Shown piece by piece: positions 1 to 64,000 of a DNA stretch of 64,000 bases. Both the position numbers and the translations under genes were made by a program. The DNA comes from Gluconacetobacter sacchari (GTDB lineage: Bacteria > Pseudomonadota > Alphaproteobacteria > Acetobacterales > Acetobacteraceae): contig NZ_JABEQJ010000003.1 in assembly GCF_014174255.1 (NCBI RefSeq), forward strand, positions 1 to 64,000, in the 5' to 3' direction. The notes beneath the pieces are model-generated. The model saw only the letters and a program-made list of their open reading frames with translations. It did no database searches and was not told where the DNA came from. The stretch's first letter is position 1. Every line of letters starts with the position of its first letter.

Positions 1-1
1 T

Positions 2-673
2 CTGGCGACCTTCTCCGGCATTCTCCAGGCAGATGCTTACGCTGGTTTCAGGGAACTCTACAAACCCGATGTCGCTGGCGCCGTGCGCGTGCGCGAGGCC
101 GCATGCTGGGCCCACCTGCGACGGGATTTCCACGATATCTGGAAAGGCAGCGGCTCGACGATCGCCAGGGAAGCGCTCGACCAGATCGGCGTGCTTTACG
201 ATATCGAGCGCCAGATCACGGGACGGCTGCCCGAACAGCGTCTGGCCATTCGACAAGCGGAAAGCCGTCCCCGCATCGAGAAATTCCGCGTCTGGTGCGA
301 GGCCCAACTCGCCCGCATTCCCGGCAAGGGCGAACTGGCCAAGGCCATCCGCTATGCGCTCAATCGCTGGACCGCCTTTACCCTGTTCCTCGAAGACGGT
401 CGCGTCGCCATCGACAATAATGCCGCCGAGCGCGCCATACGCCCCGTCGTCGTCGGTCGGAAAAATTACCTGTTCGCCGGTTCCGATGCCGGTGGCGACA
501 ACATCGCCGACGCCATGACCCTGATCGAAAGCGCCAAGCTCTCCGGGCTCAACCCGCAGGATTATCTCGCCGATATTCTCGCCCGGATCAACGACCACAA
601 GGTCAACCGTCTCCATGAATTGTTGCCGTGGAATTGGCATCCCATGGCAGAACTTCAAAAACAGGCCGCGTGA
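2..673 (+). mobile_element. IS66 family transposase (TnpC), C-terminal part, 5' truncated by window edge
   Basis: The frame is already open at base 2 and runs to TGA at 671-673, giving about 223 residues of the C-terminal catalytic region of an IS66-type DDE transposase. The first visible residues read LQADAYAGF, which holds a family-typical Asp. They are followed by the EAACWAHLRR-type block. AAERAIRP with the catalytic Glu and GRKNYLFAGSDAGG follow near the end, and the C-terminal tail has the usual LLPWNWHP ending. The gene enters from the left, so its N-terminus and the accessory tnpA/tnpB genes cannot be seen. An internal GTG at 83 could be taken as a start, but conserved transposase sequence continues upstream of it. 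It lies about 160 bp from the 3' end of a tRNA-Ser gene. Confidence 0.93.
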
Positions 674-687
674 TCATGCGGTCTTGA

Positions 688-699
688 GCGGCCGGTTAC
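688..699. repeat. possible right terminal inverted repeat tip of the IS66 element
   Basis: About 15 bases after the transposase stop the plus strand reads GCGGCCGGTTAC. Read inward from the element end this is GTAACCGGCCGC, similar to the GTAA-start ends typical of IS66 elements. The left end is outside the window, so the match cannot be confirmed. The 8-bp target duplication also cannot be checked. Confidence 0.35.
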
Positions 700-761
700 T
701 TTTCAGGTGCCAGACGGAACGCCTTCGCTGCATATGCAGGGTGTCGTCAATTTGGCTTTCC

Positions 762-784
762 CGTGTGCCACCAACGTGTGCCAC
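762..784. repeat. tandem-like direct repeat CGTGTGCCAC x2
   Basis: The decamer CGTGTGCCAC occurs at 762-771 and again at 775-784, a 13-bp period, between the IS66 end and the 3' end of tRNA-Ser. No gene is visible between 700 and 834. The repeat could belong to an integration site or a recombinase-binding region, since tRNA 3' ends are common targets, but nothing in the sequence proves this. Confidence 0.35.
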
Positions 785-834
785 ACACTGCCGAAGCCAA
801 GAAAAAGACGAATGAAATCAGTTGGTTAGGGTAA

Positions 835-925
835 TGGCGGAGAGAGTGGGATTCGAACCCACGGTACGCTATTAACGCACACACGCTTTCCAAGCGTGCG
901 CCTTAAGCCGCTCGGCCATCTCTCC
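835..925 (-). tRNA. tRNA-Ser (anticodon GGA)
   Basis: Read on the minus strand the gene starts GGAGAGATGGCCGAG and ends TCTCTCC-G-CCA. This gives a seven-base-pair acceptor stem with the 3' CCA encoded (837-835). The anticodon stem-loop contains CTTGGAAAG with anticodon GGA at plus positions 889-891. A long variable arm follows, and the T-arm has GGTTCGAATCC. The roughly 91-nt length and long variable arm are diagnostic for serine tRNA. Its 3' end points to the IS66 remnant, a position often used by integrative elements. Confidence 0.97.
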
Positions 926-1042
926 GGCATACAAGCGGGCACCCTGTGTGGTGGACCCGTTAGTATGGGGCGGGAACATAGCAACAATTGGGGCCCGCGC
1001 AAGGGGGTAAAGATGTACCGAGAGGGCGGGGTGCGGGTTGGG

Positions 1043-2848
<1,806 letters not shown>

Positions 2849-3013
2849 GGTCGCAGACATAGGCCAAAATCCGGCGAAAGTCAGCGGGCTCGCGCAAATT
2901 CTCCCGTGCCCTCCGGCACTCGGCCCTTCGTTCAGGGTCCTGTCAGCTTGCTGTGTTAGAGCGCGCTCTCGGCAGGGATGGCATCGGGCTATCCGGAGCA
3001 TGGGGACGGATGG

Positions 3014-4294
3014 ATGCCAAGGGCCTTGTCGCGTCGGCGTCGTGCCGAAAAGCCGGCCCTCGCTGCCATACTGGCCACGATTGTAGGCATTGGCCTGGGG
3101 GTCGGCGTGGCCGGTCGCGCTTGCGCGGATGACCTATCCTTCCATGAAGCGGTGAGTGCTGCGTGGGCGGTCGATCCGGTGCGGACGGAACTGGCGACCA
3201 ACCGCCAGTCGGCAGATGCGCGGGCGGAAGCCGCGAAATCCTGGTTTCCTGGCGGACCAGTGGTGTCGGCCCAGTATTACGACGACCACTTCATAGGCTC
3301 CAACGTCGGTTATACCACCTATCAGGGCACGGTGTCGGTGCCGCTGTGGCTACCGGGTCAGGGGACCGCGACACAGCGGGTGGCGCAGGCTGAATCTGCC
3401 ACGATTCAGGAAAAGCTGAATGTCGAGCATATGGCGGTCGCCGTGCGGGTGCTGGAGGCCGCTTCCGCGCAGGTGATCGCCCGACGCCGTCTGGCGGTGG
3501 CGTTGTCGCTGGTGCAGGCGATGCAGCGGGTCGGCGGAGCCGTCGGGCGGGCGCAGCGCGTGGGGGAATCGACTGCTGCTGACCAGCAGGCGGCGACCGC
3601 CGAATTGGCTGCCGCACGGAATGAGGCCGGTTTGGCGCGTGAGCAGGTGGAGGTTGCCGTCGCTGCGCTGACGGTGCTGCTGGGGCGGCCCGGTTTGCCC
3701 GATATCCTGTCTTATGACGCACGCTTCCTGGCACATACGCGTCTGGATACACCGCAACTGGTCGAGGACAATGATCCGCGTGTGCGGGCCGCCCATCGGG
3801 ATGTCGCGGCCGCGCAGGAAGCGGTGCGGTTGGCGCGGGCGTCGTTCATGCCCAATCCTGAAATTGGGATCGGGGCGATTCATGAAGGCCAGTATGGCAG
3901 CCCGTGGGATAGCCGCGTGGGCGTGCAGGTTTCGGTCCCGTTGCCGAGCGAGGCGCGGAACGTGCCGATGATGGCCGAGGCACGCAACCGGTTGGCGGCG
4001 GCCGGCAGCCGGGAAATACAGGCGCGGCGCATGGTGCGGGTGGAGTTGGCACAGGTGCGCGCCCGGGTGGACGCGGCGCGGACGACGCTGGACGGCGCGC
4101 GGACTTCGGCCGCCGCGCTGAACCGGCGCGCGGACGAGATGGAACGATCCTGGCAGGTGGGAGAAACGACGCTGATCGAGGCATTGCGGGCGCGGTTGGG
4201 CGCCTATAACGCCATCCTGGCGCTGAATTCCGCTGAAATCGGCTGGCACGCGGCCATTCTCCGCGCCGCCATCGCCACCGGGATGACGCCATGA
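3014..4294 (+). CDS. TolC-family outer membrane efflux protein (CusC/CzcC-like)
   Basis: This is the first gene of a tripartite metal efflux operon. The 426-residue product starts with a basic n-region and a hydrophobic stretch ending at ACA, followed by mature [13 protein letters not shown]. That is a Sec signal peptide and the typical opening of an outer membrane factor. The body is rich in Ala, Gln, Arg and Glu with two heptad-like repeats, as expected for a trimeric alpha-barrel and beta-barrel channel of the OEP family. An in-frame ATG lies at 2978. Position 3014 is preferred because GGACGG precedes it and it gives a normal signal peptide. The stop overlaps the adaptor start by 4 bp (ATGA). 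The metal specificity is not evident. Confidence 0.88.
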
Positions 4295-5457
4295 GCCGTG
4301 CGCGTGCCGGCATGGTGCTGGCTGCCGCCCTGAACGGTCTGACCCTGTCGGCGCCTGGCCTCGCCGACGCGCCGGCGGCGATGGCGCCGGTGACGATCGG
4401 GGAGGAGGCCAGACGGGCTGAAGGATTGGTCGACAGCGTTGCCTGCCCGGGTACGCTGTCGCGGATGCTGCCGGTGTTGGCCAGCGTGATGGCGGACGAA
4501 ACGCGGATCGTGCGCGTTCGGCCGGTCGGCGCGGGCAAGGTATTGCGGGTGCGCGTCATGGCCGGGCAGCAGGTGAAGCGTGATAGCGTGCTGGTCGATT
4601 ATCTGGATCATTCGCTGCATGTCGCGCGGCTGCAATCCGTGCAGATGCATGCCGCGCTGGCCAGCGCTCTGGCTGCGCAGGCTGAAGCCGAGGCGGCGTG
4701 GAAACGTGCCCAGGCCTTGTCCGGCACCACCGTTTCGCAGGGGGAAGTCCGGCGCCGGCTCGCGGTGTTGCAGGAGGCGCGCAGCACCGTGGCGGCCCGG
4801 CAGGCCGATGTCGGCACCATGACCCATCGTTTCGAAGAAGAGTTCAACTCCGTCAGCGAGCGAATTTCCACGAGCGGCGACGAGACATCGTCCCTGCTGG
4901 CCCCGATCGCCGGGCTGGTTCAGGACCTGAATGTGGCGCCCGGCGGCGATATCGAGGCCGGGCAGGTCGTCGCGACCCTGATTGATCTGTCATCGGTCTG
5001 GATCGTGTCGGACGTGCCGCCGCAGGACGCCGGCCGGCTGGTGGTGGGTGGCCGGCAGGTCACGCTGCTGGGGGGGCGCCGGATCGAATCGCGGATCAGT
5101 TCGGTCAGCGGCGTTGCGTCGCCGGCCACGGGGCTGGTGCGCGTGATCAGCGTCGTGGCCAATCCGGATGGCGCGCTGCGGCCGGGCATGATGCTGGATG
5201 CGGCGTTGGAAACCGCCGACCGTCGGACCGGTATCCTGGTCCCGTCCGAGGCGGTGCAGCGGATCGCGGGCCGCGATGTCGTGTTCGTCCGCAGCGGCGC
5301 CGACAGCTACCGGCCCGTGCCGGTGACGGTCGGGATCGACGATGGGTGCAGTGCGGTCATTCTTGCGGGCCTGTCGGCGGGGCAGGGTGTGGCCGCCCAT
5401 GGTAGCTTCGCCCTGAAATCGATGATGCTGCTGGCCGGGATGAGCGGGGACGACTGA
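4291..5457 (+). CDS. RND efflux periplasmic adaptor subunit (membrane fusion protein, CusB/CzcB-like)
   Basis: The 388-residue protein has an N-terminal signal sequence, then a lipoyl-like half (VRPVGAGKVLRVRVMAGQQV), an Ala/Gln/Arg-rich alpha-helical hairpin at about residues 110-190, the second lipoyl half (LLAPIAGLVQDLNVAPGG), and beta-barrel and membrane-proximal domains (LVPSEAVQR near residue 315). This is the order of RND adaptors bridging the pump and the outer membrane channel. I see no obvious Met- or His-rich metal-binding N-terminus, so the ion cannot be read off. The start overlaps the upstream stop by 4 bp, and the next gene starts one base after its stop, so translational coupling is likely. 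Confidence 0.9.
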   Translation: MSRARAGMVLAAALNGLTLSAPGLADAPAAMAPVTIGEEARRAEGLVDSVACPGTLSRMLPVLASVMADETRIVRVRPVGAGKVLRVRVMAGQQVKRDSVLVDYLDHSLHVARLQSVQMHAALASALAAQAEAEAAWKRAQALSGTTVSQGEVRRRLAVLQEARSTVAARQADVGTMTHRFEEEFNSVSERISTSGDETSSLLAPIAGLVQDLNVAPGGDIEAGQVVATLIDLSSVWIVSDVPPQDAGRLVVGGRQVTLLGGRRIESRISSVSGVASPATGLVRVISVVANPDGALRPGMMLDAALETADRRTGILVPSEAVQRIAGRDVVFVRSGADSYRPVPVTVGIDDGCSAVILAGLSAGQGVAAHGSFALKSMMLLAGMSGDD

Positions 5458-5458
5458 C

Positions 5459-8400
5459 ATGCGTGCCCTTCTGCTCCTGCTCCAGGCGAACCGTTTCGTC
5501 GTCCTGGGAGCCGCGTTTGCGCTGATGCTGGCCGGGATGGCGGCGGTTGTCGGGTTGCCGGTCGAGGCGGTGCCCGATATCTCGCCCCGGCAGGTGTTGG
5601 TCTCCGTCGTGGCGCCCGGGCTGGCGACCGAGGAGGTCGAGCGGTTGATCACCTTTCCCGTCGAGGCCAGCATGGCGGGGATTCCGGGCATGAACGACCT
5701 GCGCTCGGTCTCGCGGTCGGGCGTGTCGGTCGTCTATGTGCAGTTCGACGACGAGACCGACATCGACCTGGACCGCACCCGCGTCAACGAACGGATCCAG
5801 CAGGCGCGGTCGCTGATTGCGGTGCCCGGCCTGTCGATCAACATGGGTCCGCTGGCGACCGGCATGGGCGAGATCATGCAGATCCAGATCCATGGCTCGG
5901 GCCGCTCACTGATGGACCTGAACCGGCTGATGGCCTGGACCGTGGTGCCGCAACTGAAGCTGGTGCCCGGGGTGGTGGACGTGAACGTCAATGGCGGGGC
6001 CGAGGAGACGTTCCAGGTGGCGCTGGACCAGGGGCGACTGAATGCGTACGGGGTTTCGGTCGGCGATGTCTATCGGGCGGTGGATGGCAACAACGCGGCG
6101 TCGGGCGGTGGCTGGATCGAGCATCATGCCGAGCAGCAGATCGTGGTCGGGCGTGGGCTGATCCGCACGCTGGACGATTTCGGCGCGCTGCCGGTGCGCA
6201 GCAATGCCGACGGCACGGCGATCCGCCTGCGGGATGTCGGGGTGGTGTCGATGGGGCCGCGCACCCGGCTGGGGGCGGTGACGCGCGACGGGCGGGGCGA
6301 GATCGTCAATGGTGTGGTGATGATGCGGCAGGGGGCGAGTTCGGACGCCACGCTCGCCGCCATCCGCGCGGCGCTGCCGGGTATCGGGCGCACCCTGCCG
6401 GCAGGGGTGACGCTGGACCCGTACTACAGCCGGTCGGACCTGACGAACCGCACCATTGCCACCGTACGCGATAATCTGCTGATGGGGGCGGTGCTGGTGG
6501 TCGGTGTGCTGGTGGTGGTGATCGGGGACTGGCGGGCGTCGCTGGTCATTGCCTCGGTCATTCCCTTCGCGCTGGTCTGCGCCATGGCGGGGATGCGGCA
6601 GTTCGGCATTTCGGCCAATCTGCTGAGTCTCGGGGCCATCGATTTCGGCATGATCGTCGATAGTTCGCTGGTGGTGGTGGAGCACCTGCTGGCGTTGCGC
6701 GAGACCGATCGCGCGGCCGATCTGCGGGGGCAGGTGGTGTCGGCGACGGTCCAGGTGCTGCGGCCCGTCACCTTCGCCATCCTGGTGATCGTGATGGTGT
6801 ATCTGCCGGTCCTGACCTTGCAGGGGATCGAGGGGAAGATGTTTCGCCCCATGGCCCAGACCGTCATCATGGCGCTGCTGGCGTCGCTGGCCTATTGCGT
6901 GTTGTGCGTGCCGGTGATTGCGGCGTTGGCGATGCGGGGCGGCGGGCATGGGGACACGCGGCTGGTGGCGGCGCTGCGCCGCTGGTACGGGCCGGCGGTG
7001 CGGTGGGGGGAGACGCATCCCTGGCCGCTGTTCGGCGCCACGATCGCGGTGTTTCTGGTTTCGGTCGTGCTGGCCACGCGGCTGGGGGGGGAGTTCATTC
7101 CGCAACTGGGCGAGGGGGCGCTGGTCGTGACGGCGACGCGCCTGCCCAGTGCCTCGCTGCCGACGGTGCTGGAATCGGTCGGGACGGAAGAGAGGATCCT
7201 GATGGGTTTCCCCGAGGTTGCGACGGTGGTCAGCAATACCGGGACCTCGGCCATTCCCACCGACCCGATGGGCGTGAACGAGACCGATACGTTCATCTTC
7301 CTGAAGGACCCGTCGCGCTGGCGGACCGCCGGCAGCCAGGAAGGGCTGGTCGACGCCTATGACCGCGCGTTGCGCGACCGGCTGCCCGATGCGCGGTTCT
7401 CGTGGAGCCAGCCGGTCGAGATGCGGATGGACGACCTGCTGTCGGGCGTGCGGACGCAGATCGCGGTGTCGATCTACGGTTCCGACCTGGCCGTGCTGGC
7501 GCGGCTGGGCGACCGGGTGGCGGCGGCGTTGAGCAGCGTGCCGGGGGCGGCCGATGTCGCGGCGCAGGGCGACGGCACGGTGCCGTTCATCCATGTCGAT
7601 ATCGATCGGGCACGCGCGGCGCGGCTGAATGTCGCGATGGCCGATATTCTGGACACGGTCGAGGCCGTGGGCGGGCATATCGGCCGGCCGGTGATCATGG
7701 ACGATGCGGTGGTGAATACGCAGATCCGCTTCGCGCCCGACCAGGTGGCGTCGGTGGAGCGGATCGCGGGGTTGCGGGTGCGGCGGGCGGATGGCGCGGG
7801 GGCGGTCCTGATATCGCAGGTGGCGCGCGTGTCGGTGGTCGACGGGCCGCCGCGCATCAGCCGCGACCGGATCCAGCGCCGGCTGATCGTGCAGGCCAAT
7901 GTGCGGGGGCGGGACCTGAGCTCGTACGTCGCGGCGGCGCAGGCGGCGGTGGCGCGGGTGCCTCTGCCGCCCGGCTATCGCCTGACCTGGGAAGGGCAGT
8001 TCCGCAATCTGCAATCGGCCATGGCGCGGCTGGAGATCGTGGTGCCGGTCGCGCTGGCGCTGATCTTCGGGCTGCTGGTGCTGGCGCTGGGCGCGGTGCC
8101 GCCGGCGGCGCTGGTGTTCGTCAACCTGCCCATGGCGGCGACGGGGGGGATTCTGGCGCTGGCGGCGCGGGGGCTGCCGTTCAGCATTTCCGCCGGGATC
8201 GGGTTCATTGCGCTGTTCGGGGTCGCGATCCTGAACGGGGTGGTGCTGGTCAGTTATATCCAGCATCTGCGCCGTACGGGACTGGATGTGGCGCGGGCGG
8301 CGTTCGAGGCGGCGGAGCAGCGGTTTCGGCCGGTGATCGCGACCGCGCTGGTGGCCAGCCTCGGTTTCTTTCCGATGGCGTTTTCGACCAGTGCCGGGGC

Positions 8401-8521
8401 GGAGGTCGAGCGGCCGCTGGCGACGGTGGTGATCGGCGGGCTGGTGTCGTCCACCGTGTTGACGCTGCTGGTGCTGCCCTCGCTTTATGCGCGGGTGATG
8501 CGGGAGCGGAAGAAGGGATAG
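5459..8521 (+). CDS. heavy-metal efflux RND pump (CusA/CzcA family)
   Basis: The 1020-residue inner membrane pump has length and topology normal for RND transporters: a TM helix near the N-terminus, a large periplasmic loop, a TM2-6 block, a second loop, and a TM8-12 block. The heavy-metal (HME) subclass is indicated by the TM4 sequence AIDFGMIVDSSLVVVEH. Here Asp, Asp and Glu stand at the places of the proton-relay residues D402, D408 and E415 of CzcA. VEAVPDISPRQVLV near the N-terminus is also typical of CusA/CzcA. It would exchange protons for a divalent or monovalent metal ion. The two-component genes follow 8 bp after the stop, which suggests metal-responsive regulation. Confidence 0.93.
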   Translation: MRALLLLLQANRFVVLGAAFALMLAGMAAVVGLPVEAVPDISPRQVLVSVVAPGLATEEVERLITFPVEASMAGIPGMNDLRSVSRSGVSVVYVQFDDETDIDLDRTRVNERIQQARSLIAVPGLSINMGPLATGMGEIMQIQIHGSGRSLMDLNRLMAWTVVPQLKLVPGVVDVNVNGGAEETFQVALDQGRLNAYGVSVGDVYRAVDGNNAASGGGWIEHHAEQQIVVGRGLIRTLDDFGALPVRSNADGTAIRLRDVGVVSMGPRTRLGAVTRDGRGEIVNGVVMMRQGASSDATLAAIRAALPGIGRTLPAGVTLDPYYSRSDLTNRTIATVRDNLLMGAVLVVGVLVVVIGDWRASLVIASVIPFALVCAMAGMRQFGISANLLSLGAIDFGMIVDSSLVVVEHLLALRETDRAADLRGQVVSATVQVLRPVTFAILVIVMVYLPVLTLQGIEGKMFRPMAQTVIMALLASLAYCVLCVPVIAALAMRGGGHGDTRLVAALRRWYGPAVRWGETHPWPLFGATIAVFLVSVVLATRLGGEFIPQLGEGALVVTATRLPSASLPTVLESVGTEERILMGFPEVATVVSNTGTSAIPTDPMGVNETDTFIFLKDPSRWRTAGSQEGLVDAYDRALRDRLPDARFSWSQPVEMRMDDLLSGVRTQIAVSIYGSDLAVLARLGDRVAAALSSVPGAADVAAQGDGTVPFIHVDIDRARAARLNVAMADILDTVEAVGGHIGRPVIMDDAVVNTQIRFAPDQVASVERIAGLRVRRADGAGAVLISQVARVSVVDGPPRISRDRIQRRLIVQANVRGRDLSSYVAAAQAAVARVPLPPGYRLTWEGQFRNLQSAMARLEIVVPVALALIFGLLVLALGAVPPAALVFVNLPMAATGGILALAARGLPFSISAGIGFIALFGVAILNGVVLVSYIQHLRRTGLDVARAAFEAAEQRFRPVIATALVASLGFFPMAFSTSAGAEVERPLATVVIGGLVSSTVLTLLVLPSLYARVMRERKKG

Positions 8522-8529
8522 GGGGCGCC

Positions 8530-9198
8530 GTGCGGATCCTGGTTGTCGAGGACGAGAGGCCGCTGGGCTCGGCGGTGCAGGAGCGGTTGCGCCGGGCCGG
8601 GCATGCCGCCGACTGGTTCACCACCCTGGCCGACGCGCGGGCGGCGCTGGGGGCCATCGCCTATGATGTCCTGCTGCTGGACCTGGGGTTGCCCGATGGC
8701 AGCGGGCGGGACCTGCTGCGGGAGATCCGGCGCGGCGGCTCGGCGGTGGCGGTGATGATCGCCACCGCGCAGGACCAGATCAGCGACCGCATCGCCGGGC
8801 TGTCGGACGGTGCCGACGATTATATCGTCAAGCCGTACGATTTCGACGAGTTGCTGGCCCGGATCGACGCGGTTTCGCGCCGCTATGGCGCGCAGGCCGG
8901 CAACCGGCTGGCGCTGGGCGAGGTGGAGATCGACCTGGGGCGGCGCAGCCTGTCGCGGCTGGGGCAGGATGTGGACCTGACGGCGCGCGAATGGGCGGTG
9001 ATCGCGCTGCTGGCCCGGCGGGCCGGGGCGATCTGCTCGCGCGAGCAGATCGAGGATGCGCTGTACGGGCTGGGCGAGGAGATCGAGAGCAATGCGATCG
9101 AGGTCTTTATCAGCCGCGTGCGCAAGAAGGTGGGGGCCGGGCTGATCCTGACCGTGCGGGGGCGCGGCTACCGGCTGGCGCGCGAGGGCGGGGCGTGA
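8530..9198 (+). CDS. OmpR/PhoB-family response regulator of the metal efflux operon
   Basis: The 222-residue two-domain regulator has a receiver with acidic pocket E7-D8, phosphoacceptor D51 in LLLDLGLPDGSG, and Lys in IVKPYDF. The C-terminal winged helix (about 125-220) contains LTAREWAVIALLARR and ends with VRGRGYRLA. The start is GTG at 8530, 8 bp after the pump stop, because this gives the canonical RILVVEDE N-terminus. The open frame itself extends much further upstream. By position it is the equivalent of CusR/CzcR and would control the operon in which it lies. It overlaps the kinase start by 4 bp (GTGA). Confidence 0.92.
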   Translation: MRILVVEDERPLGSAVQERLRRAGHAADWFTTLADARAALGAIAYDVLLLDLGLPDGSGRDLLREIRRGGSAVAVMIATAQDQISDRIAGLSDGADDYIVKPYDFDELLARIDAVSRRYGAQAGNRLALGEVEIDLGRRSLSRLGQDVDLTAREWAVIALLARRAGAICSREQIEDALYGLGEEIESNAIEVFISRVRKKVGAGLILTVRGRGYRLAREGGA

Positions 9199-10541
9199 GG
9201 CGCGGCGGCGGGCGATGGAGCTTGGCCACCCGGATCATGGCCGGGGTGCTGGTGGTGGTGCTGGGCTGCCTGTCGTTGCTGAGCGTGCTGGTGGCGGGGT
9301 TTACCCGCTATGAGGTGACGGAGCGGCTGGACAATTCGTTGCAGGAAGTGGCCGAGCGGCTGGAATTCGTCATCGCCGCCCATGCCGTGCGGCCGTCCGG
9401 GGGGACGGTGGCGCTGCTGCCCGAAGTGGGGCCGCGCACGCTGGCCTACCAGATCGCGACGCCGGAGGGGCGGCTGCTGCTGCGCTCGCAGAACGCGCCG
9501 GCCGGGATCTTCGTCCCGGTGATGCGCGGCGGGTTTTACGACCGGCCGCGCTTTCGCGTCTATGCCGTCAGGGCGCGGGATGGCGGGCATTACATCCTGG
9601 TCGGCGAGCCGACCTTTCATCGGCGCGAGGCGGTGCGGCGGGCGACGCTGATCTCGATCCTGCCGATGATCGTGTTCCTGCCCGCCGTGTGGCTGCTGGT
9701 GCGCTGGGTGGTGCGGCGGGCGCTGCGGCCGCTGACGGTGTTGCAGGCGGAAATCCGCGCGCGCGGCGGCGGCAATCTGGCGCCGATTCCGGCGCTGGAC
9801 CTGCCGGAGGAACTGGTGGCGATCCATATGGCCGTCAACCTGCTGCTGGACCGGCTGAAGAAGGCGCTGTCGACCGAGCGGGCCTTCGCGGCCAATGCGG
9901 CGCACGAACTGCGCAACCCGATCGGCGCGCTGCTGGCGCAGGCGCAGATGCTGCGCGAGCAGTTGCACGAGCCCGAGGCGCCGGGGCGGGTGGCCGCCAT
10001 GATCGGGCAGATCCGCCGGCTGGGGCGGATGACGGAGAAGCTGCTGCAACTGTCGCGGGCGTCGTCGGGGGCGGCCATGGGGGACGACCGGTTCGACCCG
10101 ATCGCGGTGTTGCAGGTCCTGGCCGAGGAATTCGCCGACATGCCGCCGCTCTTCCCCGCCGTGACGGTGGCGTGCGACGGGCGGGAGGCGCCGTGGGCGC
10201 GGGGGGATATCGATGCGGCGGGCATCCTGTTCCGCAACCTGATCGAGAACGCGGCGCATCATGGCACGCCCGATGCCGCGATCGCGGTGACGGTGTCGCG
10301 CGACGGGGTGGTGGATATCGTCAATGATTGCGACGCCCTGCCGGCGCACGTGCTGCCGGGGCTGACCGAGCCCTTCGTGCGGGGCGGGAGCGCCGCCGAC
10401 GGCAGCGGGCTGGGGCTGGCCATCGCCGCCAGCATCGCCGGGCAGATGGGGGCGCGGCTGGAGATCGCCTCGCCGGTGCCGGGGACGGAGCGGGGATTTC
10501 GCGCGCGGGTGATGCTGGCGGCTACAGCAGGGCCATCATGA
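9195..10541 (+). CDS. sensor histidine kinase of the metal efflux operon
   Basis: The 448-residue membrane kinase has a TM helix at about 14-35, a periplasmic sensor of roughly 115 residues, a second TM at about 151-172, a HAMP-like linker, and a dimerisation box FAANAAHELRNP with H237. The ATPase domain has the N-box NLIENAAHHG and a G-box GSGLGLAIA. The GTG start at 9195 overlaps the regulator stop, so both are almost certainly co-translated. It is the equivalent of CusS/CzcS. The periplasmic domain shows no clear metal ligand cluster, so the signal is inferred only from context. The convergent S24-like gene ends within its 3' end. Confidence 0.92.
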   Translation: MRRGGGRWSLATRIMAGVLVVVLGCLSLLSVLVAGFTRYEVTERLDNSLQEVAERLEFVIAAHAVRPSGGTVALLPEVGPRTLAYQIATPEGRLLLRSQNAPAGIFVPVMRGGFYDRPRFRVYAVRARDGGHYILVGEPTFHRREAVRRATLISILPMIVFLPAVWLLVRWVVRRALRPLTVLQAEIRARGGGNLAPIPALDLPEELVAIHMAVNLLLDRLKKALSTERAFAANAAHELRNPIGALLAQAQMLREQLHEPEAPGRVAAMIGQIRRLGRMTEKLLQLSRASSGAAMGDDRFDPIAVLQVLAEEFADMPPLFPAVTVACDGREAPWARGDIDAAGILFRNLIENAAHHGTPDAAIAVTVSRDGVVDIVNDCDALPAHVLPGLTEPFVRGGSAADGSGLGLAIAASIAGQMGARLEIASPVPGTERGFRARVMLAATAGPS

Positions 10542-11172
10542 TGCGGTGCAGGTGATCGGCGGGATCGGCCTCGAAGGGGCCGGCGGCGGCGTGGCCGATC
10601 GTGGCCAGCAGAGGGCCGGAGCCGATTCCCGTCCGCGGGTCGATCACCATCGCGCAGAGCGCGCCTTCGGGCCGCAGCAGCAATGCCCGGTCGTGCCGGC
10701 GGAGCGGGGTGGCGGGCGAGACCAGCAGGATCGTCCCGGCGCGGAAGACCGGCTCGAACAGGTCGGTATCCAGCGTGACGGCGTAGAGATCGGCCTCGGC
10801 GGTGCCGGGCATTTCCCACTGGTCCCAGTGGCGGCCGCTGGGCAGGCCGCCGCCGTCGAACATGCCGGGATGGTCGAGATGGGAGAAGGTGGACAGGCGG
10901 AGGCGCGACCGCGCGGGGCGGGGCGCGGGGGCGTGGGGATGCCGGCCGCCCGCGAGGCGGGCGAACGCTTCCAGGCTCACGCCCGTGACCTCCAGCACGC
11001 GGGCCAGGCTTTCGGTGCCCGGCCAGCGGAGCCTGCCGGCCGGACCGGCGCGCTTGGAGGGATTGAAGCTGGTCGGGTCCAGCCCCGCCGCGCGGGCCAG
11101 GCCGGAGGGCGTGAGGCCGCGCTCGGCGGCCAGCGTGTCCAGCGCGCGCCACAGATCGTCCTGCCGGATCAT
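10522..11172 (-). CDS. helix-turn-helix regulator with degenerate S24 (LexA/CI-like) C-terminal domain
   Basis: The 216-residue protein has an N-terminal HTH at about residues 5-60 (LTPSGLARAAGLDPTSFNPS). The C-terminal region at about 115-216 has the S24/signal-peptidase fold pattern, with FRAGTILLVSPATPLRRHDRALLL. In active LexA- or CI-type proteins the nucleophile sits in an S-M-x-P motif. Here the matching segment reads DTDLFEP, so Ser is absent and self-cleavage is unlikely. It resembles the phage-repressor-like regulators found in many alphaproteobacteria. The ATG at 11172 overlaps the stop of the small upstream gene by 4 bp. The 3' end runs about 20 bp into the convergent sensor kinase gene. 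The target is unknown. Confidence 0.82.
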   Translation of the reverse strand: MIRQDDLWRALDTLAAERGLTPSGLARAAGLDPTSFNPSKRAGPAGRLRWPGTESLARVLEVTGVSLEAFARLAGGRHPHAPAPRPARSRLRLSTFSHLDHPGMFDGGGLPSGRHWDQWEMPGTAEADLYAVTLDTDLFEPVFRAGTILLVSPATPLRRHDRALLLRPEGALCAMVIDPRTGIGSGPLLATIGHAAAGPFEADPADHLHRIMMALL

Positions 11173-11384
11173 GGCGGGGAGAGGATTTCCGATTGATGCC
11201 GGGCGACGCCCTGCGGCGTGGGGCGGTAGCGGCCGTCGGCGCCCTGGCCGGCGAGGCCCATGCGCGCCAGCCGTTCCAGGCAGGGCTGGTCCTTCATGCC
11301 CGGCGGGCGGCCGGCAGGGCCGCTGAGCATCAGCCGGTGCAGCGCCGAGCGGCAGCAGGTTTCCAGATAGGGTTCGGTCCACAT
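11169..11384 (-). CDS. small hypothetical protein (71 aa) coupled to the S24-like regulator
   Basis: The 71-residue product begins MWTEPYLETCCRSALHRLM and ends in a segment like a winged-helix tail (LARMGLAGQGADGRYRPTPQGVARH), compatible with a small DNA-binding or partner protein. Its TGA overlaps the ATG of the downstream regulator by 4 bp, which supports its being a real coupled gene. I do not recognise the family. The tail 'GRYRPTPQGVARH' is like the end of MarR/ArsR-type winged helices, so it may modulate the same target. Confidence 0.55.
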   Translation of the reverse strand: MWTEPYLETCCRSALHRLMLSGPAGRPPGMKDQPCLERLARMGLAGQGADGRYRPTPQGVARHQSEILSPP

Positions 11385-11424
11385 GGGCGGAGGATCGGCG
11401 TTTCGCGCCCGGCTGGCAACCGCC

Positions 11425-12711
11425 TCACGCGCCTGATCGGCATCCGGTGCGTCGCAGCGGTGGCCACAGGGCCACGGCCGACGCGGCGGCGAGCGCCGCC
11501 ATGTAAAGCGCGGTGCCCGAGGCGCCGCCCGTCGCGTGATAGAGGCCGGCGGCGACCAGGGGAGAAATGCCGCCCGCGAGGACCGCGCCGAGTTCGTGGG
11601 CCATCGCGACGCCGCTGTAGCGGAGTTCGGGGGGGAAGAGACGGGCCAGGAGCGCCGGTTCCACCGCGATCATCGGGGCGTGGCACAAGGCCATGCCGCC
11701 GGTGAAGGCCAGGACGACCGACCACAGGGTGTCGTGGTCGAGCAGCATGAAGAATGGCTCGGCCAGGACGGCCAGCGCCACGGCGCCGCCGAGATAGACG
11801 CGTGGGGCCCCGATACGGTCGGCGAGCCAGCCGAAACACGGCATGGCGAGCCCGTCGGCCGCCATCCCCGCCATGCTGCCCATCAGCAGCCATGCGTCGG
11901 GAATATGCCGTGCGTGGCCGTAGAACAGGGCGAACACCGTCATCAGGTAGACGCCGCCATTCTCCGCCAGGCGCAGGGCCATGCCGCAGGCCAGAGGGAG
12001 GCCGCACCGGCGCAGGACCATGATGGCGGGAGGACGGGACGGCGTCGGCGCGGCCGGGCGGCCCGGGGGGATGCCGCGCAGCCAGACCCCCAGCGCGACG
12101 AACGGCACCGCCGCCAGGAAGGCCAGGCGCCAGCCATAGGCCAGGAACGCGTCGCCGGGCAGGCTGCGCGCCAGCAGCAGGGCGGCGGTTCCCAGGACCA
12201 TGCCTGCCGCCACGCCGGACTGGCTGAGGGCGAAGGCGACGCCACGTCCGGTCGCCGGTCCCGCACGGGCGGGCGTATCCCGCAGCGCGGTTTCGCCCTC
12301 GCCGACGATCAGGACCGCCCCTGCCCATTCCCCGCCCGCCGCGAAGCCCTGGACGAGGCGCAGGCCCAGCAGCAGGAGCGGCGCCATCATGCCGATCCGG
12401 GCGTGGGTCGGCAGCACGCCGATCAGCGCCGTCGCGATGCCGATCAGCAGCAGGGTCCAGCGAAGCGCCTCGCGATGGCCGCGCCGATCGCCCAGCGCGC
12501 CGAAGAAGAGCCCGCCGAGCGGCCGCACGACGAAGCCGGCGGCGAAGACCATCAGCGGCTCGGTCTGGACGAGCAGGCTGTCCTGCCCGTGCGCGAAGAA
12601 CAACTGCCCGAACACCAGCGGCGTGGCCGCCGTGTAGAGCGCGAAATCGTACCATTCGACGATATTGCCGATGATGGCGCTGGCCAGAACGCGTCGTTCG
12701 CTGCCGTGCAT
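11425..12711 (-). CDS. MFS transporter, metabolite:H+ symporter (MHS) type
   Basis: The 428-residue inner-membrane permease has twelve predicted helices. The N-terminus RVLASAIIGNIVEWYDFALYT is the hallmark of the MHS branch (ShiA, ProP, KgtP, PcaT-like). The loop 2-3 motif reads GALGDRRGHREAL. The family moves organic acids, aromatic acids or zwitterions with protons. It lies 57 bp after the SnoaL-like gene and on the same strand as the dioxygenase cluster. It is therefore the probable inner-membrane uptake route for that cluster's substrate. The exact substrate cannot be deduced. Confidence 0.88.
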   Translation of the reverse strand: MHGSERRVLASAIIGNIVEWYDFALYTAATPLVFGQLFFAHGQDSLLVQTEPLMVFAAGFVVRPLGGLFFGALGDRRGHREALRWTLLLIGIATALIGVLPTHARIGMMAPLLLLGLRLVQGFAAGGEWAGAVLIVGEGETALRDTPARAGPATGRGVAFALSQSGVAAGMVLGTAALLLARSLPGDAFLAYGWRLAFLAAVPFVALGVWLRGIPPGRPAAPTPSRPPAIMVLRRCGLPLACGMALRLAENGGVYLMTVFALFYGHARHIPDAWLLMGSMAGMAADGLAMPCFGWLADRIGAPRVYLGGAVALAVLAEPFFMLLDHDTLWSVVLAFTGGMALCHAPMIAVEPALLARLFPPELRYSGVAMAHELGAVLAGGISPLVAAGLYHATGGASGTALYMAALAAASAVALWPPLRRTGCRSGA

Positions 12712-12768
12712 GCGTCGCTCCGATTGCGTGTCTGTTTCGATACCATAATATTGATCGATCCGTCCCGG

Positions 12769-13341
12769 CTATGGCTGCATCAGGACCGAAGCCGTGGGGA
12801 TGGACTCCGCCCAGCCGGGGCGCAGCGGTGCGACGAACACGTTTTCGGTACGGGTCCGTGCGATCTTCCAGACGCCGTGCCGCCGGCGGAACAGGTTGTT
12901 CAGGCGGCTGGAGCGCAGCAGCGTCCGCCCGTCCGAGAAGATCCAGGGCTGGCAATGCACCCATTGCCCGTCGGCCTCGTCACCCCGGACATGGATCTGT
13001 TCCGAGGTGAGGTAATGGACGTTCAGCAGCAGGGCCGGGTCGCGCTTCCGGCCCCAGAACGAGTCGAAATGCGCGCGGATGTCGGCCTTGCCCACGCGGC
13101 GACCGAACTGATTGTCGTAATATGCGCCCACACCTTCCCAGATCGCGTCGTCGCAATACAGGTCCATGATCCGGTCGATGCGTGTCCTGTCGTCATCCAC
13201 CCCTGCCTCGGGGCAGGGTGTGTCGCACAGGAACATGTAGCGGGTCTGAAGGCGACGGATATCGGCTTCGGCGGACAGGTCGGCCACCCGGGCGGCCAGG
13301 GCGTCGAGACGATCGGCAAGGTCCATGTTCGGTTTTTCCAT
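12769..13341 (-). CDS. SnoaL-like / NTF2-fold protein of the dioxygenase cluster (IacI-like position)
   Basis: The 190-residue protein starts with a helical segment (ALAARVADLSAEADIRRLQTRYM). It is followed by the cone-shaped alpha+beta NTF2 core seen in SnoaL_4 proteins: DRIMDLYCDDAIWEGVGAYYDNQFGR is split over two short motifs, then a VHYLTSEQIHV strand and a FRRRHGVWKIARTRTENVFV tail. Such proteins are isomerases, hydratases or accessory subunits beside aromatic oxygenases. Its ATG is one base from the amidase stop, so it is co-transcribed. In the iac cluster of Pseudomonas putida 1290 a small protein of this class (IacI) follows an amidase-like protein (IacH), the same order as here. Confidence 0.75.
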   Translation of the reverse strand: MEKPNMDLADRLDALAARVADLSAEADIRRLQTRYMFLCDTPCPEAGVDDDRTRIDRIMDLYCDDAIWEGVGAYYDNQFGRRVGKADIRAHFDSFWGRKRDPALLLNVHYLTSEQIHVRGDEADGQWVHCQPWIFSDGRTLLRSSRLNNLFRRRHGVWKIARTRTENVFVAPLRPGWAESIPTASVLMQP

Positions 13342-13342
13342 G

Positions 13343-14590
13343 TCAGGGGTAATCGCCGTGGGGCGGGGTGCCGCGCGCCGGGAACAGCGCCTCGGCCCAG
13401 GCCGCGTGGCCTAGCAGCCGCTCGTCCCCGTCCCTTGGGCCCAGCAACTGGACGCCGACGGGCAGCCCGGACGGGCCGGCGAAGCCCGGCAGGGTGACGG
13501 TCGGCAGGCGCAGCAGGGTCCACAGCCGGCTGAAGCGGGGGCTGCCGGTGCCCGTGTCCGCCAGCGGGGCCTCGCCCGGTGCCGCCGGCGCCAGCAGCAC
13601 GTCGTAGCGGCCGAACAGATCGGCCGCGCGGGCGCGCAGGGCCCGCGCGGCGACCAGCGCCGCGCGATAGGTGTCGTCGCCGATGCGTTGCCCGCTTTCG
13701 ATCAACCCGGCGATCTGCGGGCTCAGCAGGGCGCGTCGGGCGCGATATTCCCAGGCCAGGGCCTGCGCGGCCTCGTAGCCCATGATCGTCGCGTGCAGGT
13801 CGCAGCCCGTGGCGAAGGGCGCCAGGTCGACCGGTTCGATCGCGGCATGGGCGGCCAGCAGGGCCGTGGCCCGGGACATGGCCCGACGGGTGCCGCCCTC
13901 GGCCTCGTTCCACCAGGGGGTGTGGCACAGGCCGATCCGGGCCGGGGCGCGCGGCGTGGTGGCTGGCGCGCCCGGCAGAGGCCCCTTCAGCACCGCGTCC
14001 GCCCGCGCGGCCGTCGCGACGTCGCGCGTCAGCGTGCCCAGCGTATCGAAGGAGGGCGCCAGCGCCTTCACGCCCGCCAGGGCATAACGCCCGTAGGATG
14101 GTTTGAACCCCACGATGCCGCAATAGGAGGCGGGGCGCGTCAGCGAAGCCGCGGTCTGCGACGCCAGGCCGATATCGGCCATGCCCGTCGCGACCGCGGC
14201 CGCCGAGCCGCTGGACGACCCGCCCGGCGTGCGCGCGGCGTCGAACGGATTGACGGTGGGGCCGGCGCGGAAGAAAGCGAATTCGGTCGTCACCGTCTTG
14301 CCCGCGCAGAGGGCCCCGCCCGCGCGCAGCAGGGCCACGCAGGCCGCGTCCGCCCCGGTGTGAAATCCGTCATAGATGGGCGATCCGTAGCCGGTCGGAT
14401 AATCCTCGGTGGCGATGATGTCCTTGACGCCGATGGCGAGGCCGGCCAGCGGCCCGGCGGGCGCGCATGCGGCCTCGCGCCGCAGCAGGGCGGGGTCGTG
14501 GGCGGAAAATGCGCGGATACGGGCTTCCCGGGCCGCGATGCGGGCCAGGACCCGTTCGGCGCAGCGCGGGGCGGCGGCCTTGGCGGTCAC
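13343..14590 (-). CDS. amidase-signature hydrolase with altered oxyanion motif (IacH-like)
   Basis: The 415-residue amidase-signature (GatA/FAAH) enzyme has K56 in IGVKDII, a cis-Ser within GGSSSGSA (125-129), and nucleophile S149 in TAASLTRPASYCG, completing the Ser-Ser-Lys triad. The usual GGS-I-R block around the nucleophile is changed to AAS-L-T-R. This is unusual and may alter the oxyanion hole or acyl acceptor. The GTG start overlaps the reductase stop by 4 bp. Its place between a Rieske reductase and a SnoaL-like protein parallels IacH of the indole-acetate cluster. Other family members hydrolyse indole-acetamide, nicotinamide and similar amides. A different amide is possible. Confidence 0.85.
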   Translation of the reverse strand: MTAKAAAPRCAERVLARIAAREARIRAFSAHDPALLRREAACAPAGPLAGLAIGVKDIIATEDYPTGYGSPIYDGFHTGADAACVALLRAGGALCAGKTVTTEFAFFRAGPTVNPFDAARTPGGSSSGSAAAVATGMADIGLASQTAASLTRPASYCGIVGFKPSYGRYALAGVKALAPSFDTLGTLTRDVATAARADAVLKGPLPGAPATTPRAPARIGLCHTPWWNEAEGGTRRAMSRATALLAAHAAIEPVDLAPFATGCDLHATIMGYEAAQALAWEYRARRALLSPQIAGLIESGQRIGDDTYRAALVAARALRARAADLFGRYDVLLAPAAPGEAPLADTGTGSPRFSRLWTLLRLPTVTLPGFAGPSGLPVGVQLLGPRDGDERLLGHAAWAEALFPARGTPPHGDYP

Positions 14591-15564
14591 AGGTCGATCA
14601 CCAGCAGGGGGGAACGGGCGCGCGAGCAGCAGAGGGCGATCTGGTCGGTGCGTTCGTCGTCGGTGAGGTACGAATCCCGGTGGTCGGCCTCACCCTCCAG
14701 CATCGTGACGACGCAGGTGCCGCAGATGCCCTGCTCGCAACTGACCGGAACGCGGAGTCCGGCCCGTGCCAGGGCCGCGGTGATCGGTTCGTCGCCGCCG
14801 ACGGCGACCCGCAGGCCGGCGCGCGCGGCTAGGACTTCGAAAGCCCCGCCGGCCGCGACCGGTCGGGCCGAGAACGCCTCGCGGTGGATGGCGTCGGGCG
14901 GCACGCCGGCGGCGCCTGCCGCGCGCGCGACATCCTCCATCAGGCCCGGCGGCCCGCAGACATAGACGGACAGCCCGGCCGTGCCCGCATGCGCCGCCGG
15001 CACGACGGACGGATCGAAACGTGGCGCATCCGCCTGGCTCCGGTCGTGGACCCGCACTCGCTCGGCGAAGGGCGTGCGCCGCAGCAGGGGCGCGAAGACC
15101 GGGTCGCGGGCGACATAATGCAGCACGAAGTCCCGCCCCTGGTCGTGCAGCGCATGGGCCATGGCGACCAGCGGGGTCACGCCGATGCCGCCGCCGACCA
15201 GCACCACCGGCCCGCTGCCGGGGCGCAGGGGGAAGAGGTTGCGGGGGGCGCCTGTCGCGAGTCGCGCGCCGGGGCGGACACGCGCATGCACGGCCCTGGA
15301 GCCGCCGCGCGAGTCCGGTTCCAGCAGGACAGCCAGGCGATAGCGATCCTGCCGCGCCGGATCGCCGCACAGCGAATACTGGCGCACCAGCCCGTCACCG
15401 AGGAAAAGATCGACATGCGCGCCGGCCTGCCACGCCGGCAGCAGGCCGGATTGCGGCCGCAGGTCGAACAGCACGACCTGGCCCAGGAGCGCGACCGTCT
15501 CGACGACGACGGTGATCCGGTCGGGCCGGGGCGCGGGGATGGTGTGCGACGGGATCGTGCTCAC
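14587..15564 (-). CDS. Rieske oxygenase reductase, phthalate-dioxygenase-reductase type (IacF/VanB-like)
   Basis: The 325-residue electron-transfer protein has the class IA order FMN/FAD-NAD-2Fe2S. It carries RQYS for flavin binding, VVLVGGGIGVTPLVAM for nucleotide binding, and a C-terminal plant-type ferredoxin with SCEQGICGTC plus a distant Cys in ALCCSRA. It passes electrons from NAD(P)H to the oxygenase. The GTG start at 15564 overlaps the beta-subunit stop by 4 bp. An open frame upstream carries no homology. PDR-type reductases usually serve oxygenases that have only alpha subunits. Here it is coupled to an alpha/beta pair, as in the iac system. Confidence 0.92.
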   Translation of the reverse strand: MSTIPSHTIPAPRPDRITVVVETVALLGQVVLFDLRPQSGLLPAWQAGAHVDLFLGDGLVRQYSLCGDPARQDRYRLAVLLEPDSRGGSRAVHARVRPGARLATGAPRNLFPLRPGSGPVVLVGGGIGVTPLVAMAHALHDQGRDFVLHYVARDPVFAPLLRRTPFAERVRVHDRSQADAPRFDPSVVPAAHAGTAGLSVYVCGPPGLMEDVARAAGAAGVPPDAIHREAFSARPVAAGGAFEVLAARAGLRVAVGGDEPITAALARAGLRVPVSCEQGICGTCVVTMLEGEADHRDSYLTDDERTDQIALCCSRARSPLLVIDL

Positions 15565-16034
15565 AGGATGTAGCTCACCGCCGTCAGGGCCTCGGTGGCG
15601 TCGAGCAGGCGGATGACCTTGCGATCGATCCTCAGCCCGTCGGAGGTCCGTGCCAGGCGATAGGTCAGGTTGGCGGCGTAGTCGCGCACGCGATGCTGCC
15701 GCAGTTCCTTCAGCAACTGGGCGCAGCGCACGGTGCAGGACGCCGCGCCGCATTCCAGCATCCGGGCGCGGCCGAGCAGCCTGATCGTGCGCGCGGGCGG
15801 CGCCGCCGAGATCGAGCGGCCGCCCAGCAGCCGCGCGACGCGCTTGCGGCGCATGGCGGCGTCGTCATACGCGTAGTTCAGCGTTGCCTCGAAATCCTCC
15901 TGGTCGGGGTCGATGGGAACGATGTATTTCGCCTCGGGCGTGTAGAGCGCGAGCCATTCGTGATAGGCGCCGTGATCGAGCAGGTCGGCTTCCAGCGTGA
16001 TCAGGGCCATGGCCTCGTCGAGCGCGATGGTCAT
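15561..16034 (-). CDS. aromatic-ring-hydroxylating dioxygenase beta subunit (IacD-like)
   Basis: The 157-residue protein is of the NTF2-like ring-hydroxylating beta family: an N-terminal helix (ITLEADLLDHGAYHEWLALYT), PEAKYIVPIDP, DDAAMRRKRVARLLGG, and a C-terminal SRKVIRLL-type strand (here DRKVIRLLDAT). The subunit is structural, forming alpha3beta3 oxygenases. The ATG at 16034 overlaps the alpha stop by 4 bp, so stoichiometric translation with alpha is expected. An alternative open frame to 16388 carries no extra homology. Confidence 0.9.
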   Translation of the reverse strand: MTIALDEAMALITLEADLLDHGAYHEWLALYTPEAKYIVPIDPDQEDFEATLNYAYDDAAMRRKRVARLLGGRSISAAPPARTIRLLGRARMLECGAASCTVRCAQLLKELRQHRVRDYAANLTYRLARTSDGLRIDRKVIRLLDATEALTAVSYIL

Positions 16035-17296
16035 GCCGCGTCTTCTCCGGTCAGGGTGGCCAGCCACTGGCGATAGGCCGCGCGCATGCCGGTCTCGGCG
16101 CTGACGTCGCCGCGTGGATGCCCGTCCGGGCCCTGTGTTTCGCCCCCCAGGCCGCGATTGAGCAGGACCGGGATGCCGCGCCCGGCATGGGAGCCGCGCT
16201 GCACGCGGTCCCATGCCTCGGAATCGTCGGGGGTGCCGAAGCCCATCGGGCCCTGGAAATGCTCGTGCAGGCGCAGGCGCATCTGGTTGGCGATGTCGGG
16301 GCCGCCATCCATGCCGATGGCGATATGGCGGATTTCGGTCTGCGTCACGTCGAGCGGGCGCAGGACGCGGAAGAACGCCATCGAGCAAGCCAGGTTGGGG
16401 AACAGGTTGAGGTTGAAGCCGGTCCCCCCCACGGCGCGTACGATCCGCCGCACCTGCCCGGGCGGGTGATCGTGCGACAGCGCCGCCGCCAGTTCGCGGA
16501 ACCGTTCGGGGATCGGTGCGTCGAGATCGGCCTCCAGATCGACCAGTTCGGGGATCATGACCATGACCGAATGGCCATGGCCCAGATCCTCGACGAACCC
16601 GTCGCCTTCGACGAAATTGAACGTATCCTGCGTTTCGTGGTCCACGGAATCCAGGAAGGATTTGTGGACGATCGGGAAATGATAGGCGTCGGTCGTGTTT
16701 TCGAGCTGGATCTTCCAGTTGCCGGGGAAGGTGAATTTATGCTCGCCCATCGTCTTGACCGGCCAGCCGGCGCCCTGTTTCATGAACAGGTCGATCCACG
16801 GTTTCGCCGCGCCCAGCCAGTTGTCCAGGTCGGGAATGGCGTGATCGAAGGTGGCGAAGATCAGGCCCTGATAGTCCGCGACCCGCAGGTTGACCAGCGG
16901 CAGGGATGCCTTGTCGAGCTGTCCGTCATAGCCGTCCACGTGCGGCACGCCGCGGAGGGCACCGTCCAGACCGTAGGCCCATCCATGATAGGGGCATACG
17001 AAACTGGCCGTACTGCCCTTTGCTTTCTCGCACACCGTCGCGGCGCGGTGGCGGCAGCGGTTGAGCATCACATGCACCGTGCCCTTGCGGTCGCGGGACA
17101 CGATGACCGGATGCGCGCCGACGAACGTGGTGATGAAATCGCCGGGTTCGGGAATGTCGCTGTCATGCGCCACCCAGATCCAGTGATGCATGAAGATGCG
17201 GTCCATCTCCAGGGCGAACAGCGCCGGGTCGCTGTAGATCGAACCGTCGGCACGATCCGGCGCCAGGACCGTTCGGGGATCGGGCGGGTTGGTCAT
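16031..17296 (-). CDS. aromatic-ring-hydroxylating dioxygenase alpha subunit, Rieske type (IacC-like)
   Basis: The 421-residue catalytic subunit has a Rieske [2Fe-2S] site C81-R-H83, 17 residues, then C101-P-Y-H104. The mononuclear iron site has bridging D203 and ligands H206 and H211 in DAYHFPIVH. A C-terminal TPDDSEAW segment supplies the acidic ligand. The start at 17296 is chosen because GGAG lies 7 bases upstream; an ATG at 17308 would add four residues. It is the first gene of a string of overlapping genes (alpha, beta, reductase, amidase). It would add O2 to an aromatic or indolic acid. The gene set fits IacC, which acts on oxidised indole-acetate. The true substrate is not proven. Confidence 0.93.
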   Translation of the reverse strand: MTNPPDPRTVLAPDRADGSIYSDPALFALEMDRIFMHHWIWVAHDSDIPEPGDFITTFVGAHPVIVSRDRKGTVHVMLNRCRHRAATVCEKAKGSTASFVCPYHGWAYGLDGALRGVPHVDGYDGQLDKASLPLVNLRVADYQGLIFATFDHAIPDLDNWLGAAKPWIDLFMKQGAGWPVKTMGEHKFTFPGNWKIQLENTTDAYHFPIVHKSFLDSVDHETQDTFNFVEGDGFVEDLGHGHSVMVMIPELVDLEADLDAPIPERFRELAAALSHDHPPGQVRRIVRAVGGTGFNLNLFPNLACSMAFFRVLRPLDVTQTEIRHIAIGMDGGPDIANQMRLRLHEHFQGPMGFGTPDDSEAWDRVQRGSHAGRGIPVLLNRGLGGETQGPDGHPRGDVSAETGMRAAYRQWLATLTGEDAA

Positions 17297-17344
17297 GATG
17301 TGCTCCATTCGAAGGAAAATCGGGATTCGGTCCTGGCCAGGTAC

Positions 17345-19702
17345 CTAGAAATCGTGGCTCAGTTCGAATCCGGTCATCATCGGCGACGCCACGATGTTGT
17401 GTATGAAGGCGCCGCTGGGCTGCACGAAGAAGGCATTGAACTTGGAGAGGATGATGTAACGGTCGAGCGCGTTGTTGATGTAGAACGATGCCCGCCATCT
17501 CGGCCGCTTGTAGGTGATGCGCAGGTCCAGCCGGTTCCATGCGGGAATATCCAGGATCGGGTCGCTGGAGGTCGCGTTCGAACCGACATAGCTGCTGTCG
17601 ACCCAGCGGAAATTGGCCTGGAACGCCAGGCTTTGTTCCGGCGCCAGCGGCACGGTGTAGGAACCCATCACGTCCGCCGTCCAGTCCGGCGTGCTGGGCA
17701 GGCGGTCGCCGGTGCGCACCACCGGGGTCAGGCCCGCGCCGGGATAGATGACGTAGTTGAGGAAGCGGCTCGCGGTGTAGGAGATGCTGCCGCTGATATT
17801 CAGCCGCTGCGTCACCTGCGCGTCCAGCCCGCCCTCGAAGCCCGTCACGCGGCTTGCCGCCGCGTTGGTGATCGCGTGCGAAGTGATGCCGTCTCGAATC
17901 ACCGTCGACTGGACCTGCTGGTTCTTCATTTCGATATCGTATCCGGCGACCGTCAGGTTGACGCGGTGCGCGATCCGGAACTTGCCGCCGAGTTCGTAGT
18001 TGGTGGCTTTCTCGGGCGCGACCGGGGTGACGTCGCTGGGCAGGAACGGTGCCTTCTGGTAGCTGCCGGACTTGAAGCCCTGGGCGTAGCTGAAATAGAT
18101 CGAGCCCAGATCGGGAAAGTCGTAGCGGAGCGAGGCCGACGGCGAGGCATTGTACCAGCCGTGCGAATTCTGCACCGGGCTGTTGAAGCTCTGCCAGCCG
18201 TTCTGCAAGCTGCTTCGGGGGGCGGTCAACACGCCGTTTACGGGCATGACGTAGCGCTCCAGCCCCGAGGCATCGACATGTTCCCATGTATAGCGCACGC
18301 CGGCATCGAGATGCAGGCGCTGCGTGATGGCGTAGCCCGCATGGACGAATCCGGCGATGCCGGTGCGGCGCAGGGCGACGATCTGCGAGTTCCAGAACCC
18401 GCTATAGAGTGACGGTGCGCCGCCATCGGGATCGTTGAGGTCTGCCAGGCTGTAGAAGCGGTTGCTGTATTCCCGGTCCTTGTAGGCCGAAATGCCGCCG
18501 CCCCAGGTCAGCCGGCGGGTGGGCAGGGAATCCAGCCGCAGGGTCTGGACCTTCGATTGCTGTTCCTCGTAGAGAACCTGGAGGTTGTTCTTGTATGCGG
18601 CGTTGCCGACGAAATCGATGGGCGCGTCGGAATAGGCTTCGCGCCACGAGGTGACCGAGGTGAGCGTGCCGAAGGGCAGGTGCCATTTCGCATTGATGCC
18701 AACGCCGTAATCGGCGCTGTCCGCCTGATAGGCCAGGTCGCCCAGGATGTCGTAGCAATGGCAGCTTGTCAGCGGGCCGCCGGCACTCTGGTTGCCGTTG
18801 TCGCGATGATAGTCGCCGATCAGGCGGATTTCGATCCTGTCTGTCGGAACGAAGCGGAATTCGGAACGGAAACCTGCATTCTGTTCGATTCCGGTATATT
18901 TTCCAAGGCGGATATGGCTGCCATAGAGGGCAACCAGATCCTGGCCCGGGAAATAGGGGTTCTGATACCGGGGGGATGAACCGGTATTTTTGAAATACCC
19001 GTCCGACCGTGTGTAGTAGGCCAGGAGCGAGCCGTATACCCCGCGCGCGATCCGACCGCTGACCATGGCCTGGACCTTGGCCGTGTTGTAGCTGCCATAG
19101 CCGACTTCCATCCGGCTGATGGTGCGATCGCCCGGCGCGCGGGTGGTGATGCTGACGGCGCCGGCCTCGGAATTGCGGCTGAACAGGACGTTTTCCGGAC
19201 CCTTGTAGATATCCACCCGCGCCGGATCGAGGAAACCCATGTCGAAGCTGATCGCCGGCATGTAGATTTCGTCGACATAGGTGCCGGTGCCGGGTTCGAG
19301 CTGGGCGTTGTTGCCGACACCACGGATGACGAGCTGCTGCGATTCACCCGTGGGAGACAGCGAGCTTGTCGCCAGTGAGATGCCGGGGGTGATGCCCAGC
19401 AGGTCCTTCGTGTCCCGAATCCCCATTTCCTGCAATTGTTCGGAGGAATAGGACGACACCGATTGCGGCAGGTGGCGGATCCGGGCCGTCTGCCCGCTGG
19501 CGGTGACCGCGATCACCTCGCCTTGCGGCGGAGGCGGCGCCGCTCTCGACCTGCGCCCCTTGGCGACCGCTTTGGCGGGGGGAGGGGGATCCTGCGCCTC
19601 GGCGATGGAGGCATGGCCGACGAGCATGGCGGACGTGGCGATCACGGCCGCCATGGACCATTGTTGTCGCGGGTTTACAGCACGGCGGGGGCGCGCGGAC
19701 AT
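17345..19702 (-). CDS. TonB-dependent receptor linked to the dioxygenase cluster
   Basis: The 785-residue outer membrane receptor starts with a basic n-region and hydrophobic core ending ASIAEAQ. A Pro-rich linker, a TonB-box-like GEVIAVTASG, a plug domain with LVIRGVG and VDIYKGPEN, and a 22-strand barrel ending in an aromatic-terminated strand (FELSHDF) follow. The start at 19702 has AAGGA eight bases upstream; 19729 is a possible longer start. It sits 48 bp upstream of the oxygenase alpha gene on the same strand, so it is probably the outer-membrane importer of the cluster's substrate. TonB receptors for aromatic compounds are known mainly in sphingomonads. In the canonical iac cluster none is present. 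Confidence 0.92.
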   Translation of the reverse strand: MSARPRRAVNPRQQWSMAAVIATSAMLVGHASIAEAQDPPPPAKAVAKGRRSRAAPPPPQGEVIAVTASGQTARIRHLPQSVSSYSSEQLQEMGIRDTKDLLGITPGISLATSSLSPTGESQQLVIRGVGNNAQLEPGTGTYVDEIYMPAISFDMGFLDPARVDIYKGPENVLFSRNSEAGAVSITTRAPGDRTISRMEVGYGSYNTAKVQAMVSGRIARGVYGSLLAYYTRSDGYFKNTGSSPRYQNPYFPGQDLVALYGSHIRLGKYTGIEQNAGFRSEFRFVPTDRIEIRLIGDYHRDNGNQSAGGPLTSCHCYDILGDLAYQADSADYGVGINAKWHLPFGTLTSVTSWREAYSDAPIDFVGNAAYKNNLQVLYEEQQSKVQTLRLDSLPTRRLTWGGGISAYKDREYSNRFYSLADLNDPDGGAPSLYSGFWNSQIVALRRTGIAGFVHAGYAITQRLHLDAGVRYTWEHVDASGLERYVMPVNGVLTAPRSSLQNGWQSFNSPVQNSHGWYNASPSASLRYDFPDLGSIYFSYAQGFKSGSYQKAPFLPSDVTPVAPEKATNYELGGKFRIAHRVNLTVAGYDIEMKNQQVQSTVIRDGITSHAITNAAASRVTGFEGGLDAQVTQRLNISGSISYTASRFLNYVIYPGAGLTPVVRTGDRLPSTPDWTADVMGSYTVPLAPEQSLAFQANFRWVDSSYVGSNATSSDPILDIPAWNRLDLRITYKRPRWRASFYINNALDRYIILSKFNAFFVQPSGAFIHNIVASPMMTGFELSHDF

Positions 19703-19761
19703 TGTAAATCCTTTTGGCGTTGGGGGCAAAGTCGGTTCGATGATTTATCGAACCATGTTTC

Positions 19762-19773
19762 GTATCCGGATAC
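19762..19773. promoter_or_regulatory. 12-bp perfect palindrome GTATCCGGATAC, candidate MarR operator
   Basis: GTATCC followed directly by GGATAC lies 60 bp upstream of the TonB-receptor start in an AT-rich intergenic stretch between that gene and the MarR gene. MarR dimers bind short palindromes of this size next to the genes they repress. The assignment is inferred from position only. Confidence 0.4.
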
Positions 19774-19899
19774 ATCACTTTTCATATTAATTTTAGTTAA
19801 TTTGTGCGTGCGCGTTCAGCCGCCCGGAAAGTGATCCCGGTCGGTTGTGTTGTGGAATGCGCTGCCGCCGATGCCGGCCGGTTGGCCGGTGGTGCGGGA

Positions 19900-20361
19900 T
19901 CAGAAACGCCGGAGCTGTTCGAAGATTGTCTGGAGACGCGCGTTCATCGCGTCCATGTCGGTATCGGACAGGTCGCCGAATACGAACGAGAAGATCTGCC
20001 CGATTTCCGGTCGCAGGCGCTCGAGCGTTTCGCGGCCGTGATCGGTGATCGTGATGTGGATCGCGCGCCCGTCACCCTGCGACGTCGTGACCTGTACGAG
20101 CCCTTCCGCGGCCATGCGCTGGATGACCTTGGTCAGGGTGGACTGTTTCAGCACCGCCTCGTCCATCAATTGCGAAAGCGACGACATATCGCGCCGCGAC
20201 AGGGCGGAGAGTACTTTCCATTGCGAGTGGTCCAGGCCGGCGCGCTTCAGGGCGCGCTCCGCCTTCAATCCGTGGAGGCTGGAGATGCGGCCCATCCAGT
20301 AGAACGGCGAGTCCTCGAGTTTGAAGTCGGGTGAGGACGGGGTTTTGCGGCGACCTGTCAC
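19900..20361 (-). CDS. MarR-family transcriptional regulator (IacR-like position)
   Basis: The 153-residue winged-helix regulator has helix alpha1 WMGRISSLHGL, recognition region LSQLMDEAVLKQSTLTKVIQRM, wing VTTSQGDGRAIHITITDHG, and a C-terminal dimerisation helix. MarR proteins commonly repress catabolic genes and release DNA on binding an aromatic ligand. The start is GTG at 20361. It is the first gene of the minus-strand run leading through the TonB receptor and the Rieske oxygenase. A MarR protein (IacR) regulates the indole-acetate cluster of P. putida 1290, which matches the location here. Confidence 0.9.
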   Translation of the reverse strand: MTGRRKTPSSPDFKLEDSPFYWMGRISSLHGLKAERALKRAGLDHSQWKVLSALSRRDMSSLSQLMDEAVLKQSTLTKVIQRMAAEGLVQVTTSQGDGRAIHITITDHGRETLERLRPEIGQIFSFVFGDLSDTDMDAMNARLQTIFEQLRRF

Positions 20362-20363
20362 GG

Positions 20364-20402
20364 TGTATTTTCACTCTTGTTGTAGGATCTGTATTTCCAC
20401 TC
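20364..20402. repeat. pair of 13-bp direct repeats upstream of the MarR gene
   Basis: TGTATTTTCACTC at 20364-20376 and TGTATTTCCACTC at 20390-20402 differ at one base and are 26 bp apart, directly upstream of the MarR GTG codon. The spacing is about two and a half helical turns. They may be autoregulatory sites or part of the promoter. This is inferred from position. Confidence 0.35.
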
Positions 20403-20448
20403 GCAAGGTATATAGGAACAATCCACAAGATCCAACAGGCCCCATTTT

Positions 20449-23094
20449 TTAAAAAAACAGATCGTTCTGATACCGTTTAAGATAAAAAATACTACTTTCC
20501 CCGATCATTCGAATGGCAGCGATCTTTTCGGCGCGGGTTACAGGAGAGTGGTGCATGAATGTCGCTTCAAGTTGAACGCATAAGTTGAACAGTTCGGAAA
20601 GACCAAGAGACGAAGCCGCTCCACCGAGACGATGAATCGCCTCGATTCGATCCGTGTCGTTCCGAGACATTTCAATTTTCTCCAGGCGTTGCTCCAGTTG
20701 CCCGCAAAACACGTCAATGGCCCTGCATATGGCTTCCGGACCGGCATAGTTCATCTGGGCGGTCAGGAAGGCCGCGTCAAGAATTGGGCGCCGATTCTGA
20801 ACGATATCAACTTGCCTGCCTCTGGAGGACCGGCCGAGGACATCAAGCACCATTGATCGCAGGTGCGATGGCCTGAACGGCTTGGCCAGAAAATCCTTGA
20901 TCCCGGCGGCTTCCATTTTCGACGCGTCAGGCGTCGCATTCGCGGAAACTGCGATAATTGGCGTGCCACCGATTCTTCCGCCCAGGGAGCGGAGTCTTGC
21001 TGCGGTCTGGTATCCATCCAGGCCGGGCATGCGGAGGTCCAGCAACAGGAGATCGAACACATCCTGCTGCATCAGACGTATGGCGTCTTCTCCATTGTCA
21101 GTCGTGGTTATGTGCGCGCCGCATGCCCGAAGCCCCCATTCGATAACCAGCCTGTTTTCTTCCACGTCGTCGGCAACGAGGATGCGCGTGCCGGAAAGGG
21201 AGGGGGCAATCTGTTGTACTTCGGCGGTCTGTGTTGTGGAGTCCTGCTCACTCAGGGCCGCGCGAAGACTGGAGCGCCCTATGGGATAAAACTCGAGCTG
21301 ACTATTCTCGAACAACACGCTGGGGAGCGTGTCGATAGTTTGCCCGATCGGACTGAATACGATGACGCGGGAACAGAGTGACCGGGCGCGCTGATACAGC
21401 TCGATCGCCGAGGGAGGACTGACGGAGAGCGGAAGGACTACCAACGCCGCGGTCCGCGACGGAGAGCCCGATAGCGCAGTTTCCCTGCCCGCCACCCGCG
21501 AAGCGATACCCAACCCGGCGCAGGCCGCCTCCAGGGCCGAACGTGTCCTGCTTTCCGGCCCCAGTATGATGACTTCGCTCACCGTCATGCCTGACGGCGG
21601 GGCGCTACAGGACCTTACCGGGAGGGCTACACTGAATGTGCTTCCATGATTTCGGGTACTATCGACGGTAATTCTGCCGCCCATGGCCTGTGCGAGACCT
21701 TGAGCAATGCTCAATCCCAGGCCGGTTCCGCTGGTCGCGTCGTCGGAGCCGGGGCTGAGCTTTGAAAATCGATCGAAAATCCGGTTTTGATCGGCCGGAG
21801 CGATGCCTATTCCGGTGTCCTGAATCGACAGAAGCAACTCGTGCTCATCATTCGTCACCACCAGGTCGACATTGATTTCAATCCATCCGGATCTGGTGAA
21901 TTTTATGGAATTTCCGATAAGATTATACAAAATCTGCCGTAAACGCGTCGGATCGATCCGGATACTCTCCGGCAACCGTGGCGCATGGGTCAAAACGAAC
22001 TCTATCCCTTTTCGGTGTCCCAGAGGCGCGAGGCTGCGGACGACTTCTTCGACAATGGCCTCGACATTCACTTCAATCGGAACAATCTTTAGTTCGTTTT
22101 CTTCTATTTTGGCGAAATCAAGCGTATCGTCGACAATGCTTGCAAGAGAATGTGCCGAATTTACAATATTGACCAGATATTTTTTGTCGAGATCGTTCGA
22201 TTTTATCTCAAGAAGTAGTTCCGCCATGTTGATGATGGCATTCAGAGGGGTCCGGATTTCATGGCTCATTGTTGCCAGAAAACGGCTCTTGGCGTCATTC
22301 GCGGCCTGAGCAAGCCGCGCCGCGTCCAGAAGTTGCGTGTTTTTGGTCTCCAATTCAGCAGTGCGCTCCGCAACGCGACTCTCGAGTTGCCGATTGAGCG
22401 CTTCAAGGTCCGCATGCGATTTCTTGACCTCGGTGATATCGTGAGATGCGAAGACCGCCAGGATCCGACCGAAATATGAAACCCGCTTCGCGCTGACAAT
22501 GATATCGCGCAGGTTGCCGCTTTGGGTCCGCATTCTTCCTTGCAGGTTGTCGACGTGGCCGTATTTCGTCAGTTGCCTTACAACTTCGGATCGGAACGAA
22601 GTGTTTTCCCAGATATTCATATCCTGCGCGGTTCTTCCGATCACATCGCCGCGCTGATACTCCATGGCGTTGAGCCAGGCGGGATTTACATCCAGATGCT
22701 CCCCCGTTTCCAGAACCGAAATAGCCGAGAGGCCGGGATTGAGCTGGAAGGCCTGGGCATGGATCAGATTCAAGGTCAGAGTGTCGTCACCCAGAAAAAG
22801 AATCGCTCCGCCTTCCGTTTCCCTGGTGAACGACGTTATTGGCTCAAGCCGATATCGAATGATCTTGTTTCGCCGTTTTAGACGAAGTGTCCCCTCGATC
22901 GCCGCGTTGCTGGAAAACCATGGGGATGATAGCGGGCCTGACTCTGGTTCAAGCCAATGTGTGATGGACCCCCCGGCTACGGGGGTGCCCTGAGCCGCCG
23001 CGACGACGTGGACAAATGAGGAACTGCAATAGGCAATGATACCTTCCGCGTTCAGGACGCCGAAGGCGATGGCGTTTACGGCAAGGTCACACAC
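20449..23094 (-). CDS. hybrid sensor histidine kinase (PAS-like sensors, HisKA, HATPase, degenerate REC, REC, Hpt)
   Basis: The 881-residue cytoplasmic protein has PAS-like regions at about 5-105 and 110-225, a coiled coil (225-270), and a HisKA box FLATMSHEIRTPLN with H278. The ATPase has N395 in NLIGN and G-boxes DTGIGI and GTGLGLSI. A receiver-like segment at about 505-615 has lost the aspartate pattern. An intact receiver has D686 in LLLDLRMP. A C-terminal Hpt domain carries H821 in IHRLGGAASSLG. The usual Lys three residues after the Hpt His is Gly here. There are no TM helices, so it senses an intracellular signal, possibly redox. DNA is AT-richer than in neighbouring operons. Confidence 0.92.
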   Translation of the reverse strand: MCDLAVNAIAFGVLNAEGIIAYCSSSFVHVVAAAQGTPVAGGSITHWLEPESGPLSSPWFSSNAAIEGTLRLKRRNKIIRYRLEPITSFTRETEGGAILFLGDDTLTLNLIHAQAFQLNPGLSAISVLETGEHLDVNPAWLNAMEYQRGDVIGRTAQDMNIWENTSFRSEVVRQLTKYGHVDNLQGRMRTQSGNLRDIIVSAKRVSYFGRILAVFASHDITEVKKSHADLEALNRQLESRVAERTAELETKNTQLLDAARLAQAANDAKSRFLATMSHEIRTPLNAIINMAELLLEIKSNDLDKKYLVNIVNSAHSLASIVDDTLDFAKIEENELKIVPIEVNVEAIVEEVVRSLAPLGHRKGIEFVLTHAPRLPESIRIDPTRLRQILYNLIGNSIKFTRSGWIEINVDLVVTNDEHELLLSIQDTGIGIAPADQNRIFDRFSKLSPGSDDATSGTGLGLSIAQGLAQAMGGRITVDSTRNHGSTFSVALPVRSCSAPPSGMTVSEVIILGPESRTRSALEAACAGLGIASRVAGRETALSGSPSRTAALVVLPLSVSPPSAIELYQRARSLCSRVIVFSPIGQTIDTLPSVLFENSQLEFYPIGRSSLRAALSEQDSTTQTAEVQQIAPSLSGTRILVADDVEENRLVIEWGLRACGAHITTTDNGEDAIRLMQQDVFDLLLLDLRMPGLDGYQTAARLRSLGGRIGGTPIIAVSANATPDASKMEAAGIKDFLAKPFRPSHLRSMVLDVLGRSSRGRQVDIVQNRRPILDAAFLTAQMNYAGPEAICRAIDVFCGQLEQRLEKIEMSRNDTDRIEAIHRLGGAASSLGLSELFNLCVQLEATFMHHSPVTRAEKIAAIRMIGESSIFYLKRYQNDLFF

Positions 23095-23150
23095 CGAACT
23101 CTCCCTCGTGGGTCTGATGGAATGCGAATTAACAAAATCATCATAAACTA

Positions 23151-23174
23151 AAATATCCTCATGACGGGATATTT
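23151..23174. promoter_or_regulatory. 8-bp perfect inverted repeat AAATATCC/GGATATTT abutting a start codon
   Basis: AAATATCC (23151-23158) and GGATATTT (23167-23174) are exact reverse complements with an 8-base spacer. They lie between the hybrid kinase (minus strand) and the small plus-strand gene whose ATG follows immediately at 23175. The repeat could be an operator for the divergent pair, or a hairpin that masks the ribosome-binding site of the small gene. Confidence 0.4.
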
Positions 23175-23360
23175 ATGTCGCACATTCGAGACAAATTGAT
23201 GCCAAAATCATGGATTGAACCCGAACGATGTGTACAGAGCCATATGTTACAAGAGTTTCAATTTCCTCAGTCAAATCCTGTCTGTCTATATGATTTACTT
23301 AAGGCGGATCGTGGTGGAGATGAAAGCGGTCTTGGAATCGTAAGACTGCATGATGATTAG
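23175..23360 (+). CDS. possible small hypothetical protein (61 aa)
   Basis: The short frame MSHIRDKLMPKSWIEPERC overlaps the next plus-strand gene by 11 bp. There is no recognised domain, signal peptide or TM segment, and only weak GGGAT in place of a ribosome-binding site, itself inside an inverted repeat. It may be a real leader gene or chance. The local DNA is AT-rich, which makes a 61-codon open frame somewhat less likely by chance than in the rest of the window. Confidence 0.3.
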   Translation: MSHIRDKLMPKSWIEPERCVQSHMLQEFQFPQSNPVCLYDLLKADRGGDESGLGIVRLHDD

Positions 23361-23646
23361 AGCGACTGTGAAAAAGAATTTTGTCCGCATGCTGGAAATA
23401 TTTGGATTTTCAATGAAAAAAAGGGGGGCAAAGCGTCCTTTTTCTGTCGGTGATATGGTCCGTGTTCATACGGGATGGCCACGAAATTACGATCTCGATT
23501 TTATCGGGCGGATCGAAGACATTAAAGTCAAATTCGGCCCTGAAGATCATGCTCTTCCTTGTCGGGAGCGGCATCGTTTTGGAATCAAGCTTCCCTATTC
23601 CGGACTTTATTACTTCAGTGCCGTGGAAATTGCGCACCTTCATTAG
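23350..23646 (+). CDS. hypothetical protein with SH3/KOW-like beta pattern (98 aa)
   Basis: The 98-residue protein has a basic N-terminal segment (KKNFVRMLEIFGFSMKKRG), then FSVGDMVRVHTGWPRN, a strand pattern DFIGRIEDIKVKFG, and a YYFSAVEIAHL tail. This alternation with an initial 'VGD-V-V' motif is typical of small SH3-like or KOW-like barrels. No family is recognised. It is convergent with the downstream response regulator gene and follows the small frame at 23175. Codon use follows the AT-richer local style. Confidence 0.5.
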   Translation: MMIRATVKKNFVRMLEIFGFSMKKRGAKRPFSVGDMVRVHTGWPRNYDLDFIGRIEDIKVKFGPEDHALPCRERHRFGIKLPYSGLYYFSAVEIAHLH

Positions 23647-23767
23647 GTCAGGTCGAGCAGGGTCTTGATCCGATCGTGCCTGAGGCGATCGTGACAGGCG
23701 GTGTCTCCTGGAGATGACGCGGTCGAAAACAGATTTCCTTTCCGATCCTGTCGCCGATCTTGGCGAC

Positions 23768-24484
23768 TTACAGTCGCTTCGCTGTCAGCCTGTAACCAAA
23801 CCCATGTACCGTCGCGATCGGGGAGGGGGTCGTATTATGGACGGCCTGTAGTTTGAGGCGCAGACGATAGATTGCCTTGTCGACGGCTCGGGTGGTGATA
23901 TCTTCATCGTCACTCATGAGAAAGAGTATACGGTCCCGATGAAGTGGCTTGGTGGCATTGCTTATTAATGCGTCCAATATGCGAAATTCATTTTTGGTCA
24001 GGGAAACGGATTTTCCAGTACTGTTGAATATTTTTCTCGCACTCAGATCGACCGACCAGCCTTCGAAATGATAGGCAGTCGTGCCCTTGTCCGCGATTTT
24101 TGTGCCTTGTATCCGGAACGAAAGATTACGAACGCACGCGACGAGCTCTCGTGGATGGAGTGGCTTTTCCAGATATTGATCGACGGCGCTCTCCAGGGCC
24201 TTTAGTCGATCGGTTGCCTCGGCGCTGGAGGTAATGACGATGATGCCTGCGGAACTGACGTTTCGAAGCTCGGATATCAGTTCAAGAGCATTTCCGTCGG
24301 GAAGGCGAAGATCCAGTAGAATGATATCAAAACGCGCCTGATAGGCTTGTTGCCGCAGTTCGGATAACGTGCCCGCCGTTTTTACCGTAAAGCCGGCACC
24401 AATTAATATCGCACTATAAAGATCACGCGTAATCTCGTCATCTTCGACTAGTAGAAGTGTGGGTTTCGGATAATCGGAAATCAT
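23768..24484 (-). CDS. OmpR-family response regulator near the hybrid kinase
   Basis: The 238-residue regulator has a receiver with acidic residues ED-D at 14-16, phosphoacceptor D58 in ILLDLRLPDGN, and Lys in LEKPLHPREL. A winged-helix effector domain covers about 140-235 and ends VHGFGYRLTAKRL. The start is set at 24484 where the receiver fold begins; an ATG at 24520 would add 12 residues without homology. It is on the same strand as the hybrid kinase, separated by two small opposite-strand frames, and is its likely output because that kinase has an Hpt domain but no DNA-binding domain. Targets are unknown. Confidence 0.9.
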   Translation of the reverse strand: MISDYPKPTLLLVEDDEITRDLYSAILIGAGFTVKTAGTLSELRQQAYQARFDIILLDLRLPDGNALELISELRNVSSAGIIVITSSAEATDRLKALESAVDQYLEKPLHPRELVACVRNLSFRIQGTKIADKGTTAYHFEGWSVDLSARKIFNSTGKSVSLTKNEFRILDALISNATKPLHRDRILFLMSDDEDITTRAVDKAIYRLRLKLQAVHNTTPSPIATVHGFGYRLTAKRL

Positions 24485-25074
24485 GGCCCGCAATATCTCT
24501 CCATTGGGCGGCGAATGCAACGACGAGTTGGACGAAACCAGCGCTTGCCAAATATCTCATCATTGAGATGAATATGTCGCAATTTTGGGATAAACATCTG
24601 ATATCGAGACACGTTGACGGAGTTCTCGAACAAAGTGAGGGCGTGTTCAGGATCGAGTGTTCATTCTGAATTTTCTCGGGAAAGCGGTGATCGCTGCCCG
24701 GGATCACCGAGAACGCACAAAACGCGAGAATAGGTAGGGTTCCATTCAATTTAATAAGTAATTAACTATTCTTATTCCCATCAGTTCGTTTTGATAAGAT
24801 AATAATGGCCCGCGCTATTCGGTCCGTTCCCGGAAAGGGCGCCTGCTGCGTTGGTTCACGAAAATATCCAATCTTTGCACTCAATCGTTATGCAATGAAC
24901 AATGGTATCGAAATGGTCAGACCAGGGAAGAATATTGGGGGCGGGCGCCGTGGTGATTCCGGTGTGAAGGAGTGCTGGCGGCGGACAGTTTTCGTGCCTC
25001 GATCTCCCGCGTTGCGTATGACCGTCCGATGCCTGTCGCGACATGATCACGGAACGCAGTGAGGCGATTTGTCG
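24485..25074. other. 590-bp AT-rich intergenic region with two hairpins, no convincing gene
   Basis: No open frame here has convincing coding character. Two inverted repeats stand out. ATCTCA-tcat-TGAGAT lies at 24554-24569. CGGTGATC (24686-24693) pairs with GATCACCG (24703-24710) across a 9-base loop, and an overlapping alternative stem TTCTCGG (24674-24680) with CCGAGAA (24708-24714) shares three bases with it. Read on the minus strand both lie in the presumed 5' leader of the response regulator. AT-rich promoter-like DNA lies around 24740-24805. Confidence 0.5.
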
Positions 25075-25293
25075 ATGCGGGACGACTATTATGGCGCTGG
25101 CATCACGGCTCTTGACGTGGCGGCGACGCTGCTCTGGACCGGGGGGTCCACCGCCATGGTTACAATTCGACGTCATATCGCACGCTGTCTGGAGGCGGGG
25201 GCGCCCGACGAAGCCGAATTCTGGCTCAAGGTGAGAAACCAGGTTGAGGCTTTGTTGGAAAAGGAAAAGAATTCCAACGGTTTGTCCCATTGA
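25075..25293 (+). CDS. small hypothetical protein (about 72 aa), DUF6961-like pattern
   Basis: MRDDYYGAGITALDVAATLL is followed by TIRRHIARCLEAGAPDEAEFWLKVRNQVEALL. The pattern of a short helix, a long Arg-rich helix 'A-R-C-L-E-A-G' and 'FW-K-V' resembles a widespread family of 60-75-residue alphaproteobacterial helical proteins of unknown function. An upstream GAGGCG sits 9 bases before the ATG at 25075; a TTG at 25069 would add two residues. It precedes the cytochrome c peroxidase gene by 83 bp on the same strand, so the two may be co-transcribed. Confidence 0.5.
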   Translation: MRDDYYGAGITALDVAATLLWTGGSTAMVTIRRHIARCLEAGAPDEAEFWLKVRNQVEALLEKEKNSNGLSH

Positions 25294-25376
25294 GACGGCA
25301 TATATCCAAATGTGTCCGAAAGCGTCGATCTCATGGGGCGAGCAGATAAAGTGCAATTCAAGACAAGGATCGCAGA

Positions 25377-26831
25377 ATGACAGGTAGGAGACTCGGAAGG
25401 ATCATCACCGGCCTGATGATCGCGGGAGGAGTGTCCTATGGTGTGACTATCGCTTTTCTCGATCATTTCGATCACCAGGGGGCGCCGCGTATTCCTGCTG
25501 ACAGCCCGTCTCGGCATGATCCCGTATCGATGAAGGCATTTGCTGCGTTCCAGGAAGCGCGATGCGACTACTGTCACGTGGCCGGCACCCGCCTGCCATT
25601 CTATTTCAGCCTGCCCCTGGCGAATCGGATCATGGAGCGGGATTTGACGCAGGGCCAGCGTCACTTCCAATTTCAGCCGTTGATCGTGGCGTTTCAGGCA
25701 GGAAAGCCGCCGTCGGTCGAACAATTGTCACGCATCGAGGAGGTCATCACCCAGAACCGCATGCCACCGTGGGCTTATCTCACCTTGCATTGGCATGCCT
25801 ATCTGGATGCGCGACAGAGGCAGGATATTCTGGCCTGGATTGCTGATCAGCGTCGACGTTATTACGCGACCCCGGGCGTGGCACCGCAATTTGCCGGCGA
25901 AGTCATTCAGCCCATTCCGGACGAGGTGCCGGTCAATTGGCAGAAAGCCGAATTGGGACGGCAGTTGTTTTTCGACAACCGGCTGTCGGGTGACGGCACG
26001 TTGAACTGCGCAAGCTGTCATGGATTGAACAGCGGGGGCGCCGATCGCATGGTGACGGCGACCGGCATCGGCGGCCAGAAGGGGCCGATCAATACGCCGA
26101 CAGTCTATAATGCCGTATTCAACATGGCACAATTCTGGAATGGGCGTGCCGCCGACCTGGCAGCGCAGGCGGCAGGACCTGTCACGAACCCGGTTGAAAT
26201 GGGATCGCACGACTGGGCCACAGTCGCAGAGGCAGTCGCGGCCGTGCCGGATTATGCGGCAGCGTTTGAGAGCCTGTATGGACCAAACGCGGTGAATGAG
26301 AAGACCGTTACCAACGCGATCGCCGAATATGAAAAGACGCTGATTACCCCCAATAGTCGCTTCGATCTCTATCTGAGGGGCGATTCTGGTGCCTTGAGTG
26401 CGCAGGAAAAGCGGGGCTACGCGCGTTTCAAGCAGATTGGCTGCTCGGGTTGCCATAGCGGTGTCGCGGTTGGTGGGGATGCGTTCGAGATTCTGGGCTT
26501 GGAAGGGCCCTATTTTCAGGACCGCGATCGGCCGTTGACCCAGGCGGATCTCGGCCGATTCGCCGTGACGCAGTCGAAGGCCGACCTACAGCGCTTCAAG
26601 GTGCCGAACCTTCGCAACGTCGATCTGACGGCGCCCTATTTCCATGATGGCAGTGCGAAGACATTGGAGCAGGCCGTGCGGGTGATGGCACGCTATCAGA
26701 CACAGGACAGGAATATTTCTGATCGGGATGTGACGGATATCACTGCGTTCCTGCGGACGTTGACGGGCAAATTCCAGGGAATGGACCTGAAGGACGTCCC
26801 GGCCAGGCCGCCTTTGCGCGGGAGGGGGTAA
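25377..26831 (+). CDS. membrane-anchored triheme cytochrome c peroxidase (YhjA/Ccp-like)
   Basis: The 484-residue protein has an N-terminal TM anchor at about 9-28 and three CxxCH heme c sites: C63-DY-C66-H67, C211-AS-C214-H215 and C356-SG-C359-H360. The last two lie in the classical bacterial diheme peroxidase domain, with VMARYQ giving a distal Met. The extra N-terminal heme and anchor match E. coli YhjA, a quinol peroxidase that reduces periplasmic H2O2. The start at 25377 has AAGGA eight bases upstream. It stands between a redox-type kinase system and a globin chemoreceptor, in line with an oxidative or low-oxygen theme. A MauG-type role is unlikely because of the three hemes. Confidence 0.93.
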   Translation: MTGRRLGRIITGLMIAGGVSYGVTIAFLDHFDHQGAPRIPADSPSRHDPVSMKAFAAFQEARCDYCHVAGTRLPFYFSLPLANRIMERDLTQGQRHFQFQPLIVAFQAGKPPSVEQLSRIEEVITQNRMPPWAYLTLHWHAYLDARQRQDILAWIADQRRRYYATPGVAPQFAGEVIQPIPDEVPVNWQKAELGRQLFFDNRLSGDGTLNCASCHGLNSGGADRMVTATGIGGQKGPINTPTVYNAVFNMAQFWNGRAADLAAQAAGPVTNPVEMGSHDWATVAEAVAAVPDYAAAFESLYGPNAVNEKTVTNAIAEYEKTLITPNSRFDLYLRGDSGALSAQEKRGYARFKQIGCSGCHSGVAVGGDAFEILGLEGPYFQDRDRPLTQADLGRFAVTQSKADLQRFKVPNLRNVDLTAPYFHDGSAKTLEQAVRVMARYQTQDRNISDRDVTDITAFLRTLTGKFQGMDLKDVPARPPLRGRG

Positions 26832-27017
26832 CTGGGATGGTGCCAGTCTACCTGACGGCCGGCACCGGCCGAACCAAGATGGTTGGGATGCCAGGCGGGA
26901 ATCGAACGCGATATTGAAAATATAGCCGATAATCTATCGCCTTTGATTATAAACTTATGAATCATGCAATATCTTGTCCCGCCATGCTTCGCATGACGAA
27001 ACCGCGAGGGAATTGAA

Positions 27018-28559
27018 GTGGAAAGTACCGAACGCGGTATTCTTGATCTCGAAAAGTTGCATCAGTTCATTCTGATGACGGCGAGGGATCACGACATTCT
27101 TCGTGAGATAGGAGGCGTGCTCGAACGAGCCGTGCCGGGCGCGCTGGATGCGCTCTATGTCCAGATTCGCAAAACACCAGAAGTTAAAAGATTCTTTTCT
27201 TCCGATGCCAAGATCGAGAAGGCGAAACTTGCTCAGACGGCTCATTGGCGGGCGATACTGGCGGCGCGCTTCGATACGGATTACGTCGCCAATGTTCATG
27301 CCATTGGCGAGGTGCATGCCCGTATCGGTTTGACCCCGTTCTGGTATATCGGCGGCTACACGGTCATCCTGGACCAATTGCTTCGTTCCGTCATCGATGA
27401 GACGGTGGAGCATGAAAGCATCTTTCGGAGGTCGAGGGTTCGCCGGAAACTGACGGACCGGGTCGGCAGTCTGTGCAAGGCTGTCCTGGCGGAAATCGAT
27501 CTTACGGTGGCATTCTATCTGGAGGAAATGGAAGCGGCGCGCGTCGAAATGCAGGCGGAGCGCGAACGCCTGGCACAGGAGGACCGTGCCGTTATCTCGG
27601 CGATCAGTACGGCCTTGACGGCTCTGGCGGACGGTGACTTGTCCTATCGTGTTACTGAATCGCTCCCGGAACGGGGAGAGACGTTGAAGAGGCATTTCAA
27701 CGCCACCGCCGAACGGCTGGCCCAGAGCATGCAGAAAATCGCGCGGAACAGCCAGACCGTCATGGCGAATGCCGATGGTATTCGTAACGGTGCGGACAGT
27801 TTGTCCAGAGCGACCGAGCAGCAGGCTTTGGCCCAGGAGGAAATGACCGCGACGGTTGATCAGATCGCGCAAGGGGCGTCGGAGACGGCCGAGAAAACCG
27901 CACGGGCGTGTCAGTTGGCCGAGGCTGCGCGATCCGGTGCCGATCGGGCCGGCCATGTTGTGAGCGAGGCCGTGGAAGCCATCGGCCGGATCGAGCAGTC
28001 GTCTCAGGAAATTTCCAAGATTATCGACGTCATCAATACCATATCTCTACAGACCAATATGTTGGCGCTGAATGCCGGTGTCGAGGCAGCCCGGGCGGGT
28101 AATCATGGGCGTGGATTCGCCGTGGTCGCGACTGAAGTCCGAGCGCTCGCGCAGCGTTCCGCCGACGCGGGCAGGACGATCGCAGCGCTGATCAAGAGGG
28201 CCGGCGCGGAGGTGCAGGCCGGTGTTGCGTGTGTGCGTGAAACCGGTGAATCTCTGCGGAATATTGCGTCTCTGATCAGCGACATCGACGGTACCATCGC
28301 GACGATCGCCACGGCATCGCAGGCGCAGTCTGCGAGCCTGCGTGAAGTGAGTATAACGATTGGTGGCCTGGGGCAGACAACGCTGCAGAATGCGGCTGTT
28401 GCGGAACAGAGCGCCGCTGGAGCGCATAACCTGGTCGTCACGGCGGACGAACTGGAGCGGCTGGTCGCGGTATTCCAGTTGGCTGAAGGTGGTGGTGCAG
28501 CACGGCAACGCCCGGCACGCATAAAGCTTGTGGCACATAACGATCCGAATGGAAAATAG
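27018..28559 (+). CDS. globin-coupled soluble methyl-accepting chemotaxis protein (HemAT-like)
   Basis: The 513-residue protein has an N-terminal sensor globin (about 10-175) with proximal H100 in [17 protein letters not shown], the usual HemAT/protoglobin motif. There are no TM helices. A short linker with a HAMP-like segment ([18 protein letters not shown]) and a long MCP signalling domain follow, with the hairpin tip [21 protein letters not shown]. It would bind O2, and perhaps NO or CO, through heme and control CheA/CheW. The start is GTG at 27018 with GAGGGA eight bases before. A PAS-GGDEF-EAL gene follows within 63 bp on the same strand, suggesting joint control of motility and c-di-GMP. 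Confidence 0.94.
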
Positions 28560-28622
28560 ACGGATATATAAGGCGAGGTGGGACATTGGTGAAGACTGAC
28601 GAGGTTGATTGGGAGATCCTGT

Positions 28623-30383
28623 TTGTTTCATCTGGAATTCAAGGGGGATGATGAATTTATTCGTTTCGCGCTTGATAGTGCTGCCATCGTCGCCATGACG
28701 GATGTGCAGGGAACGATTACTTTCGTCAACCAGAAGTTCTGCGAGATCAGCGGCTACGATAGGGACGAGCTGGTTGGAGCCAATCATCGCATTCTTCGAT
28801 CTGGTATCCATAAGCGGCCTTTCTTTCGCCGGATGTACAGGAAAATCGCCAACGGGGATGTATGGCATGGCGAAATTTGCAATCGGAAGAAGGACGGGAC
28901 TCTTTATTGGGTCGATACCACCATCGTTCCCCACGTCTCCGCCACGGGCAAGGTCGACGGTTACGTGGCGATTCGATTCGATATCACGCATCGTATTCAG
29001 CTGGAGGACGCGTTGCGTACGAGCCGTGAGAGCCTGAAGACTCTTGTCAACGTGGATTCGCTGACTAATCTCCCCAATCGCAGATATTTCCGGCAACATG
29101 TCAAGAAGCTGGCTTGGCGGAACGAGCAGTCGGGTGGCAGATTTCATGTTGCGCTTTTTGATATTGATTCGTTCAAGGAGATCAATGATTCGTTCGGCCA
29201 TACGGGCGGAGATTTTCTGCTTCGCACGGTCGCATCGCGCCTTCGTTCACTGATAGATGATCGCGTTTTTATCACCCGCCTTGGCGGTGACGAATTCGGG
29301 ATCACGCTCGATGCGTCGGATGACCATGAAGCGTTCGTATTTTACGAGAAGGTGCTCGAATCCATCAGGGTACCGATCAGGATCGATTCTGCACAGCGGT
29401 ATTGCTCTGCAAGCATGGGATATACGGTCTTTCCTCAGCACGGAACGGACACGGCCAGTCTGCTGAAAGCCGCCGACCTGGCGCTGTATCGTGCGAAGAC
29501 TCTGGGACGAAATCGATGCGAGCGATTTCGTCCTGAATTTCAGACTGCCGCCGACAGGAGATCGCAGTTGCTGCTTGAGATTGCGGCCGCGGTGAAGCGC
29601 GAGGAGATACGTTTCTTCTATCAGCCGATTCTCTACCCCAGGTCGGCGCGCGCGCCTTCCTTCGAGGCGCTCATGCGATGGAAGCATCCCAGGCGTGGGC
29701 TGATCGGTCCTACAGATTTTCAGGCTGTGTTCGCCGAGCCGGCCACATGTGCAGCTTTGGGTATGTATATGTTGGATCATGTCTTCAGTGATATGAAGAT
29801 CATGATCGATCGGGGTATTTCGTTCGGGCGGGTTGCGATCAATCTGACCAATGCAGATTTTCGATCGGATATTTTCGTGGAACGTTTCTTCAGTCGTTGC
29901 GTGAGTACGGGAATCAGCCCGGAGCGGTTCTGCGTCGAGGTTACGGAAGGCATGTTTCTCGGGCGCTATCAGAAGCAGGTGGATCAGGGGCTGCGCCAGC
30001 TCCATACAGCAGGGGTTGAAGTGGCGCTGGATGATTTCGGTACCGGCTATGCGTCTCTGACGCACCTACAGGAACTGCCGATCAATCGTTTGAAGATCGA
30101 TCGGCGTTTCGTCGCCGGTATTCTCACGTCGCATAAGGATCGTGTGATCGTTCAGGGCGTCATCGATATCGCGCACGGGCTGGGGAAAGTCGTTACCGCG
30201 GAAGGGGTCGAAACGGCGGCCCAGGCGAAGATGCTCCTGGATATGCGCTGCGATTCTCTTCAGGGATGGTATTTCAGCAAGGCGAGCGATGTGGAACATC
30301 TCTCGTCAACGATGCAGACCGTTGGGGAGGTGTCCCGTGCGCTCGAAACGGAAGAGTGCGTCGAGACCCCGGGAGGTCGTTAG
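28623..30383 (+). CDS. PAS-GGDEF-EAL protein, bifunctional c-di-GMP enzyme candidate
   Basis: From the TTG at 28623 this is a 586-residue cytoplasmic protein. A PAS domain covers about 15-120 (ITFVNQKFCEISGYDRDEL). The GGDEF domain has an intact GGDEF at 221-225. The EAL domain has EALMRW from 348, DDFGTG (470-475) and EGVET (527-531). All main metal and active-site residues are present, so synthesis and hydrolysis are both possible. The RxxD inhibitory site normally five residues before GGDEF is absent. TTG at 28623 is preferred because GGGAG lies 8 bases upstream; TTG at 28605 would add six residues. It is tandem with the globin chemoreceptor. Confidence 0.92.
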   Translation: MFHLEFKGDDEFIRFALDSAAIVAMTDVQGTITFVNQKFCEISGYDRDELVGANHRILRSGIHKRPFFRRMYRKIANGDVWHGEICNRKKDGTLYWVDTTIVPHVSATGKVDGYVAIRFDITHRIQLEDALRTSRESLKTLVNVDSLTNLPNRRYFRQHVKKLAWRNEQSGGRFHVALFDIDSFKEINDSFGHTGGDFLLRTVASRLRSLIDDRVFITRLGGDEFGITLDASDDHEAFVFYEKVLESIRVPIRIDSAQRYCSASMGYTVFPQHGTDTASLLKAADLALYRAKTLGRNRCERFRPEFQTAADRRSQLLLEIAAAVKREEIRFFYQPILYPRSARAPSFEALMRWKHPRRGLIGPTDFQAVFAEPATCAALGMYMLDHVFSDMKIMIDRGISFGRVAINLTNADFRSDIFVERFFSRCVSTGISPERFCVEVTEGMFLGRYQKQVDQGLRQLHTAGVEVALDDFGTGYASLTHLQELPINRLKIDRRFVAGILTSHKDRVIVQGVIDIAHGLGKVVTAEGVETAAQAKMLLDMRCDSLQGWYFSKASDVEHLSSTMQTVGEVSRALETEECVETPGGR

Positions 30384-30529
30384 AAAAGTCCCTTGTGTGG
30401 GAATGAGACGGCATAGTCGTCCCGACTGCCGGGATAGCAAGAGGGCTCTTCCGCGTAGGTCATGCGCAGGGGCGACATCATCACCGTCGCGCCGGAACCG
30501 CGGGCCCGGCACGACGGCGGTGTGTCCGG

Positions 30530-31951
30530 TCAGAAGATGACACGTAGGCGCAGGCCGAGTACGCTGAGGTTTTTGATGCGTTTTTCCAGATTGGGGTTGA
30601 TGACGTACTGAAAGTCCGGCTGGACCCACAGGCCCTGTGCGACGTGGATGTTGTAGGTGGCCTCGACCACCGTTGCGGCGCTCTGGGGGGTGAGGGCGTT
30701 GGCGGGGAGCTTCTTGTGGCGTTGGGCATAGAGTTTCTGTGCCGCGACGAGGGTCGGGCTGGCCGTGATGTGGTTGACCATGAGGCCGAACGTGTCGCTG
30801 GGGCGGCCGGGGATCATGCCGCGATCGGTCAGGCCGACATAATATTGGTGTTCGTAGAGTGAATTGCCCGGCGTGTTGTGGACGTAGCCGGCCATGAGAT
30901 ACAGGCCCTCGTAAATGCCGCGGCCGTGGCGGAGGATCATCTGGTCCATCGTCGTCCAGACCTGGATCTTGCCGCGCGTGGTGCGGGCGGGCAGGCCGGT
31001 GAGCGGGATCGGGCGGCCGTGGATGTCCTCGTAATAGGAGGGGTAGGGCGAGGAATCGTAGGCGGCGGCGACCTTGTAATGGCCGATCAGCGCGTGGGGG
31101 CCGAACGTGGGAATGGCACCGATTTCAAAGGGGACATACACGCCGGTATAGGCGCCGGTATCGAATTCGAAACCCGTGCGGGTATAGCGGGGCTGGCCGA
31201 TGCCGGCATTGACGCCGTAGGCGCCGCCCTGCACGTACAGGCCGTGCAGCGGCCAGAAGCGCAGCCGGGTGCCCAGCGCGCCGTTGGGGGTGTTGGAGAA
31301 GCCGATCGAACCCTTGGTTTCAGTTTTCGGGTTGCCGCATATGGCGTTGTTCATGAACGTGCAGTAGAGCGGCGAGGTCGAGAAATCGAGATTGACCGAC
31401 ATGTAGCCCAGCGCGAGCTGCATGCGCTGGTGCAGGAAATCCTGCGTGCCGTAGGCGGACACCAGGTGGACGATGACGTTGCCGCCGCCGCCGTAGATTT
31501 CCTGCACGTTGACCAGAGAGCGGTCGCCGGCATCGGTGGAGAGATTGTGGCCGGCGCGGTTGACGAAGACGACATGCGTGTTGAAGCCGTTCCAGCCCAC
31601 CAGTCTCTGCCAGTTGAGATTGAGCTGCACCGCGACCTGGTGCGTGTAGCCGGCCGAGCCGGTGACGTCGGTGCGGCCGCCGCCGAGGATGATGGCGCTT
31701 TCGCCGACATAGTCCAGCCCCAGGCCGATGCCCCTGGCGGCCAGCCGGGTACGCAGGCCGTCCCATGTGCCGTAGGCGTGCTCGGTATTGGGGGTGAAGG
31801 GCGTGTTTTCGTAGATCGTCGGGCTGTCCAGGAAGGAGGACGGGGCGCTGGGAGAACTCAGGCCCGTATAGGGCGAGGTTCTGGCCGCCGCCGGGAGGGC
31901 ATGGATGGCGAGGAGGAGGATGAGGAGGAGACTCGCGACGGCGCGACGCAT
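30530..31951 (-). CDS. carbohydrate porin, OprB family
   Basis: The 473-residue outer membrane protein has a signal peptide (basic start, then LLLILLLAIHALPAAA) and the OprB features GTWDGLRTRLAARGIGLGL, GWNGFNTHVVFVNRAGHNL and PSYYEDIHGRPI. The last strand ends with Phe (LRVIF). Such porins diffuse glucose and other sugars or sugar acids, in line with the periplasmic oxidative lifestyle of acetic acid bacteria. The start at 31951 is supported by GGAGAGG just upstream; 31993 is a longer alternative. It converges with the PAS-GGDEF-EAL gene. Confidence 0.9.
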   Translation of the reverse strand: MRRAVASLLLILLLAIHALPAAARTSPYTGLSSPSAPSSFLDSPTIYENTPFTPNTEHAYGTWDGLRTRLAARGIGLGLDYVGESAIILGGGRTDVTGSAGYTHQVAVQLNLNWQRLVGWNGFNTHVVFVNRAGHNLSTDAGDRSLVNVQEIYGGGGNVIVHLVSAYGTQDFLHQRMQLALGYMSVNLDFSTSPLYCTFMNNAICGNPKTETKGSIGFSNTPNGALGTRLRFWPLHGLYVQGGAYGVNAGIGQPRYTRTGFEFDTGAYTGVYVPFEIGAIPTFGPHALIGHYKVAAAYDSSPYPSYYEDIHGRPIPLTGLPARTTRGKIQVWTTMDQMILRHGRGIYEGLYLMAGYVHNTPGNSLYEHQYYVGLTDRGMIPGRPSDTFGLMVNHITASPTLVAAQKLYAQRHKKLPANALTPQSAATVVEATYNIHVAQGLWVQPDFQYVINPNLEKRIKNLSVLGLRLRVIF

Positions 31952-32077
31952 CTTCCTCTCCCCCCGGAGGGAAAGAAAGCATGATATGGACACGACAGTT
32001 TTCCTGTTCTTGATTATGTCCGCGGAGTGTACTGGCTTGCCTGGAACCCGGCCTGGGGCCGGGTTGCCGCGGGCGGC

Positions 32078-32617
32078 CTACGGCGCGTGCGGCCCGTGGA
32101 GCGGATGCAGAGCGGTGCGGTACCGTTGCGCCCGGTCGCGGTAGGACTGGCTCGCGCCCCGCATCATGGCCTCGTGGTCCGGGCTGGTCGGGCCGACGAG
32201 GGTGGCCGGGCGGCCGCGGATGACCGAGCCGTCGGGGAAGATCTTGCCTTCCGGGACCAGGCTGCCGGCGGCGACCAGACAGTTGCGGCCGATCCGCGCG
32301 CCGTTCATGATCACCGAGCCCATGCCGACCAGCGATCCGGCGCCGATGCGGCAGCCATGCAGCACCACCATGTGGCCGATGGTGACGTCCTCGGCGATGT
32401 CCAGCGGGAAGCCTGGGTCGGTATGCAGGACGCAATTGTCCTGCACGTTGCTGCCGGCGCCGATGGTGATGCGTTCGGCATCGCCGCGCAGGACGGCGCC
32501 GAACCAGACGCTGGCTTGCGCGTGCAGCGTCACAGCGCCGATGAGGGTGGCGGTGGGGGCCGCGTAGGCGGCGTCGGCCGACAGGTCGGGGGTGTGGCCG
32601 TCATATTCAAACAGCAT
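32078..32617 (-). CDS. gamma-carbonic-anhydrase-like hexapeptide protein (CaiE/PaaY type)
   Basis: The 179-residue left-handed beta-helix protein has hexapeptide repeats from about 20 to 140 and metal ligands H65, H82 and H87 (CVLHTD and GHMVVLH). R44, D46 and Q59 stand at the usual places of the active site. Members include carbonic anhydrases, PaaY (a thioesterase for dead-end CoA esters) and CaiE of the carnitine operon. It overlaps the GntR gene by 11 bp and lies in a module with a CoA-transferase and a crotonase-fold protein, so a role in CoA-ester clean-up, as for PaaY/CaiE, is more likely than general CO2 hydration. Confidence 0.85.
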   Translation of the reverse strand: MLFEYDGHTPDLSADAAYAAPTATLIGAVTLHAQASVWFGAVLRGDAERITIGAGSNVQDNCVLHTDPGFPLDIAEDVTIGHMVVLHGCRIGAGSLVGMGSVIMNGARIGRNCLVAAGSLVPEGKIFPDGSVIRGRPATLVGPTSPDHEAMMRGASQSYRDRAQRYRTALHPLHGPHAP

Positions 32618-33290
32618 CGCGTTGCTCGTTTCCGTCCAGCGAGGCCAGGGCGATCCGCACGCTGGTCCCCGCGATGTGGTTGCGCAGCAGGTGTGACAGG
32701 CGCGCCCCGTCGCGCTGTTCCAGGGCGTCCATGATCTCGTCGTGTTCCGCGATCGCGGTGGCCCAGTCGTGATCGTCCTTGCGGCGGATGAAGCGGCAGG
32801 CGTGGATACGGGCCAGGATCTGCTGGTACATTTCGAACAGGGCGGGGTTGCGGGCCAGGGTGAAGATGGCCTCGTGGACCTGCCTGTTCTGGCGCAGGTA
32901 GCGTTGTTCGTCGCGCCGGGCGTAGCTTTCCATCATCTGGTCGTGCAGCGCGCGGACCCGCGCGATGTCCCGCGCGTCGGCGCGGGCGCAGGCGAGCTCG
33001 CCGGCCACGCCTTCCAGCGCGCCCATGATGGGGAACAGGTTGGCGATATCGGCCTCGGTGATCTGCGCGACGATCGCCCCCCGGCGGGGCAGGAGTTCGA
33101 CCAGCCCCTCGGATGCCAGGACCTTCAGCGCCTCGCGCAGCGGGGTGCGGGAAATGCCGAGCCGGTCGCACAGCGCGCGCTCGGCGATCTTCTCGCCCGG
33201 CGCGAGCGCGCCGTCGAGAATCATGCCGCGCAGGGCGGTGACGATCGTGTCGTGAAGGTTGAGGCGCGGGACGATCGTCGGCTCGGTCAT
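32607..33290 (-). CDS. GntR-family regulator, FadR/FCD subfamily
   Basis: The 227-residue regulator has an N-terminal winged HTH (LCDRLGISRTPLREALKVL) and a C-terminal FCD all-helical ligand domain. Metal-binding positions are seen in ARIHACRFIRR and HLLRNHI with Asp/His residues typical of VanR/FadR proteins that bind carboxylic acids. It sits between the transporter (4-bp overlap, the ATG over the MFS stop) and the gamma-CA-like gene, so it is an operon member. It likely controls the divergent promoter between the MFS transporter and the CoA-transferase, where an imperfect palindrome is seen. Confidence 0.9.
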   Translation of the reverse strand: MTEPTIVPRLNLHDTIVTALRGMILDGALAPGEKIAERALCDRLGISRTPLREALKVLASEGLVELLPRRGAIVAQITEADIANLFPIMGALEGVAGELACARADARDIARVRALHDQMMESYARRDEQRYLRQNRQVHEAIFTLARNPALFEMYQQILARIHACRFIRRKDDHDWATAIAEHDEIMDALEQRDGARLSHLLRNHIAGTSVRIALASLDGNEQRDAV

Positions 33291-34636
33291 GATGTGGGGG
33301 CTTTCCGGACGGGGCCGAGCGGGAGGGTGTCGGATTGCGGGCCGGCGGCCGCGTCGGGCCGGGACGGCAGATAGTGGAACGCCAGCGCCGCGCCGGCCAG
33401 CAGCAGGACCACCGGCCCGTAGAAGGGCAGGCTGTAGCTGTGCGACAGGTCGATGATCAGGCCGAAGGCGAAGGGGGACAGGATGCCGGCGACCGCGGAG
33501 CCGGTATTCATGATTCCGCTGCTGGTGCCGGCATATCGGGGGGCCATGTCCATCGGGATCGCCCAGATCGGCCCGACAGTCAATTCCAGGAAGAAGAAGG
33601 CCGAGGCCAGCGCGAGGCCGATGATCGTGAGGTTATGCACGAACAGGGCCGGCAGCAGGCAGAGCATCGAGCCGATCATGCTGGTGATGATGACCTGGCG
33701 CCGCGCCTGGGGAAGATTGCCGTGGCGGCGATAGAGATAGTCGGTGAACAGGCCGCCGCAGGTGTCGCCGACCACGCCGGCGGTGAACACGCCGAACGAA
33801 AAGACGGCCGTGTGCTTGAGGTCGAGCCCGTAGGCCTGCACGAAGAAGGTGGGCAGCCAGGTGATGTAGAGCCACAGCGTCCAGTTGTAGCAGAAATAGA
33901 TGAGGGTGGCCGGCATCATGGCCGCGACCAGCGCCCGCCACGGGATGGCGGGCCGGCCCGCGCCGGCGCGGGGGGAATCGATGACCGGGAGTTCGGCCAG
34001 CTCGGCGGTCGTGACCGCCGGGTGGTCGGCCGGGCGGTCGCGGAACAGGACGGCCCAGGCCAGCGTCCAGCCCAGGCTGACGCAGCCCAGCGCCATGAAC
34101 GCGCCCCGCCAGCCCAGCCACAGGGCGATGGCCACCGTCAGCGGCGGGGTGAGCGCGTTGGCCAGCCGCGACGAGGAATGCATCATCCCCTGCGCGTAGC
34201 CGCGGCGGGTGGCGGGTACCCAGGCGGCGACGGCGCGGGTGGCGGCGGGGAAGGTCGCGCCCTCGCCCACGCCCAGCAGGACGCGGATGGCGATGAGCGA
34301 CAGCAGGCCGCCGACCAGCCCGGTGAGGATGGTGGCCACCCCCCAGATGAGGCCGCTGACGACCAGCGTGCGGCGCGGGCCGAGGCTGTCGGCCAGGCTG
34401 CCGCCGGCGATCTGCAACAGGGCGTAGGGATAGCCGAACGCGGACAGCGCCAGCCCCAACTGCATGTTCGACAGATGCAGGTCGCGCGCCATCAGCGGCG
34501 CCAGCGTCGAGATGTTCACGCGATCGACGTAGGTGATGAAATACATCATGCACACCAGCCCGAAGACGCGGCCGGGCGCGGTGGTGAGGGTGTGGCGGAT
34601 ATAGGCGGTCGGCGTCATTGTCTTGCCGTGGAACAT
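33287..34636 (-). CDS. MFS transporter, anion:cation symporter (ACS) type
   Basis: The 449-residue, 12-TM permease has the ACS signature region CMMYFITYVDRVNIS in TM1 and VLLGVGEGATFPA in TM4. ACS members import organic anions such as tartrate, glucarate, phthalate and hydroxy-acids. The start at 34636 has GAGG seven bases upstream; the frame is open to 34780 without homology. It is divergent from the CoA-transferase gene and would deliver the acid that is then activated to a CoA thioester. Confidence 0.9.
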   Translation of the reverse strand: MFHGKTMTPTAYIRHTLTTAPGRVFGLVCMMYFITYVDRVNISTLAPLMARDLHLSNMQLGLALSAFGYPYALLQIAGGSLADSLGPRRTLVVSGLIWGVATILTGLVGGLLSLIAIRVLLGVGEGATFPAATRAVAAWVPATRRGYAQGMMHSSSRLANALTPPLTVAIALWLGWRGAFMALGCVSLGWTLAWAVLFRDRPADHPAVTTAELAELPVIDSPRAGAGRPAIPWRALVAAMMPATLIYFCYNWTLWLYITWLPTFFVQAYGLDLKHTAVFSFGVFTAGVVGDTCGGLFTDYLYRRHGNLPQARRQVIITSMIGSMLCLLPALFVHNLTIIGLALASAFFFLELTVGPIWAIPMDMAPRYAGTSSGIMNTGSAVAGILSPFAFGLIIDLSHSYSLPFYGPVVLLLAGAALAFHYLPSRPDAAAGPQSDTLPLGPVRKAPTS

Positions 34637-34776
34637 GGTCGGCCTCGTTTCTTCTTGTTTTTTACGTGCGCCCGTCGCCGGCCCCCGAGGGGAGGATGGC
34701 CGACGCGGCGTGTCCTGGCCTCTCACAGAACGGAGTACTGTGCCTCCTGCCCTGCCGGAATGCTTGTAGCACACCG

Positions 34777-34796
34777 GCATTATGAATTATGAATGC
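34777..34796. promoter_or_regulatory. imperfect 20-bp palindrome, candidate GntR/FCD operator
   Basis: GCATTATGAATTATGAATGC lies between the divergent MFS and CoA-transferase genes. Fourteen of twenty positions are symmetric, with outer arms GCATT/AATGC and centre AATT. It also contains two copies of ATTATGA. It is located in the AT-rich part of the 217-bp divergent region where shared promoters are expected. Binding by the FCD regulator encoded nearby is inferred. Confidence 0.4.
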
Positions 34797-34853
34797 AAAA
34801 TACCAACACCCGTTCGATCACGAAGACGGGATAGGCATCGGAGGGCCCGCATC

Positions 34854-36149
34854 ATGGACAGCATGCTCCATTCTCACGACGCATCGACGGCACAGGACCG
34901 GGGGGACGACCCGGCGCGGCGGGGCGCGGCCCGGCCGGACGGCGCGGGCGCGCGGCCGCTGCCGCTGGCCGGAATCCGGGTGCTGGACGTGACCCAGGTG
35001 ATGGCCGGGCCGGTCTGCACCATGCTGCTGGGCGACCTGGGCGCGGACATCGTCAAGATCGAGCCGCCGGGGACCGGCGACCAGACGCGCGGGGCCATGG
35101 GGTTTCGCATGAAGGGCGACGACAGCATGGGGTTCCTGAACATGAACAGGAACAAGCGCAGCCTGGCGCTGAATCTGAAGAACCCGGCCGGGCGGCAGGT
35201 CTTTCTCGACCTCGTGAAGACCGCCGACATCGTCGTGGAGAATTACCGGCCCGGCGTGGTGCGCAAGCTGGGCATCGACTACGAGACGCTGGCGGCGATC
35301 AATCCGCGCCTGGTCTATGCCAGCATCTCGGGCTTCGGCCAGACCGGGCCGTGGGCCGCGCGGCCCGGATTCGACCTGATGGCGCAGGCGATGTCGGGCG
35401 TGATGAGCGTGACCGGGCACCCGGGCGGGCCGCCGGTGAAGGCGGGCGTGCCGGTGGCGGATATCGGCTGCGCGCTGTTTGCGACCTATGCGATCCTCGC
35501 GGCCTATATCGGGTGCGAGAAGAGCGGGCAGGGGCAGTTCATCGATGCGTCGCTGTTCGATTCGGCGATGGCGTTTTCGATATGGGATATCTCGGAATAT
35601 TGGGGGCGGGGCACCATTCCCGAGCCGCTGGGCACCGCCAACCGCATGAGCGCGCCCTATCAGGCGGTGCGTGCCTCGGACGGGTATTTCGTGATGGGGG
35701 CGACCAACCAGAAATTGTGGGTGCAGCTCTGCAACGAGCTGGAGCGGCGGGAATTGCTGGACGACCCGCGCTTCGCCACCATTTCCGACCGGCTGGCCAA
35801 TCGGGTGGTGCTGATCGAGGAACTGGAAAAGACCTTCATGACCCGGCCGTCGGAGGAATGGGTGGAGACGCTGCTGGCCAAGGGGATTCCGGCGGGGCGG
35901 ATGAACACCTATCCCGAGGCGTTCGAGAGCGCGCATGGGACGTTCCGCGAGATGAAGATGGAGATCGCGCATCCGGTGGAGGGCGTGATCCCGAATATCG
36001 GCTTTCCGGTCAAGCTGCGCGGCACGCCGGCGGCCGTGCGCCGGCCGCCGCCGCTGCTGGGGGAGCATACGCGCGAGATCCTGGCCGAGCGCGGCCTCTC
36101 GGACGATGCCATCGCCGGGCTGGCGGATGCGGGAGCCTTTGCGTCGTGA
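34854..36149 (+). CDS. class III (CaiB/BaiF/Frc family) CoA-transferase
   Basis: The 431-residue enzyme has LAGIRVLDVTQVMAGPVC at the N-terminal domain start, GADIVKIEPPGTGDQ, and RPGVVRKLGIDYE. The catalytic Asp is D174 in PGFDLMAQAMSG, the equivalent of D169 of formyl-CoA transferase. The first 35 residues are an extra low-complexity lead. The start at 34854 is supported by GGAGGG eight bases upstream. It transfers CoA between acids without free acyl-CoA synthetase. It overlaps the crotonase-fold gene by 4 bp and is divergent from an ACS transporter, so it probably activates the imported acid. The donor CoA ester is unknown. Confidence 0.93.
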   Translation: MDSMLHSHDASTAQDRGDDPARRGAARPDGAGARPLPLAGIRVLDVTQVMAGPVCTMLLGDLGADIVKIEPPGTGDQTRGAMGFRMKGDDSMGFLNMNRNKRSLALNLKNPAGRQVFLDLVKTADIVVENYRPGVVRKLGIDYETLAAINPRLVYASISGFGQTGPWAARPGFDLMAQAMSGVMSVTGHPGGPPVKAGVPVADIGCALFATYAILAAYIGCEKSGQGQFIDASLFDSAMAFSIWDISEYWGRGTIPEPLGTANRMSAPYQAVRASDGYFVMGATNQKLWVQLCNELERRELLDDPRFATISDRLANRVVLIEELEKTFMTRPSEEWVETLLAKGIPAGRMNTYPEAFESAHGTFREMKMEIAHPVEGVIPNIGFPVKLRGTPAAVRRPPPLLGEHTREILAERGLSDDAIAGLADAGAFAS

Positions 36150-36949
36150 GCGGCGCGGCGACGCGGCGGGACGACGCCGCCGGGCAGGTGCGCCTGACGA
36201 TCGACAATGAGGTGGCCTGGATCGTCTTCGACCGGCCGCAGGCGCGCAATGCCATGACGTGGCAGATGTATCGCGACCTGGAGGAGGCGATCGGGCGGAT
36301 CGACGCGACGCCGGGCCTGCGGGTGGCGGTGCTGCGCGGGGCGGGGGGGCAGGCCTTCGTGGCCGGGACCGATATCGCGCAGTTCCGCGATTTCCGCTCG
36401 GGCGAGGACGGGGTGGCGTACGAGCGCGGGATCGACCGGTGCATCGCGCGGCTGGAGGAAATCCGGGTGCCGACCGTGGCCGTGGTCGAGGGCTGGGCGG
36501 TCGGCGGGGGGCTGGCGATCGCCAATGCCTGCGACGTGCGCGTCGCGGCGGCGGGGGCGCGGTTTGGCGTGCCGATCGCCCGCACGCTGGGGAACTGCCT
36601 CTCGGCCGCCAACCTTGCCCGGCTGGAGCGCGCGCTGGGGGTGAGCTGGGTGAAGCGGATGACGCTGCTGGCGGAGATGCCGGCGGCCGAGGACCTGGCG
36701 GGGATCGGCTACCTGCACGCCGTCGTGCCGGCCGGGGAGCTGGACGCGGCCGTCGGCAGGCTCTGCCAGCGCCTGTGCGGCCATGCGCCGGTCACGCTCG
36801 CGGTGACGCGCGAGGCGCTGCGGCGGCTGGGCGCGGACCCGGTGCCGGATATCGCCGACCTGATCCGGCGCTGCTATGGCAGCGAGGATTTCCATCGGGG
36901 GGTCGCCGCGTTCGGCACCGGCGTGCCGGCGCAGTGGGAGGGGCGGTGA
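36146..36949 (+). CDS. enoyl-CoA hydratase/isomerase (crotonase fold), unusual active site
   Basis: The 267-residue crotonase-superfamily protein has FDRPQARNAMTWQMYRDL, the oxyanion-hole segments FVAGTDIAQF and VEGWAVGGGLAIANACDVRVA, and a C-terminal helical end. The usual Glu of the 'PE-x-x-G' segment is replaced, since the aligned stretch reads FGVPIARTLGNCLS. It may thus be an isomerase, racemase or decarboxylase type rather than a classical hydratase. The GTG start overlaps the CoA-transferase stop by 4 bp. CaiD of the carnitine operon is paired in the same way with CaiB. Confidence 0.88.
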   Translation: MSGAATRRDDAAGQVRLTIDNEVAWIVFDRPQARNAMTWQMYRDLEEAIGRIDATPGLRVAVLRGAGGQAFVAGTDIAQFRDFRSGEDGVAYERGIDRCIARLEEIRVPTVAVVEGWAVGGGLAIANACDVRVAAAGARFGVPIARTLGNCLSAANLARLERALGVSWVKRMTLLAEMPAAEDLAGIGYLHAVVPAGELDAAVGRLCQRLCGHAPVTLAVTREALRRLGADPVPDIADLIRRCYGSEDFHRGVAAFGTGVPAQWEGR

Positions 36950-37079
36950 CGCGCCGGGTCGCGGCGCGCGTGCCGGAGGGGGCATGCCGGGCGGGGGAAT
37001 CCTGATACGATGACGCCATCGGGGAGGCGCGGCGCGGCCGGAGACGGGCGCGACCGTGCTTCCATGCAGGAGGACCGAC

Positions 37080-37466
37080 ATGATTTCGATCGACGACCCC
37101 GCCATCGTGGCCGAAGTGACCGCCTTGTCCGACCGCTATGAGGCGGCGCTGATGGCCAATGACGTGGAGACGCTGGATGCGCTGTTCCGCGACGCGCCGG
37201 AGACGATCCGCTATGGCGTGGGCGAGGTGCTGTACGGCTTCGCCGAGATTGCCGCCTTTCGGCAGGGCCGGGCCGGCGGGTCGCCGCAGCGGCGGGTGCT
37301 GCGCCGGGTGATCACGACGTTCGGGACCGACATGGCGACCGTGAACCTGGAGTTCCTGCGCCAGGGCGGCACGCGGATCGGGCGGCAGAGCCAGACCTGG
37401 GTCCGCACCGATGACGGCTGGAAGATCACCTGCGCGCATGTGTCGCTGATGGCGGATATGTCGTGA
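37080..37466 (+). CDS. HpxZ/AtzH-like protein (DUF3225, NTF2 fold)
   Basis: The 128-residue protein has IDDPAIVAEVTALSDRYEAALMANDVE, FRDAPETIRYGVGEVLYGFAEIAAFR, and the C-terminal SQTWVRTDDGWKITCAHVSL. This is the pattern of the HpxZ family, first noted in oxalurate catabolism, and of AtzH-like accessory proteins found near amidases. The ATG at 37080 has AGGA six bases upstream. It follows the crotonase-fold gene by 130 bp on the same strand. No amidase is adjacent here, so its partner in this module is unclear. Confidence 0.8.
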   Translation: MISIDDPAIVAEVTALSDRYEAALMANDVETLDALFRDAPETIRYGVGEVLYGFAEIAAFRQGRAGGSPQRRVLRRVITTFGTDMATVNLEFLRQGGTRIGRQSQTWVRTDDGWKITCAHVSLMADMS

Positions 37467-37501
37467 AGGGCCGGCCGTGAATCGCTGGTGCGGGGCGGTG
37501 G

Positions 37502-38476
37502 TCAGGACAGGATCAGGCGGTTGCCGGATTCCGTCAGGTGGCAGCCGAGCAGGCGCTGGACCGAGCGGGCGAATTCGGCGGGGCGGAGCAGGTTGAAGCT
37601 GCCGGTGACGCGGTCGCGGGCGATCCGGTCGCTCGCGATTTCGATCCGGGTGTGGGAATAGCGGCTGAACTGGGCGACGGCCTCGGCCAGCGGCGTGTTG
37701 CTGAGGACCGACTGGGCGTCGCGCCACGCGCGGCGGGCCAGGGCGCCGGTCGGAGTGAGCGGATGGGCGGCGGGCGCCGCGCCGCCATCGGCCAGGTGAT
37801 AGATCGCCGGGCCGCGCAGGACCGTGTGCCGGCCGCCGTCGGACAGGAGGATGGCGCCGCGATAGGCGACCAGCGTGGGCAGCGCGCTTTCCAGCGCCAG
37901 GTCGAAATCGGCGTCGGCCGCGTGGAACAGGAACCCGCCGGCGGACAGGCCGACCGTGCGCCGCGCCGCCTGCACGCCGACCCGGCCCGACAGCACGCGG
38001 ATCCCCTGGCCGGCGTCCTGGCCGGCGCCCCGGTTGGCTTCCGCCGAGGCCGGCACGTAGGCGGCCGAGAGCGCGTCGAGCGTGATGGTGGCATCCTGCC
38101 ACGCATAGCGGCGCGGGGCTTCCTGCTCGCGGCGCAGCAGGGTGATGCGGTCGGGCGGGACCGGCCGCGCGAGCAGGCCGGCGGCGCAGGCGGCCGCCGC
38201 GCCGACGAGGACGCGGCGCCGGCCGGTGGCCGCCTGCGCCCGGCCGGGTTGCAGCGGCAGCGGCGTTTCGGCCGTGGTGTAGTTCAGCGCGCGATAGATG
38301 GCCTGGGCGCGGACATAGGCGCCGAGATTGCGGCTGTCATCGTTCAGCCATCGGTCGAAGCGCGCCCGTTCGGGCGGCGGCAGGGGGCCGCGATCGTGGC
38401 GTGCGGCCCAGCGCCCCGCCTGTTCGGTGCGCGCGTCGGGTCGGGATGAGGCGGCCGGTCCGCTGTCGTCGGTCAC
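37502..38476 (-). CDS. FecR-family anti-sigma/sigma-regulator membrane protein
   Basis: The 324-residue protein has an N-terminal cytoplasmic domain with WAARHDRGPLPPPERARFDRWL, a TM segment at about 89-104 (RRVLVGAAAACAAGLL), and a periplasmic FecR domain. A secretin/TonB short-N-terminal-like end (AEAVAQFSRYSHTRIEIASDRIAR) follows, as in FecR proteins. It transmits the signal from the TonB receptor STN domain to the ECF sigma factor. The GTG start overlaps the sigma factor stop by 4 bp. The divergent STN receptor lies about 0.9 kb away. Confidence 0.9.
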   Translation of the reverse strand: MTDDSGPAASSRPDARTEQAGRWAARHDRGPLPPPERARFDRWLNDDSRNLGAYVRAQAIYRALNYTTAETPLPLQPGRAQAATGRRRVLVGAAAACAAGLLARPVPPDRITLLRREQEAPRRYAWQDATITLDALSAAYVPASAEANRGAGQDAGQGIRVLSGRVGVQAARRTVGLSAGGFLFHAADADFDLALESALPTLVAYRGAILLSDGGRHTVLRGPAIYHLADGGAAPAAHPLTPTGALARRAWRDAQSVLSNTPLAEAVAQFSRYSHTRIEIASDRIARDRVTGSFNLLRPAEFARSVQRLLGCHLTESGNRLILS

Positions 38477-39111
38477 TGGCGGTCACCTGCCTGGCGTTTG
38501 CTGCCGGGCGGGAGGGGGTCCTTCCGCCTGGCCGGCTGGAGCGCGCCGTCGGTCTGCCGATCGTCGGCGGCGTGGCAGGCCAGGCGGGCCAGGCCGTTGG
38601 CGATCTGTCGTTCGACGGAACGTTCCGAAATGCGGAGCTTTTGTGAAATCTGCGCGTAGGTCAAGCCATATATTTTCCTGAGTACGAAGACGTCGCGGCA
38701 GAGCGCCGGCAGCTTGAGCATGCCGGCCTTGAGTCGGTCCATTTCCTGCCGGCCGGCGGCGATGCGCTCCGGCGAGGGGGCGGCGTCGGCGATATCCGCC
38801 GCGTCCCAGTCCAGGTCGCGGTCCAGGTAATGAACGTTCGCCTTGCGCGCCGATTCGATGACGAGATTGCGGGCGCAGTGGAAGAACAGCGAGCGCCCGT
38901 CGCGGATGTCGCCCGGGCTGGCGGCGCAGAGCCGGGCATAACATTCCTGGATGATGTCCTCGGCGCTGGTGCCGACCAGCGGGAAGCGCCGCAGCCAGCG
39001 CCGGATCGCGCCCTCGTGGGGCAGGATTTCGTCCACGATCCAGGACAGGCGGCGATCGTCGGGCGGCGTGGCCTGCCGGCCGCCGGAAGGGTCTCCGCTG
39101 TGTTCGCGCAC
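38473..39111 (-). CDS. FecI-like ECF RNA polymerase sigma factor
   Basis: The 212-residue sigma factor has region 2 (LVGTSAEDIIQECYARLCAA ... FFHCARNLVIESARK) and region 4 (CRDVFVLRKIYGLTYAQISQ, then KLRISERSVERQIANGLARL). The 3' end carries a basic and Pro-rich tail of some 30 residues. The start at 39111 (GTG) fits the FecI length; the open frame extends to 39759 but has no homology there. It is the first gene of a sigma-FecR pair and divergent from the STN-containing TonB receptor. That is the fecIRA arrangement, with the receptor reversed. Confidence 0.88.
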   Translation of the reverse strand: MREHSGDPSGGRQATPPDDRRLSWIVDEILPHEGAIRRWLRRFPLVGTSAEDIIQECYARLCAASPGDIRDGRSLFFHCARNLVIESARKANVHYLDRDLDWDAADIADAAPSPERIAAGRQEMDRLKAGMLKLPALCRDVFVLRKIYGLTYAQISQKLRISERSVERQIANGLARLACHAADDRQTDGALQPARRKDPLPPGSKRQAGDRQ

Positions 39112-39224
39112 GGTGAGTCGGACTTTCCCCTGATGACGGCGCCGTTGTGACAGGATCGGGAAGGAGCGTAAAGGGGCCGTCGCGCGGCGATCGCTCCAGG
39201 CCGGGTCCGTAACGACTGTAATAA

Positions 39225-39243
39225 AAATGAAATATTCATGACG
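39225..39243. promoter_or_regulatory. AT-rich palindrome ATGAA-ata-TTCAT, candidate iron-regulated operator
   Basis: In the divergent region between the FecI gene and the STN receptor the plus strand has ATGAAATATTCAT at 39227-39239, a five-base inverted repeat with a 3-base centre. It shows partial likeness to Fur-type boxes. A weaker second CATGA is found shortly downstream. The position fits an iron-dependent switch for the fecIR promoter. This is tentative. Confidence 0.3.
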
Positions 39244-39343
39244 CGTATCTTTCATGATTTTGCGGGGTGTCGGGGGGAGGGGAGCGGGAGGCGGCGTGCG
39301 TCTTCCTGCATGCATGCCCATTCTCTTCAGAGGTTTCATCGCA

Positions 39344-42223
39344 ATGCGTCGTTCGCGCGCCCTGGTTTCCGGGCTTCTTCTTGGTACAATGATCTCGCCG
39401 GCGCCGGTCCTGGCCGCGACGCATGATTTCGACATTGCGACACCGAGCCTGCCCGCGGCACTGGCCCTGTATGAAAAGGCCACCGGGATCGGGGTGATCG
39501 CGAATGCGCGCGATACCGGCGGGATCAGGGCGCATGTCATCAAGGGCGTCATGGACGACAGGGCCGCGCTGGCGGCCCTGCTGGCGGGGTCGCCGCTGGT
39601 CGTCGGGACGTTCGACGGCCGGAGCGCGGTGATCCGCCGCAAGCCCGACGCGCCCGCCAGGGCGGTGCGCCATGTGCGCGATGACGAATATCTCGACGTG
39701 GTCGGCCGCCGGTCGGTCGTGACCCGGAAACGGAATTCCGACGTTCTGGTCGACAGCATCGCCTATAACGACACGTCGAGCCTGGGCGGCGGGGCGGCGT
39801 CGGTGGCCGACCTGCTGGTGCTGCTGCCGGGCGTGACCGGCATCCAGGACGGTGACGAGCCGCGCTATGTGAGCGTGCGGGGCATTTCGCCCGACCTGAA
39901 CCAGACGACGCTGAACGGGATCACGCTCGCGACCATCGGCGATAACGGCGGGGGCACCCGGCGCGTCAACCTGCAGAACATTCCAGGAGAATTGACGGGC
40001 GAGGACGATATCTACAAGACCTTCACCGCCGAGCAGGATGGCGGGGCCATCGGGGCCGTCATCGACATGACGCCGCGCAGCGCCTTCGACTACAAGGGAT
40101 TGTACAAATATTTTACCGCCTATGGCGTCTACAACACCTACAAGGGGGCGGCGGGGGTGGACCGGATACCGGGGCAGGCGGGGCATCTGGCGCAGGGCGC
40201 GAAGGGCGTGCTGTCCGACCGGTTCGGCAGGAATGGCGAATTCGGCGTCATCGTTTCCGTCCGCTACCAGAACCGGGTTCGCAATTCCTACAAGAACTGG
40301 CAGACCGACAGTTATTTCTATGACGGTCACGGGCTGCCCGTCGGCGGCGAGAGCAACAATATCCCGAGCCGCGCCCTGGGGTGGAACGGGCTGGAGGCGC
40401 CGCAGGATATCGAATACGGCAATTATTCAAATTCGATCACGAACCTTGGCGGTTCGGGGCGGCTGGACTGGCGGCCGGGCGGCTCGGGGGTGCAGGCGTC
40501 GCTGATGGGCTACACCTATGAGCGGTGGGAACATTCGGCCATGAACCATACCTATCTGCTGCTGGACAATCCGCAGATCTGGGACCAGACGCCGACCAGC
40601 GGGCGGGAACTGATCTATCGCTCGGCCAGCTATATCCGGCGCGACCGGTGGCAGACCGACAGCAGCGGGGTGCTGGGCGACCTGGGGTGGCATGACGCGC
40701 TTTCCGCCCTCAAGCTGCGTGTCGGCTATACCTGGGAGGATTACCGGAACTATCAGCCGCGCCTGACCGCCTATGCCTATCCCAAGAAGCAGGGCCTGTA
40801 TCCGCTTTATGCCGATTATGAGGTGAATGACGATTTCGCGTCGATGACCGGCGTGAGCGACCCCGGCAAATTGCGGGCGATGAAATATAATCTGAGCCAG
40901 ATCCAGCGTTATCACGACAATGCGCGGGAGGGGGTGACGAATGTGCGGCTGGATTATACCCGCAATATCGGGCCGCGCGCGCGCGGGTTCGGCCTGGCCG
41001 CCGGGTTCGAGTGGCGGACGCTGAACGTGACCGACAGGATGGAGTACGAGGATTACGTCGCGGGCGCCGATGCCTCGGCCTATATGTATTTTCCGAATTT
41101 CCTGCCGCCGGGCTCGCGTTATACGCTGCCGTGGATCGATATGGGGAAATTCCCGTGGTCGGCGCAGAAGCTCGACGTGGTGGCCAGCCGCAACGATTCG
41201 CTGGAATCGTTCTATCGCTATCGGGAGCAGTTGATCGACGGGTATCTGTCGCTGCATTACAAATGGCGGGATTCGCTGCTGATCGCCGGCGTGCGGGCGG
41301 ACTCGGTCAGTTTCAACAGCCTGCTGCCGCAGGTCAGCAACGGCAATGCGACGGGGACGCTGGGGACGAACCGGGGCGGGTATCTGCACCCGCTGCCTTC
41401 GGTGACGTTCGTCCATGATTTTCCCTATGACATCAAGCTGCGGGCGTCGTACAGCCAGTCGGTCGGGCGGCCCATGCCGTCGCAGATCGCGCAGGTGCAG
41501 AAAATGACCTGCGGCGACGACGAGCGCGGCGGGACCGAATGCACGCTGTCGCGCGGCAATCCGAACCTCCAGCCGCGTCGGGCGCAGAATTTCGATGCCT
41601 CGGTCGAGAAATATTTCAACCATAATCACGGGGTGGCCAGCGTCGCGTATTTCGACAAGATGATAAAGCACGATATCTATACGCTGCTGGACCACGAGAT
41701 GATCAACGGCATGCCGACATCGGTGACGGAGCCGCTGAACGCCACCAATTCCTCGCTGATGGGGGTGGAGGGCTCGGTGGTCGAGGAAGGGCTGCGCGGG
41801 CCGTTCGGGCAGCGTTTCGATGTGTCGGTCAATGGTACCTGGATGCATGGATCGATGATCTATGCGTCGTCCAGCGGGTCGTACACGCTGCATCAATTGC
41901 CCGACCAGCCCAACTATATCTTCAACGGTGCCGTGACGTGGCGTGTGCCGCAGATGCGCGGCGCGGTGCGGGCGACCCTGTCCTACACGCCCAAATACCT
42001 GACCGACCCGGCGTCGCAGCCCTGGGAGAATGTGGGGTATGGCGAACTGGCGAGCCTGGACCTGGCGGCGTGGAACGACATTACCGACCATGTTCGCCTG
42101 AAATACGAGGTGGACAATCTGGTGGGCGCGCACCGGACCTATGTGCAGGGCACCGATCTGCAACGGATCAATGAGAAGGATTATTACGGGCGCAGCATCT
42201 ATTTCCAGGTGGTCGTGGATTGA
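39344..42223 (+). CDS. TonB-dependent siderophore receptor with N-terminal STN signalling domain
   Basis: The 959-residue outer membrane transducer has a signal peptide ending PVLAA, then an STN domain of about 75 residues (ATHDFDIATPSLPAALALYEK ... VIRRKP). The TonB box is near DEYLDVVGRR, followed by the plug (GVTGIQDGDEPRYVSVRG) and the barrel, which ends in Asp after IYFQVVV. The STN domain contacts FecR and allows cell-surface signalling. The start at 39344 has GAGG upstream; the open frame starts at 39254 without homology. The 3' end overlaps the convergent cysG end by 25 bp. It lacks close marks for a specific siderophore. Confidence 0.92.
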   Translation: MRRSRALVSGLLLGTMISPAPVLAATHDFDIATPSLPAALALYEKATGIGVIANARDTGGIRAHVIKGVMDDRAALAALLAGSPLVVGTFDGRSAVIRRKPDAPARAVRHVRDDEYLDVVGRRSVVTRKRNSDVLVDSIAYNDTSSLGGGAASVADLLVLLPGVTGIQDGDEPRYVSVRGISPDLNQTTLNGITLATIGDNGGGTRRVNLQNIPGELTGEDDIYKTFTAEQDGGAIGAVIDMTPRSAFDYKGLYKYFTAYGVYNTYKGAAGVDRIPGQAGHLAQGAKGVLSDRFGRNGEFGVIVSVRYQNRVRNSYKNWQTDSYFYDGHGLPVGGESNNIPSRALGWNGLEAPQDIEYGNYSNSITNLGGSGRLDWRPGGSGVQASLMGYTYERWEHSAMNHTYLLLDNPQIWDQTPTSGRELIYRSASYIRRDRWQTDSSGVLGDLGWHDALSALKLRVGYTWEDYRNYQPRLTAYAYPKKQGLYPLYADYEVNDDFASMTGVSDPGKLRAMKYNLSQIQRYHDNAREGVTNVRLDYTRNIGPRARGFGLAAGFEWRTLNVTDRMEYEDYVAGADASAYMYFPNFLPPGSRYTLPWIDMGKFPWSAQKLDVVASRNDSLESFYRYREQLIDGYLSLHYKWRDSLLIAGVRADSVSFNSLLPQVSNGNATGTLGTNRGGYLHPLPSVTFVHDFPYDIKLRASYSQSVGRPMPSQIAQVQKMTCGDDERGGTECTLSRGNPNLQPRRAQNFDASVEKYFNHNHGVASVAYFDKMIKHDIYTLLDHEMINGMPTSVTEPLNATNSSLMGVEGSVVEEGLRGPFGQRFDVSVNGTWMHGSMIYASSSGSYTLHQLPDQPNYIFNGAVTWRVPQMRGAVRATLSYTPKYLTDPASQPWENVGYGELASLDLAAWNDITDHVRLKYEVDNLVGAHRTYVQGTDLQRINEKDYYGRSIYFQVVVD

Positions 42224-43632
42224 GGGGGCGCGGCATGTCCGGGGGAGAGCACCCGGTGGCGCACCACTTCGCCGACCAGGATCAGTGCCGGGCTGCCGAT
42301 GCCGCCGGTGCTGGCCAGGGTGGGGAGGGTTTCCAGCGTGCCCGTCAGCACGCGCTGGTCGGGGCGGGTGCCGCGCTCGACGAGCGCGGCGGGCCAGTCG
42401 GGCGGCAGGCCGTGGCGGACCAGCATGGCGCACAGGTTCGGCAGGGCGCTGACGCCCATATAGATCGCGATCGTCTGGCCCGGGCCGGCCATGCGGTCCC
42501 ATGGCAGGTCCAGCGTGCCGTCCTTGCGGGCGTGGCCGGTGACGAACAGGCAGGATTGCGCGCAGTCGCGGTGGGTCAGGGGGATGCCGGCATAGGCGGC
42601 GCAGCCGCTGGCCGCCGTGATGCCGGGGACCACCTGGAAGGGGATGCCGGCTTCGACCAGGGCCTCGATTTCCTCGCCGCCGCGACCGAAGATGAAGGGG
42701 TCGCCGCCCTTGAGGCGCAGCACGCGCTCGCCCGCGCGGGCGCGGCGGATCAGCTCGGCATTGATGTCGGGCTGCGGCATGGTGTGGCGGTCGCGTTGCT
42801 TGCCGACGAAGACGCGGGTGGCGTCGCGCCGCACGCGATCGAGCAGCTCGGGCGGGAGGAGCTGGTCGTACAGCACCGCGTCCGCGTTCTGCATCAGGTG
42901 CAGCGCGCGCAGGGTCAGCAGGTCGGGGTCGCCGGGGCCGGCGCCGACCAGCCAGACCTCGCCCGTCACGCGCGTGCCGTCCAGCACCTGGTCCAGGACC
43001 TGCCGGGCGGTTTCGGTGTCGCCGCGCCGGGCGGCGGCTCCGCCCGGGCCGTCGAGGAAATCCTCCCACACGCGGCGGCGGCGGTCGATGTCGGGGCAGC
43101 GGGCGACGACATGGGGGCGGGCGTCGCGCAGGAAGCGGGCGAGGCTGTCGAGCCCGGCGGGCATGACGGCCTCGACGGCCTCGCGCAGGCGGCGGGCCAG
43201 CACCGGGGCGGCGCCGCCGGTGGAGATGGCGATCCGCACCGGGCCGCGATGGATCTGCGCCGGGGTGATGAAGCTGGACGGCTCGGGGTCGTCGACCGCG
43301 CAGACCGGGATGTTCAGGGCCTCGGCCCGTGCCGCGACGGCGCGGTTGACGGCGCGGTCGTCGGTGGCGGCGTAGACCAGGCGGCAGCCGGGCAGCAGCG
43401 CGCTCAGCCGGTCGGGATCGGCCGGGGCGGCGATGTGATGGATCCGTCCCGCGTCGCGCAGGCTGGCCAGCGCGTCGTCCAGCGCCGGGGCCAGGACATC
43501 GATGCGCGCGGCGTGGGCCAGCAGCAGGCGGATCTTGTTCAGCGCGATGGTGCCGCCGCCGACCACCAGCACCCGCGCGCCGTGCAGGCGCAGCGCGATG
43601 GGGAACCAGCCGGGTTCGTTCGGTGCGGTCAT
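42199..43632 (-). CDS. cysG: siroheme synthase, bifunctional/trifunctional CysG
   Basis: The 477-residue fusion has an N-terminal precorrin-2 dehydrogenase/sirohydrochlorin ferrochelatase domain (about 1-210) with the NAD motif VVGGGTIALNK. A C-terminal uroporphyrinogen-III C-methyltransferase (about 215-460) has LVGAGPGDPDLLTLRAL, LRLKGGDPFIFGRGGEE and VVPGITAASGCAAYAG. It makes siroheme for sulfite and nitrite reductase. Gly/Ala-rich linkers and the length agree with the family (E. coli 457 aa). It shares a 4-bp overlap with mobB, so cofactor genes are grouped. The end overlaps the convergent TonB receptor end by 25 bp. Confidence 0.95.
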   Translation of the reverse strand: MTAPNEPGWFPIALRLHGARVLVVGGGTIALNKIRLLLAHAARIDVLAPALDDALASLRDAGRIHHIAAPADPDRLSALLPGCRLVYAATDDRAVNRAVAARAEALNIPVCAVDDPEPSSFITPAQIHRGPVRIAISTGGAAPVLARRLREAVEAVMPAGLDSLARFLRDARPHVVARCPDIDRRRRVWEDFLDGPGGAAARRGDTETARQVLDQVLDGTRVTGEVWLVGAGPGDPDLLTLRALHLMQNADAVLYDQLLPPELLDRVRRDATRVFVGKQRDRHTMPQPDINAELIRRARAGERVLRLKGGDPFIFGRGGEEIEALVEAGIPFQVVPGITAASGCAAYAGIPLTHRDCAQSCLFVTGHARKDGTLDLPWDRMAGPGQTIAIYMGVSALPNLCAMLVRHGLPPDWPAALVERGTRPDQRVLTGTLETLPTLASTGGIGSPALILVGEVVRHRVLSPGHAAPPQSTTTWK

Positions 43633-44162
43633 GGCGCGTGTCCGGTCGGGGGGCAGGGGCGGGCGTGGGCGCGCACGAAGCCGGCGATCGCGGCGGTGTC
43701 GTTCAGGTCCAGCCGGGCGAGGCCGGGCGGCAGGTCCAGCGTCGGGGCGTCGGTGGCGATGGCGGCGATGTGGGGCGTCGCGGGCCAGAGCGGGTCCTTG
43801 CCCAGCGCGGGACGGTAGATTTCGATCGCTACCGGCAGGGCGGCGCGGAATCCTTCGACCAGGATCAGGTCGGCCGGGGCCATGCGGGCGATCAGATCGG
43901 GCAGGGCGGGGGGTGTCGGCGCCTCGCTCTCGTGCAGCAGCGCCCAGCGTGTGTCGGAGGCGACCAGGACCTCGCGCGCGCCGGCCGCGCGGTGGCGGTG
44001 GGAATCCTTGCCCGGGCGGTCCATGTCGAAGCCGTGATGGGCGTGCTTGATGGTGGAGACGCGCAGGCCCTGCCCGGCCAGCATCGCCACCAGCCGGACC
44101 AGCAGGGTGGTCTTGCCCGCGCCGCTGCGCCCGGTAATGCCCATGATGGCGGCCTGCCGCAT
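43629..44162 (-). CDS. mobB: molybdopterin-guanine dinucleotide biosynthesis adapter MobB
   Basis: The 177-residue P-loop protein has GITGRSGAGKTTLL at about residues 8-21, STIKHAHHGFDMDRPGKDS, ADLILVEGF, and a short Asp-rich C-terminus. MobB assists MobA in adding GMP to molybdopterin for DMSO-reductase-type enzymes. The frame opens upstream to 44642, but homology starts at 44162. The stop overlaps the cysG start by 4 bp. It is divergent from mobA across a 99-bp gap. Confidence 0.93.
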   Translation of the reverse strand: MRQAAIMGITGRSGAGKTTLLVRLVAMLAGQGLRVSTIKHAHHGFDMDRPGKDSHRHRAAGAREVLVASDTRWALLHESEAPTPPALPDLIARMAPADLILVEGFRAALPVAIEIYRPALGKDPLWPATPHIAAIATDAPTLDLPPGLARLDLNDTAAIAGFVRAHARPCPPTGHAP

Positions 44163-44261
44163 CGGTTTCGTCCTGTCGTCTTCGCCCGCCGGGGTACTGG
44201 TGCCTTCAATCCCCGTTGATGGCAAGGTCGGGATCGGGTTGGCCGGTGGCAAGGAGGGGCG

Positions 44262-44876
44262 GTGGTGACGGGGGCTGGCGTGGTGCTGGCGGGTGGGGCG
44301 GCCACCCGCATGGGCGGGGGCGACAAGCCGCTGCTGACCGCCGGGCGGATGACGCTGCTGGCGCGGCTGCTGATGCGGCTGGCGGCGGACGGCATGACAT
44401 TGGCCATCAGTGCGCGGGGCGACGGCGGGCGGTTCGCGGCCTATGGGCTGCCGGTGCTGCCGGACCCGGTGGAGGGGGCCGGACCGCTGGCCGGGGTGCT
44501 GGCGGCCATGGACTGGGCGGCGGGGCTGGGGCGGCCCTGGGTGCTGACCGTGCCGGGGGATACGCCCTTCGTGCCGCGCGGGCTGGCCGCCGCGCTGGCG
44601 CCTGGGCCCGCCGTGGCGGTGTCGGGAGGGCGGCGGCACCATCTGGTGGCGGTGTGGCCGGTGGCGGCGCGCGACGCGCTGCGGGCGCGGCTGGGGGCGG
44701 TCGGCCCCGATGCGCCGCGCCGAGCCTATGGCGTGCGGGCCTTTGCCGAGACGCTGGACATGCGCGAGGTGGCGTTTGCCGACCGGCCGGTCGATCCGTT
44801 CCTGAACGTCAATACGCCGGAGGATCTGGAGGTGGCGCGAGGGATCGCCGAGGGGGAGGATGCTGTTCTTTTTTGA
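44262..44876 (+). CDS. mobA: molybdenum cofactor guanylyltransferase MobA
   Basis: The 204-residue nucleotidyltransferase has the N-terminal signature LAGGAATRMGGGDKPLL (GTP binding), DPVEGAGPLAGVLAAMDWA, and TVPGDTPFVPRGL with the metal Asp. It ends with FLNVNTPEDLEVA. It couples GMP to molybdopterin. The GTG start at 44262 is preceded by AAGGAGG. The C-terminal codons (MLFFF-like end) overlap the first hairpin of the downstream AT-rich element, so the end of the protein may be influenced by that insertion. Confidence 0.93.
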   Translation: MVTGAGVVLAGGAATRMGGGDKPLLTAGRMTLLARLLMRLAADGMTLAISARGDGGRFAAYGLPVLPDPVEGAGPLAGVLAAMDWAAGLGRPWVLTVPGDTPFVPRGLAAALAPGPAVAVSGGRRHHLVAVWPVAARDALRARLGAVGPDAPRRAYGVRAFAETLDMREVAFADRPVDPFLNVNTPEDLEVARGIAEGEDAVLF

Positions 44877-44983
44877 AAAAGAACAAAAACATTCCGATTC
44901 GGTCGGGAGCCTTTTGCTGGCGTATCGCGAGGCTCCTGAACCGATAAAAGTCTTTTTGCTTCTTTTTCTTCAGAAAAAGGAGA
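44865..44983. terminator. composite of three hairpins between convergent mobA and the sorbosone-type dehydrogenase
   Basis: Three inverted repeats lie in a row. GTTCTTTT/AAAAGAAC is at 44865-44884, with four bases TTGA in the loop. CGGTCGGGAGCC (44900-44911) pairs with GGCTCCTGAACCG (44931-44943). CTTCTTTTTC-TTCA-GAAAAAGGAG is at 44959-44982. The runs of T and A on both sides let the element end transcripts from both strands, which suits convergent genes. The first stem lies within the mobA 3' end. Similar AT-rich, symmetric units are repeated between genes of acetic acid bacteria, as far as I recall, so it may be a dispersed repeat. Confidence 0.6.
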
Positions 44984-46318
44984 TCACTGCCCCGTCACCC
45001 GCCATAGGGTGTTGCCGACATCGTCGGCGACCAGCAGGGCGCCGGATTTGTCCAGGGCCAGGCCGACGGGGCGGCCGTGGACGTGGTCTTCGTCGGCGGT
45101 GAGGAAGCCGGTCAGCACCTCCCGCGGCGGGCCGGATGGGTGGCCGTCGGCGAAGGGGACGTAGATGACGCGATAGCCGCTCTTGGGCTTGCGGTTCCAG
45201 GAGCCGTGCTGGGCGACGAACAGGCCGCTGCGCCAGGCCTCGGGCAGGCTGCTGTCCTGCGAGAAGGCGATGCCCAGCGAGGCGGTGTGCGGGCCCAGCG
45301 CGTAGTCGGGGGCGATGGCGCGGGCCACCAGGTCGGGCCGCTGCGGCTGGACGCGGGTGTCGACATGCTGGCCGTAATAGCTGTAGGGCCAGCCGTAGAA
45401 CGCGCCCTCGCGGACCGAGGTGATATAGTCGGGGACGAGGTCGCTGCCGATTTCGTCACGCTCGTTGACCGCGACCCACAGGGCGCCGGTCCGTGGTTCC
45501 CACGCCAGGCCGTTGGGGTTGCGCAGGCCGGTGGCGAACGGGGTGAGGGTGCCGGTGGCGATGTCGAACCGGTCGATGCGGGCCCGGCCTTCCTCGACCG
45601 CCATGCCGTTGTCGGCGACGTTGCTGTTGGAGCCGATGGTGACGTACAGGCTGCGCCCGTCCGGGCTGGCCAGGATGTTCTTGGTCCAGTGATGGTTGTA
45701 GCCGGCCGGCAGGTCCACGAGTTTCTCGGCCGGGGCGTCGATATGGGTGTCGCCCTCGTGATAGGGGAAGCGGACCAGGGCGTCGGCATTGGCCACGTAG
45801 AGCGTGTCGCCGACCAGGGCCATGCCGAAGGGCGAGTGGAGATGGTCGAGGAAGACGCTCCGCTGGTCGGCGATGCCGTCGCCGTTGGTGTCGCGCAGCA
45901 GGACGATGCGGTCGGGGCTTTTCACGCCCGCGCCGGCGCGGTCCATGAAGATGCCGGCGATGCGGTTTTTCAGCGTCTGGATATCGGTGCCGGGCGCATT
46001 GGTTTCCGCCGCCAGGATGTCGCCGTTGGGCAGCCTGTACAGCCAGCGCGGGTGGTCGAGCCCGGTCGCGAACGCATGGACGGCCAGCCCCGGCGCCGCG
46101 ACCGGCGCCTGCGTGCCCTGCCAGCCGATCGGGGTGGCGACGTTGATCGTGGGGACGACGGTCTTGTTGGGCGGGGGCAGTACCGGATGGGGGCCGGTGC
46201 CGGCCGCGACCGTCTGCGTGGCTTCCTCGGGCGAGACCACCGCGCGGTAGCCGGCGGCCGCCAGCAGGGCGAGAACGCCGGTGGTCGCGACGAGAAGCCG
46301 GACGTGGGAACGGGTCAT
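44984..46318 (-). CDS. membrane-bound sorbosone/sugar dehydrogenase, PQQ-type beta-propeller (SNDH-like)
   Basis: The 444-residue protein has an N-terminal hydrophobic anchor or signal ([21 protein letters not shown]) and then a six-bladed propeller of the GSDH/sorbosone-dehydrogenase family. Seen are [79 protein letters not shown] and [15 protein letters not shown]. Members oxidise L-sorbosone or glucose, some with PQQ. L-Sorbosone dehydrogenase is well known from Gluconacetobacter liquefaciens. The cofactor cannot be proven from the sequence. The gene is alone on the minus strand and faces mobA. Confidence 0.85.
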
Positions 46319-46436
46319 GGCGGCGGCCTCGTACTTTCTGGCTCCGCGGACAGGGGCGGAGCCGGGCGATATCAGGCCATTTCGCGCGGGAGCGCAACCA
46401 CCCCCGTCTTTTCCGCCGGGGTTCGCGTGGGGGAGG

Positions 46437-48776
46437 TCAGAACTCCGCCGAGAGGGTGAAGTGGTAGACGCGCGGCAGGCCGGCATACAGGGTCGAGGCC
46501 GCGCCGGACGTGCCGCTGGGCGCGCCGGTATAGACCGAGGCCCAGTAGCGCTCGTTGGTGACGTTGCTGACGCCGAACCGCGCGACCCAGGGGAAGCGGG
46601 CGACGTGGAAGGCGTAGCGCGTGCCCAGTTCCAGCGTGGTGTACGAGCCGGTATGCAGCGTGTTGGTGATGTTGGCCGCGCGGTTGCCCATGTAATGGAC
46701 GCCGGCATTGACGGCCCAGCCCGAGGCGAAGCCGCCCAGGGAGGCCGGCAGGCGGTAGTCGAGCAGCAGGCTGGCCTGCACGGGGGCCGCGCCGACGATC
46801 TCCTTGTCGTCGTAGGCGGCGGTGCGGCTGCCGACCAGTTCGGCGTCCAGCCAGGTCATGCCGGCCAGGACGGAGAGGTTGGGCAGGACCTCGCCCGAAA
46901 CCTGGGCCTCCACGCCGTAATTGCGCTGCGTGCCGCCATACACGTAGGTCTGGCAGGCGCCGCCGCTCGCGCATGTGCCCCTCGGCGCGGCGACATACAT
47001 CGCGTAGGGCGACGTCATGCGGAAACCGTCGATATTGAGCTGCATCTTCCGGTAGCGCAGCTTGTAGCCGACTTCATATTCCGTGGCGCGCCCGATCGGC
47101 AGCGCGATGTTGGTGTTGGTGTAGATCGGGTTGTTGGGGGTCACGGGCCCCGCTTCGACCGACCGGCCGTAGGTGAAATAGAAGGCCTGGTTGTCGGCCG
47201 GCTTGTACATCACGCTCGCGGTCGGGCTGAAGGCGGCGTCGGCCGAGAAGGTCTTCCTGAGCGGGCTCCTGGCGTTGAGCGCGCCGGACTGGTCGATCCA
47301 GCTCCAGGCGAGGGTGCCCATGATCGACCAGTGCCGGTCGATCGTCAGCGTGTCGCCCGCGATGAGGGACTGGCTGGTGATGGCGCTGGATTTGTAGCGG
47401 CCCGTGTAATAGGGCTGCCGGCCGTTGGTGGGGGCCGCGCCATACATGGTGTAGGTGCCCAGGTTTTGCGGCGGCGTGACCGCGCCGGTCGGGTTGTAGT
47501 TGCCCATCATGTAGCCGTTGGTGCCGATGACCAGGTCGTGCCGGATCGGACCCGTACGAACGCGGCCGTTGACGTAGGCCATGTTGCTGCCGACGCGGAA
47601 ATCGTCGGCCGTGGTGGTGGCGGTGGCTTTCGCCGCGTAGACGCCGTCGGTGCCGCCGGTCGGGGTCAGCGTGTCGCTGATGCCGAAGGACTGGCGCATC
47701 GCGTCCTGGTACAGCCCGCCCAGCGTGATGCTCCAGTCCCGGTTGATCTGGTGGCGGATCTTGGCCAGGAACGTGTTGGTTTCCATGGTGTAGCCGCTCC
47801 AGTCCGGTGCCAGGCGCCGGCCGAGATCCGGCGCCTCGGGCAGCGGGCCGCCGATGCCGGTGGGATTGGCGGCGGTGCCGGCGGAAATGCCGAAGCCGGG
47901 GGCCAGGCCGCGCGCGGCGTAGCTGTAGTGGCTGGCATCGACCTCGATCACCGTCCGGTCGTCGAGGTGGAAATCGAGGTCGGCGCTGACCATGTCGCGG
48001 CGGATCCAGCTTCCCGACGCGTAGGCGGTGCCGTCGGCGTGCAGCATGTTCAGCCGGTAGCCGAACCAGCCGTTCCGGCCGACACGCCCGGATATGTCGC
48101 CATTGACGATCGGGGTGCCGATGGAATCCGCGCCGACCGACAGCCGCTCGGTCCGCCGGTCGGTGGGGCGCTTGAGGGTGTATTCGAACACGCCGGCGGG
48201 ATTCTCCGGCCCGTACATCGCCGCGGCCAGGCCGTTGAGGACCTGGAGGTTGTCCACCCATTCCGCCGGGTAGGGGGTGGTGGAGACCACGTTCAGCCCG
48301 TCGAGGCGGGAGTTGGCCACCACGTCGGCCTCGAACCCGCGCGATTGCGGGCGGGAGGTGTTGGGGTCGCCACGGATTTCGAGCTGTACCGAGGGCAGGT
48401 ACTGCGCCATGTCGTTGATGTTGCGGAGCTGCTGGTTGACCACGACGTCGTGCGGGACGCCCATGACGGAATAGGGCGTGTCCAGCGTGTCGCGATTGCC
48501 CAGCGGGCCGAGATAGACGCGCCGGTTCATGTACCGGGCGCCCGTGCCGTCCGCCGCGTGGCGGCCATGGACGGTCAGCGTCTCGCCGTTCGAGCCGTCG
48601 AGGATGCCGGCGATGGGGGCCGTGGCGGCGGGTCGGGCCTTGCCGGCCGGTGTCGCGGCCTGCCGGGCCGTCTGGCCGTGCTGGGGGCGGGCGGGTGGCG
48701 CGGCGAGGGCCGAGCCCGACAGCAGGATGGCGCCGAATGCGCCGGCGGCGAGAAGGACGGGCAGGCGGTGAGGCAT
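46437..48776 (-). CDS. TonB-dependent siderophore-type receptor
   Basis: The 779-residue receptor has a signal peptide ([21 protein letters not shown]), a Pro/Ala-rich spacer, a TonB-box-like GETLTVHG, a plug with [21 protein letters not shown] and QSRGFEAD, and a 22-strand barrel. FhuE-type plug features ([19 protein letters not shown]) and the barrel end [10 protein letters not shown] are present. The start at 48776 gives the signal peptide at the very N-terminus; the open frame reaches 48974. It has no adjoining sigma factor. A 14-bp perfect palindrome lies upstream in the divergent region shared with wrbA. Confidence 0.9.
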
Positions 48777-49075
48777 CGATCGGGCGTATCCGGGACAGGA
48801 ACGTGGGACGGCGGGTGTGTCCCTTCTGGCATCCGCGCGAGCGGGTTGTCTATGTACCGTGGGATATAGATCTATATATGGTCGAATATAATCATGAACT
48901 GTTGCCGGAATAATACAGCTATCGAAAAATGCTGATGAATGGGGGTTGGTCTCAAAAAGATGGAAACCGAGCATTTCCGTCTTTTGCGGTGTCAGGGGGC
49001 GGGGCGGGCCGTATGGTCGGGGGGTTGCTATTCGCTCCCCGAGGAGACGGCCGTTCGGCCGGGAATGAGGTCACG
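48777..49075. other. 299-bp divergent intergenic region (TonB receptor / wrbA)
   Basis: No gene is supported here. The centre is strikingly AT-rich for this genome and holds the perfect palindrome ATATAGATCTATAT at 48864-48877, followed by AATATAATCATGAAC. Promoters for both flanking genes are expected. The part from 48960 to 49075 is GC-rich again and leads to the wrbA ribosome-binding site GAGG. Confidence 0.5.
48864..48877. promoter_or_regulatory. 14-bp perfect palindrome ATATAGATCTATAT
   Basis: The site ATATAGA/TCTATAT is exactly symmetric with no spacer, 88 bp upstream of the TonB-receptor start. It is the most AT-rich and symmetric spot in this intergenic region. It may be an operator of a small dimeric repressor or an iron regulator. 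No protein can be assigned. Confidence 0.35.
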
Positions 49076-49672
49076 ATGACGAAGCTGCTGGTTCTCTATT
49101 ATTCCACCTATGGCCATGTCGAGACGATGGCCGGGGCCGTCGCCGAGGGCGCGCGCGCCGCCGGGGTCGAGGCCGATGTCAAGCGCGTGCCGGAGACGGT
49201 GCCCGAGGAGATCGCCAGGACGCATCATTTCAAGCTGGACCAGGCGGCGCCGGTCGCCACGCCCGACGACCTGCCGCACTACGATGCCATCGTCATCGGC
49301 GCGCCCACGCGGTTCGGGCGCCTGCCGGCGCAGATGGCGGCGTTCTGGGACCAGACCGGCGGGCTGTGGCTGAAGGGCGCGCTGGTCGGCAAGGTGGGGG
49401 CGGTCTTTACCTCCACCGCCAGCCAGCATGGCGGGCAGGAGACGACGCTGTATTCGCTGATGTCCAACCTGATCCATCACGGCATGGTCGTCAGCGGCCT
49501 GCCCTACAGTTTCCAGGGCCAGTTGAACGTGGACGAGGTGACGGGCGGCGCGCCCTACGGCGCGACCACCATCGCCGCCGGGGACGGGTCGCGCGCCGTC
49601 AGCGCCAACGAGCTGGCGGGCGCGCGCTTCCTGGGCGGGCACGTGGCCGGGCTGGCCAGGAAGCTCGCCTGA
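49076..49672 (+). CDS. wrbA: NAD(P)H:quinone oxidoreductase, WrbA type
   Basis: The 198-residue flavodoxin-like enzyme is the same length as E. coli WrbA. Motifs are [14 protein letters not shown] (FMN phosphate loop), [44 protein letters not shown] and SGLPYS. It reduces quinones by two electrons and limits oxidative stress. The start at 49076 has GAGG six bases upstream; the open frame extends to 48929. Its stop is 3 bp from the convergent phospholipase C stop. Confidence 0.95.
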
Positions 49673-49675
49673 CGG

Positions 49676-52156
49676 TCAGGCCGCGCCCATCGCGGGGTCG
49701 GTGCGGCCGGGGCGGCCGGTTTCGACCCGGCCGGCGAACCGGTAGGCCAGGTCGGGGTCGTGCGGGCTGGTGAGAGTGACGTCGTACCACATCGCGCCCG
49801 CTGCCAGGTCGAACGCGGCCTCCGCGCCGTGGCCCGGGGCCAGGTGCAGCGTGCGCGCCGTGCCGCCCGGGCCGGCCAGGGCGCAGGTGAGGGTGAGGGG
49901 CGTGCGGCCGCGGTTGGTCAGGCGCAGGACCAGGTCGCGGCCCCGGCCGCGCAGGTAGCTGCATGCCGCCAGCAGGCGCGGGCCGCCCGACCGGCCGGCG
50001 AAGCGGCGGTAGAAGCCGTTGGGGGCGTGGACCGTGACGTCGTAGCGCCCGTCGGCCGGGAGGGCGAAGGATTCCGCCAGTGTGTCGCCGGCCGCCACGG
50101 CGTAGGTTCCGGCCTGCATCGCGGCGTCCGGGCCGATGCCGTGGCAGTAGATGTTGAAGGGCAGGCCGGCGGCGCGCGGGCCGTGCAGGGCCGTGCCCGC
50201 CCGCAGGCTGAGCGCGACCTGGCTGCCGTCCGCCGAGAGTCCGCCGTCGCAATAGGGTTCGTAGGGCAGGGCGCAGGCGGGGCGGGTGCCGGGTTCCTGC
50301 CGCACGGTGTCGCGCAGCGTGGCCGGGTCGGCGCGCAGGGCCGCGATGTCCGCCGGGGCGAGCGCGCGGAAGCCGCCGGGCAGCGGGCGGTCGCGCGCGT
50401 CCTCGATCATGCGCAGGTGGGTGTCGCGGTCGAGGAAGGGCAGGGTGGGCACCGTGCCGTCATAGGGGCGGAAGCAGGAGGTCAGGTCGCCGCTGATGGC
50501 GCGGCGCCAGGGCGAGATGTTGGTCTCGGTTACCGTCCTGCCGAACTTTTCGCGGATGAAGGTTTCCAGGAATTGCAGGGTCGAGCTGTGCTCGAAGAGC
50601 TGCGAATTGACCCAGCCGCCCCGGCTCCACGGCGAGGCCACGATCATCGGCACGCGGAAGCCCAGGCCGATCGGGCCGCCGCGGGCCAGATGCGCGGGCA
50701 CGCCGCGATCGGTCTCGTCGCGGGCGGTGGTGTATTCCAGCCCGTCGGGGCCGATCGCCGGGGACGAGCGGCCGGTCTCGGGCCGGGTGGGGTCGGGCGC
50801 CGCGTAGGAACAGCAATGGTCGAAATAGCCGTCATTCTCGTCATAGGTGACGATGAAGATGGTCTTCTTCCAGATGTCCGGGTTCTCGGTCAGGATATCC
50901 ATGACTTCGGACACGTACCACGCGCCGTACCAGGGCGAGGTCGGGTGGTCGGAAAAATGCTCGGGGGCGGCCAGCCAGGACACGGTGGGCAGGGCGCCCG
51001 TCTTCACGTCCTGGCGGAACTGGTACAGCACGTCGCCCTTCGGCGCGTCCATGCGGATGGGGCTGTCGCCGTCATGGAGCGTCAGTGTTTCCAGCGCGCG
51101 GTAGTTCCTGTCGCCGCTGTTGATGACGAAGGCTTTCTCGAACAGGGCGCGCTCGCCGGGGGTGAGCGCGGCCGGCGTGCGGCCGGCGGCGCGGCGGCGG
51201 GTGAGGACGTCGAGCAGCGCGCGGGCCTCGGCCAACTGGTCCGCGCGGGTTTCGGAGACCAGCATTTCCTGCCGGGTCAGGCGGTCGATATGGCCCTGGC
51301 AGTCGCTGATGCGCGCTTCGAGCCAGTCGCTGAACCCGGGATTGGCGTCGACGCGATATTGATCGAAACATTCGAGGACGTTGCAGCCGAAATTGGAGAG
51401 CCACGCGCGTTCGGGGCCGCTCATCCCGCCGGTCTGCGACAGTTCGTTCTGGTAGAATTTCCAGGCGATGCCGGCGGCCTCCAGCCGTTCGGGGAAGGTG
51501 GTCCAGGTCAGGCCGCCTTCCAGGATCTCGCCGTTGCGCATGTAGACCCTGGAGGCGGGGTCCTGCCGGTCGCGGACCGTGCCGGTCCAGAACAGCAGCC
51601 GGTTGGGCGTGGTGCTGGTCATTGCGCCGCAGTAATGCTGGTCGCAGACGGTGAAGGCGTCGGCCAGCGCGTAATAGAACGGCAGGTCTTCGCGCGTGTA
51701 GTGGCCCATCGTCAGCGGATAGCGGTCATAGCCCTTGTGGTGCGATTTCTTGGCGTCGATCCAGCGGTCGTGGCCGCCGTCGTTCCAGGCATCGACCTGG
51801 CTGTCGCGCGAATGGGGGATGGAGCCCATCCAGGTGACGCGCGTGTCGCGGATGTTCAGCCGCCAGGGCAGATAGGTCTCGCCCGTCGCGCTGCCCTGCG
51901 CGAAGACCGGGTTGCCGTTCGGCAGGCGCATCGCGCGCGGGTCGTTGAAGCCGCGCACGCCCTGCAAGGTGCCGAAGACATGGTCGAACGACCGGTTTTC
52001 CTGCATCAGGATCACGACATGCTCGGCGTCCCGCCAGGTCGTGCCCGGGTTCGGCGCGATGGCGAAGGCGCGCCGGATCGTGTCGGGCAGCGCCGCGCCG
52101 GCGCCCGCCGCGCCGGACAGGAGGGCGTATTTCAGGAAATCTCTGCGTGTCGTCAT
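49676..52156 (-). CDS. phosphocholine-type phospholipase C, Tat-exported
   Basis: The 826-residue enzyme has a Tat signal (TTRRDFLKYALLSGAAGAGAAL) and the phosphoesterase family opening HVVILMQENRSFDHVFGTLQG. The catalytic domain runs to about 500 (FIVTYDENDGYFDH, GFRVPMIVASPWSRGGWV), with two C-terminal DUF756-type beta domains at about 610-820. Pseudomonas PlcH/PlcN are near 730 residues, so this one is longer. The enzyme would release diacylglycerol and phosphocholine from phosphatidylcholine, which acetic acid bacteria themselves contain. The start is 52156; an ATG at 52171 adds five residues. A candidate Pho box sits upstream. Confidence 0.92.
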   Translation of the reverse strand: MTTRRDFLKYALLSGAAGAGAALPDTIRRAFAIAPNPGTTWRDAEHVVILMQENRSFDHVFGTLQGVRGFNDPRAMRLPNGNPVFAQGSATGETYLPWRLNIRDTRVTWMGSIPHSRDSQVDAWNDGGHDRWIDAKKSHHKGYDRYPLTMGHYTREDLPFYYALADAFTVCDQHYCGAMTSTTPNRLLFWTGTVRDRQDPASRVYMRNGEILEGGLTWTTFPERLEAAGIAWKFYQNELSQTGGMSGPERAWLSNFGCNVLECFDQYRVDANPGFSDWLEARISDCQGHIDRLTRQEMLVSETRADQLAEARALLDVLTRRRAAGRTPAALTPGERALFEKAFVINSGDRNYRALETLTLHDGDSPIRMDAPKGDVLYQFRQDVKTGALPTVSWLAAPEHFSDHPTSPWYGAWYVSEVMDILTENPDIWKKTIFIVTYDENDGYFDHCCSYAAPDPTRPETGRSSPAIGPDGLEYTTARDETDRGVPAHLARGGPIGLGFRVPMIVASPWSRGGWVNSQLFEHSSTLQFLETFIREKFGRTVTETNISPWRRAISGDLTSCFRPYDGTVPTLPFLDRDTHLRMIEDARDRPLPGGFRALAPADIAALRADPATLRDTVRQEPGTRPACALPYEPYCDGGLSADGSQVALSLRAGTALHGPRAAGLPFNIYCHGIGPDAAMQAGTYAVAAGDTLAESFALPADGRYDVTVHAPNGFYRRFAGRSGGPRLLAACSYLRGRGRDLVLRLTNRGRTPLTLTCALAGPGGTARTLHLAPGHGAEAAFDLAAGAMWYDVTLTSPHDPDLAYRFAGRVETGRPGRTDPAMGAA

Positions 52157-52236
52157 CGTCCGCTCGCGCATCGTCCCCGCCGGAATGCGGGGCTCTGTCA
52201 GGACGGTCCCTATACGACGGGCGGTGCGGTTTTCCC

Positions 52237-52254
52237 ATGTGACAATTCTGTGGC
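52237..52254. promoter_or_regulatory. candidate Pho box upstream of phospholipase C
   Basis: ATGTGAC-aatt-CTGTGGC shows two TGT-type half sites with an 11-bp period, similar to the CTGTCAT-4-CTGTCAT pattern bound by PhoB. It lies 81 bp upstream of the phospholipase C start in the divergent region and would suit phosphate-starvation control known for such enzymes. The match is partial. Confidence 0.3.
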
Positions 52255-52375
52255 ATGGCGCTTGCGCCGCGCCGACATTGCCAACTTGTCAGGAAAAATG
52301 AACCGGATTGACGTTGGAAATCCGAGACCGGCACTCTAAGAGCCTAGCGGGGGCCATGAACGACATCCGGGGACC

Positions 52376-53452
52376 ATGAACAGGACCATTCGCTTTCTGC
52401 TGCTGCTGCCGGGCCTGTCTGTTCTGCAAGGGTGCTACGAAATCGGGCCGACCCGGCTGGATCGGGACCAGAGCGATTATTCGCGCGCGCTGACCAGTTC
52501 GGGCAAGCAGCAGACGCTGCTGAACGTCGTGCGCCTGCGCTATGCCGATACGCCGGGCTTCCTGGATACCACGCAGATGATCTCGGGCTATCAGTTGCAG
52601 CGCAACGTGTCGGTGGGGATCGGCACCTATTCGCTGGCCACCCGGCCCTATGGCGGGGCGGGCATGCAGGTGCAGGAAAGCCCGACCTTCACCTTCCAGC
52701 CCGTCACCGGCGATGCCTATGCGCAGAGTTTCCTGCGCCCGCTGCCGCCGGGCAACCTGCTGCCGCTGGCGATGGGCGGGCTGCCGATCGACGTGCTGTT
52801 CCGGCTGGCGGTGCAGTCGGTCAACCTGATCAGCAATGCCGGATCGCTGGGCGGGGATTCCGGGCGCGGGTCGCCGGCCTTCTTCGACCTGATCTACGAC
52901 CTGCGGCTGCTGCAACTGGCGGGGCTGCTGGGCATCCAGTTGGAGCGCAGCCCCGTCGCCGGCGACAAGGACGGATTGGGCGACCGGGTGTTCCTGTCGA
53001 TCGCGTCCAGCGACGATCCGGACCTGGCGCGGGTGGCGCGCGATACGCGCCGCCTGCTGGGCATGGCGCAGAATGACGAGCGGGTGGAGGTCGTCTATGG
53101 CGGCGGCCGGCCCCGGCGGGGGCAGATCCAGTTGCTGACGCGGACCGTGCTGGGGGTGCTGGGGCAGATCGCCTATCAGATCGACGTGCCGAAGGAGGAT
53201 ATCGCCTCGGGGCGCACGCGGCCCACCGTCAAGCTGGTGGGGCGGGTGACCCGGCCGATCGTCGTGATCCATGTGACCAAGGAGCGGCCGGGGGCGGTCT
53301 TTTCCTGGACCACCTACAACCACAAATTCTACTGGATCGCCGACGACGATTTCGACAGCAAGCTGGCCTTTACCATGTTGCAGATCCTGCTGGAGCTGTC
53401 CAAGACCAGCAAGGGACCGAATACCATCGTCACGATTCCCGCCAACGGGTGA
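52376..53452 (+). CDS. conserved hypothetical outer-membrane-type lipoprotein
   Basis: The 358-residue protein has a lipoprotein signal with lipobox LQGC, giving a lipidated C20. The mature part has LNVVRLRYADTPGFLDTTQMISGYQLQ split by short gaps, RLAVQSVNLISNAGS, FDLIYDLRLLQLAG and IPANG at the end. I do not recognise the family. It begins with GGGGACC just before the ATG at 52376, a weak ribosome-binding site. It is divergent from phospholipase C with a 219-bp shared region and upstream of a TonB receptor by 102 bp. A cell-envelope function is likely but not defined. Confidence 0.75.
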   Translation: MNRTIRFLLLLPGLSVLQGCYEIGPTRLDRDQSDYSRALTSSGKQQTLLNVVRLRYADTPGFLDTTQMISGYQLQRNVSVGIGTYSLATRPYGGAGMQVQESPTFTFQPVTGDAYAQSFLRPLPPGNLLPLAMGGLPIDVLFRLAVQSVNLISNAGSLGGDSGRGSPAFFDLIYDLRLLQLAGLLGIQLERSPVAGDKDGLGDRVFLSIASSDDPDLARVARDTRRLLGMAQNDERVEVVYGGGRPRRGQIQLLTRTVLGVLGQIAYQIDVPKEDIASGRTRPTVKLVGRVTRPIVVIHVTKERPGAVFSWTTYNHKFYWIADDDFDSKLAFTMLQILLELSKTSKGPNTIVTIPANG

Positions 53453-53492
53453 GTGCCTCCCGGCGCGGACGGGGCGTGAATTTTTTGCAATT

Positions 53493-53511
53493 GTGATTGA
53501 TTCTCATTTGT
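53493..53511. promoter_or_regulatory. candidate Fur box upstream of the Fiu-like receptor
   Basis: GTGATTGATTCTCATTTGT lies 44 bp upstream of the receptor start in an AT-rich stretch and shares GATT-TCATT with Fur-type operators. Iron repression is usual for catecholate receptors. The site is inferred from likeness and location. Confidence 0.45.
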
Positions 53512-53554
53512 GTTCTTAACATCGCGTCCAGACCGTGGGTGCGAGAACGAGAGA

Positions 53555-56002
53555 ATGCAGAATCCATTGATCCGCCGCCGTGTTCATCCTGCGCCGCTGA
53601 TGGCCGGTTTCGCGCTCCTGTGCTCCGGGCTTCATGTGGGGGTGGCCGAGGCGCGGGCGCCGTCCGACGGGGATGACGCCACGCAGGCCGGGCATCATCG
53701 GCCGGTTCGCAAATCGCGCGCGCGGGCGCATGCGGTGCCGCCCGGTGGCCATCAAGCCGCCGAGGCCGCGCCCGCGCGCGCCGATGGCGTGACGGCGGCC
53801 CGGCCGCTGAACGGCCAGGCGCAGGCGGGGGCCGGCCCCGTCGGGGAGGAGCATCTGACGGTCGTCGGCAGCCCGATGAACATCCTGCACGAGGATATCG
53901 GGCTGAGCCGGATGCCGCAGGATGTCATGCATACGGCGCAGACCGTCAATGTCGTGCCCAGGATGCTGATGGAACAGCAGAACGTGAAATCGCTGGAGGA
54001 GGCGCTGCGCAACGTGCCCGGGATTACCGCCTCGGTCGGCGAGGGGGAAGGCGGGATGAGCGGCGACCAGTTCCTGATTCGCGGCTTCCAGGCGCAGAAC
54101 GATATCTATGAGGACGGGCTGCGGGATTTCGGCGTCTATAGCCGCGACAGTTTCGATTACGACCATGTGTCGGTCATCAAGGGGCCGTCCTCCGAAGTGT
54201 TCGGCAACGGTACGACCGGCGGCGCCATCAACATGGTGACCAAGATGCCGCATCTGGGCGACAGCTATGGCGGCCAGGTCTCGGGCGGGTCGGCGGCGTA
54301 TTATCGGGGCACGCTGGATGTGAACCGGCAGGTCGGCGAATCCACCGCGATCCGCATCGTCGGCATGGGGAACGAGAATGACGAGGTGGGGCGTGACGCG
54401 GTCTATTCGCATCGCTGGGGCATCGCGCCCTCCATCGCGTTCGGGCTGGGCCAGCCGACGACGCTGACGCTGGAATATTTCCATCAGACCGACAACCGCA
54501 TTCCCGATTACGGCGTGCCGCTGCTGACGAAACCCGGGACCTCCGTCGCCCGGCCGGCGACGGCGTTCGGGCTGAACCGCCGCAACTGGTACGGCACGCA
54601 GTACGACCAGGACGCCACCAATGTCGATATGCTGACGGCGCATCTGAAACATGAGATGAACAGCAACGTTTCCTTCTTCGACGATCTGCGCGGCGGGATG
54701 TACGAGCGTTATTATTCGGCCTCGCAGCCCGGTTGCAATGCGACCTGCAACGCGGCGTATTTTACCGATCCGTCCATGGCGATGGTGAACCGGCGGGGCC
54801 ACCTGGGCGGACCCGAGCCCTATCGGCAGAATGACTGGTCGGTGCAGAACGTGTTTTCCGCCATCGCGAAATTCAATACCGGCGCGCTGCGGCACCAGGT
54901 CATCGCCGGATGGGACGTGGCGCATGTCTATGACCGGCGCATCAACTATGCCTTCAACTATAACGGGCAGAACGGGACGCGGCAGGACCTGACCAGCCTG
55001 GTCGATCCGACGCATGACGTGCCGGGCCTGCTGCTGGGCGGACAGGGGCAGTACAGCTACGACCTGGTGAATATCGGCGGGGTCGGGCGGGCGTTGTACA
55101 AGACCGGCTCGGCGACCGATGTGGGGGCCTTCTTTTCCGACCAGGTCTGGTTCACGCCGAAAGTCTCGGCGCGGGCGGGGTTCCGCTGGGATCATTGGGA
55201 CAGCCATTATGCCGCGAATGAAGGCATGGTCGGCGCGGGGGTGTCGTACGGGCAGGACCAGGATACCTACAACCCGACCGTCAACCTGATGTACACGCCC
55301 GACGACAACACGATGCTCTATTTCAACTGGGCGAAATCGACGACGCCGCTGGGGCTTTACGTGACCAACAGTTCGGAGCCGCTGAAGGCCTCGACCGAGG
55401 GGTTCAAGCCCGAGAGCAGCAGCCTGTACGAAGTCGGCGCGAAATATAACGCCTTTCGTGGGCGGATGGGCTTTACCGTCTCGGCGTTTCGTCTGGAGAA
55501 GGGCAATGCGTTGCAGACGGACCCTTCGACGGGGAACGTGACGGCGTCGAGCGACCGGCAGCGGAACCAGGGATTCGAACTCAGCGCGTCGGGCGAGATC
55601 GTGAAGAACTGGAACGTGATCGCGACCTATGCCTATTACGACGCGACGACGGTCGCATCGCAGACGGCGGCGAATGTCGGCAAGCGGATCCAGTATGCGC
55701 CGAAAAATTCGGCGACGTTCTGGACGACCTATACCGCCGGAGCGAATACCCCGTGGAACGTGACCTTCGGCGGTGGCCTGACCTGGCGGCAGGGTGTGTG
55801 GCTGGATGCCGCCAATACCGCGCGGGCGCCCTCGACCGCCGAATGGGATGCCATGATTTCGCACAGCTTCCTCAAGCACTGGAAAGTGCAGATGAACGGC
55901 TATAACCTGGCCAACCGCCTGAATTATTCCAATCTGTTCAGCGACCGGGTCACGCCTTCGACGGGGCGGGCGTTCCTGTTCGCGCTGTCGGCGACGTATT
56001 GA
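53555..56002 (+). CDS. catecholate siderophore receptor, Fiu-like (TonB-dependent)
   Basis: The 815-residue receptor has a signal (PLMAGFALLCSGLHVGVAEA), a His/Arg/Ala-rich linker, a TonB box (EEHLTVVGSP), and a plug with QTVNVVPRMLMEQQNVKSLEE, FLIRGFQAQNDIYEDGLRDF and VIKGPSSEVFGNGTTGGAINM. The last is characteristic of Fiu/CirA-type receptors for catecholates. The barrel has NTMLYFNWAKSTTPLGLYV and ends AFLFALSATY. The start at 53555 is preferred over 53510 because the signal follows directly. It is single-gene, with a candidate Fur box upstream. Confidence 0.91.
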   Translation: MQNPLIRRRVHPAPLMAGFALLCSGLHVGVAEARAPSDGDDATQAGHHRPVRKSRARAHAVPPGGHQAAEAAPARADGVTAARPLNGQAQAGAGPVGEEHLTVVGSPMNILHEDIGLSRMPQDVMHTAQTVNVVPRMLMEQQNVKSLEEALRNVPGITASVGEGEGGMSGDQFLIRGFQAQNDIYEDGLRDFGVYSRDSFDYDHVSVIKGPSSEVFGNGTTGGAINMVTKMPHLGDSYGGQVSGGSAAYYRGTLDVNRQVGESTAIRIVGMGNENDEVGRDAVYSHRWGIAPSIAFGLGQPTTLTLEYFHQTDNRIPDYGVPLLTKPGTSVARPATAFGLNRRNWYGTQYDQDATNVDMLTAHLKHEMNSNVSFFDDLRGGMYERYYSASQPGCNATCNAAYFTDPSMAMVNRRGHLGGPEPYRQNDWSVQNVFSAIAKFNTGALRHQVIAGWDVAHVYDRRINYAFNYNGQNGTRQDLTSLVDPTHDVPGLLLGGQGQYSYDLVNIGGVGRALYKTGSATDVGAFFSDQVWFTPKVSARAGFRWDHWDSHYAANEGMVGAGVSYGQDQDTYNPTVNLMYTPDDNTMLYFNWAKSTTPLGLYVTNSSEPLKASTEGFKPESSSLYEVGAKYNAFRGRMGFTVSAFRLEKGNALQTDPSTGNVTASSDRQRNQGFELSASGEIVKNWNVIATYAYYDATTVASQTAANVGKRIQYAPKNSATFWTTYTAGANTPWNVTFGGGLTWRQGVWLDAANTARAPSTAEWDAMISHSFLKHWKVQMNGYNLANRLNYSNLFSDRVTPSTGRAFLFALSATY

Positions 56003-56009
56003 GGGCGCG

Positions 56010-57299
56010 TCATGGACCCTGCCGCACGGGCGGGGTCCGCAGGGTTTCCAGGGCTTCCGACAGGGCCTGGCGGGTCGTGGCCATGTCGGCCTCGTCGTGC
56101 GGCGCGCCCAGATACATCAGGCCGCGCGGCAGGGCGTAGATGCCGCGTTGCAGCAGGGCGTCGGTCAGCCGGGAGGTCGCGGCGCGGTCTACCTGCGCCA
56201 GGTCGCCGATACCGTTCAGTCCCCGTGTTCCGGCGAAGAGTTGCACGGCTGAACCGACGGGCTGGGCGCAGGCCGCGACGCCCGTCCGTGCGGCCTGCGC
56301 GTTGACATGGGCGCACAGGGCGCCGGCCATGGCATCCAGCCTCGGATAGAGCGTTGCGGCGTGCGCGCGCAGATGGGACACGGCCGCGAAACCCGCCGCC
56401 AGGGACAGCGGATTGCCGTTGAAGGTGCCGCGATGCAGCAGGCGCCCCGTCGCGACGTCGTGCATGATGTCGCGCCGTCCCGCCACCGCGCCGATCGGGA
56501 GGCCGCCGCCCAGCACCTTTCCCAGCACCGTCAGGTCCGGCAGGACGCCGTAGCGTTGCTGGGCACCGCCCAGGCCGAGGCGGAAACCGGTGATGACCTC
56601 GTCGAACACCAGGACGATGCCGTGTTCCCGCGTGATGACCCGCACGGCTTCGAGAAAGCCCGGCGGCGGGGCGAAGCAGCCGGGGTTGATCGCCGCCGGT
56701 TCGAGGATCACGGCGGCGAAGCTGCCGTCGAGCGCGGCCAGTTGCGCGGTGTCGCCCCAGTCGAACAGCACGATGTCGGCCGACGCCGCCGGGTCCTGGC
56801 CGATCGTGTCGGGGCCGTCATGGCCCGGTGCGCCGGCGATATGCAGATTGTCGATCCAGCCATGGTAGTTGGCGCGGAATTTCGCGATCTTGAGCCGCCC
56901 GGTGGCGGCGCGTGCGATGCGCAGCGCAAGCTGCACGGCCTCGGTGCCGGTCGTGACGAAGGCCGTCTGCTCGGCCGAGGGCACGCATTCGGCGAGCAGG
57001 TCCGCCAGGGCGGCCTCGCCCCTATGGACCGTTGCCGTGCGCAGGCCGCGGGCCATTTCCCGCGTGACGGCCGCCTGCACGCAATCGGGCGTGTGGCCGA
57101 GCAGGAGCGGGCCGTAGCCAAGCGTGAAGTCGATATAGCGGTTGCCGTCCAGGTCGGTCAGGTGAACGCCTCGGGCCTCTTCGATCACGACCGGTACCGG
57201 GGTCTGCCGTCCGCGGGGGGTGGAGGAGACGCCGAAGGGCAGGTGTGTGCGGGCCGCCGCGCGATAGGCGCGCGAGCGGGTGTAGACGGGAGCGGGCAT
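56010..57299 (-). CDS. class III PLP aminotransferase (GSA-aminomutase-like)
   Basis: The 429-residue enzyme has DLDGNRYIDFTLGYGPLLLGH, FVTTGTEAVQLALRIARAATG, FRANYHGWID, VFDEVITGFRLGLGG (PLP ring Asp D233) and the Schiff-base K261 in LGKVLGGGLPIGA. Sequence features put it with glutamate-1-semialdehyde aminomutase-like and beta-amino acid aminotransferases rather than the omega type. In this cluster it may deaminate an imported amine or beta-amino acid. The ATG shares one base with the isochorismatase stop, so both genes are coupled. The substrate is unknown. Confidence 0.88.
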   Translation of the reverse strand: MPAPVYTRSRAYRAAARTHLPFGVSSTPRGRQTPVPVVIEEARGVHLTDLDGNRYIDFTLGYGPLLLGHTPDCVQAAVTREMARGLRTATVHRGEAALADLLAECVPSAEQTAFVTTGTEAVQLALRIARAATGRLKIAKFRANYHGWIDNLHIAGAPGHDGPDTIGQDPAASADIVLFDWGDTAQLAALDGSFAAVILEPAAINPGCFAPPPGFLEAVRVITREHGIVLVFDEVITGFRLGLGGAQQRYGVLPDLTVLGKVLGGGLPIGAVAGRRDIMHDVATGRLLHRGTFNGNPLSLAAGFAAVSHLRAHAATLYPRLDAMAGALCAHVNAQAARTGVAACAQPVGSAVQLFAGTRGLNGIGDLAQVDRAATSRLTDALLQRGIYALPRGLMYLGAPHDEADMATTRQALSEALETLRTPPVRQGP

Positions 57300-58021
57300 C
57301 AGGGCGTCTCCACCCGCGCCGGGCAGGACCGGAGATAGGCGGCGACATCGTCGGTCGGGACGACGTCGGCATATTTGCAGTTGAGATCGAACAGGTTGAT
57401 CGCGTGGCTGGCCTCGAACCTGTCGAAGGCCGTCTCTTCGGGGATGATGGTCTTGAAATTGTAGGAATAGGCGTCGACGGCCGTGGCACGCAGGCAGCCC
57501 GACGTGGTGCAGCCGGTCAGGATCAACGTATCGATGTCGAGGAAATTGAGTTGGCTCATGAACAGCGTGCCGAAGAAGCAGGACGGTTTGCGCTTGCCGA
57601 TCAGGTAATCCTGGGGGCGAGGGGCGAGAGGGGCGACCACGCGTGTCGCATGCGTGCCCTCGATGACCGTCTTTTCATGCCCGCGATGGTTCTTGCCGAC
57701 CTGGACGCCGGAATCGCGCAGGTCGGCGCGGCGCGCGCTTTCGGTGTAGAAGATCGGCAGGTTCTTCTCGCGCGCCAGCAGCAGCAGGCGTTCGATATGC
57801 GCCACCGCCGCCCAGGCTTCCGGCCCGCAATGGGTGCGGTAGGTCCTGAGCCCGTCTAGGATGTCCTCCGGCCCGTCGCCGCAGAAATTATATTGCACGT
57901 CGATGATGAACAGGGCCGGACGGGAGCCGAAGCCCCCGCGTTTTCCGTAGCCCGAGGCGGCATAGACCTGTCGGTCCCGTTCCGTCAGGAACCGGTCCCA
58001 GAGGCGTGGTCTCTCTTCCAT
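57299..58021 (-). CDS. isochorismatase-fold cysteine hydrolase (maleamate/N-carbamoylsarcosine amidase-like)
   Basis: The 240-residue protein has a D41-K143-C176 triad: FIIDVQ, GKRKPSCFFGT and TTSGCLRAT. The N-terminal extension with YAASGYGKRGGFG is typical of the branch with maleamate amidohydrolase (NicF) and N-carbamoylsarcosine amidase. It would hydrolyse an amide or carbamoyl compound to acid and ammonia. It sits between an aminotransferase and an aldehyde dehydrogenase on the same strand. A NicF-like role is attractive because a racemase-fold NicE-like protein and a flavin monooxygenase are nearby, but no ring-opening dioxygenase is in the window. Confidence 0.87.
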   Translation of the reverse strand: MEERPRLWDRFLTERDRQVYAASGYGKRGGFGSRPALFIIDVQYNFCGDGPEDILDGLRTYRTHCGPEAWAAVAHIERLLLLAREKNLPIFYTESARRADLRDSGVQVGKNHRGHEKTVIEGTHATRVVAPLAPRPQDYLIGKRKPSCFFGTLFMSQLNFLDIDTLILTGCTTSGCLRATAVDAYSYNFKTIIPEETAFDRFEASHAINLFDLNCKYADVVPTDDVAAYLRSCPARVETP

Positions 58022-58057
58022 GGCGGGTGCTCCGTGATCGTTGCGATTCGTGCCGTG

Positions 58058-59608
58058 TCAGCGCCGCACGAAGGGATTGGGGATTTCGGCGGTGGTGGAG
58101 ATCCACACGCTCTTGGTTTCGAGATATTCCATCATGCCCGCGATGCCGCCTTCGCGCCCGACCCCGCTCATGCCGAAGCCGCCGAAGGGCGAGGTGGTGC
58201 TGGTGGAACGGTAGTTGTTCACCCACACCGTGCCCGCCCGCAGCCGTTCGGACATCAGGAGTCCACGCCGCAGGGACTCGGTCCATACGCCTGCCGCCAG
58301 GCCGAATTCGGTATCGTTGGCGATGCGGATGGCGTCTTCCTCGTCGCGGAAGCGCAATACGCTGAGGACGGGACCGAACACTTCCTCGCGCGCGATGCGC
58401 ATGTCGTTGGTCACGTCGGCGAAGATCGTGGGTTCGAAGAACAGCCCGTTGGGGAAGCCGGGAACCGCGCGGGGTTTGCCGCCGGCCACCAGGCGCGCGC
58501 CGTCCTGCCGCGCGATGGCGACATAGGACTGTATTTTTTCGAACTGTGGCCGGGTGGAGATGGGGGCGATCTGGGTTGCCGGATCGGTGGGGGAGCCGAA
58601 GCGGACATCGCGGATGAAGTCGACCAGGCGCCCGAGAAACGCATCGTGGATGCTGTCCTGCAACAGCAGGCGTGAGCCTGCCACGCAGGTCTGGCCGGAG
58701 GCGGCGAAAATGCCTGCGACCGCCCCCTTGACCGCCTGGTCCATGTCGGCGTCGGCGAAGACGATATTGGGAGATTTGCCGCCCAGTTCCAGCGTTACGC
58801 GCTTCATGTGCCGTGCCGCCTTCTCGGCGATGATGCGGCCGGCTTCCGGCCCGCCGGTGACGGCGATGCGCTGGATGCCGGGGTGGCAGACCAGGGCGTC
58901 GCCCGCTCCGGCGCCGCGCCCGGTGACCACATTGACCACGCCTGGGGGAAAGCCCGCCAGTTCCACCAGCTTGACGAATTCCAGCAGCGAGGCCGACGTG
59001 AATTCGGATGGCTTGAGGACCACCGTCGCGCCCGCCGCCAGTGCCGGCGCCAGCTTGAGGCTGGTCAGCGGCAAGGGCGAGTTCCACGGCATGATGCAGG
59101 CGACCACGCCGCAGGGCGCGTAGGTCGTGAAATTGAAGATGCCGGGCTTGTCGGACGGGATCACCGACCCGCCGACCTTGTCCGCCAGTCCGCCGTAATA
59201 ATAGTAATATTGCGCCATGTAGCGCATCTGCATGGAGAGTTCGGCGATCAGCTTGCCGTTGTCCTGAAGCTCGACCCTGGCCAGCCAGTCGGCATTCTGC
59301 TCGATCAGGTCGCCCAGCCGGCGCAGCAGCGCGCCGCGCGCGGTCGGCCGCATGGTGGCCCAGGGGCCGGTGGTGAAGGCGGCCGTGGCCGCGCGGACCG
59401 CCCGGTCGACATCCGACGCCGTGCCGTCGGGCACGCGCGCCCAGACCGCGCCCGTGACCGGGTTGTCGGAATCGATCCAGCCCTCGCCATCGGAATCGAC
59501 GAACGTACCATCGATATACTGACGGTAGACGAAGCATCCGTCCTCGGCACGCCGCGTCGGCGCCAGGCGGGAATCGGTCGGGGTCATATCGACAAGCAGC
59601 GCGCTCAT
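58058..59608 (-). CDS. aldehyde dehydrogenase (NAD(P)+-dependent)
   Basis: The 516-residue ALDH has N176 in IMPWNSP, E274 in LELGGKSPN, C308 in SGQTCVAGSR, and a C-terminal FGGFGMSGVGREGG. It carries a short N-terminal extension before YIDGTFVDSD. The nucleotide-binding GSxxxG is GGPEAG. A Tyr-rich stretch (AQYYYYYGG) is typical of betaine- or semialdehyde-oxidising members. It is the first gene of the minus-strand unit ALDH - amidohydrolase - aminotransferase and divergent from the flavin monooxygenase. It may oxidise the aldehyde produced after deamination. Confidence 0.92.
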   Translation of the reverse strand: MSALLVDMTPTDSRLAPTRRAEDGCFVYRQYIDGTFVDSDGEGWIDSDNPVTGAVWARVPDGTASDVDRAVRAATAAFTTGPWATMRPTARGALLRRLGDLIEQNADWLARVELQDNGKLIAELSMQMRYMAQYYYYYGGLADKVGGSVIPSDKPGIFNFTTYAPCGVVACIMPWNSPLPLTSLKLAPALAAGATVVLKPSEFTSASLLEFVKLVELAGFPPGVVNVVTGRGAGAGDALVCHPGIQRIAVTGGPEAGRIIAEKAARHMKRVTLELGGKSPNIVFADADMDQAVKGAVAGIFAASGQTCVAGSRLLLQDSIHDAFLGRLVDFIRDVRFGSPTDPATQIAPISTRPQFEKIQSYVAIARQDGARLVAGGKPRAVPGFPNGLFFEPTIFADVTNDMRIAREEVFGPVLSVLRFRDEEDAIRIANDTEFGLAAGVWTESLRRGLLMSERLRAGTVWVNNYRSTSTTSPFGGFGMSGVGREGGIAGMMEYLETKSVWISTTAEIPNPFVRR

Positions 59609-59659
59609 GCTGGTTTTCCTGGTCCGTTCGGGAGGTTTGACTTGTTATGTATTATGTGT

Positions 59660-59674
59660 ATGACATTAAGTCAT
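59660..59674. promoter_or_regulatory. ATGAC-attaa-GTCAT inverted repeat, candidate operator
   Basis: Five-base arms ATGAC (59660-59664) and GTCAT (59670-59674) with a 5-base centre lie in the short AT-rich region between the divergent ALDH and flavin monooxygenase genes. A GntR/UTRA regulator is encoded 2 kb away in the same cluster and would be the obvious ligand-responsive binder. The link is inferred. Confidence 0.4.
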
Positions 59675-59751
59675 GAACCGCAAGCGACATCGTTTCGGTC
59701 CCGGCACCCGTGGAGCATGAAAAGAGACGCCATGACAGGAAACACCGCCCG

Positions 59752-60921
59752 ATGAACGGCACGGTCATCATCTGCGGCGCGGGGCCGGTCGGTCTCGTCA
59801 CGGCGCTATGTCTGGGCCGCGCGGGGGTTTCGGTCTGCGTGCTCGAAAAGCGCGAGACGATCAACGTTGCGTCCAGGGCGTCGACTTTCCATCCGCCGAC
59901 CCTCGATATCCTCGACCGGCTGGGGCTGCTGGAGCCGGTGCGCGGACGGGCCCGCGTGGTGCGGGGTGCCCAGTATCGCACGGTGGCGGGGCCGTTCGCG
60001 CGGTTTGCGTTCGACACGCTCGCCGACCTGACCGCGCATCCGTACCGCATGCATGTCGAACAGGCGGAGATCGCCCGGGCGGCGCTGGAGGCGCTGGAGC
60101 GGCTGCCCCATGTGCGCCTGCTGTTTGGCGCCGATGTGCTTTCGGTGGAGAGCGCCGGCGGCAGCGCTGCCGTGCGGTTCCGCCATGATGGACGCGAGCA
60201 GGACCGGACGGCGGATTTCGTGCTGGTGGCCAATGGTGCCGGCAGCGCCCTGCGGGAGGGGTTGGGCATCGGTTTCGACGGCAGGGCCTATCCCGGCGAG
60301 GTGCTGCGCGTGATCACCCGTGCGTCCATGGCCGAGTACATTCCGGGGCTGGATGGCGTGACCTACCTGTTCGACGGCAATCGTTCGATCAGCCTGCTGG
60401 AGATGCATGATTGCTGGCGCGTCATCCTGCGTCCCGCCGACGCGGCGCTGGCGGAGACGCGGCGCGATCGCGCCTGGGTCGAAGCCGTGCTGCGCGATGT
60501 CCTGCCGCCCGGCATCGATATGCCGCCGGTCGATGGCTGGGACCTGTATCGCGCCTCGCGGCGCCTGGCCGAGCGCTATGCGGTGGGCCGGGTCGTTCTG
60601 ATCGGGGATGTGGCCCATGTGACGAATACGCGCGGCGGAATGAATATGAATTGCGGCATTCACGATGGCTGCGTGGTCGCGAATGCGATCGTGCGCGCGC
60701 TGGCGAGCGGCGATGCGGCGCCGGTGCCGGCGGCGGCGGAGCGGCGGCACCGGGTGGGGGCCACGCTGCTGGCGGAGCGCACCGACCGCAGCGTCGGTGA
60801 CCTGTCGCGCTGGGCCGCGCGCGTGCGCGCGATCGCGGACGATCCATGGGAGGCGCGCGCGTTTCTCATTGAGACCTCGATGCTCGACATGATCGACCGG
60901 GAGGACATCGATGCGCTCTGA
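59752..60921 (+). CDS. FAD-dependent aromatic-ring monooxygenase (PHBH/NicC-like fold)
   Basis: The 389-residue flavoprotein monooxygenase has the GxGxxG motif [19 protein letters not shown] at the start, the DG-type motif [18 protein letters not shown], and the second FAD motif [28 protein letters not shown]. It would hydroxylate an aromatic or heteroaromatic ring using NAD(P)H and O2. The start at 59752 gives the canonical N-terminus; 59710 is possible but unneeded. It overlaps the racemase-fold gene by 11 bp. The members 6-hydroxynicotinate monooxygenase and MhpA are distant relatives; the real substrate is unknown. Confidence 0.9.
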
Positions 60922-61666
60922 CACCCTGGCCGCCGCGACCCTCGCGGCGCTGACGGACCTGGAGGGGACGCCGCGCCTGGGCGTTCTGGTGCCGCCGGCC
61001 AATCCGACGGTCGAGCCCGAGCTGGCGCGTCTGCTGCTGCCGGCGGGCAAGCTGTATGCGGCGCGCTTTCCGCTGATGCCGGATACCACGCTGGAGGAAC
61101 GCAACGCGCGCTATATCGACCTGTATGCCCCGACGCTGGGACAGATGGCGGGGCTGTCGCCGGACGCGGCGGTGGTGGGGCTGACCGGGCCGAGCTACCG
61201 GCTGCTGCCTGACGGCGATCGGGCGCTGTCGGAGCGGCTGGGGACGGAGACGATGAAGGTGGCGACCGCCAGCCATGCCATCGCCTGCCTGCTGGAGGCA
61301 CTCAGTGTGCGGCGCCTGGCGCTGGTCTCGCCCTACCACAAGGCCCTGACGGCGCAGGCCGTGGCCTATTGGGAGGCGGCGGGGCATGACGTGGTGCAGG
61401 TGGTGAGCCTGTCGGAAACGTTCCGTGCCTACGAGATGGGAACCGAGGACGTGCGGCGGGGACTGGCCGGGATCGCGGCCGATGCGCAGGCGGTGGTGGT
61501 CAGCGGCACCGGCCTGCTGACGCTGCCGGCGATTGTGGCCGCACGGCGGGCGGGCGGGGTGCCGGTCCTGTCCTCGAACATCGCCTGCGCGTGGTGGCTG
61601 CGCCGGGCGACCGGCATGCGCGTGCCCGCGCCGGTGCTGGAAGCCGTTCTGCCGGAGGCGGCATGA
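60911..61666 (+). CDS. Asp/Glu racemase superfamily protein without the catalytic cysteines
   Basis: The 251-residue protein has [28 protein letters not shown] and [17 protein letters not shown], the pattern of maleate isomerase (NicE) and arylmalonate decarboxylase. In those enzymes the catalytic Cys residues lie in CTSGS- and CTNLRT-like segments. The equivalent positions here are TGPS and GTGLLT, so both Cys are missing. Only two cysteines outside those motifs are seen. The 11-bp overlap with the monooxygenase gene supports co-transcription. It may use another mechanism or be a non-catalytic or binding homologue. Confidence 0.82.
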
Positions 61667-61779
61667 TCGCGGCCGCCGATTCGGCGCGCGATGGGCGGCG
61701 GGGGTGGAGGGTGGATGGATCACGCAGGTCGTTCCGTGCTTCATTGCGGGGCAAAACCACGCGAGTTCCCAGAATTTTC

Positions 61780-62622
61780 ATGTCTGCCAAGAAACCGACC
61801 GTCCAGACCGCCCTGCGTGACATCGAGCCCCTGTCGCAACAATCGCTGATTCCGTTGCATCATCGTGTGTATGTCGTGCTGTATCGCAAGCTGATGGAAG
61901 GCAGTTTTCAGCCGGAAGAACCCATGCCGACGGAGGCGGACCTGTCGGAGGTCTTCGGCGTGTCGCGCATTACGCTGCGCACGGCGATGAAGCGGCTGGA
62001 AAGCGAAGGGTTGATCCGCCGCCTGCGCGGGCGTGGGACGTTTCCGCTCGCCGCCCCGATCCGCGCGGCCATGCAGTCGACGGCGGTGCGGCGCAACCAG
62101 GTCTCGCTGGCGTTCAAGACCCAGGTGCGGATCGTCGGCCATGAAGTGATCGGCGCCTCGCCGGCGACGGCCGAACAGATGGGGGTCGCGGTCGACGCGC
62201 CGCTGCTGCGGATCGAGCGCGTGCGCTCGGACTCGCGATCCGCGATTTCGCATTCCGTCTGCCTGCTGCCCGCGCAGTTCGCCCGCTTCGTGCCGCGACG
62301 CCAGTTGGGGACGCTGCCGGTATCCGCCGCGCTGGAAGCGGCGGGGGTGGACCTGCACGGATTCGACGAGCATCTCAGCGCCTGTCCGGCCGATGCGACG
62401 GCGGCCGAGGCGTTGGGGGTGGAGATCGGCACGCCGCTGCTGTCCATGCTGCGCATCGCGCGGGATGCCGCCGGGCGGGTCGTCGAACGGCTGATGGTCG
62501 TGTACCGTCCCGACCGGTACGAATATTTCCTGTCCTATTCGGCGGAGAGCCTGCGGCAGGGCGAGCATGGGCTGCATCTGAGCGTGCGCGACCTGGCACC
62601 GCCCGCGGCGGGAACGGAATGA
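61780..62622 (+). CDS. GntR-family regulator, HutC/UTRA subfamily
   Basis: The 280-residue regulator has an N-terminal winged HTH (PTEADLSEVFGVSRITLRTAMKRLESEGL) and a C-terminal UTRA ligand domain (about 110-265) with PLLRIERVRSDSRSAI and PLLSMLRIARDAAGRVVER. HutC-type proteins bind small metabolites such as urocanate or the pathway substrate. The start at 61780 is chosen at MSAKKPTV; an upstream frame is open from 61591. The gene is 113 bp after the racemase-fold gene, and the permease start overlaps its stop by 4 bp (ATGA). It likely regulates the divergent ALDH/monooxygenase promoter. Confidence 0.88.
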   Translation: MSAKKPTVQTALRDIEPLSQQSLIPLHHRVYVVLYRKLMEGSFQPEEPMPTEADLSEVFGVSRITLRTAMKRLESEGLIRRLRGRGTFPLAAPIRAAMQSTAVRRNQVSLAFKTQVRIVGHEVIGASPATAEQMGVAVDAPLLRIERVRSDSRSAISHSVCLLPAQFARFVPRRQLGTLPVSAALEAAGVDLHGFDEHLSACPADATAAEALGVEIGTPLLSMLRIARDAAGRVVERLMVVYRPDRYEYFLSYSAESLRQGEHGLHLSVRDLAPPAAGTE

Positions 62623-64000
62623 CCGCCGCGCCGCCCGGCCGCCTGCGCGGCGAACTCGGGCTGGCCGATGTCGTGGCCCAGGCGGCCTCGGGCGTCGGGC
62701 CGATCTATTCGGCGATCGTCTTCGTGCCGCTGGTGACGGTGGGGGCGTCCGGCTTCGGAGCCGGAGGGGCGGTGCCGCTGTGCATCCTGGTCGCGGCGGT
62801 TCTGCTGATGGCCGTCGCCCGCGTCTTCGCGGGGTTCGCACGGCAGGTCCGGACACCGGGTTCCCTGTACGATTATCTCAAGCTTTCCCTGGGGCGGCGG
62901 GCGGGGACTGTGTTCGGGCTGCTGTTCTATGCCTGCGCGATCGCGGCCTTCGTCAACGGCACGCTGACCTTCGGCGGCCTCGCGGCCAGGTTGGCCGAGC
63001 ATCTGACCGGCCATGCGCTGCCGTGGTGGCTGGCGGCGCTGGGCGGGCTGGCCGTGGTGGCGTTGTCGGTTTCCCGCGGCATCACGCTGGCGGTGCATCT
63101 GCAACTTGCCGTCAGCGTCGTCTCGATCGGTGCCGTGGGACTGTTCGCCGCCTGGGTCCTGGTGCGGTCGCCGCATCTCTTTGCGGTGGCGCGGACGGGG
63201 CTGGTGCCGTCGGCGCAGAGCCACGGGCTGGCCGGCGTCATGATGGGGTTGAGCTTTGCCTTTTTCATGTATGGCGGCTTCGAGGGGGCGGCGAGCCTGG
63301 CCGAGGAATGCCGCAACCCGACGCGGGCCATTCCCCGCGCCATGATTCTGACGATCTGGGTCAACGGGGCCTTCTACCTGCTGACAGCCTTCGCCGCGCT
63401 GGCGGGGTTCGGGGCCGATGCGGAGCGGCTGGGCGGACAGGACATGCCGCTGCTGGCGCTGGCGGTGGACCCGCGCTATGGCGGCCCGGCGATCGAGGCC
63501 ATTCTGATGGCGATGACCATCGCCGACGTGCTGGCCATGATCACGGCCGGCAGCATCGCCATCGCGCGCGGGTTGCTGTGCCTGGCGCGGGACGGTGTGC
63601 TGCCCGCCGCCTTTGCCCGCACCAGCGCCGGGCGCGGGGTGCCGGTCCTGCCCAATCTGGTGCTGCTGGGCGGAACGGCCGTGCTGGTCGTTGTCATCCG
63701 CGCGGCGGCGGGGGCGGCGGCGGGGCAGGATGCCTATAGGGGGTGGTTCATCTGGATCGGCACGTTTGCCAGCCTCAACCTGCTGATCGCCTGGTGCGCG
63801 ACCTGCATCGGCGGGTTCGTGATGGGGCGTCGCGGCGGGGGCGATCGAGGGACGCGGGTCTGCGCGGCGACCGGCACCGTCGCAACCCTGGCGGTGATCG
63901 CGGTCACGCTGGGCCTGCTGGAAGGGACGACGCGGCTGGTGCCGCTGGCAAGCGCGCTGCTGGCACTGGCTGGCTGGTGGGCGATGCGTCCAGCGCGGTC
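62619..64000 (+). CDS. APC-superfamily amino acid/amine permease, 3' end beyond window
   Basis: Some 460 codons are open from ATG at 62619 to the window end with no stop. The protein is a multi-TM permease with LADVVAQAASGVGPIYSAIVF at the first TM, FVPLVTVGASGFGAGG, and FAFFMYGGFEGAASLAEECRNPTRAIPRAM. The last is a signature of APC members near the amino acid/polyamine antiporters and YjeH/PuuP-like carriers. It overlaps the GntR stop by 4 bp. It would carry the amine or amino acid substrate of the cluster. The C-terminus is missing from the window, so its full length is unknown. Confidence 0.9.
   Translation, partial: MTAAPPGRLRGELGLADVVAQAASGVGPIYSAIVFVPLVTVGASGFGAGGAVPLCILVAAVLLMAVARVFAGFARQVRTPGSLYDYLKLSLGRRAGTVFGLLFYACAIAAFVNGTLTFGGLAARLAEHLTGHALPWWLAALGGLAVVALSVSRGITLAVHLQLAVSVVSIGAVGLFAAWVLVRSPHLFAVARTGLVPSAQSHGLAGVMMGLSFAFFMYGGFEGAASLAEECRNPTRAIPRAMILTIWVNGAFYLLTAFAALAGFGADAERLGGQDMPLLALAVDPRYGGPAIEAILMAMTIADVLAMITAGSIAIARGLLCLARDGVLPAAFARTSAGRGVPVLPNLVLLGGTAVLVVVIRAAAGAAAGQDAYRGWFIWIGTFASLNLLIAWCATCIGGFVMGRRGGGDRGTRVCAATGTVATLAVIAVTLGLLEGTTRLVPLASALLALAGWWAMRPAR

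Follow-up and report, generated by a model that had tools for sequence, protein, structure and literature searches.

The eight-gene cluster at 11425–20361 of the analysed window, a 64,000-nt stretch of Gluconacetobacter sacchari DNA, is on balance probably a duplicated and reduced iac cluster encoding the lower half of auxin catabolism, with the import and substrate proposed below. As judged by sequence comparison, it is a second, reduced copy of iac, colinear with a complete-type cluster lying on another contig of the same genome, C11 (loci L023 and L024).

Gene content of the window cluster

All eight genes are intact open frames on one strand, as reported, with the same coordinates, in a preliminary description of this DNA; the strand is the minus strand. 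They code for a MarR-family regulator related to IacR (19900–20361; Pfam MarR), a TonB-dependent outer-membrane receptor (17345–19729 from a TTG codon, the likely start being ATG at 19702; Pfam Plug and TonB barrel), an IacC-like Rieske oxygenase alpha subunit (16031–17308; Pfam Rieske and Ring_hydroxyl_A), an IacD-like beta subunit (15561–16034; PF00866, Ring_hydroxyl_B), an IacF-like PDR-type ferredoxin reductase with a GTG start (14587–15564; Fer2 and NAD_binding_1), an amidase-signature enzyme in the IacH position (13343–14590; PF01425, Amidase), an IacI-like SnoaL-fold protein (12769–13341; SnoaL_4) and an MFS transporter (11425–12711; MFS_1). All Pfam assignments were above the curated cut-off, NAD_binding_1 barely so (23 vs 22 bits). 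Overlaps of 4 bp each were found at the alpha/beta, beta/reductase and reductase/amidase junctions, the tight arrangement described earlier thus being confirmed, with three junctions and not four; the one-base spacing between the amidase and SnoaL genes was also as described, and the remaining spacings are 57 bp (SnoaL-MFS), 36 bp (TonB-alpha) and 170 bp (MarR-TonB). No match to iacA, iacB, iacE or iacG was found within the cluster, in agreement with the preliminary description. Promoter and terminator scans remained about at shuffle level (2 vs 1.1 and 4 vs 3.8, respectively).

The same gene set and order were found in Nguyenibacter, up to the end of its contig in F, and dN/dS between the two ranged from 0.13 to 0.28 across five genes or parts of genes, values that show, at the sequence level, purifying selection on the common genes. 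Together with the gene set and order common to the complete-type cluster of the same genome, this indicates that the cluster is more than a chance assembly.

The alpha subunit is 66% identical to IacC of P. putida 1290 and 31–32% identical to BenA, AntA and HcaE, the alphas acting on benzoate, anthranilate and phenylpropionate; in trees it falls in the IacC clade and not in the benzoate/anthranilate group, a placement on which the preliminary description had made its assignment depend. A benzoate dioxygenase type (TIGR03229, 178.6 of 780.95 bits; 31% identity) and an anthranilate dioxygenase type (TIGR03228, 200.6 of 671.9 bits; 31% identity) were both ruled out. The positions predicted to coordinate the Rieske cluster and the Fe do not vary among 12 aligned alpha copies. 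The structure 7YLS, presumably Variovorax IadD, matched the alpha subunit over residues 6–219 only (145 bits), and no IadAB-type genes were present among the Pfam matches in the window cluster. The beta subunit and the reductase are 48% and 47% identical to P. putida IacD and IacF, respectively, and the SnoaL protein is 38% identical to IacI (105 bits) and 73–80% identical to the I proteins that five complete-type clusters from within the genus encode. The amidase matched P. putida IacH at 31% identity over 339 aa (70 bits), both belonging to the same Pfam family. Of the IacCDFHI subset with IacR formerly claimed for this cluster, C, D, F and I are thus matched and the MarR protein is IacR-related, while IacH holds at the family level only. 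A better match for the amidase was malonamidase E2 (206 bits over most of its length), whose K62/S131/S155/R158 align with K56/S125/S149/R152 of the window protein, and this likeness fits a small acid amide as the amidase substrate. The MFS protein scored 272 bits with TIGR00883, below the cut-off of 443, and is 38.5% identical to an MFS protein of P. putida 1290 termed IacT1-like (PMC6624763).

The best PDB match of the MarR protein is 7KUA (98 bits), the structure of P. putida IacR (PMC9613470), with which it shares 35% identity. Tyr44 of P. putida IacR contacts the IAA carboxylate; of the 25 proteins aligned, 23 have a Tyr at this position, the two exceptions, with a His, being the regulators of the window and of Nguyenibacter. 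The MarR-TonB intergenic region (19730–19899, minus strand) holds an inverted repeat (19734–19754), here considered a putative operator, which is poorly kept in Nguyenibacter; the part of the region proximal to the TonB start aligns well between the two. As for the TonB receptor, its type adjoins a stand-alone IacC in three genomes, and its solved relatives (10 at E ≤ 1e-10) are all siderophore or pesticin receptors, with 46–55 bits. The preliminary description took this receptor as setting the partial cluster apart. Its presence stands but its peculiarity does not, and the receptor was ruled out as a hallmark of the partial cluster alone, since such a receptor is also encoded in two Novosphingobium plasmid clusters and, among acetic acid bacteria, in 8 of 14 complete-type clusters, the one on C11 included.

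The complete-type cluster and other reduced modules

On C11, the genes C-D-F-H-I have the same order as in the window cluster, with the MFS gene on the other side, and are accompanied by A, E, G, an FMN-dependent dehydrogenase, an ApbA-like reductase and a class II aldolase, which the window cluster does not have. Protein identities between the two copies are 85% for C, 77% for D, 69% for F, 69% for H, 74% for I and 62% for MFS, and the DNA is colinear over C-D (85%), F (75%), H-I (76%) and MFS (71%), whereas the regulators (34%) and the TonB receptors (24%) are of different lineages. From the eight iac enzyme genes of C11 (A, C, D, E, F, G, H and I), the window cluster misses exactly A, E and G. 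The upstream steps, earlier said to be absent, are therefore lacking in the window cluster but not in the genome: its one IacA match, IacE and an IacG-like gene (29% to IacG) are all on C11. None of the 14 complete-type loci of acetic acid bacteria gave a match to IacB.

Synonymous divergence of alpha between the window and C11 copies is low (dS 0.34) when compared with that of alphas taken from the complete clusters of two species (0.88). Exchange between the two paralogues of this genome may therefore explain why their alphas are so similar, even if no selection for a common substrate has acted on them. In Pseudomonas, alphas adjoining complete clusters are almost identical to the alphas of those clusters (99.5% in P. 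putida 1290, whose F copies are 68% identical), which suggests gene conversion; the age of these duplications cannot be read from trees of alpha by themselves, and the low dS between window and C11 may share this cause.

Acetobacter tropicalis and Pseudomonas likewise have reduced C-D-F copies accompanied by transporters. All three acetic-acid genomes in which a reduced module was found (G000, G013 and G377) also have a complete-type cluster, those of G013 and G377 running into contig ends, and Nguyenibacter is among the carriers of both versions. The hypothesis that the stand-alone alphas of these three genomes arose only once was rejected (AU test, p 2.4e-5). In A. tropicalis the stand-alone C, D and F are 94, 91 and 87% identical to those of its own full copy; a contig-end G adjoins the module, and an IacA-like monooxygenase (A2) is on another contig. 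In modules devoid of E from Pseudomonas G422, G611 and G758 and from Azohydromonas, A2 and a G-like gene lie about 4–17 kb off, and some of these modules may thus start from a non-oxidised indole. No A2 was found in the genome of the window.

The presence of both versions in the three acetic-acid genomes (two with the contig-end limit noted above), the small dS separating the window alpha from that of C11 and the arrangement in P. putida 1290, where iacCDF, OprD and the IacT1-like MFS adjoin the complete cluster with almost identical alphas, would all accord with a dosage or isozyme copy, providing extra lower-pathway capacity and re-uptake of intermediates for IAA degradation begun by the complete cluster. 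We regard this as rather unlikely, given that the module lies on a contig other than C11 and differs from the cluster there in its diverged MarR (34%) and its TonB receptor (24%), and that F and H have diverged to 67–69%; the separate regulator suggests a separate signal.

Proposed substrate and pathway

IacA and IacE make dioxindole-3-acetate (DOAA), G being the reductase of A, and IacC (and CDF, possibly with I) acts after DOAA (PMC7225977, PMC9613470); the route from DOAA to catechol and the roles of IacH and IacI are unsettled (PMC7225977, section 4.2; PMC9613470, section 9). With iacCDF present without A and E, and with both outer-membrane and MFS transporters, the window cluster fits a stand-alone lower iac module. 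Its best reading would be a conversion of DOAA, or a near homologue, to catechol, starting from an imported or internally made oxidised indole, and a substrate of this kind, also suggested in the preliminary description, fits the evidence.

In particular, the TonB receptor and the MFS protein would import an indole acid that is already oxidised, either DOAA itself or one of its close homologues, or, alternatively, the module would take DOAA produced by the complete cluster; plant-made oxIAA would require one more oxidation first. IacCDF would then dihydroxylate both fusion carbons of the ring; nitrogen would leave one of these and the bond to C3 would break, possibly aided by IacI. The products would be catechol and a small alpha-keto acid amide, which for DOAA would be 2-oxosuccinamate, and the amidase would release ammonia from this amide. 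The MarR protein would sense a ligand other than IAA, in keeping with the His in place of Tyr44. More tentatively, and with less confidence than in the reading above, the module might be dedicated to already oxidised auxin, a plant- or microbe-made dioxindole- or oxindole-acetate (or conjugate) being imported by the TonB receptor and the MFS protein under a tuned MarR and converted by IacCDF, IacI and the amidase to catechol, ammonia and a C4 acid.

Evidence on catechol as the product points in two directions. In the genome, no match was found to the catechol 1,2-dioxygenase N-domain (PF04444), the best match to catechol 2,3-dioxygenase (TIGR03211) is below the cut-off and is HpaD, and the PF00775 pair is protocatechuate 3,4-dioxygenase. 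That two models found no catechol dioxygenase in this genome counts against a catechol-forming reading, and this applies to the complete cluster too. On the other side, a catA-type gene lies near I-H-permease-C-D in Pseudomonas G758, a genome where scoring 4 of 5 candidates gave one IacC, and this points to catechol. Further points that count against the proposed reading are the E-less modules with A2 at some distance, the non-iac neighbours of the TonB receptor relatives in G011 and G109, and the possible exchange between the alpha copies of the window and C11.

A related but different substrate appears distinctly unlikely; it could be an aromatic amide or amine, or a 3-substituted dioxindole other than DOAA, and the first step would be attack of the amidase on a conjugate taken up from outside. 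The altered ligand residue of the MarR protein (Tyr44 to His) would agree with it, as would the TonB receptor relatives found near amide and amine genes (in G011 and G109, beside glutamine-synthetase-like and other amide genes and not iac) and the production of oxIAA-Asp and oxIAA-Glu by plants (PMC8608799). However, the catalytic core of alpha is little altered: segments 196–260, 291–335 and 336–372 are 84–95% identical to the 14 complete-cluster copies, compared with 55–77% for the N and C ends and 70–90% for the Rieske domain. This is weak evidence that the chemistry would be that of complete-cluster IacC, since any conserved enzyme would look alike. Moreover, the malonamidase E2-like amidase suggests a small substrate, and no acyl-amino-acid hydrolase of another type was found by Pfam in the cluster. 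Finally, an iac duplicate in decay, to which the missing genes might point, is highly improbable and was rejected, being largely refuted by the dN/dS of 0.13–0.28 and the gene order kept in Nguyenibacter to its contig end, and by the open frames, tight junctions and clean absence at gene boundaries.

If the module is indeed dedicated to already oxidised auxin, the parallel I-H-C-D-F sets of Pseudomonas would indicate that the entire post-DOAA half consists of C, D, F, H and I. These sets, with the separated C-D-F-amidase-I set, name the proteins for a joint DOAA assay. If the substrate is plant-oxidised auxin, bacteria would harvest inactive hormone waste as carbon and nitrogen, leaving active auxin untouched.

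Comparison with known systems

Among the matches listed, open-access titles combining Gluconacetobacter with iac, or acetic acid bacteria with auxin degradation, included none on such a module, whereas for iacCDF or partial duplication PMC6624763 and PMC9613470 name iacCDF. In Variovorax iad, IadDE act first and the pathway leads to anthranilate (PMC9613470); both systems employ a Rieske oxygenase and MarR regulation to degrade auxin, but the window alpha is IacC-like. Paraburkholderia has iacRCDT1BIHE on one chromosome and iacT2AG on the other (PMC11676955), so that, as in the window, the oxygenase half and an MFS protein (there labelled as a DOAA transporter) are separate from A and G; unlike the window, B and E lie with the oxygenase half, F lies beyond cat genes and there is one set, not two. 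With respect to the iac cluster of P. putida 1290 (iacABCDEFG-R-HI), homologues of C, D, F, I and R are found in the window and those of A, B, E and G are not, the amidase being only 31% identical to IacH. A close arrangement is the partial iacCDF duplication of the same strain, with OprD, an IacT1-like MFS and a LysR regulator, published in 2019 (PMC6624763): both sets have C, D and F without A, B, E and G, an outer-membrane protein and an MFS protein of the same family. The window adds I and the amidase, has a TonB receptor in place of OprD and a MarR in place of the LysR regulator, and lies apart from its complete cluster, which the P. putida duplication adjoins.

The reduced cluster and its Rieske oxygenase

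Open frames and domain matches bear out the eight-gene cluster of the preliminary description on the minus strand at 11425-20361, encoding a MarR regulator, a TonB receptor, Rieske alpha and beta subunits, a reductase, an amidase, a SnoaL-like protein and an MFS transporter. Overlaps of 4 bp were found at alpha/beta, beta/reductase and reductase/amidase, that is, at three junctions from alpha to the amidase and not four as first counted; one base separates the amidase and SnoaL genes, and the remaining junctions measure 36, 57 and 170 bp. The window opens contig C3; the genome measures 4.83 Mb (completeness score 100%, contamination 1.27%). Directly upstream of the MarR gene, positions 20449-30383 carry genes for a hybrid histidine kinase, a response regulator, a MauG-type peroxidase, a protoglobin chemoreceptor and a GGDEF/EAL protein, with a third-position GC of 0.53-0.69 against mostly at least 0.8 in the rest of the window; this stretch is perhaps an acquired island.

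The iac kinship first claimed for the cluster was upheld by the alpha subunit, 66% identical to IacC of P. putida 1290 (for which locus L180 of genome G668 was taken, an inferred identity); the other values were 48% (D), 47% (F), 38% (I), 35% (R) and 31% (H). The alpha phylogeny suggested in the preliminary description gave an IacC placement, both in a quick tree (106 rows) and in a careful one (27 rows), where the window alpha pairs with the Nguyenibacter vanlangensis copy with support of 99 and 97/92, respectively. By tblastn against plasmids, alphas 59-65% identical to it were found in Acinetobacter, Klebsiella, Novosphingobium, Azospirillum, Burkholderia and others, surrounded by other iac genes in all four matches inspected. 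A benzoate/anthranilate-type alpha was ruled out by the 31-32% identity to BenA (pWW0), AntA (pCAR1) and HcaE (E. coli K-12) and by scores far below the family cut-offs of the corresponding NCBIfam models.

Positions that presumably form the Rieske cluster and iron ligands are identical across 12 alpha copies. Compared with 14 complete-cluster copies, identity was 84-95% in catalytic-core segments, 70-90% in the Rieske domain, 89-97% at residues 161-195, 60-80% at residues 261-290 and 55-77% at both ends. Six alignment columns set the window and Nguyenibacter alphas apart from at least 13 of these 14, residue 296 being the only one in the catalytic core. Judging from sequence, the window alpha is expected to perform the same chemistry, on dioxindole-3-acetate (DOAA) or a near homologue, although any conserved enzyme would show such a pattern.

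A complete-type cluster in the same genome

A second alpha, 85% identical to that of the window, lies on contig C11 among genes for MFS, IacR, FMN-dependent dehydrogenase, TonB receptor, A (monooxygenase), C, D, E (dehydrogenase), F, ApbA-like reductase, class II aldolase, G (flavin reductase), H and I, with no IacB match in this cluster. Apart from the A of this cluster, no IacA match was found in the genome at E <= 1e-10. Four blocks of DNA match between the two clusters (C-D 85%, F 75%, H-I 76%, MFS 71%), and A, E, the ApbA-aldolase-G block and the FMN-dependent dehydrogenase are absent from the window copy. The upper-pathway genes are thus missing from the window cluster, as first described, A, E and G being absent locally, but the C11 cluster holds these three; a TonB receptor does precede the window oxygenase, but the complete-type clusters of C11 and of Nguyenibacter have one too. 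The window TonB receptor and MarR regulator, at 24% and 34% identity to those of C11, belong to other lineages. Both versions recur in N. vanlangensis, the reduced one (L025) as R-TonB-C-D-F and the complete-type one (L026) as R-FMNdh-TonB-A-C-D-E-F-ApbA-aldolase-G-H, each followed by a contig end; the L025 TonB gene is broken into two frames in this assembly of 1310 contigs.

ApbA-like reductase and class II aldolase genes were observed in all six complete-type clusters L023 and L026-L030, and the FMN-dependent dehydrogenase in five of them; none of the three was seen in L048, L051 and L052. Acinetobacter and several Burkholderiales also have aldolase and reductase genes of this sort close to iac, and a passage of PMC11373566 mentions the same gene kinds in Marinomonas. 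Complete iac-like operons are known in Sphingomonas (excerpt of PMC11630574). No IacB match was found in 14 complete-type loci from acetic acid bacteria, some of which are truncated at a contig end (L023, L026-L030, L044, L046-L049, L051, L052, L133), in agreement with the dispensability of IacB for DOAA formation stated in parts of PMC7225977.

Between the window and L025, dN/dS was 0.18 (C), 0.14 (D), 0.28 (F, part), 0.13 (R) and 0.18 (first part of TonB); between the window and C11 it was 0.27-0.43 (C, D, F, H, MFS). Alpha dS was 0.34 for window vs C11 and 0.88 for the complete-cluster copies of this genome vs Nguyenibacter, the lower value making sequence exchange between the window and C11 alphas possible. 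In P. putida 1290 (L180), the duplicated alpha shares 99.5% identity with IacC, against 68% between the duplicated F and IacF, a disparity that points to likely gene conversion of the alpha copies.

Distribution of modules and receptors

Among 397 Acetobacteraceae genomes sampled from a larger group, this one included, 16 had an IacC match (E <= 1e-150), three of them in two copies (G000, G013 and G377, Acetobacter tropicalis). The window TonB type (E <= 1e-200) was found in six of the 397: adjoining a stand-alone C in those same three, and without C in G011, G109 and G380 (the last compared by ORF sizes alone). The TonB relative is flanked by a glutamine-synthetase-like gene and an MFS gene in G011 and adjoins a glutamine-synthetase-like gene in G109, with isochorismatase, RpiR and N-formylglutamate-amidohydrolase genes close by in both. 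A block of isochorismatase, glutamine-synthetase-like, TonB and MFS genes at L036:5953-14723, accompanied by genes for RpiR, an M20 deacylase and an N-formylglutamate amidohydrolase, contains a relative of the window TonB receptor and may serve the uptake of amines or amides.

The A. tropicalis stand-alone alpha clusters with the complete-cluster copy of its own genome (support 100/98), and its module is 94% (C), 91% (D) and 87% (F) identical to that cluster: an independent duplication with the same receptor type alongside. A single clade of this alpha with the window pair was rejected (p 2.4e-5). The module retains G, cut by the contig end, and a gene weakly like MFS lies upstream of its TonB gene.

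In 398 Pseudomonas genomes from a larger group (same IacC cut-off, up to four candidates scored per genome), 81 had a match, at least nine of them in two copies. Fourteen stretches, nine from two-copy genomes, were examined. Two layouts recur. One, LysR-C-D-F-OprD-MFS beside a complete cluster (L179, L182, L183, L105 and P. putida 1290), was already known from P. putida 1290 (PMC6624763); the other reads I-H-C-D-F-OprD-MFS (L113, L176), with I-H-permease-C-D as a variant, seen in L178, where Pfam identifies the permease, and in L177, where the ORFs are of equal size. In a biased sample of 108 IacC copies (the best 80 of 576 loci plus loci picked for double copies), of which 34 are no more than 6 kb from the end of a contig or locus, A and E occur within 9 kb of 95. 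Seven of these 95 have A and E outside their own run, including five C-D-F-OprD copies (L105, L179, L180, L182, L183). The other 13 comprise four either truncated or accompanied by E and a variant A (L053, L106, L111, L174), one copy in L177 (B-C-D-E-F-G), and eight sets lacking their own E (window, L025, L134, L176, the other L177 copy, L178, L195, L196), five of them also near a contig or locus end.

An IacA-like clade, A2 (L196:7187-8410, L195:9334-10551, L193:7494-8684, L194:8739-9998, L192:146-1396), is 55-94% identical internally, A. tropicalis A2 included, and 37-48% to IacA. A2 and a G-like gene lie about 4-17 kb from a stand-alone C in G422, G611, G758 and Azohydromonas; the hosts are three Pseudomonas genomes and Azohydromonas, near E-less modules, and A. 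tropicalis, on a separate contig. Given this proximity, some E-less modules may start with their own monooxygenase, and A2 may be the entry to a second iac-like pathway that dispenses with IacE. The IacA search of the window genome found no A2, and none was found in Nguyenibacter (87% complete) beyond the complete-cluster A. At L193:7494-15235, in a Pseudomonas with one IacC found, A2, G-like, F-like, catalase-family and aldehyde dehydrogenase genes stand beside the module.

Proposed chemistry and relation to known systems

The iac genes absent from the window copy are those of the pre-DOAA part. According to passages of PMC7225977 and PMC9613470, DOAA is made by IacA and then IacE, with IacG serving IacA, and its conversion to catechol requires iacC (and CDF, possibly I) through unknown intermediates. 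An MFS gene adjoining C-D in Paraburkholderia is labelled a DOAA transporter in part of PMC11676955. Plants make oxidised indole-acetate (oxIAA) and its Asp and Glu conjugates (excerpt of PMC8608799), and the iad pathway arrives at dioxindole-3-acetic acid without an oxIAA intermediate (excerpt of PMC12633357).

In the mechanism we propose, the substrate would be dihydroxylated at the ring-fusion carbons, after which nitrogen would be lost; cleavage of the C3 bond would then yield catechol and 2-oxosuccinamate, the latter being finally deamidated. Residues 14-398 of the amidase align with malonamidase E2 at 206 bits (133 bits for the next best protein kind), and its K56, S125, S149 and R152 match K62, S131, S155 and R158, which we take to be residues with functional roles in that enzyme. 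This resemblance lends some support to the proposed chemistry. The earlier reading of the amidase as IacH is loose: the gene stands in the place of iacH, with a family-level identity of 31% to P. putida IacH and a closer likeness to malonamidase E2. Part of PMC11373566 also proposes that IacH takes part in releasing ammonia. Protocatechuate 3,4-dioxygenase and HpaD are present in the genome, which gave no match to the catechol 1,2-dioxygenase N-domain PF04444 and none above cut-off to the catechol 2,3-dioxygenase model TIGR03211; catechol is a candidate end product for the window and C11 clusters alike.

The closest solved structure to the window MarR is P. putida IacR, in which Tyr44 lies 2.6 A from the IAA carboxylate. 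Of 25 aligned regulators, those of the window and Nguyenibacter have His at this position and the remaining 23 have Tyr, and a different effector from that of IacR is a reasonable guess.

The preliminary description thus stood as to the relation to iac and the absence of the upper-pathway genes, was incomplete on the genome (C11) and on the literature (PMC6624763), and was loose on the amidase and the TonB receptor. The module is useful in setting apart the lower, unsolved half of the iac pathway. The partial set of P. putida 1290 (PMC6624763) combines C-D-F with OprD, MFS and LysR, whereas the window combines C-D-F with an amidase, I, a TonB receptor, MFS and MarR.
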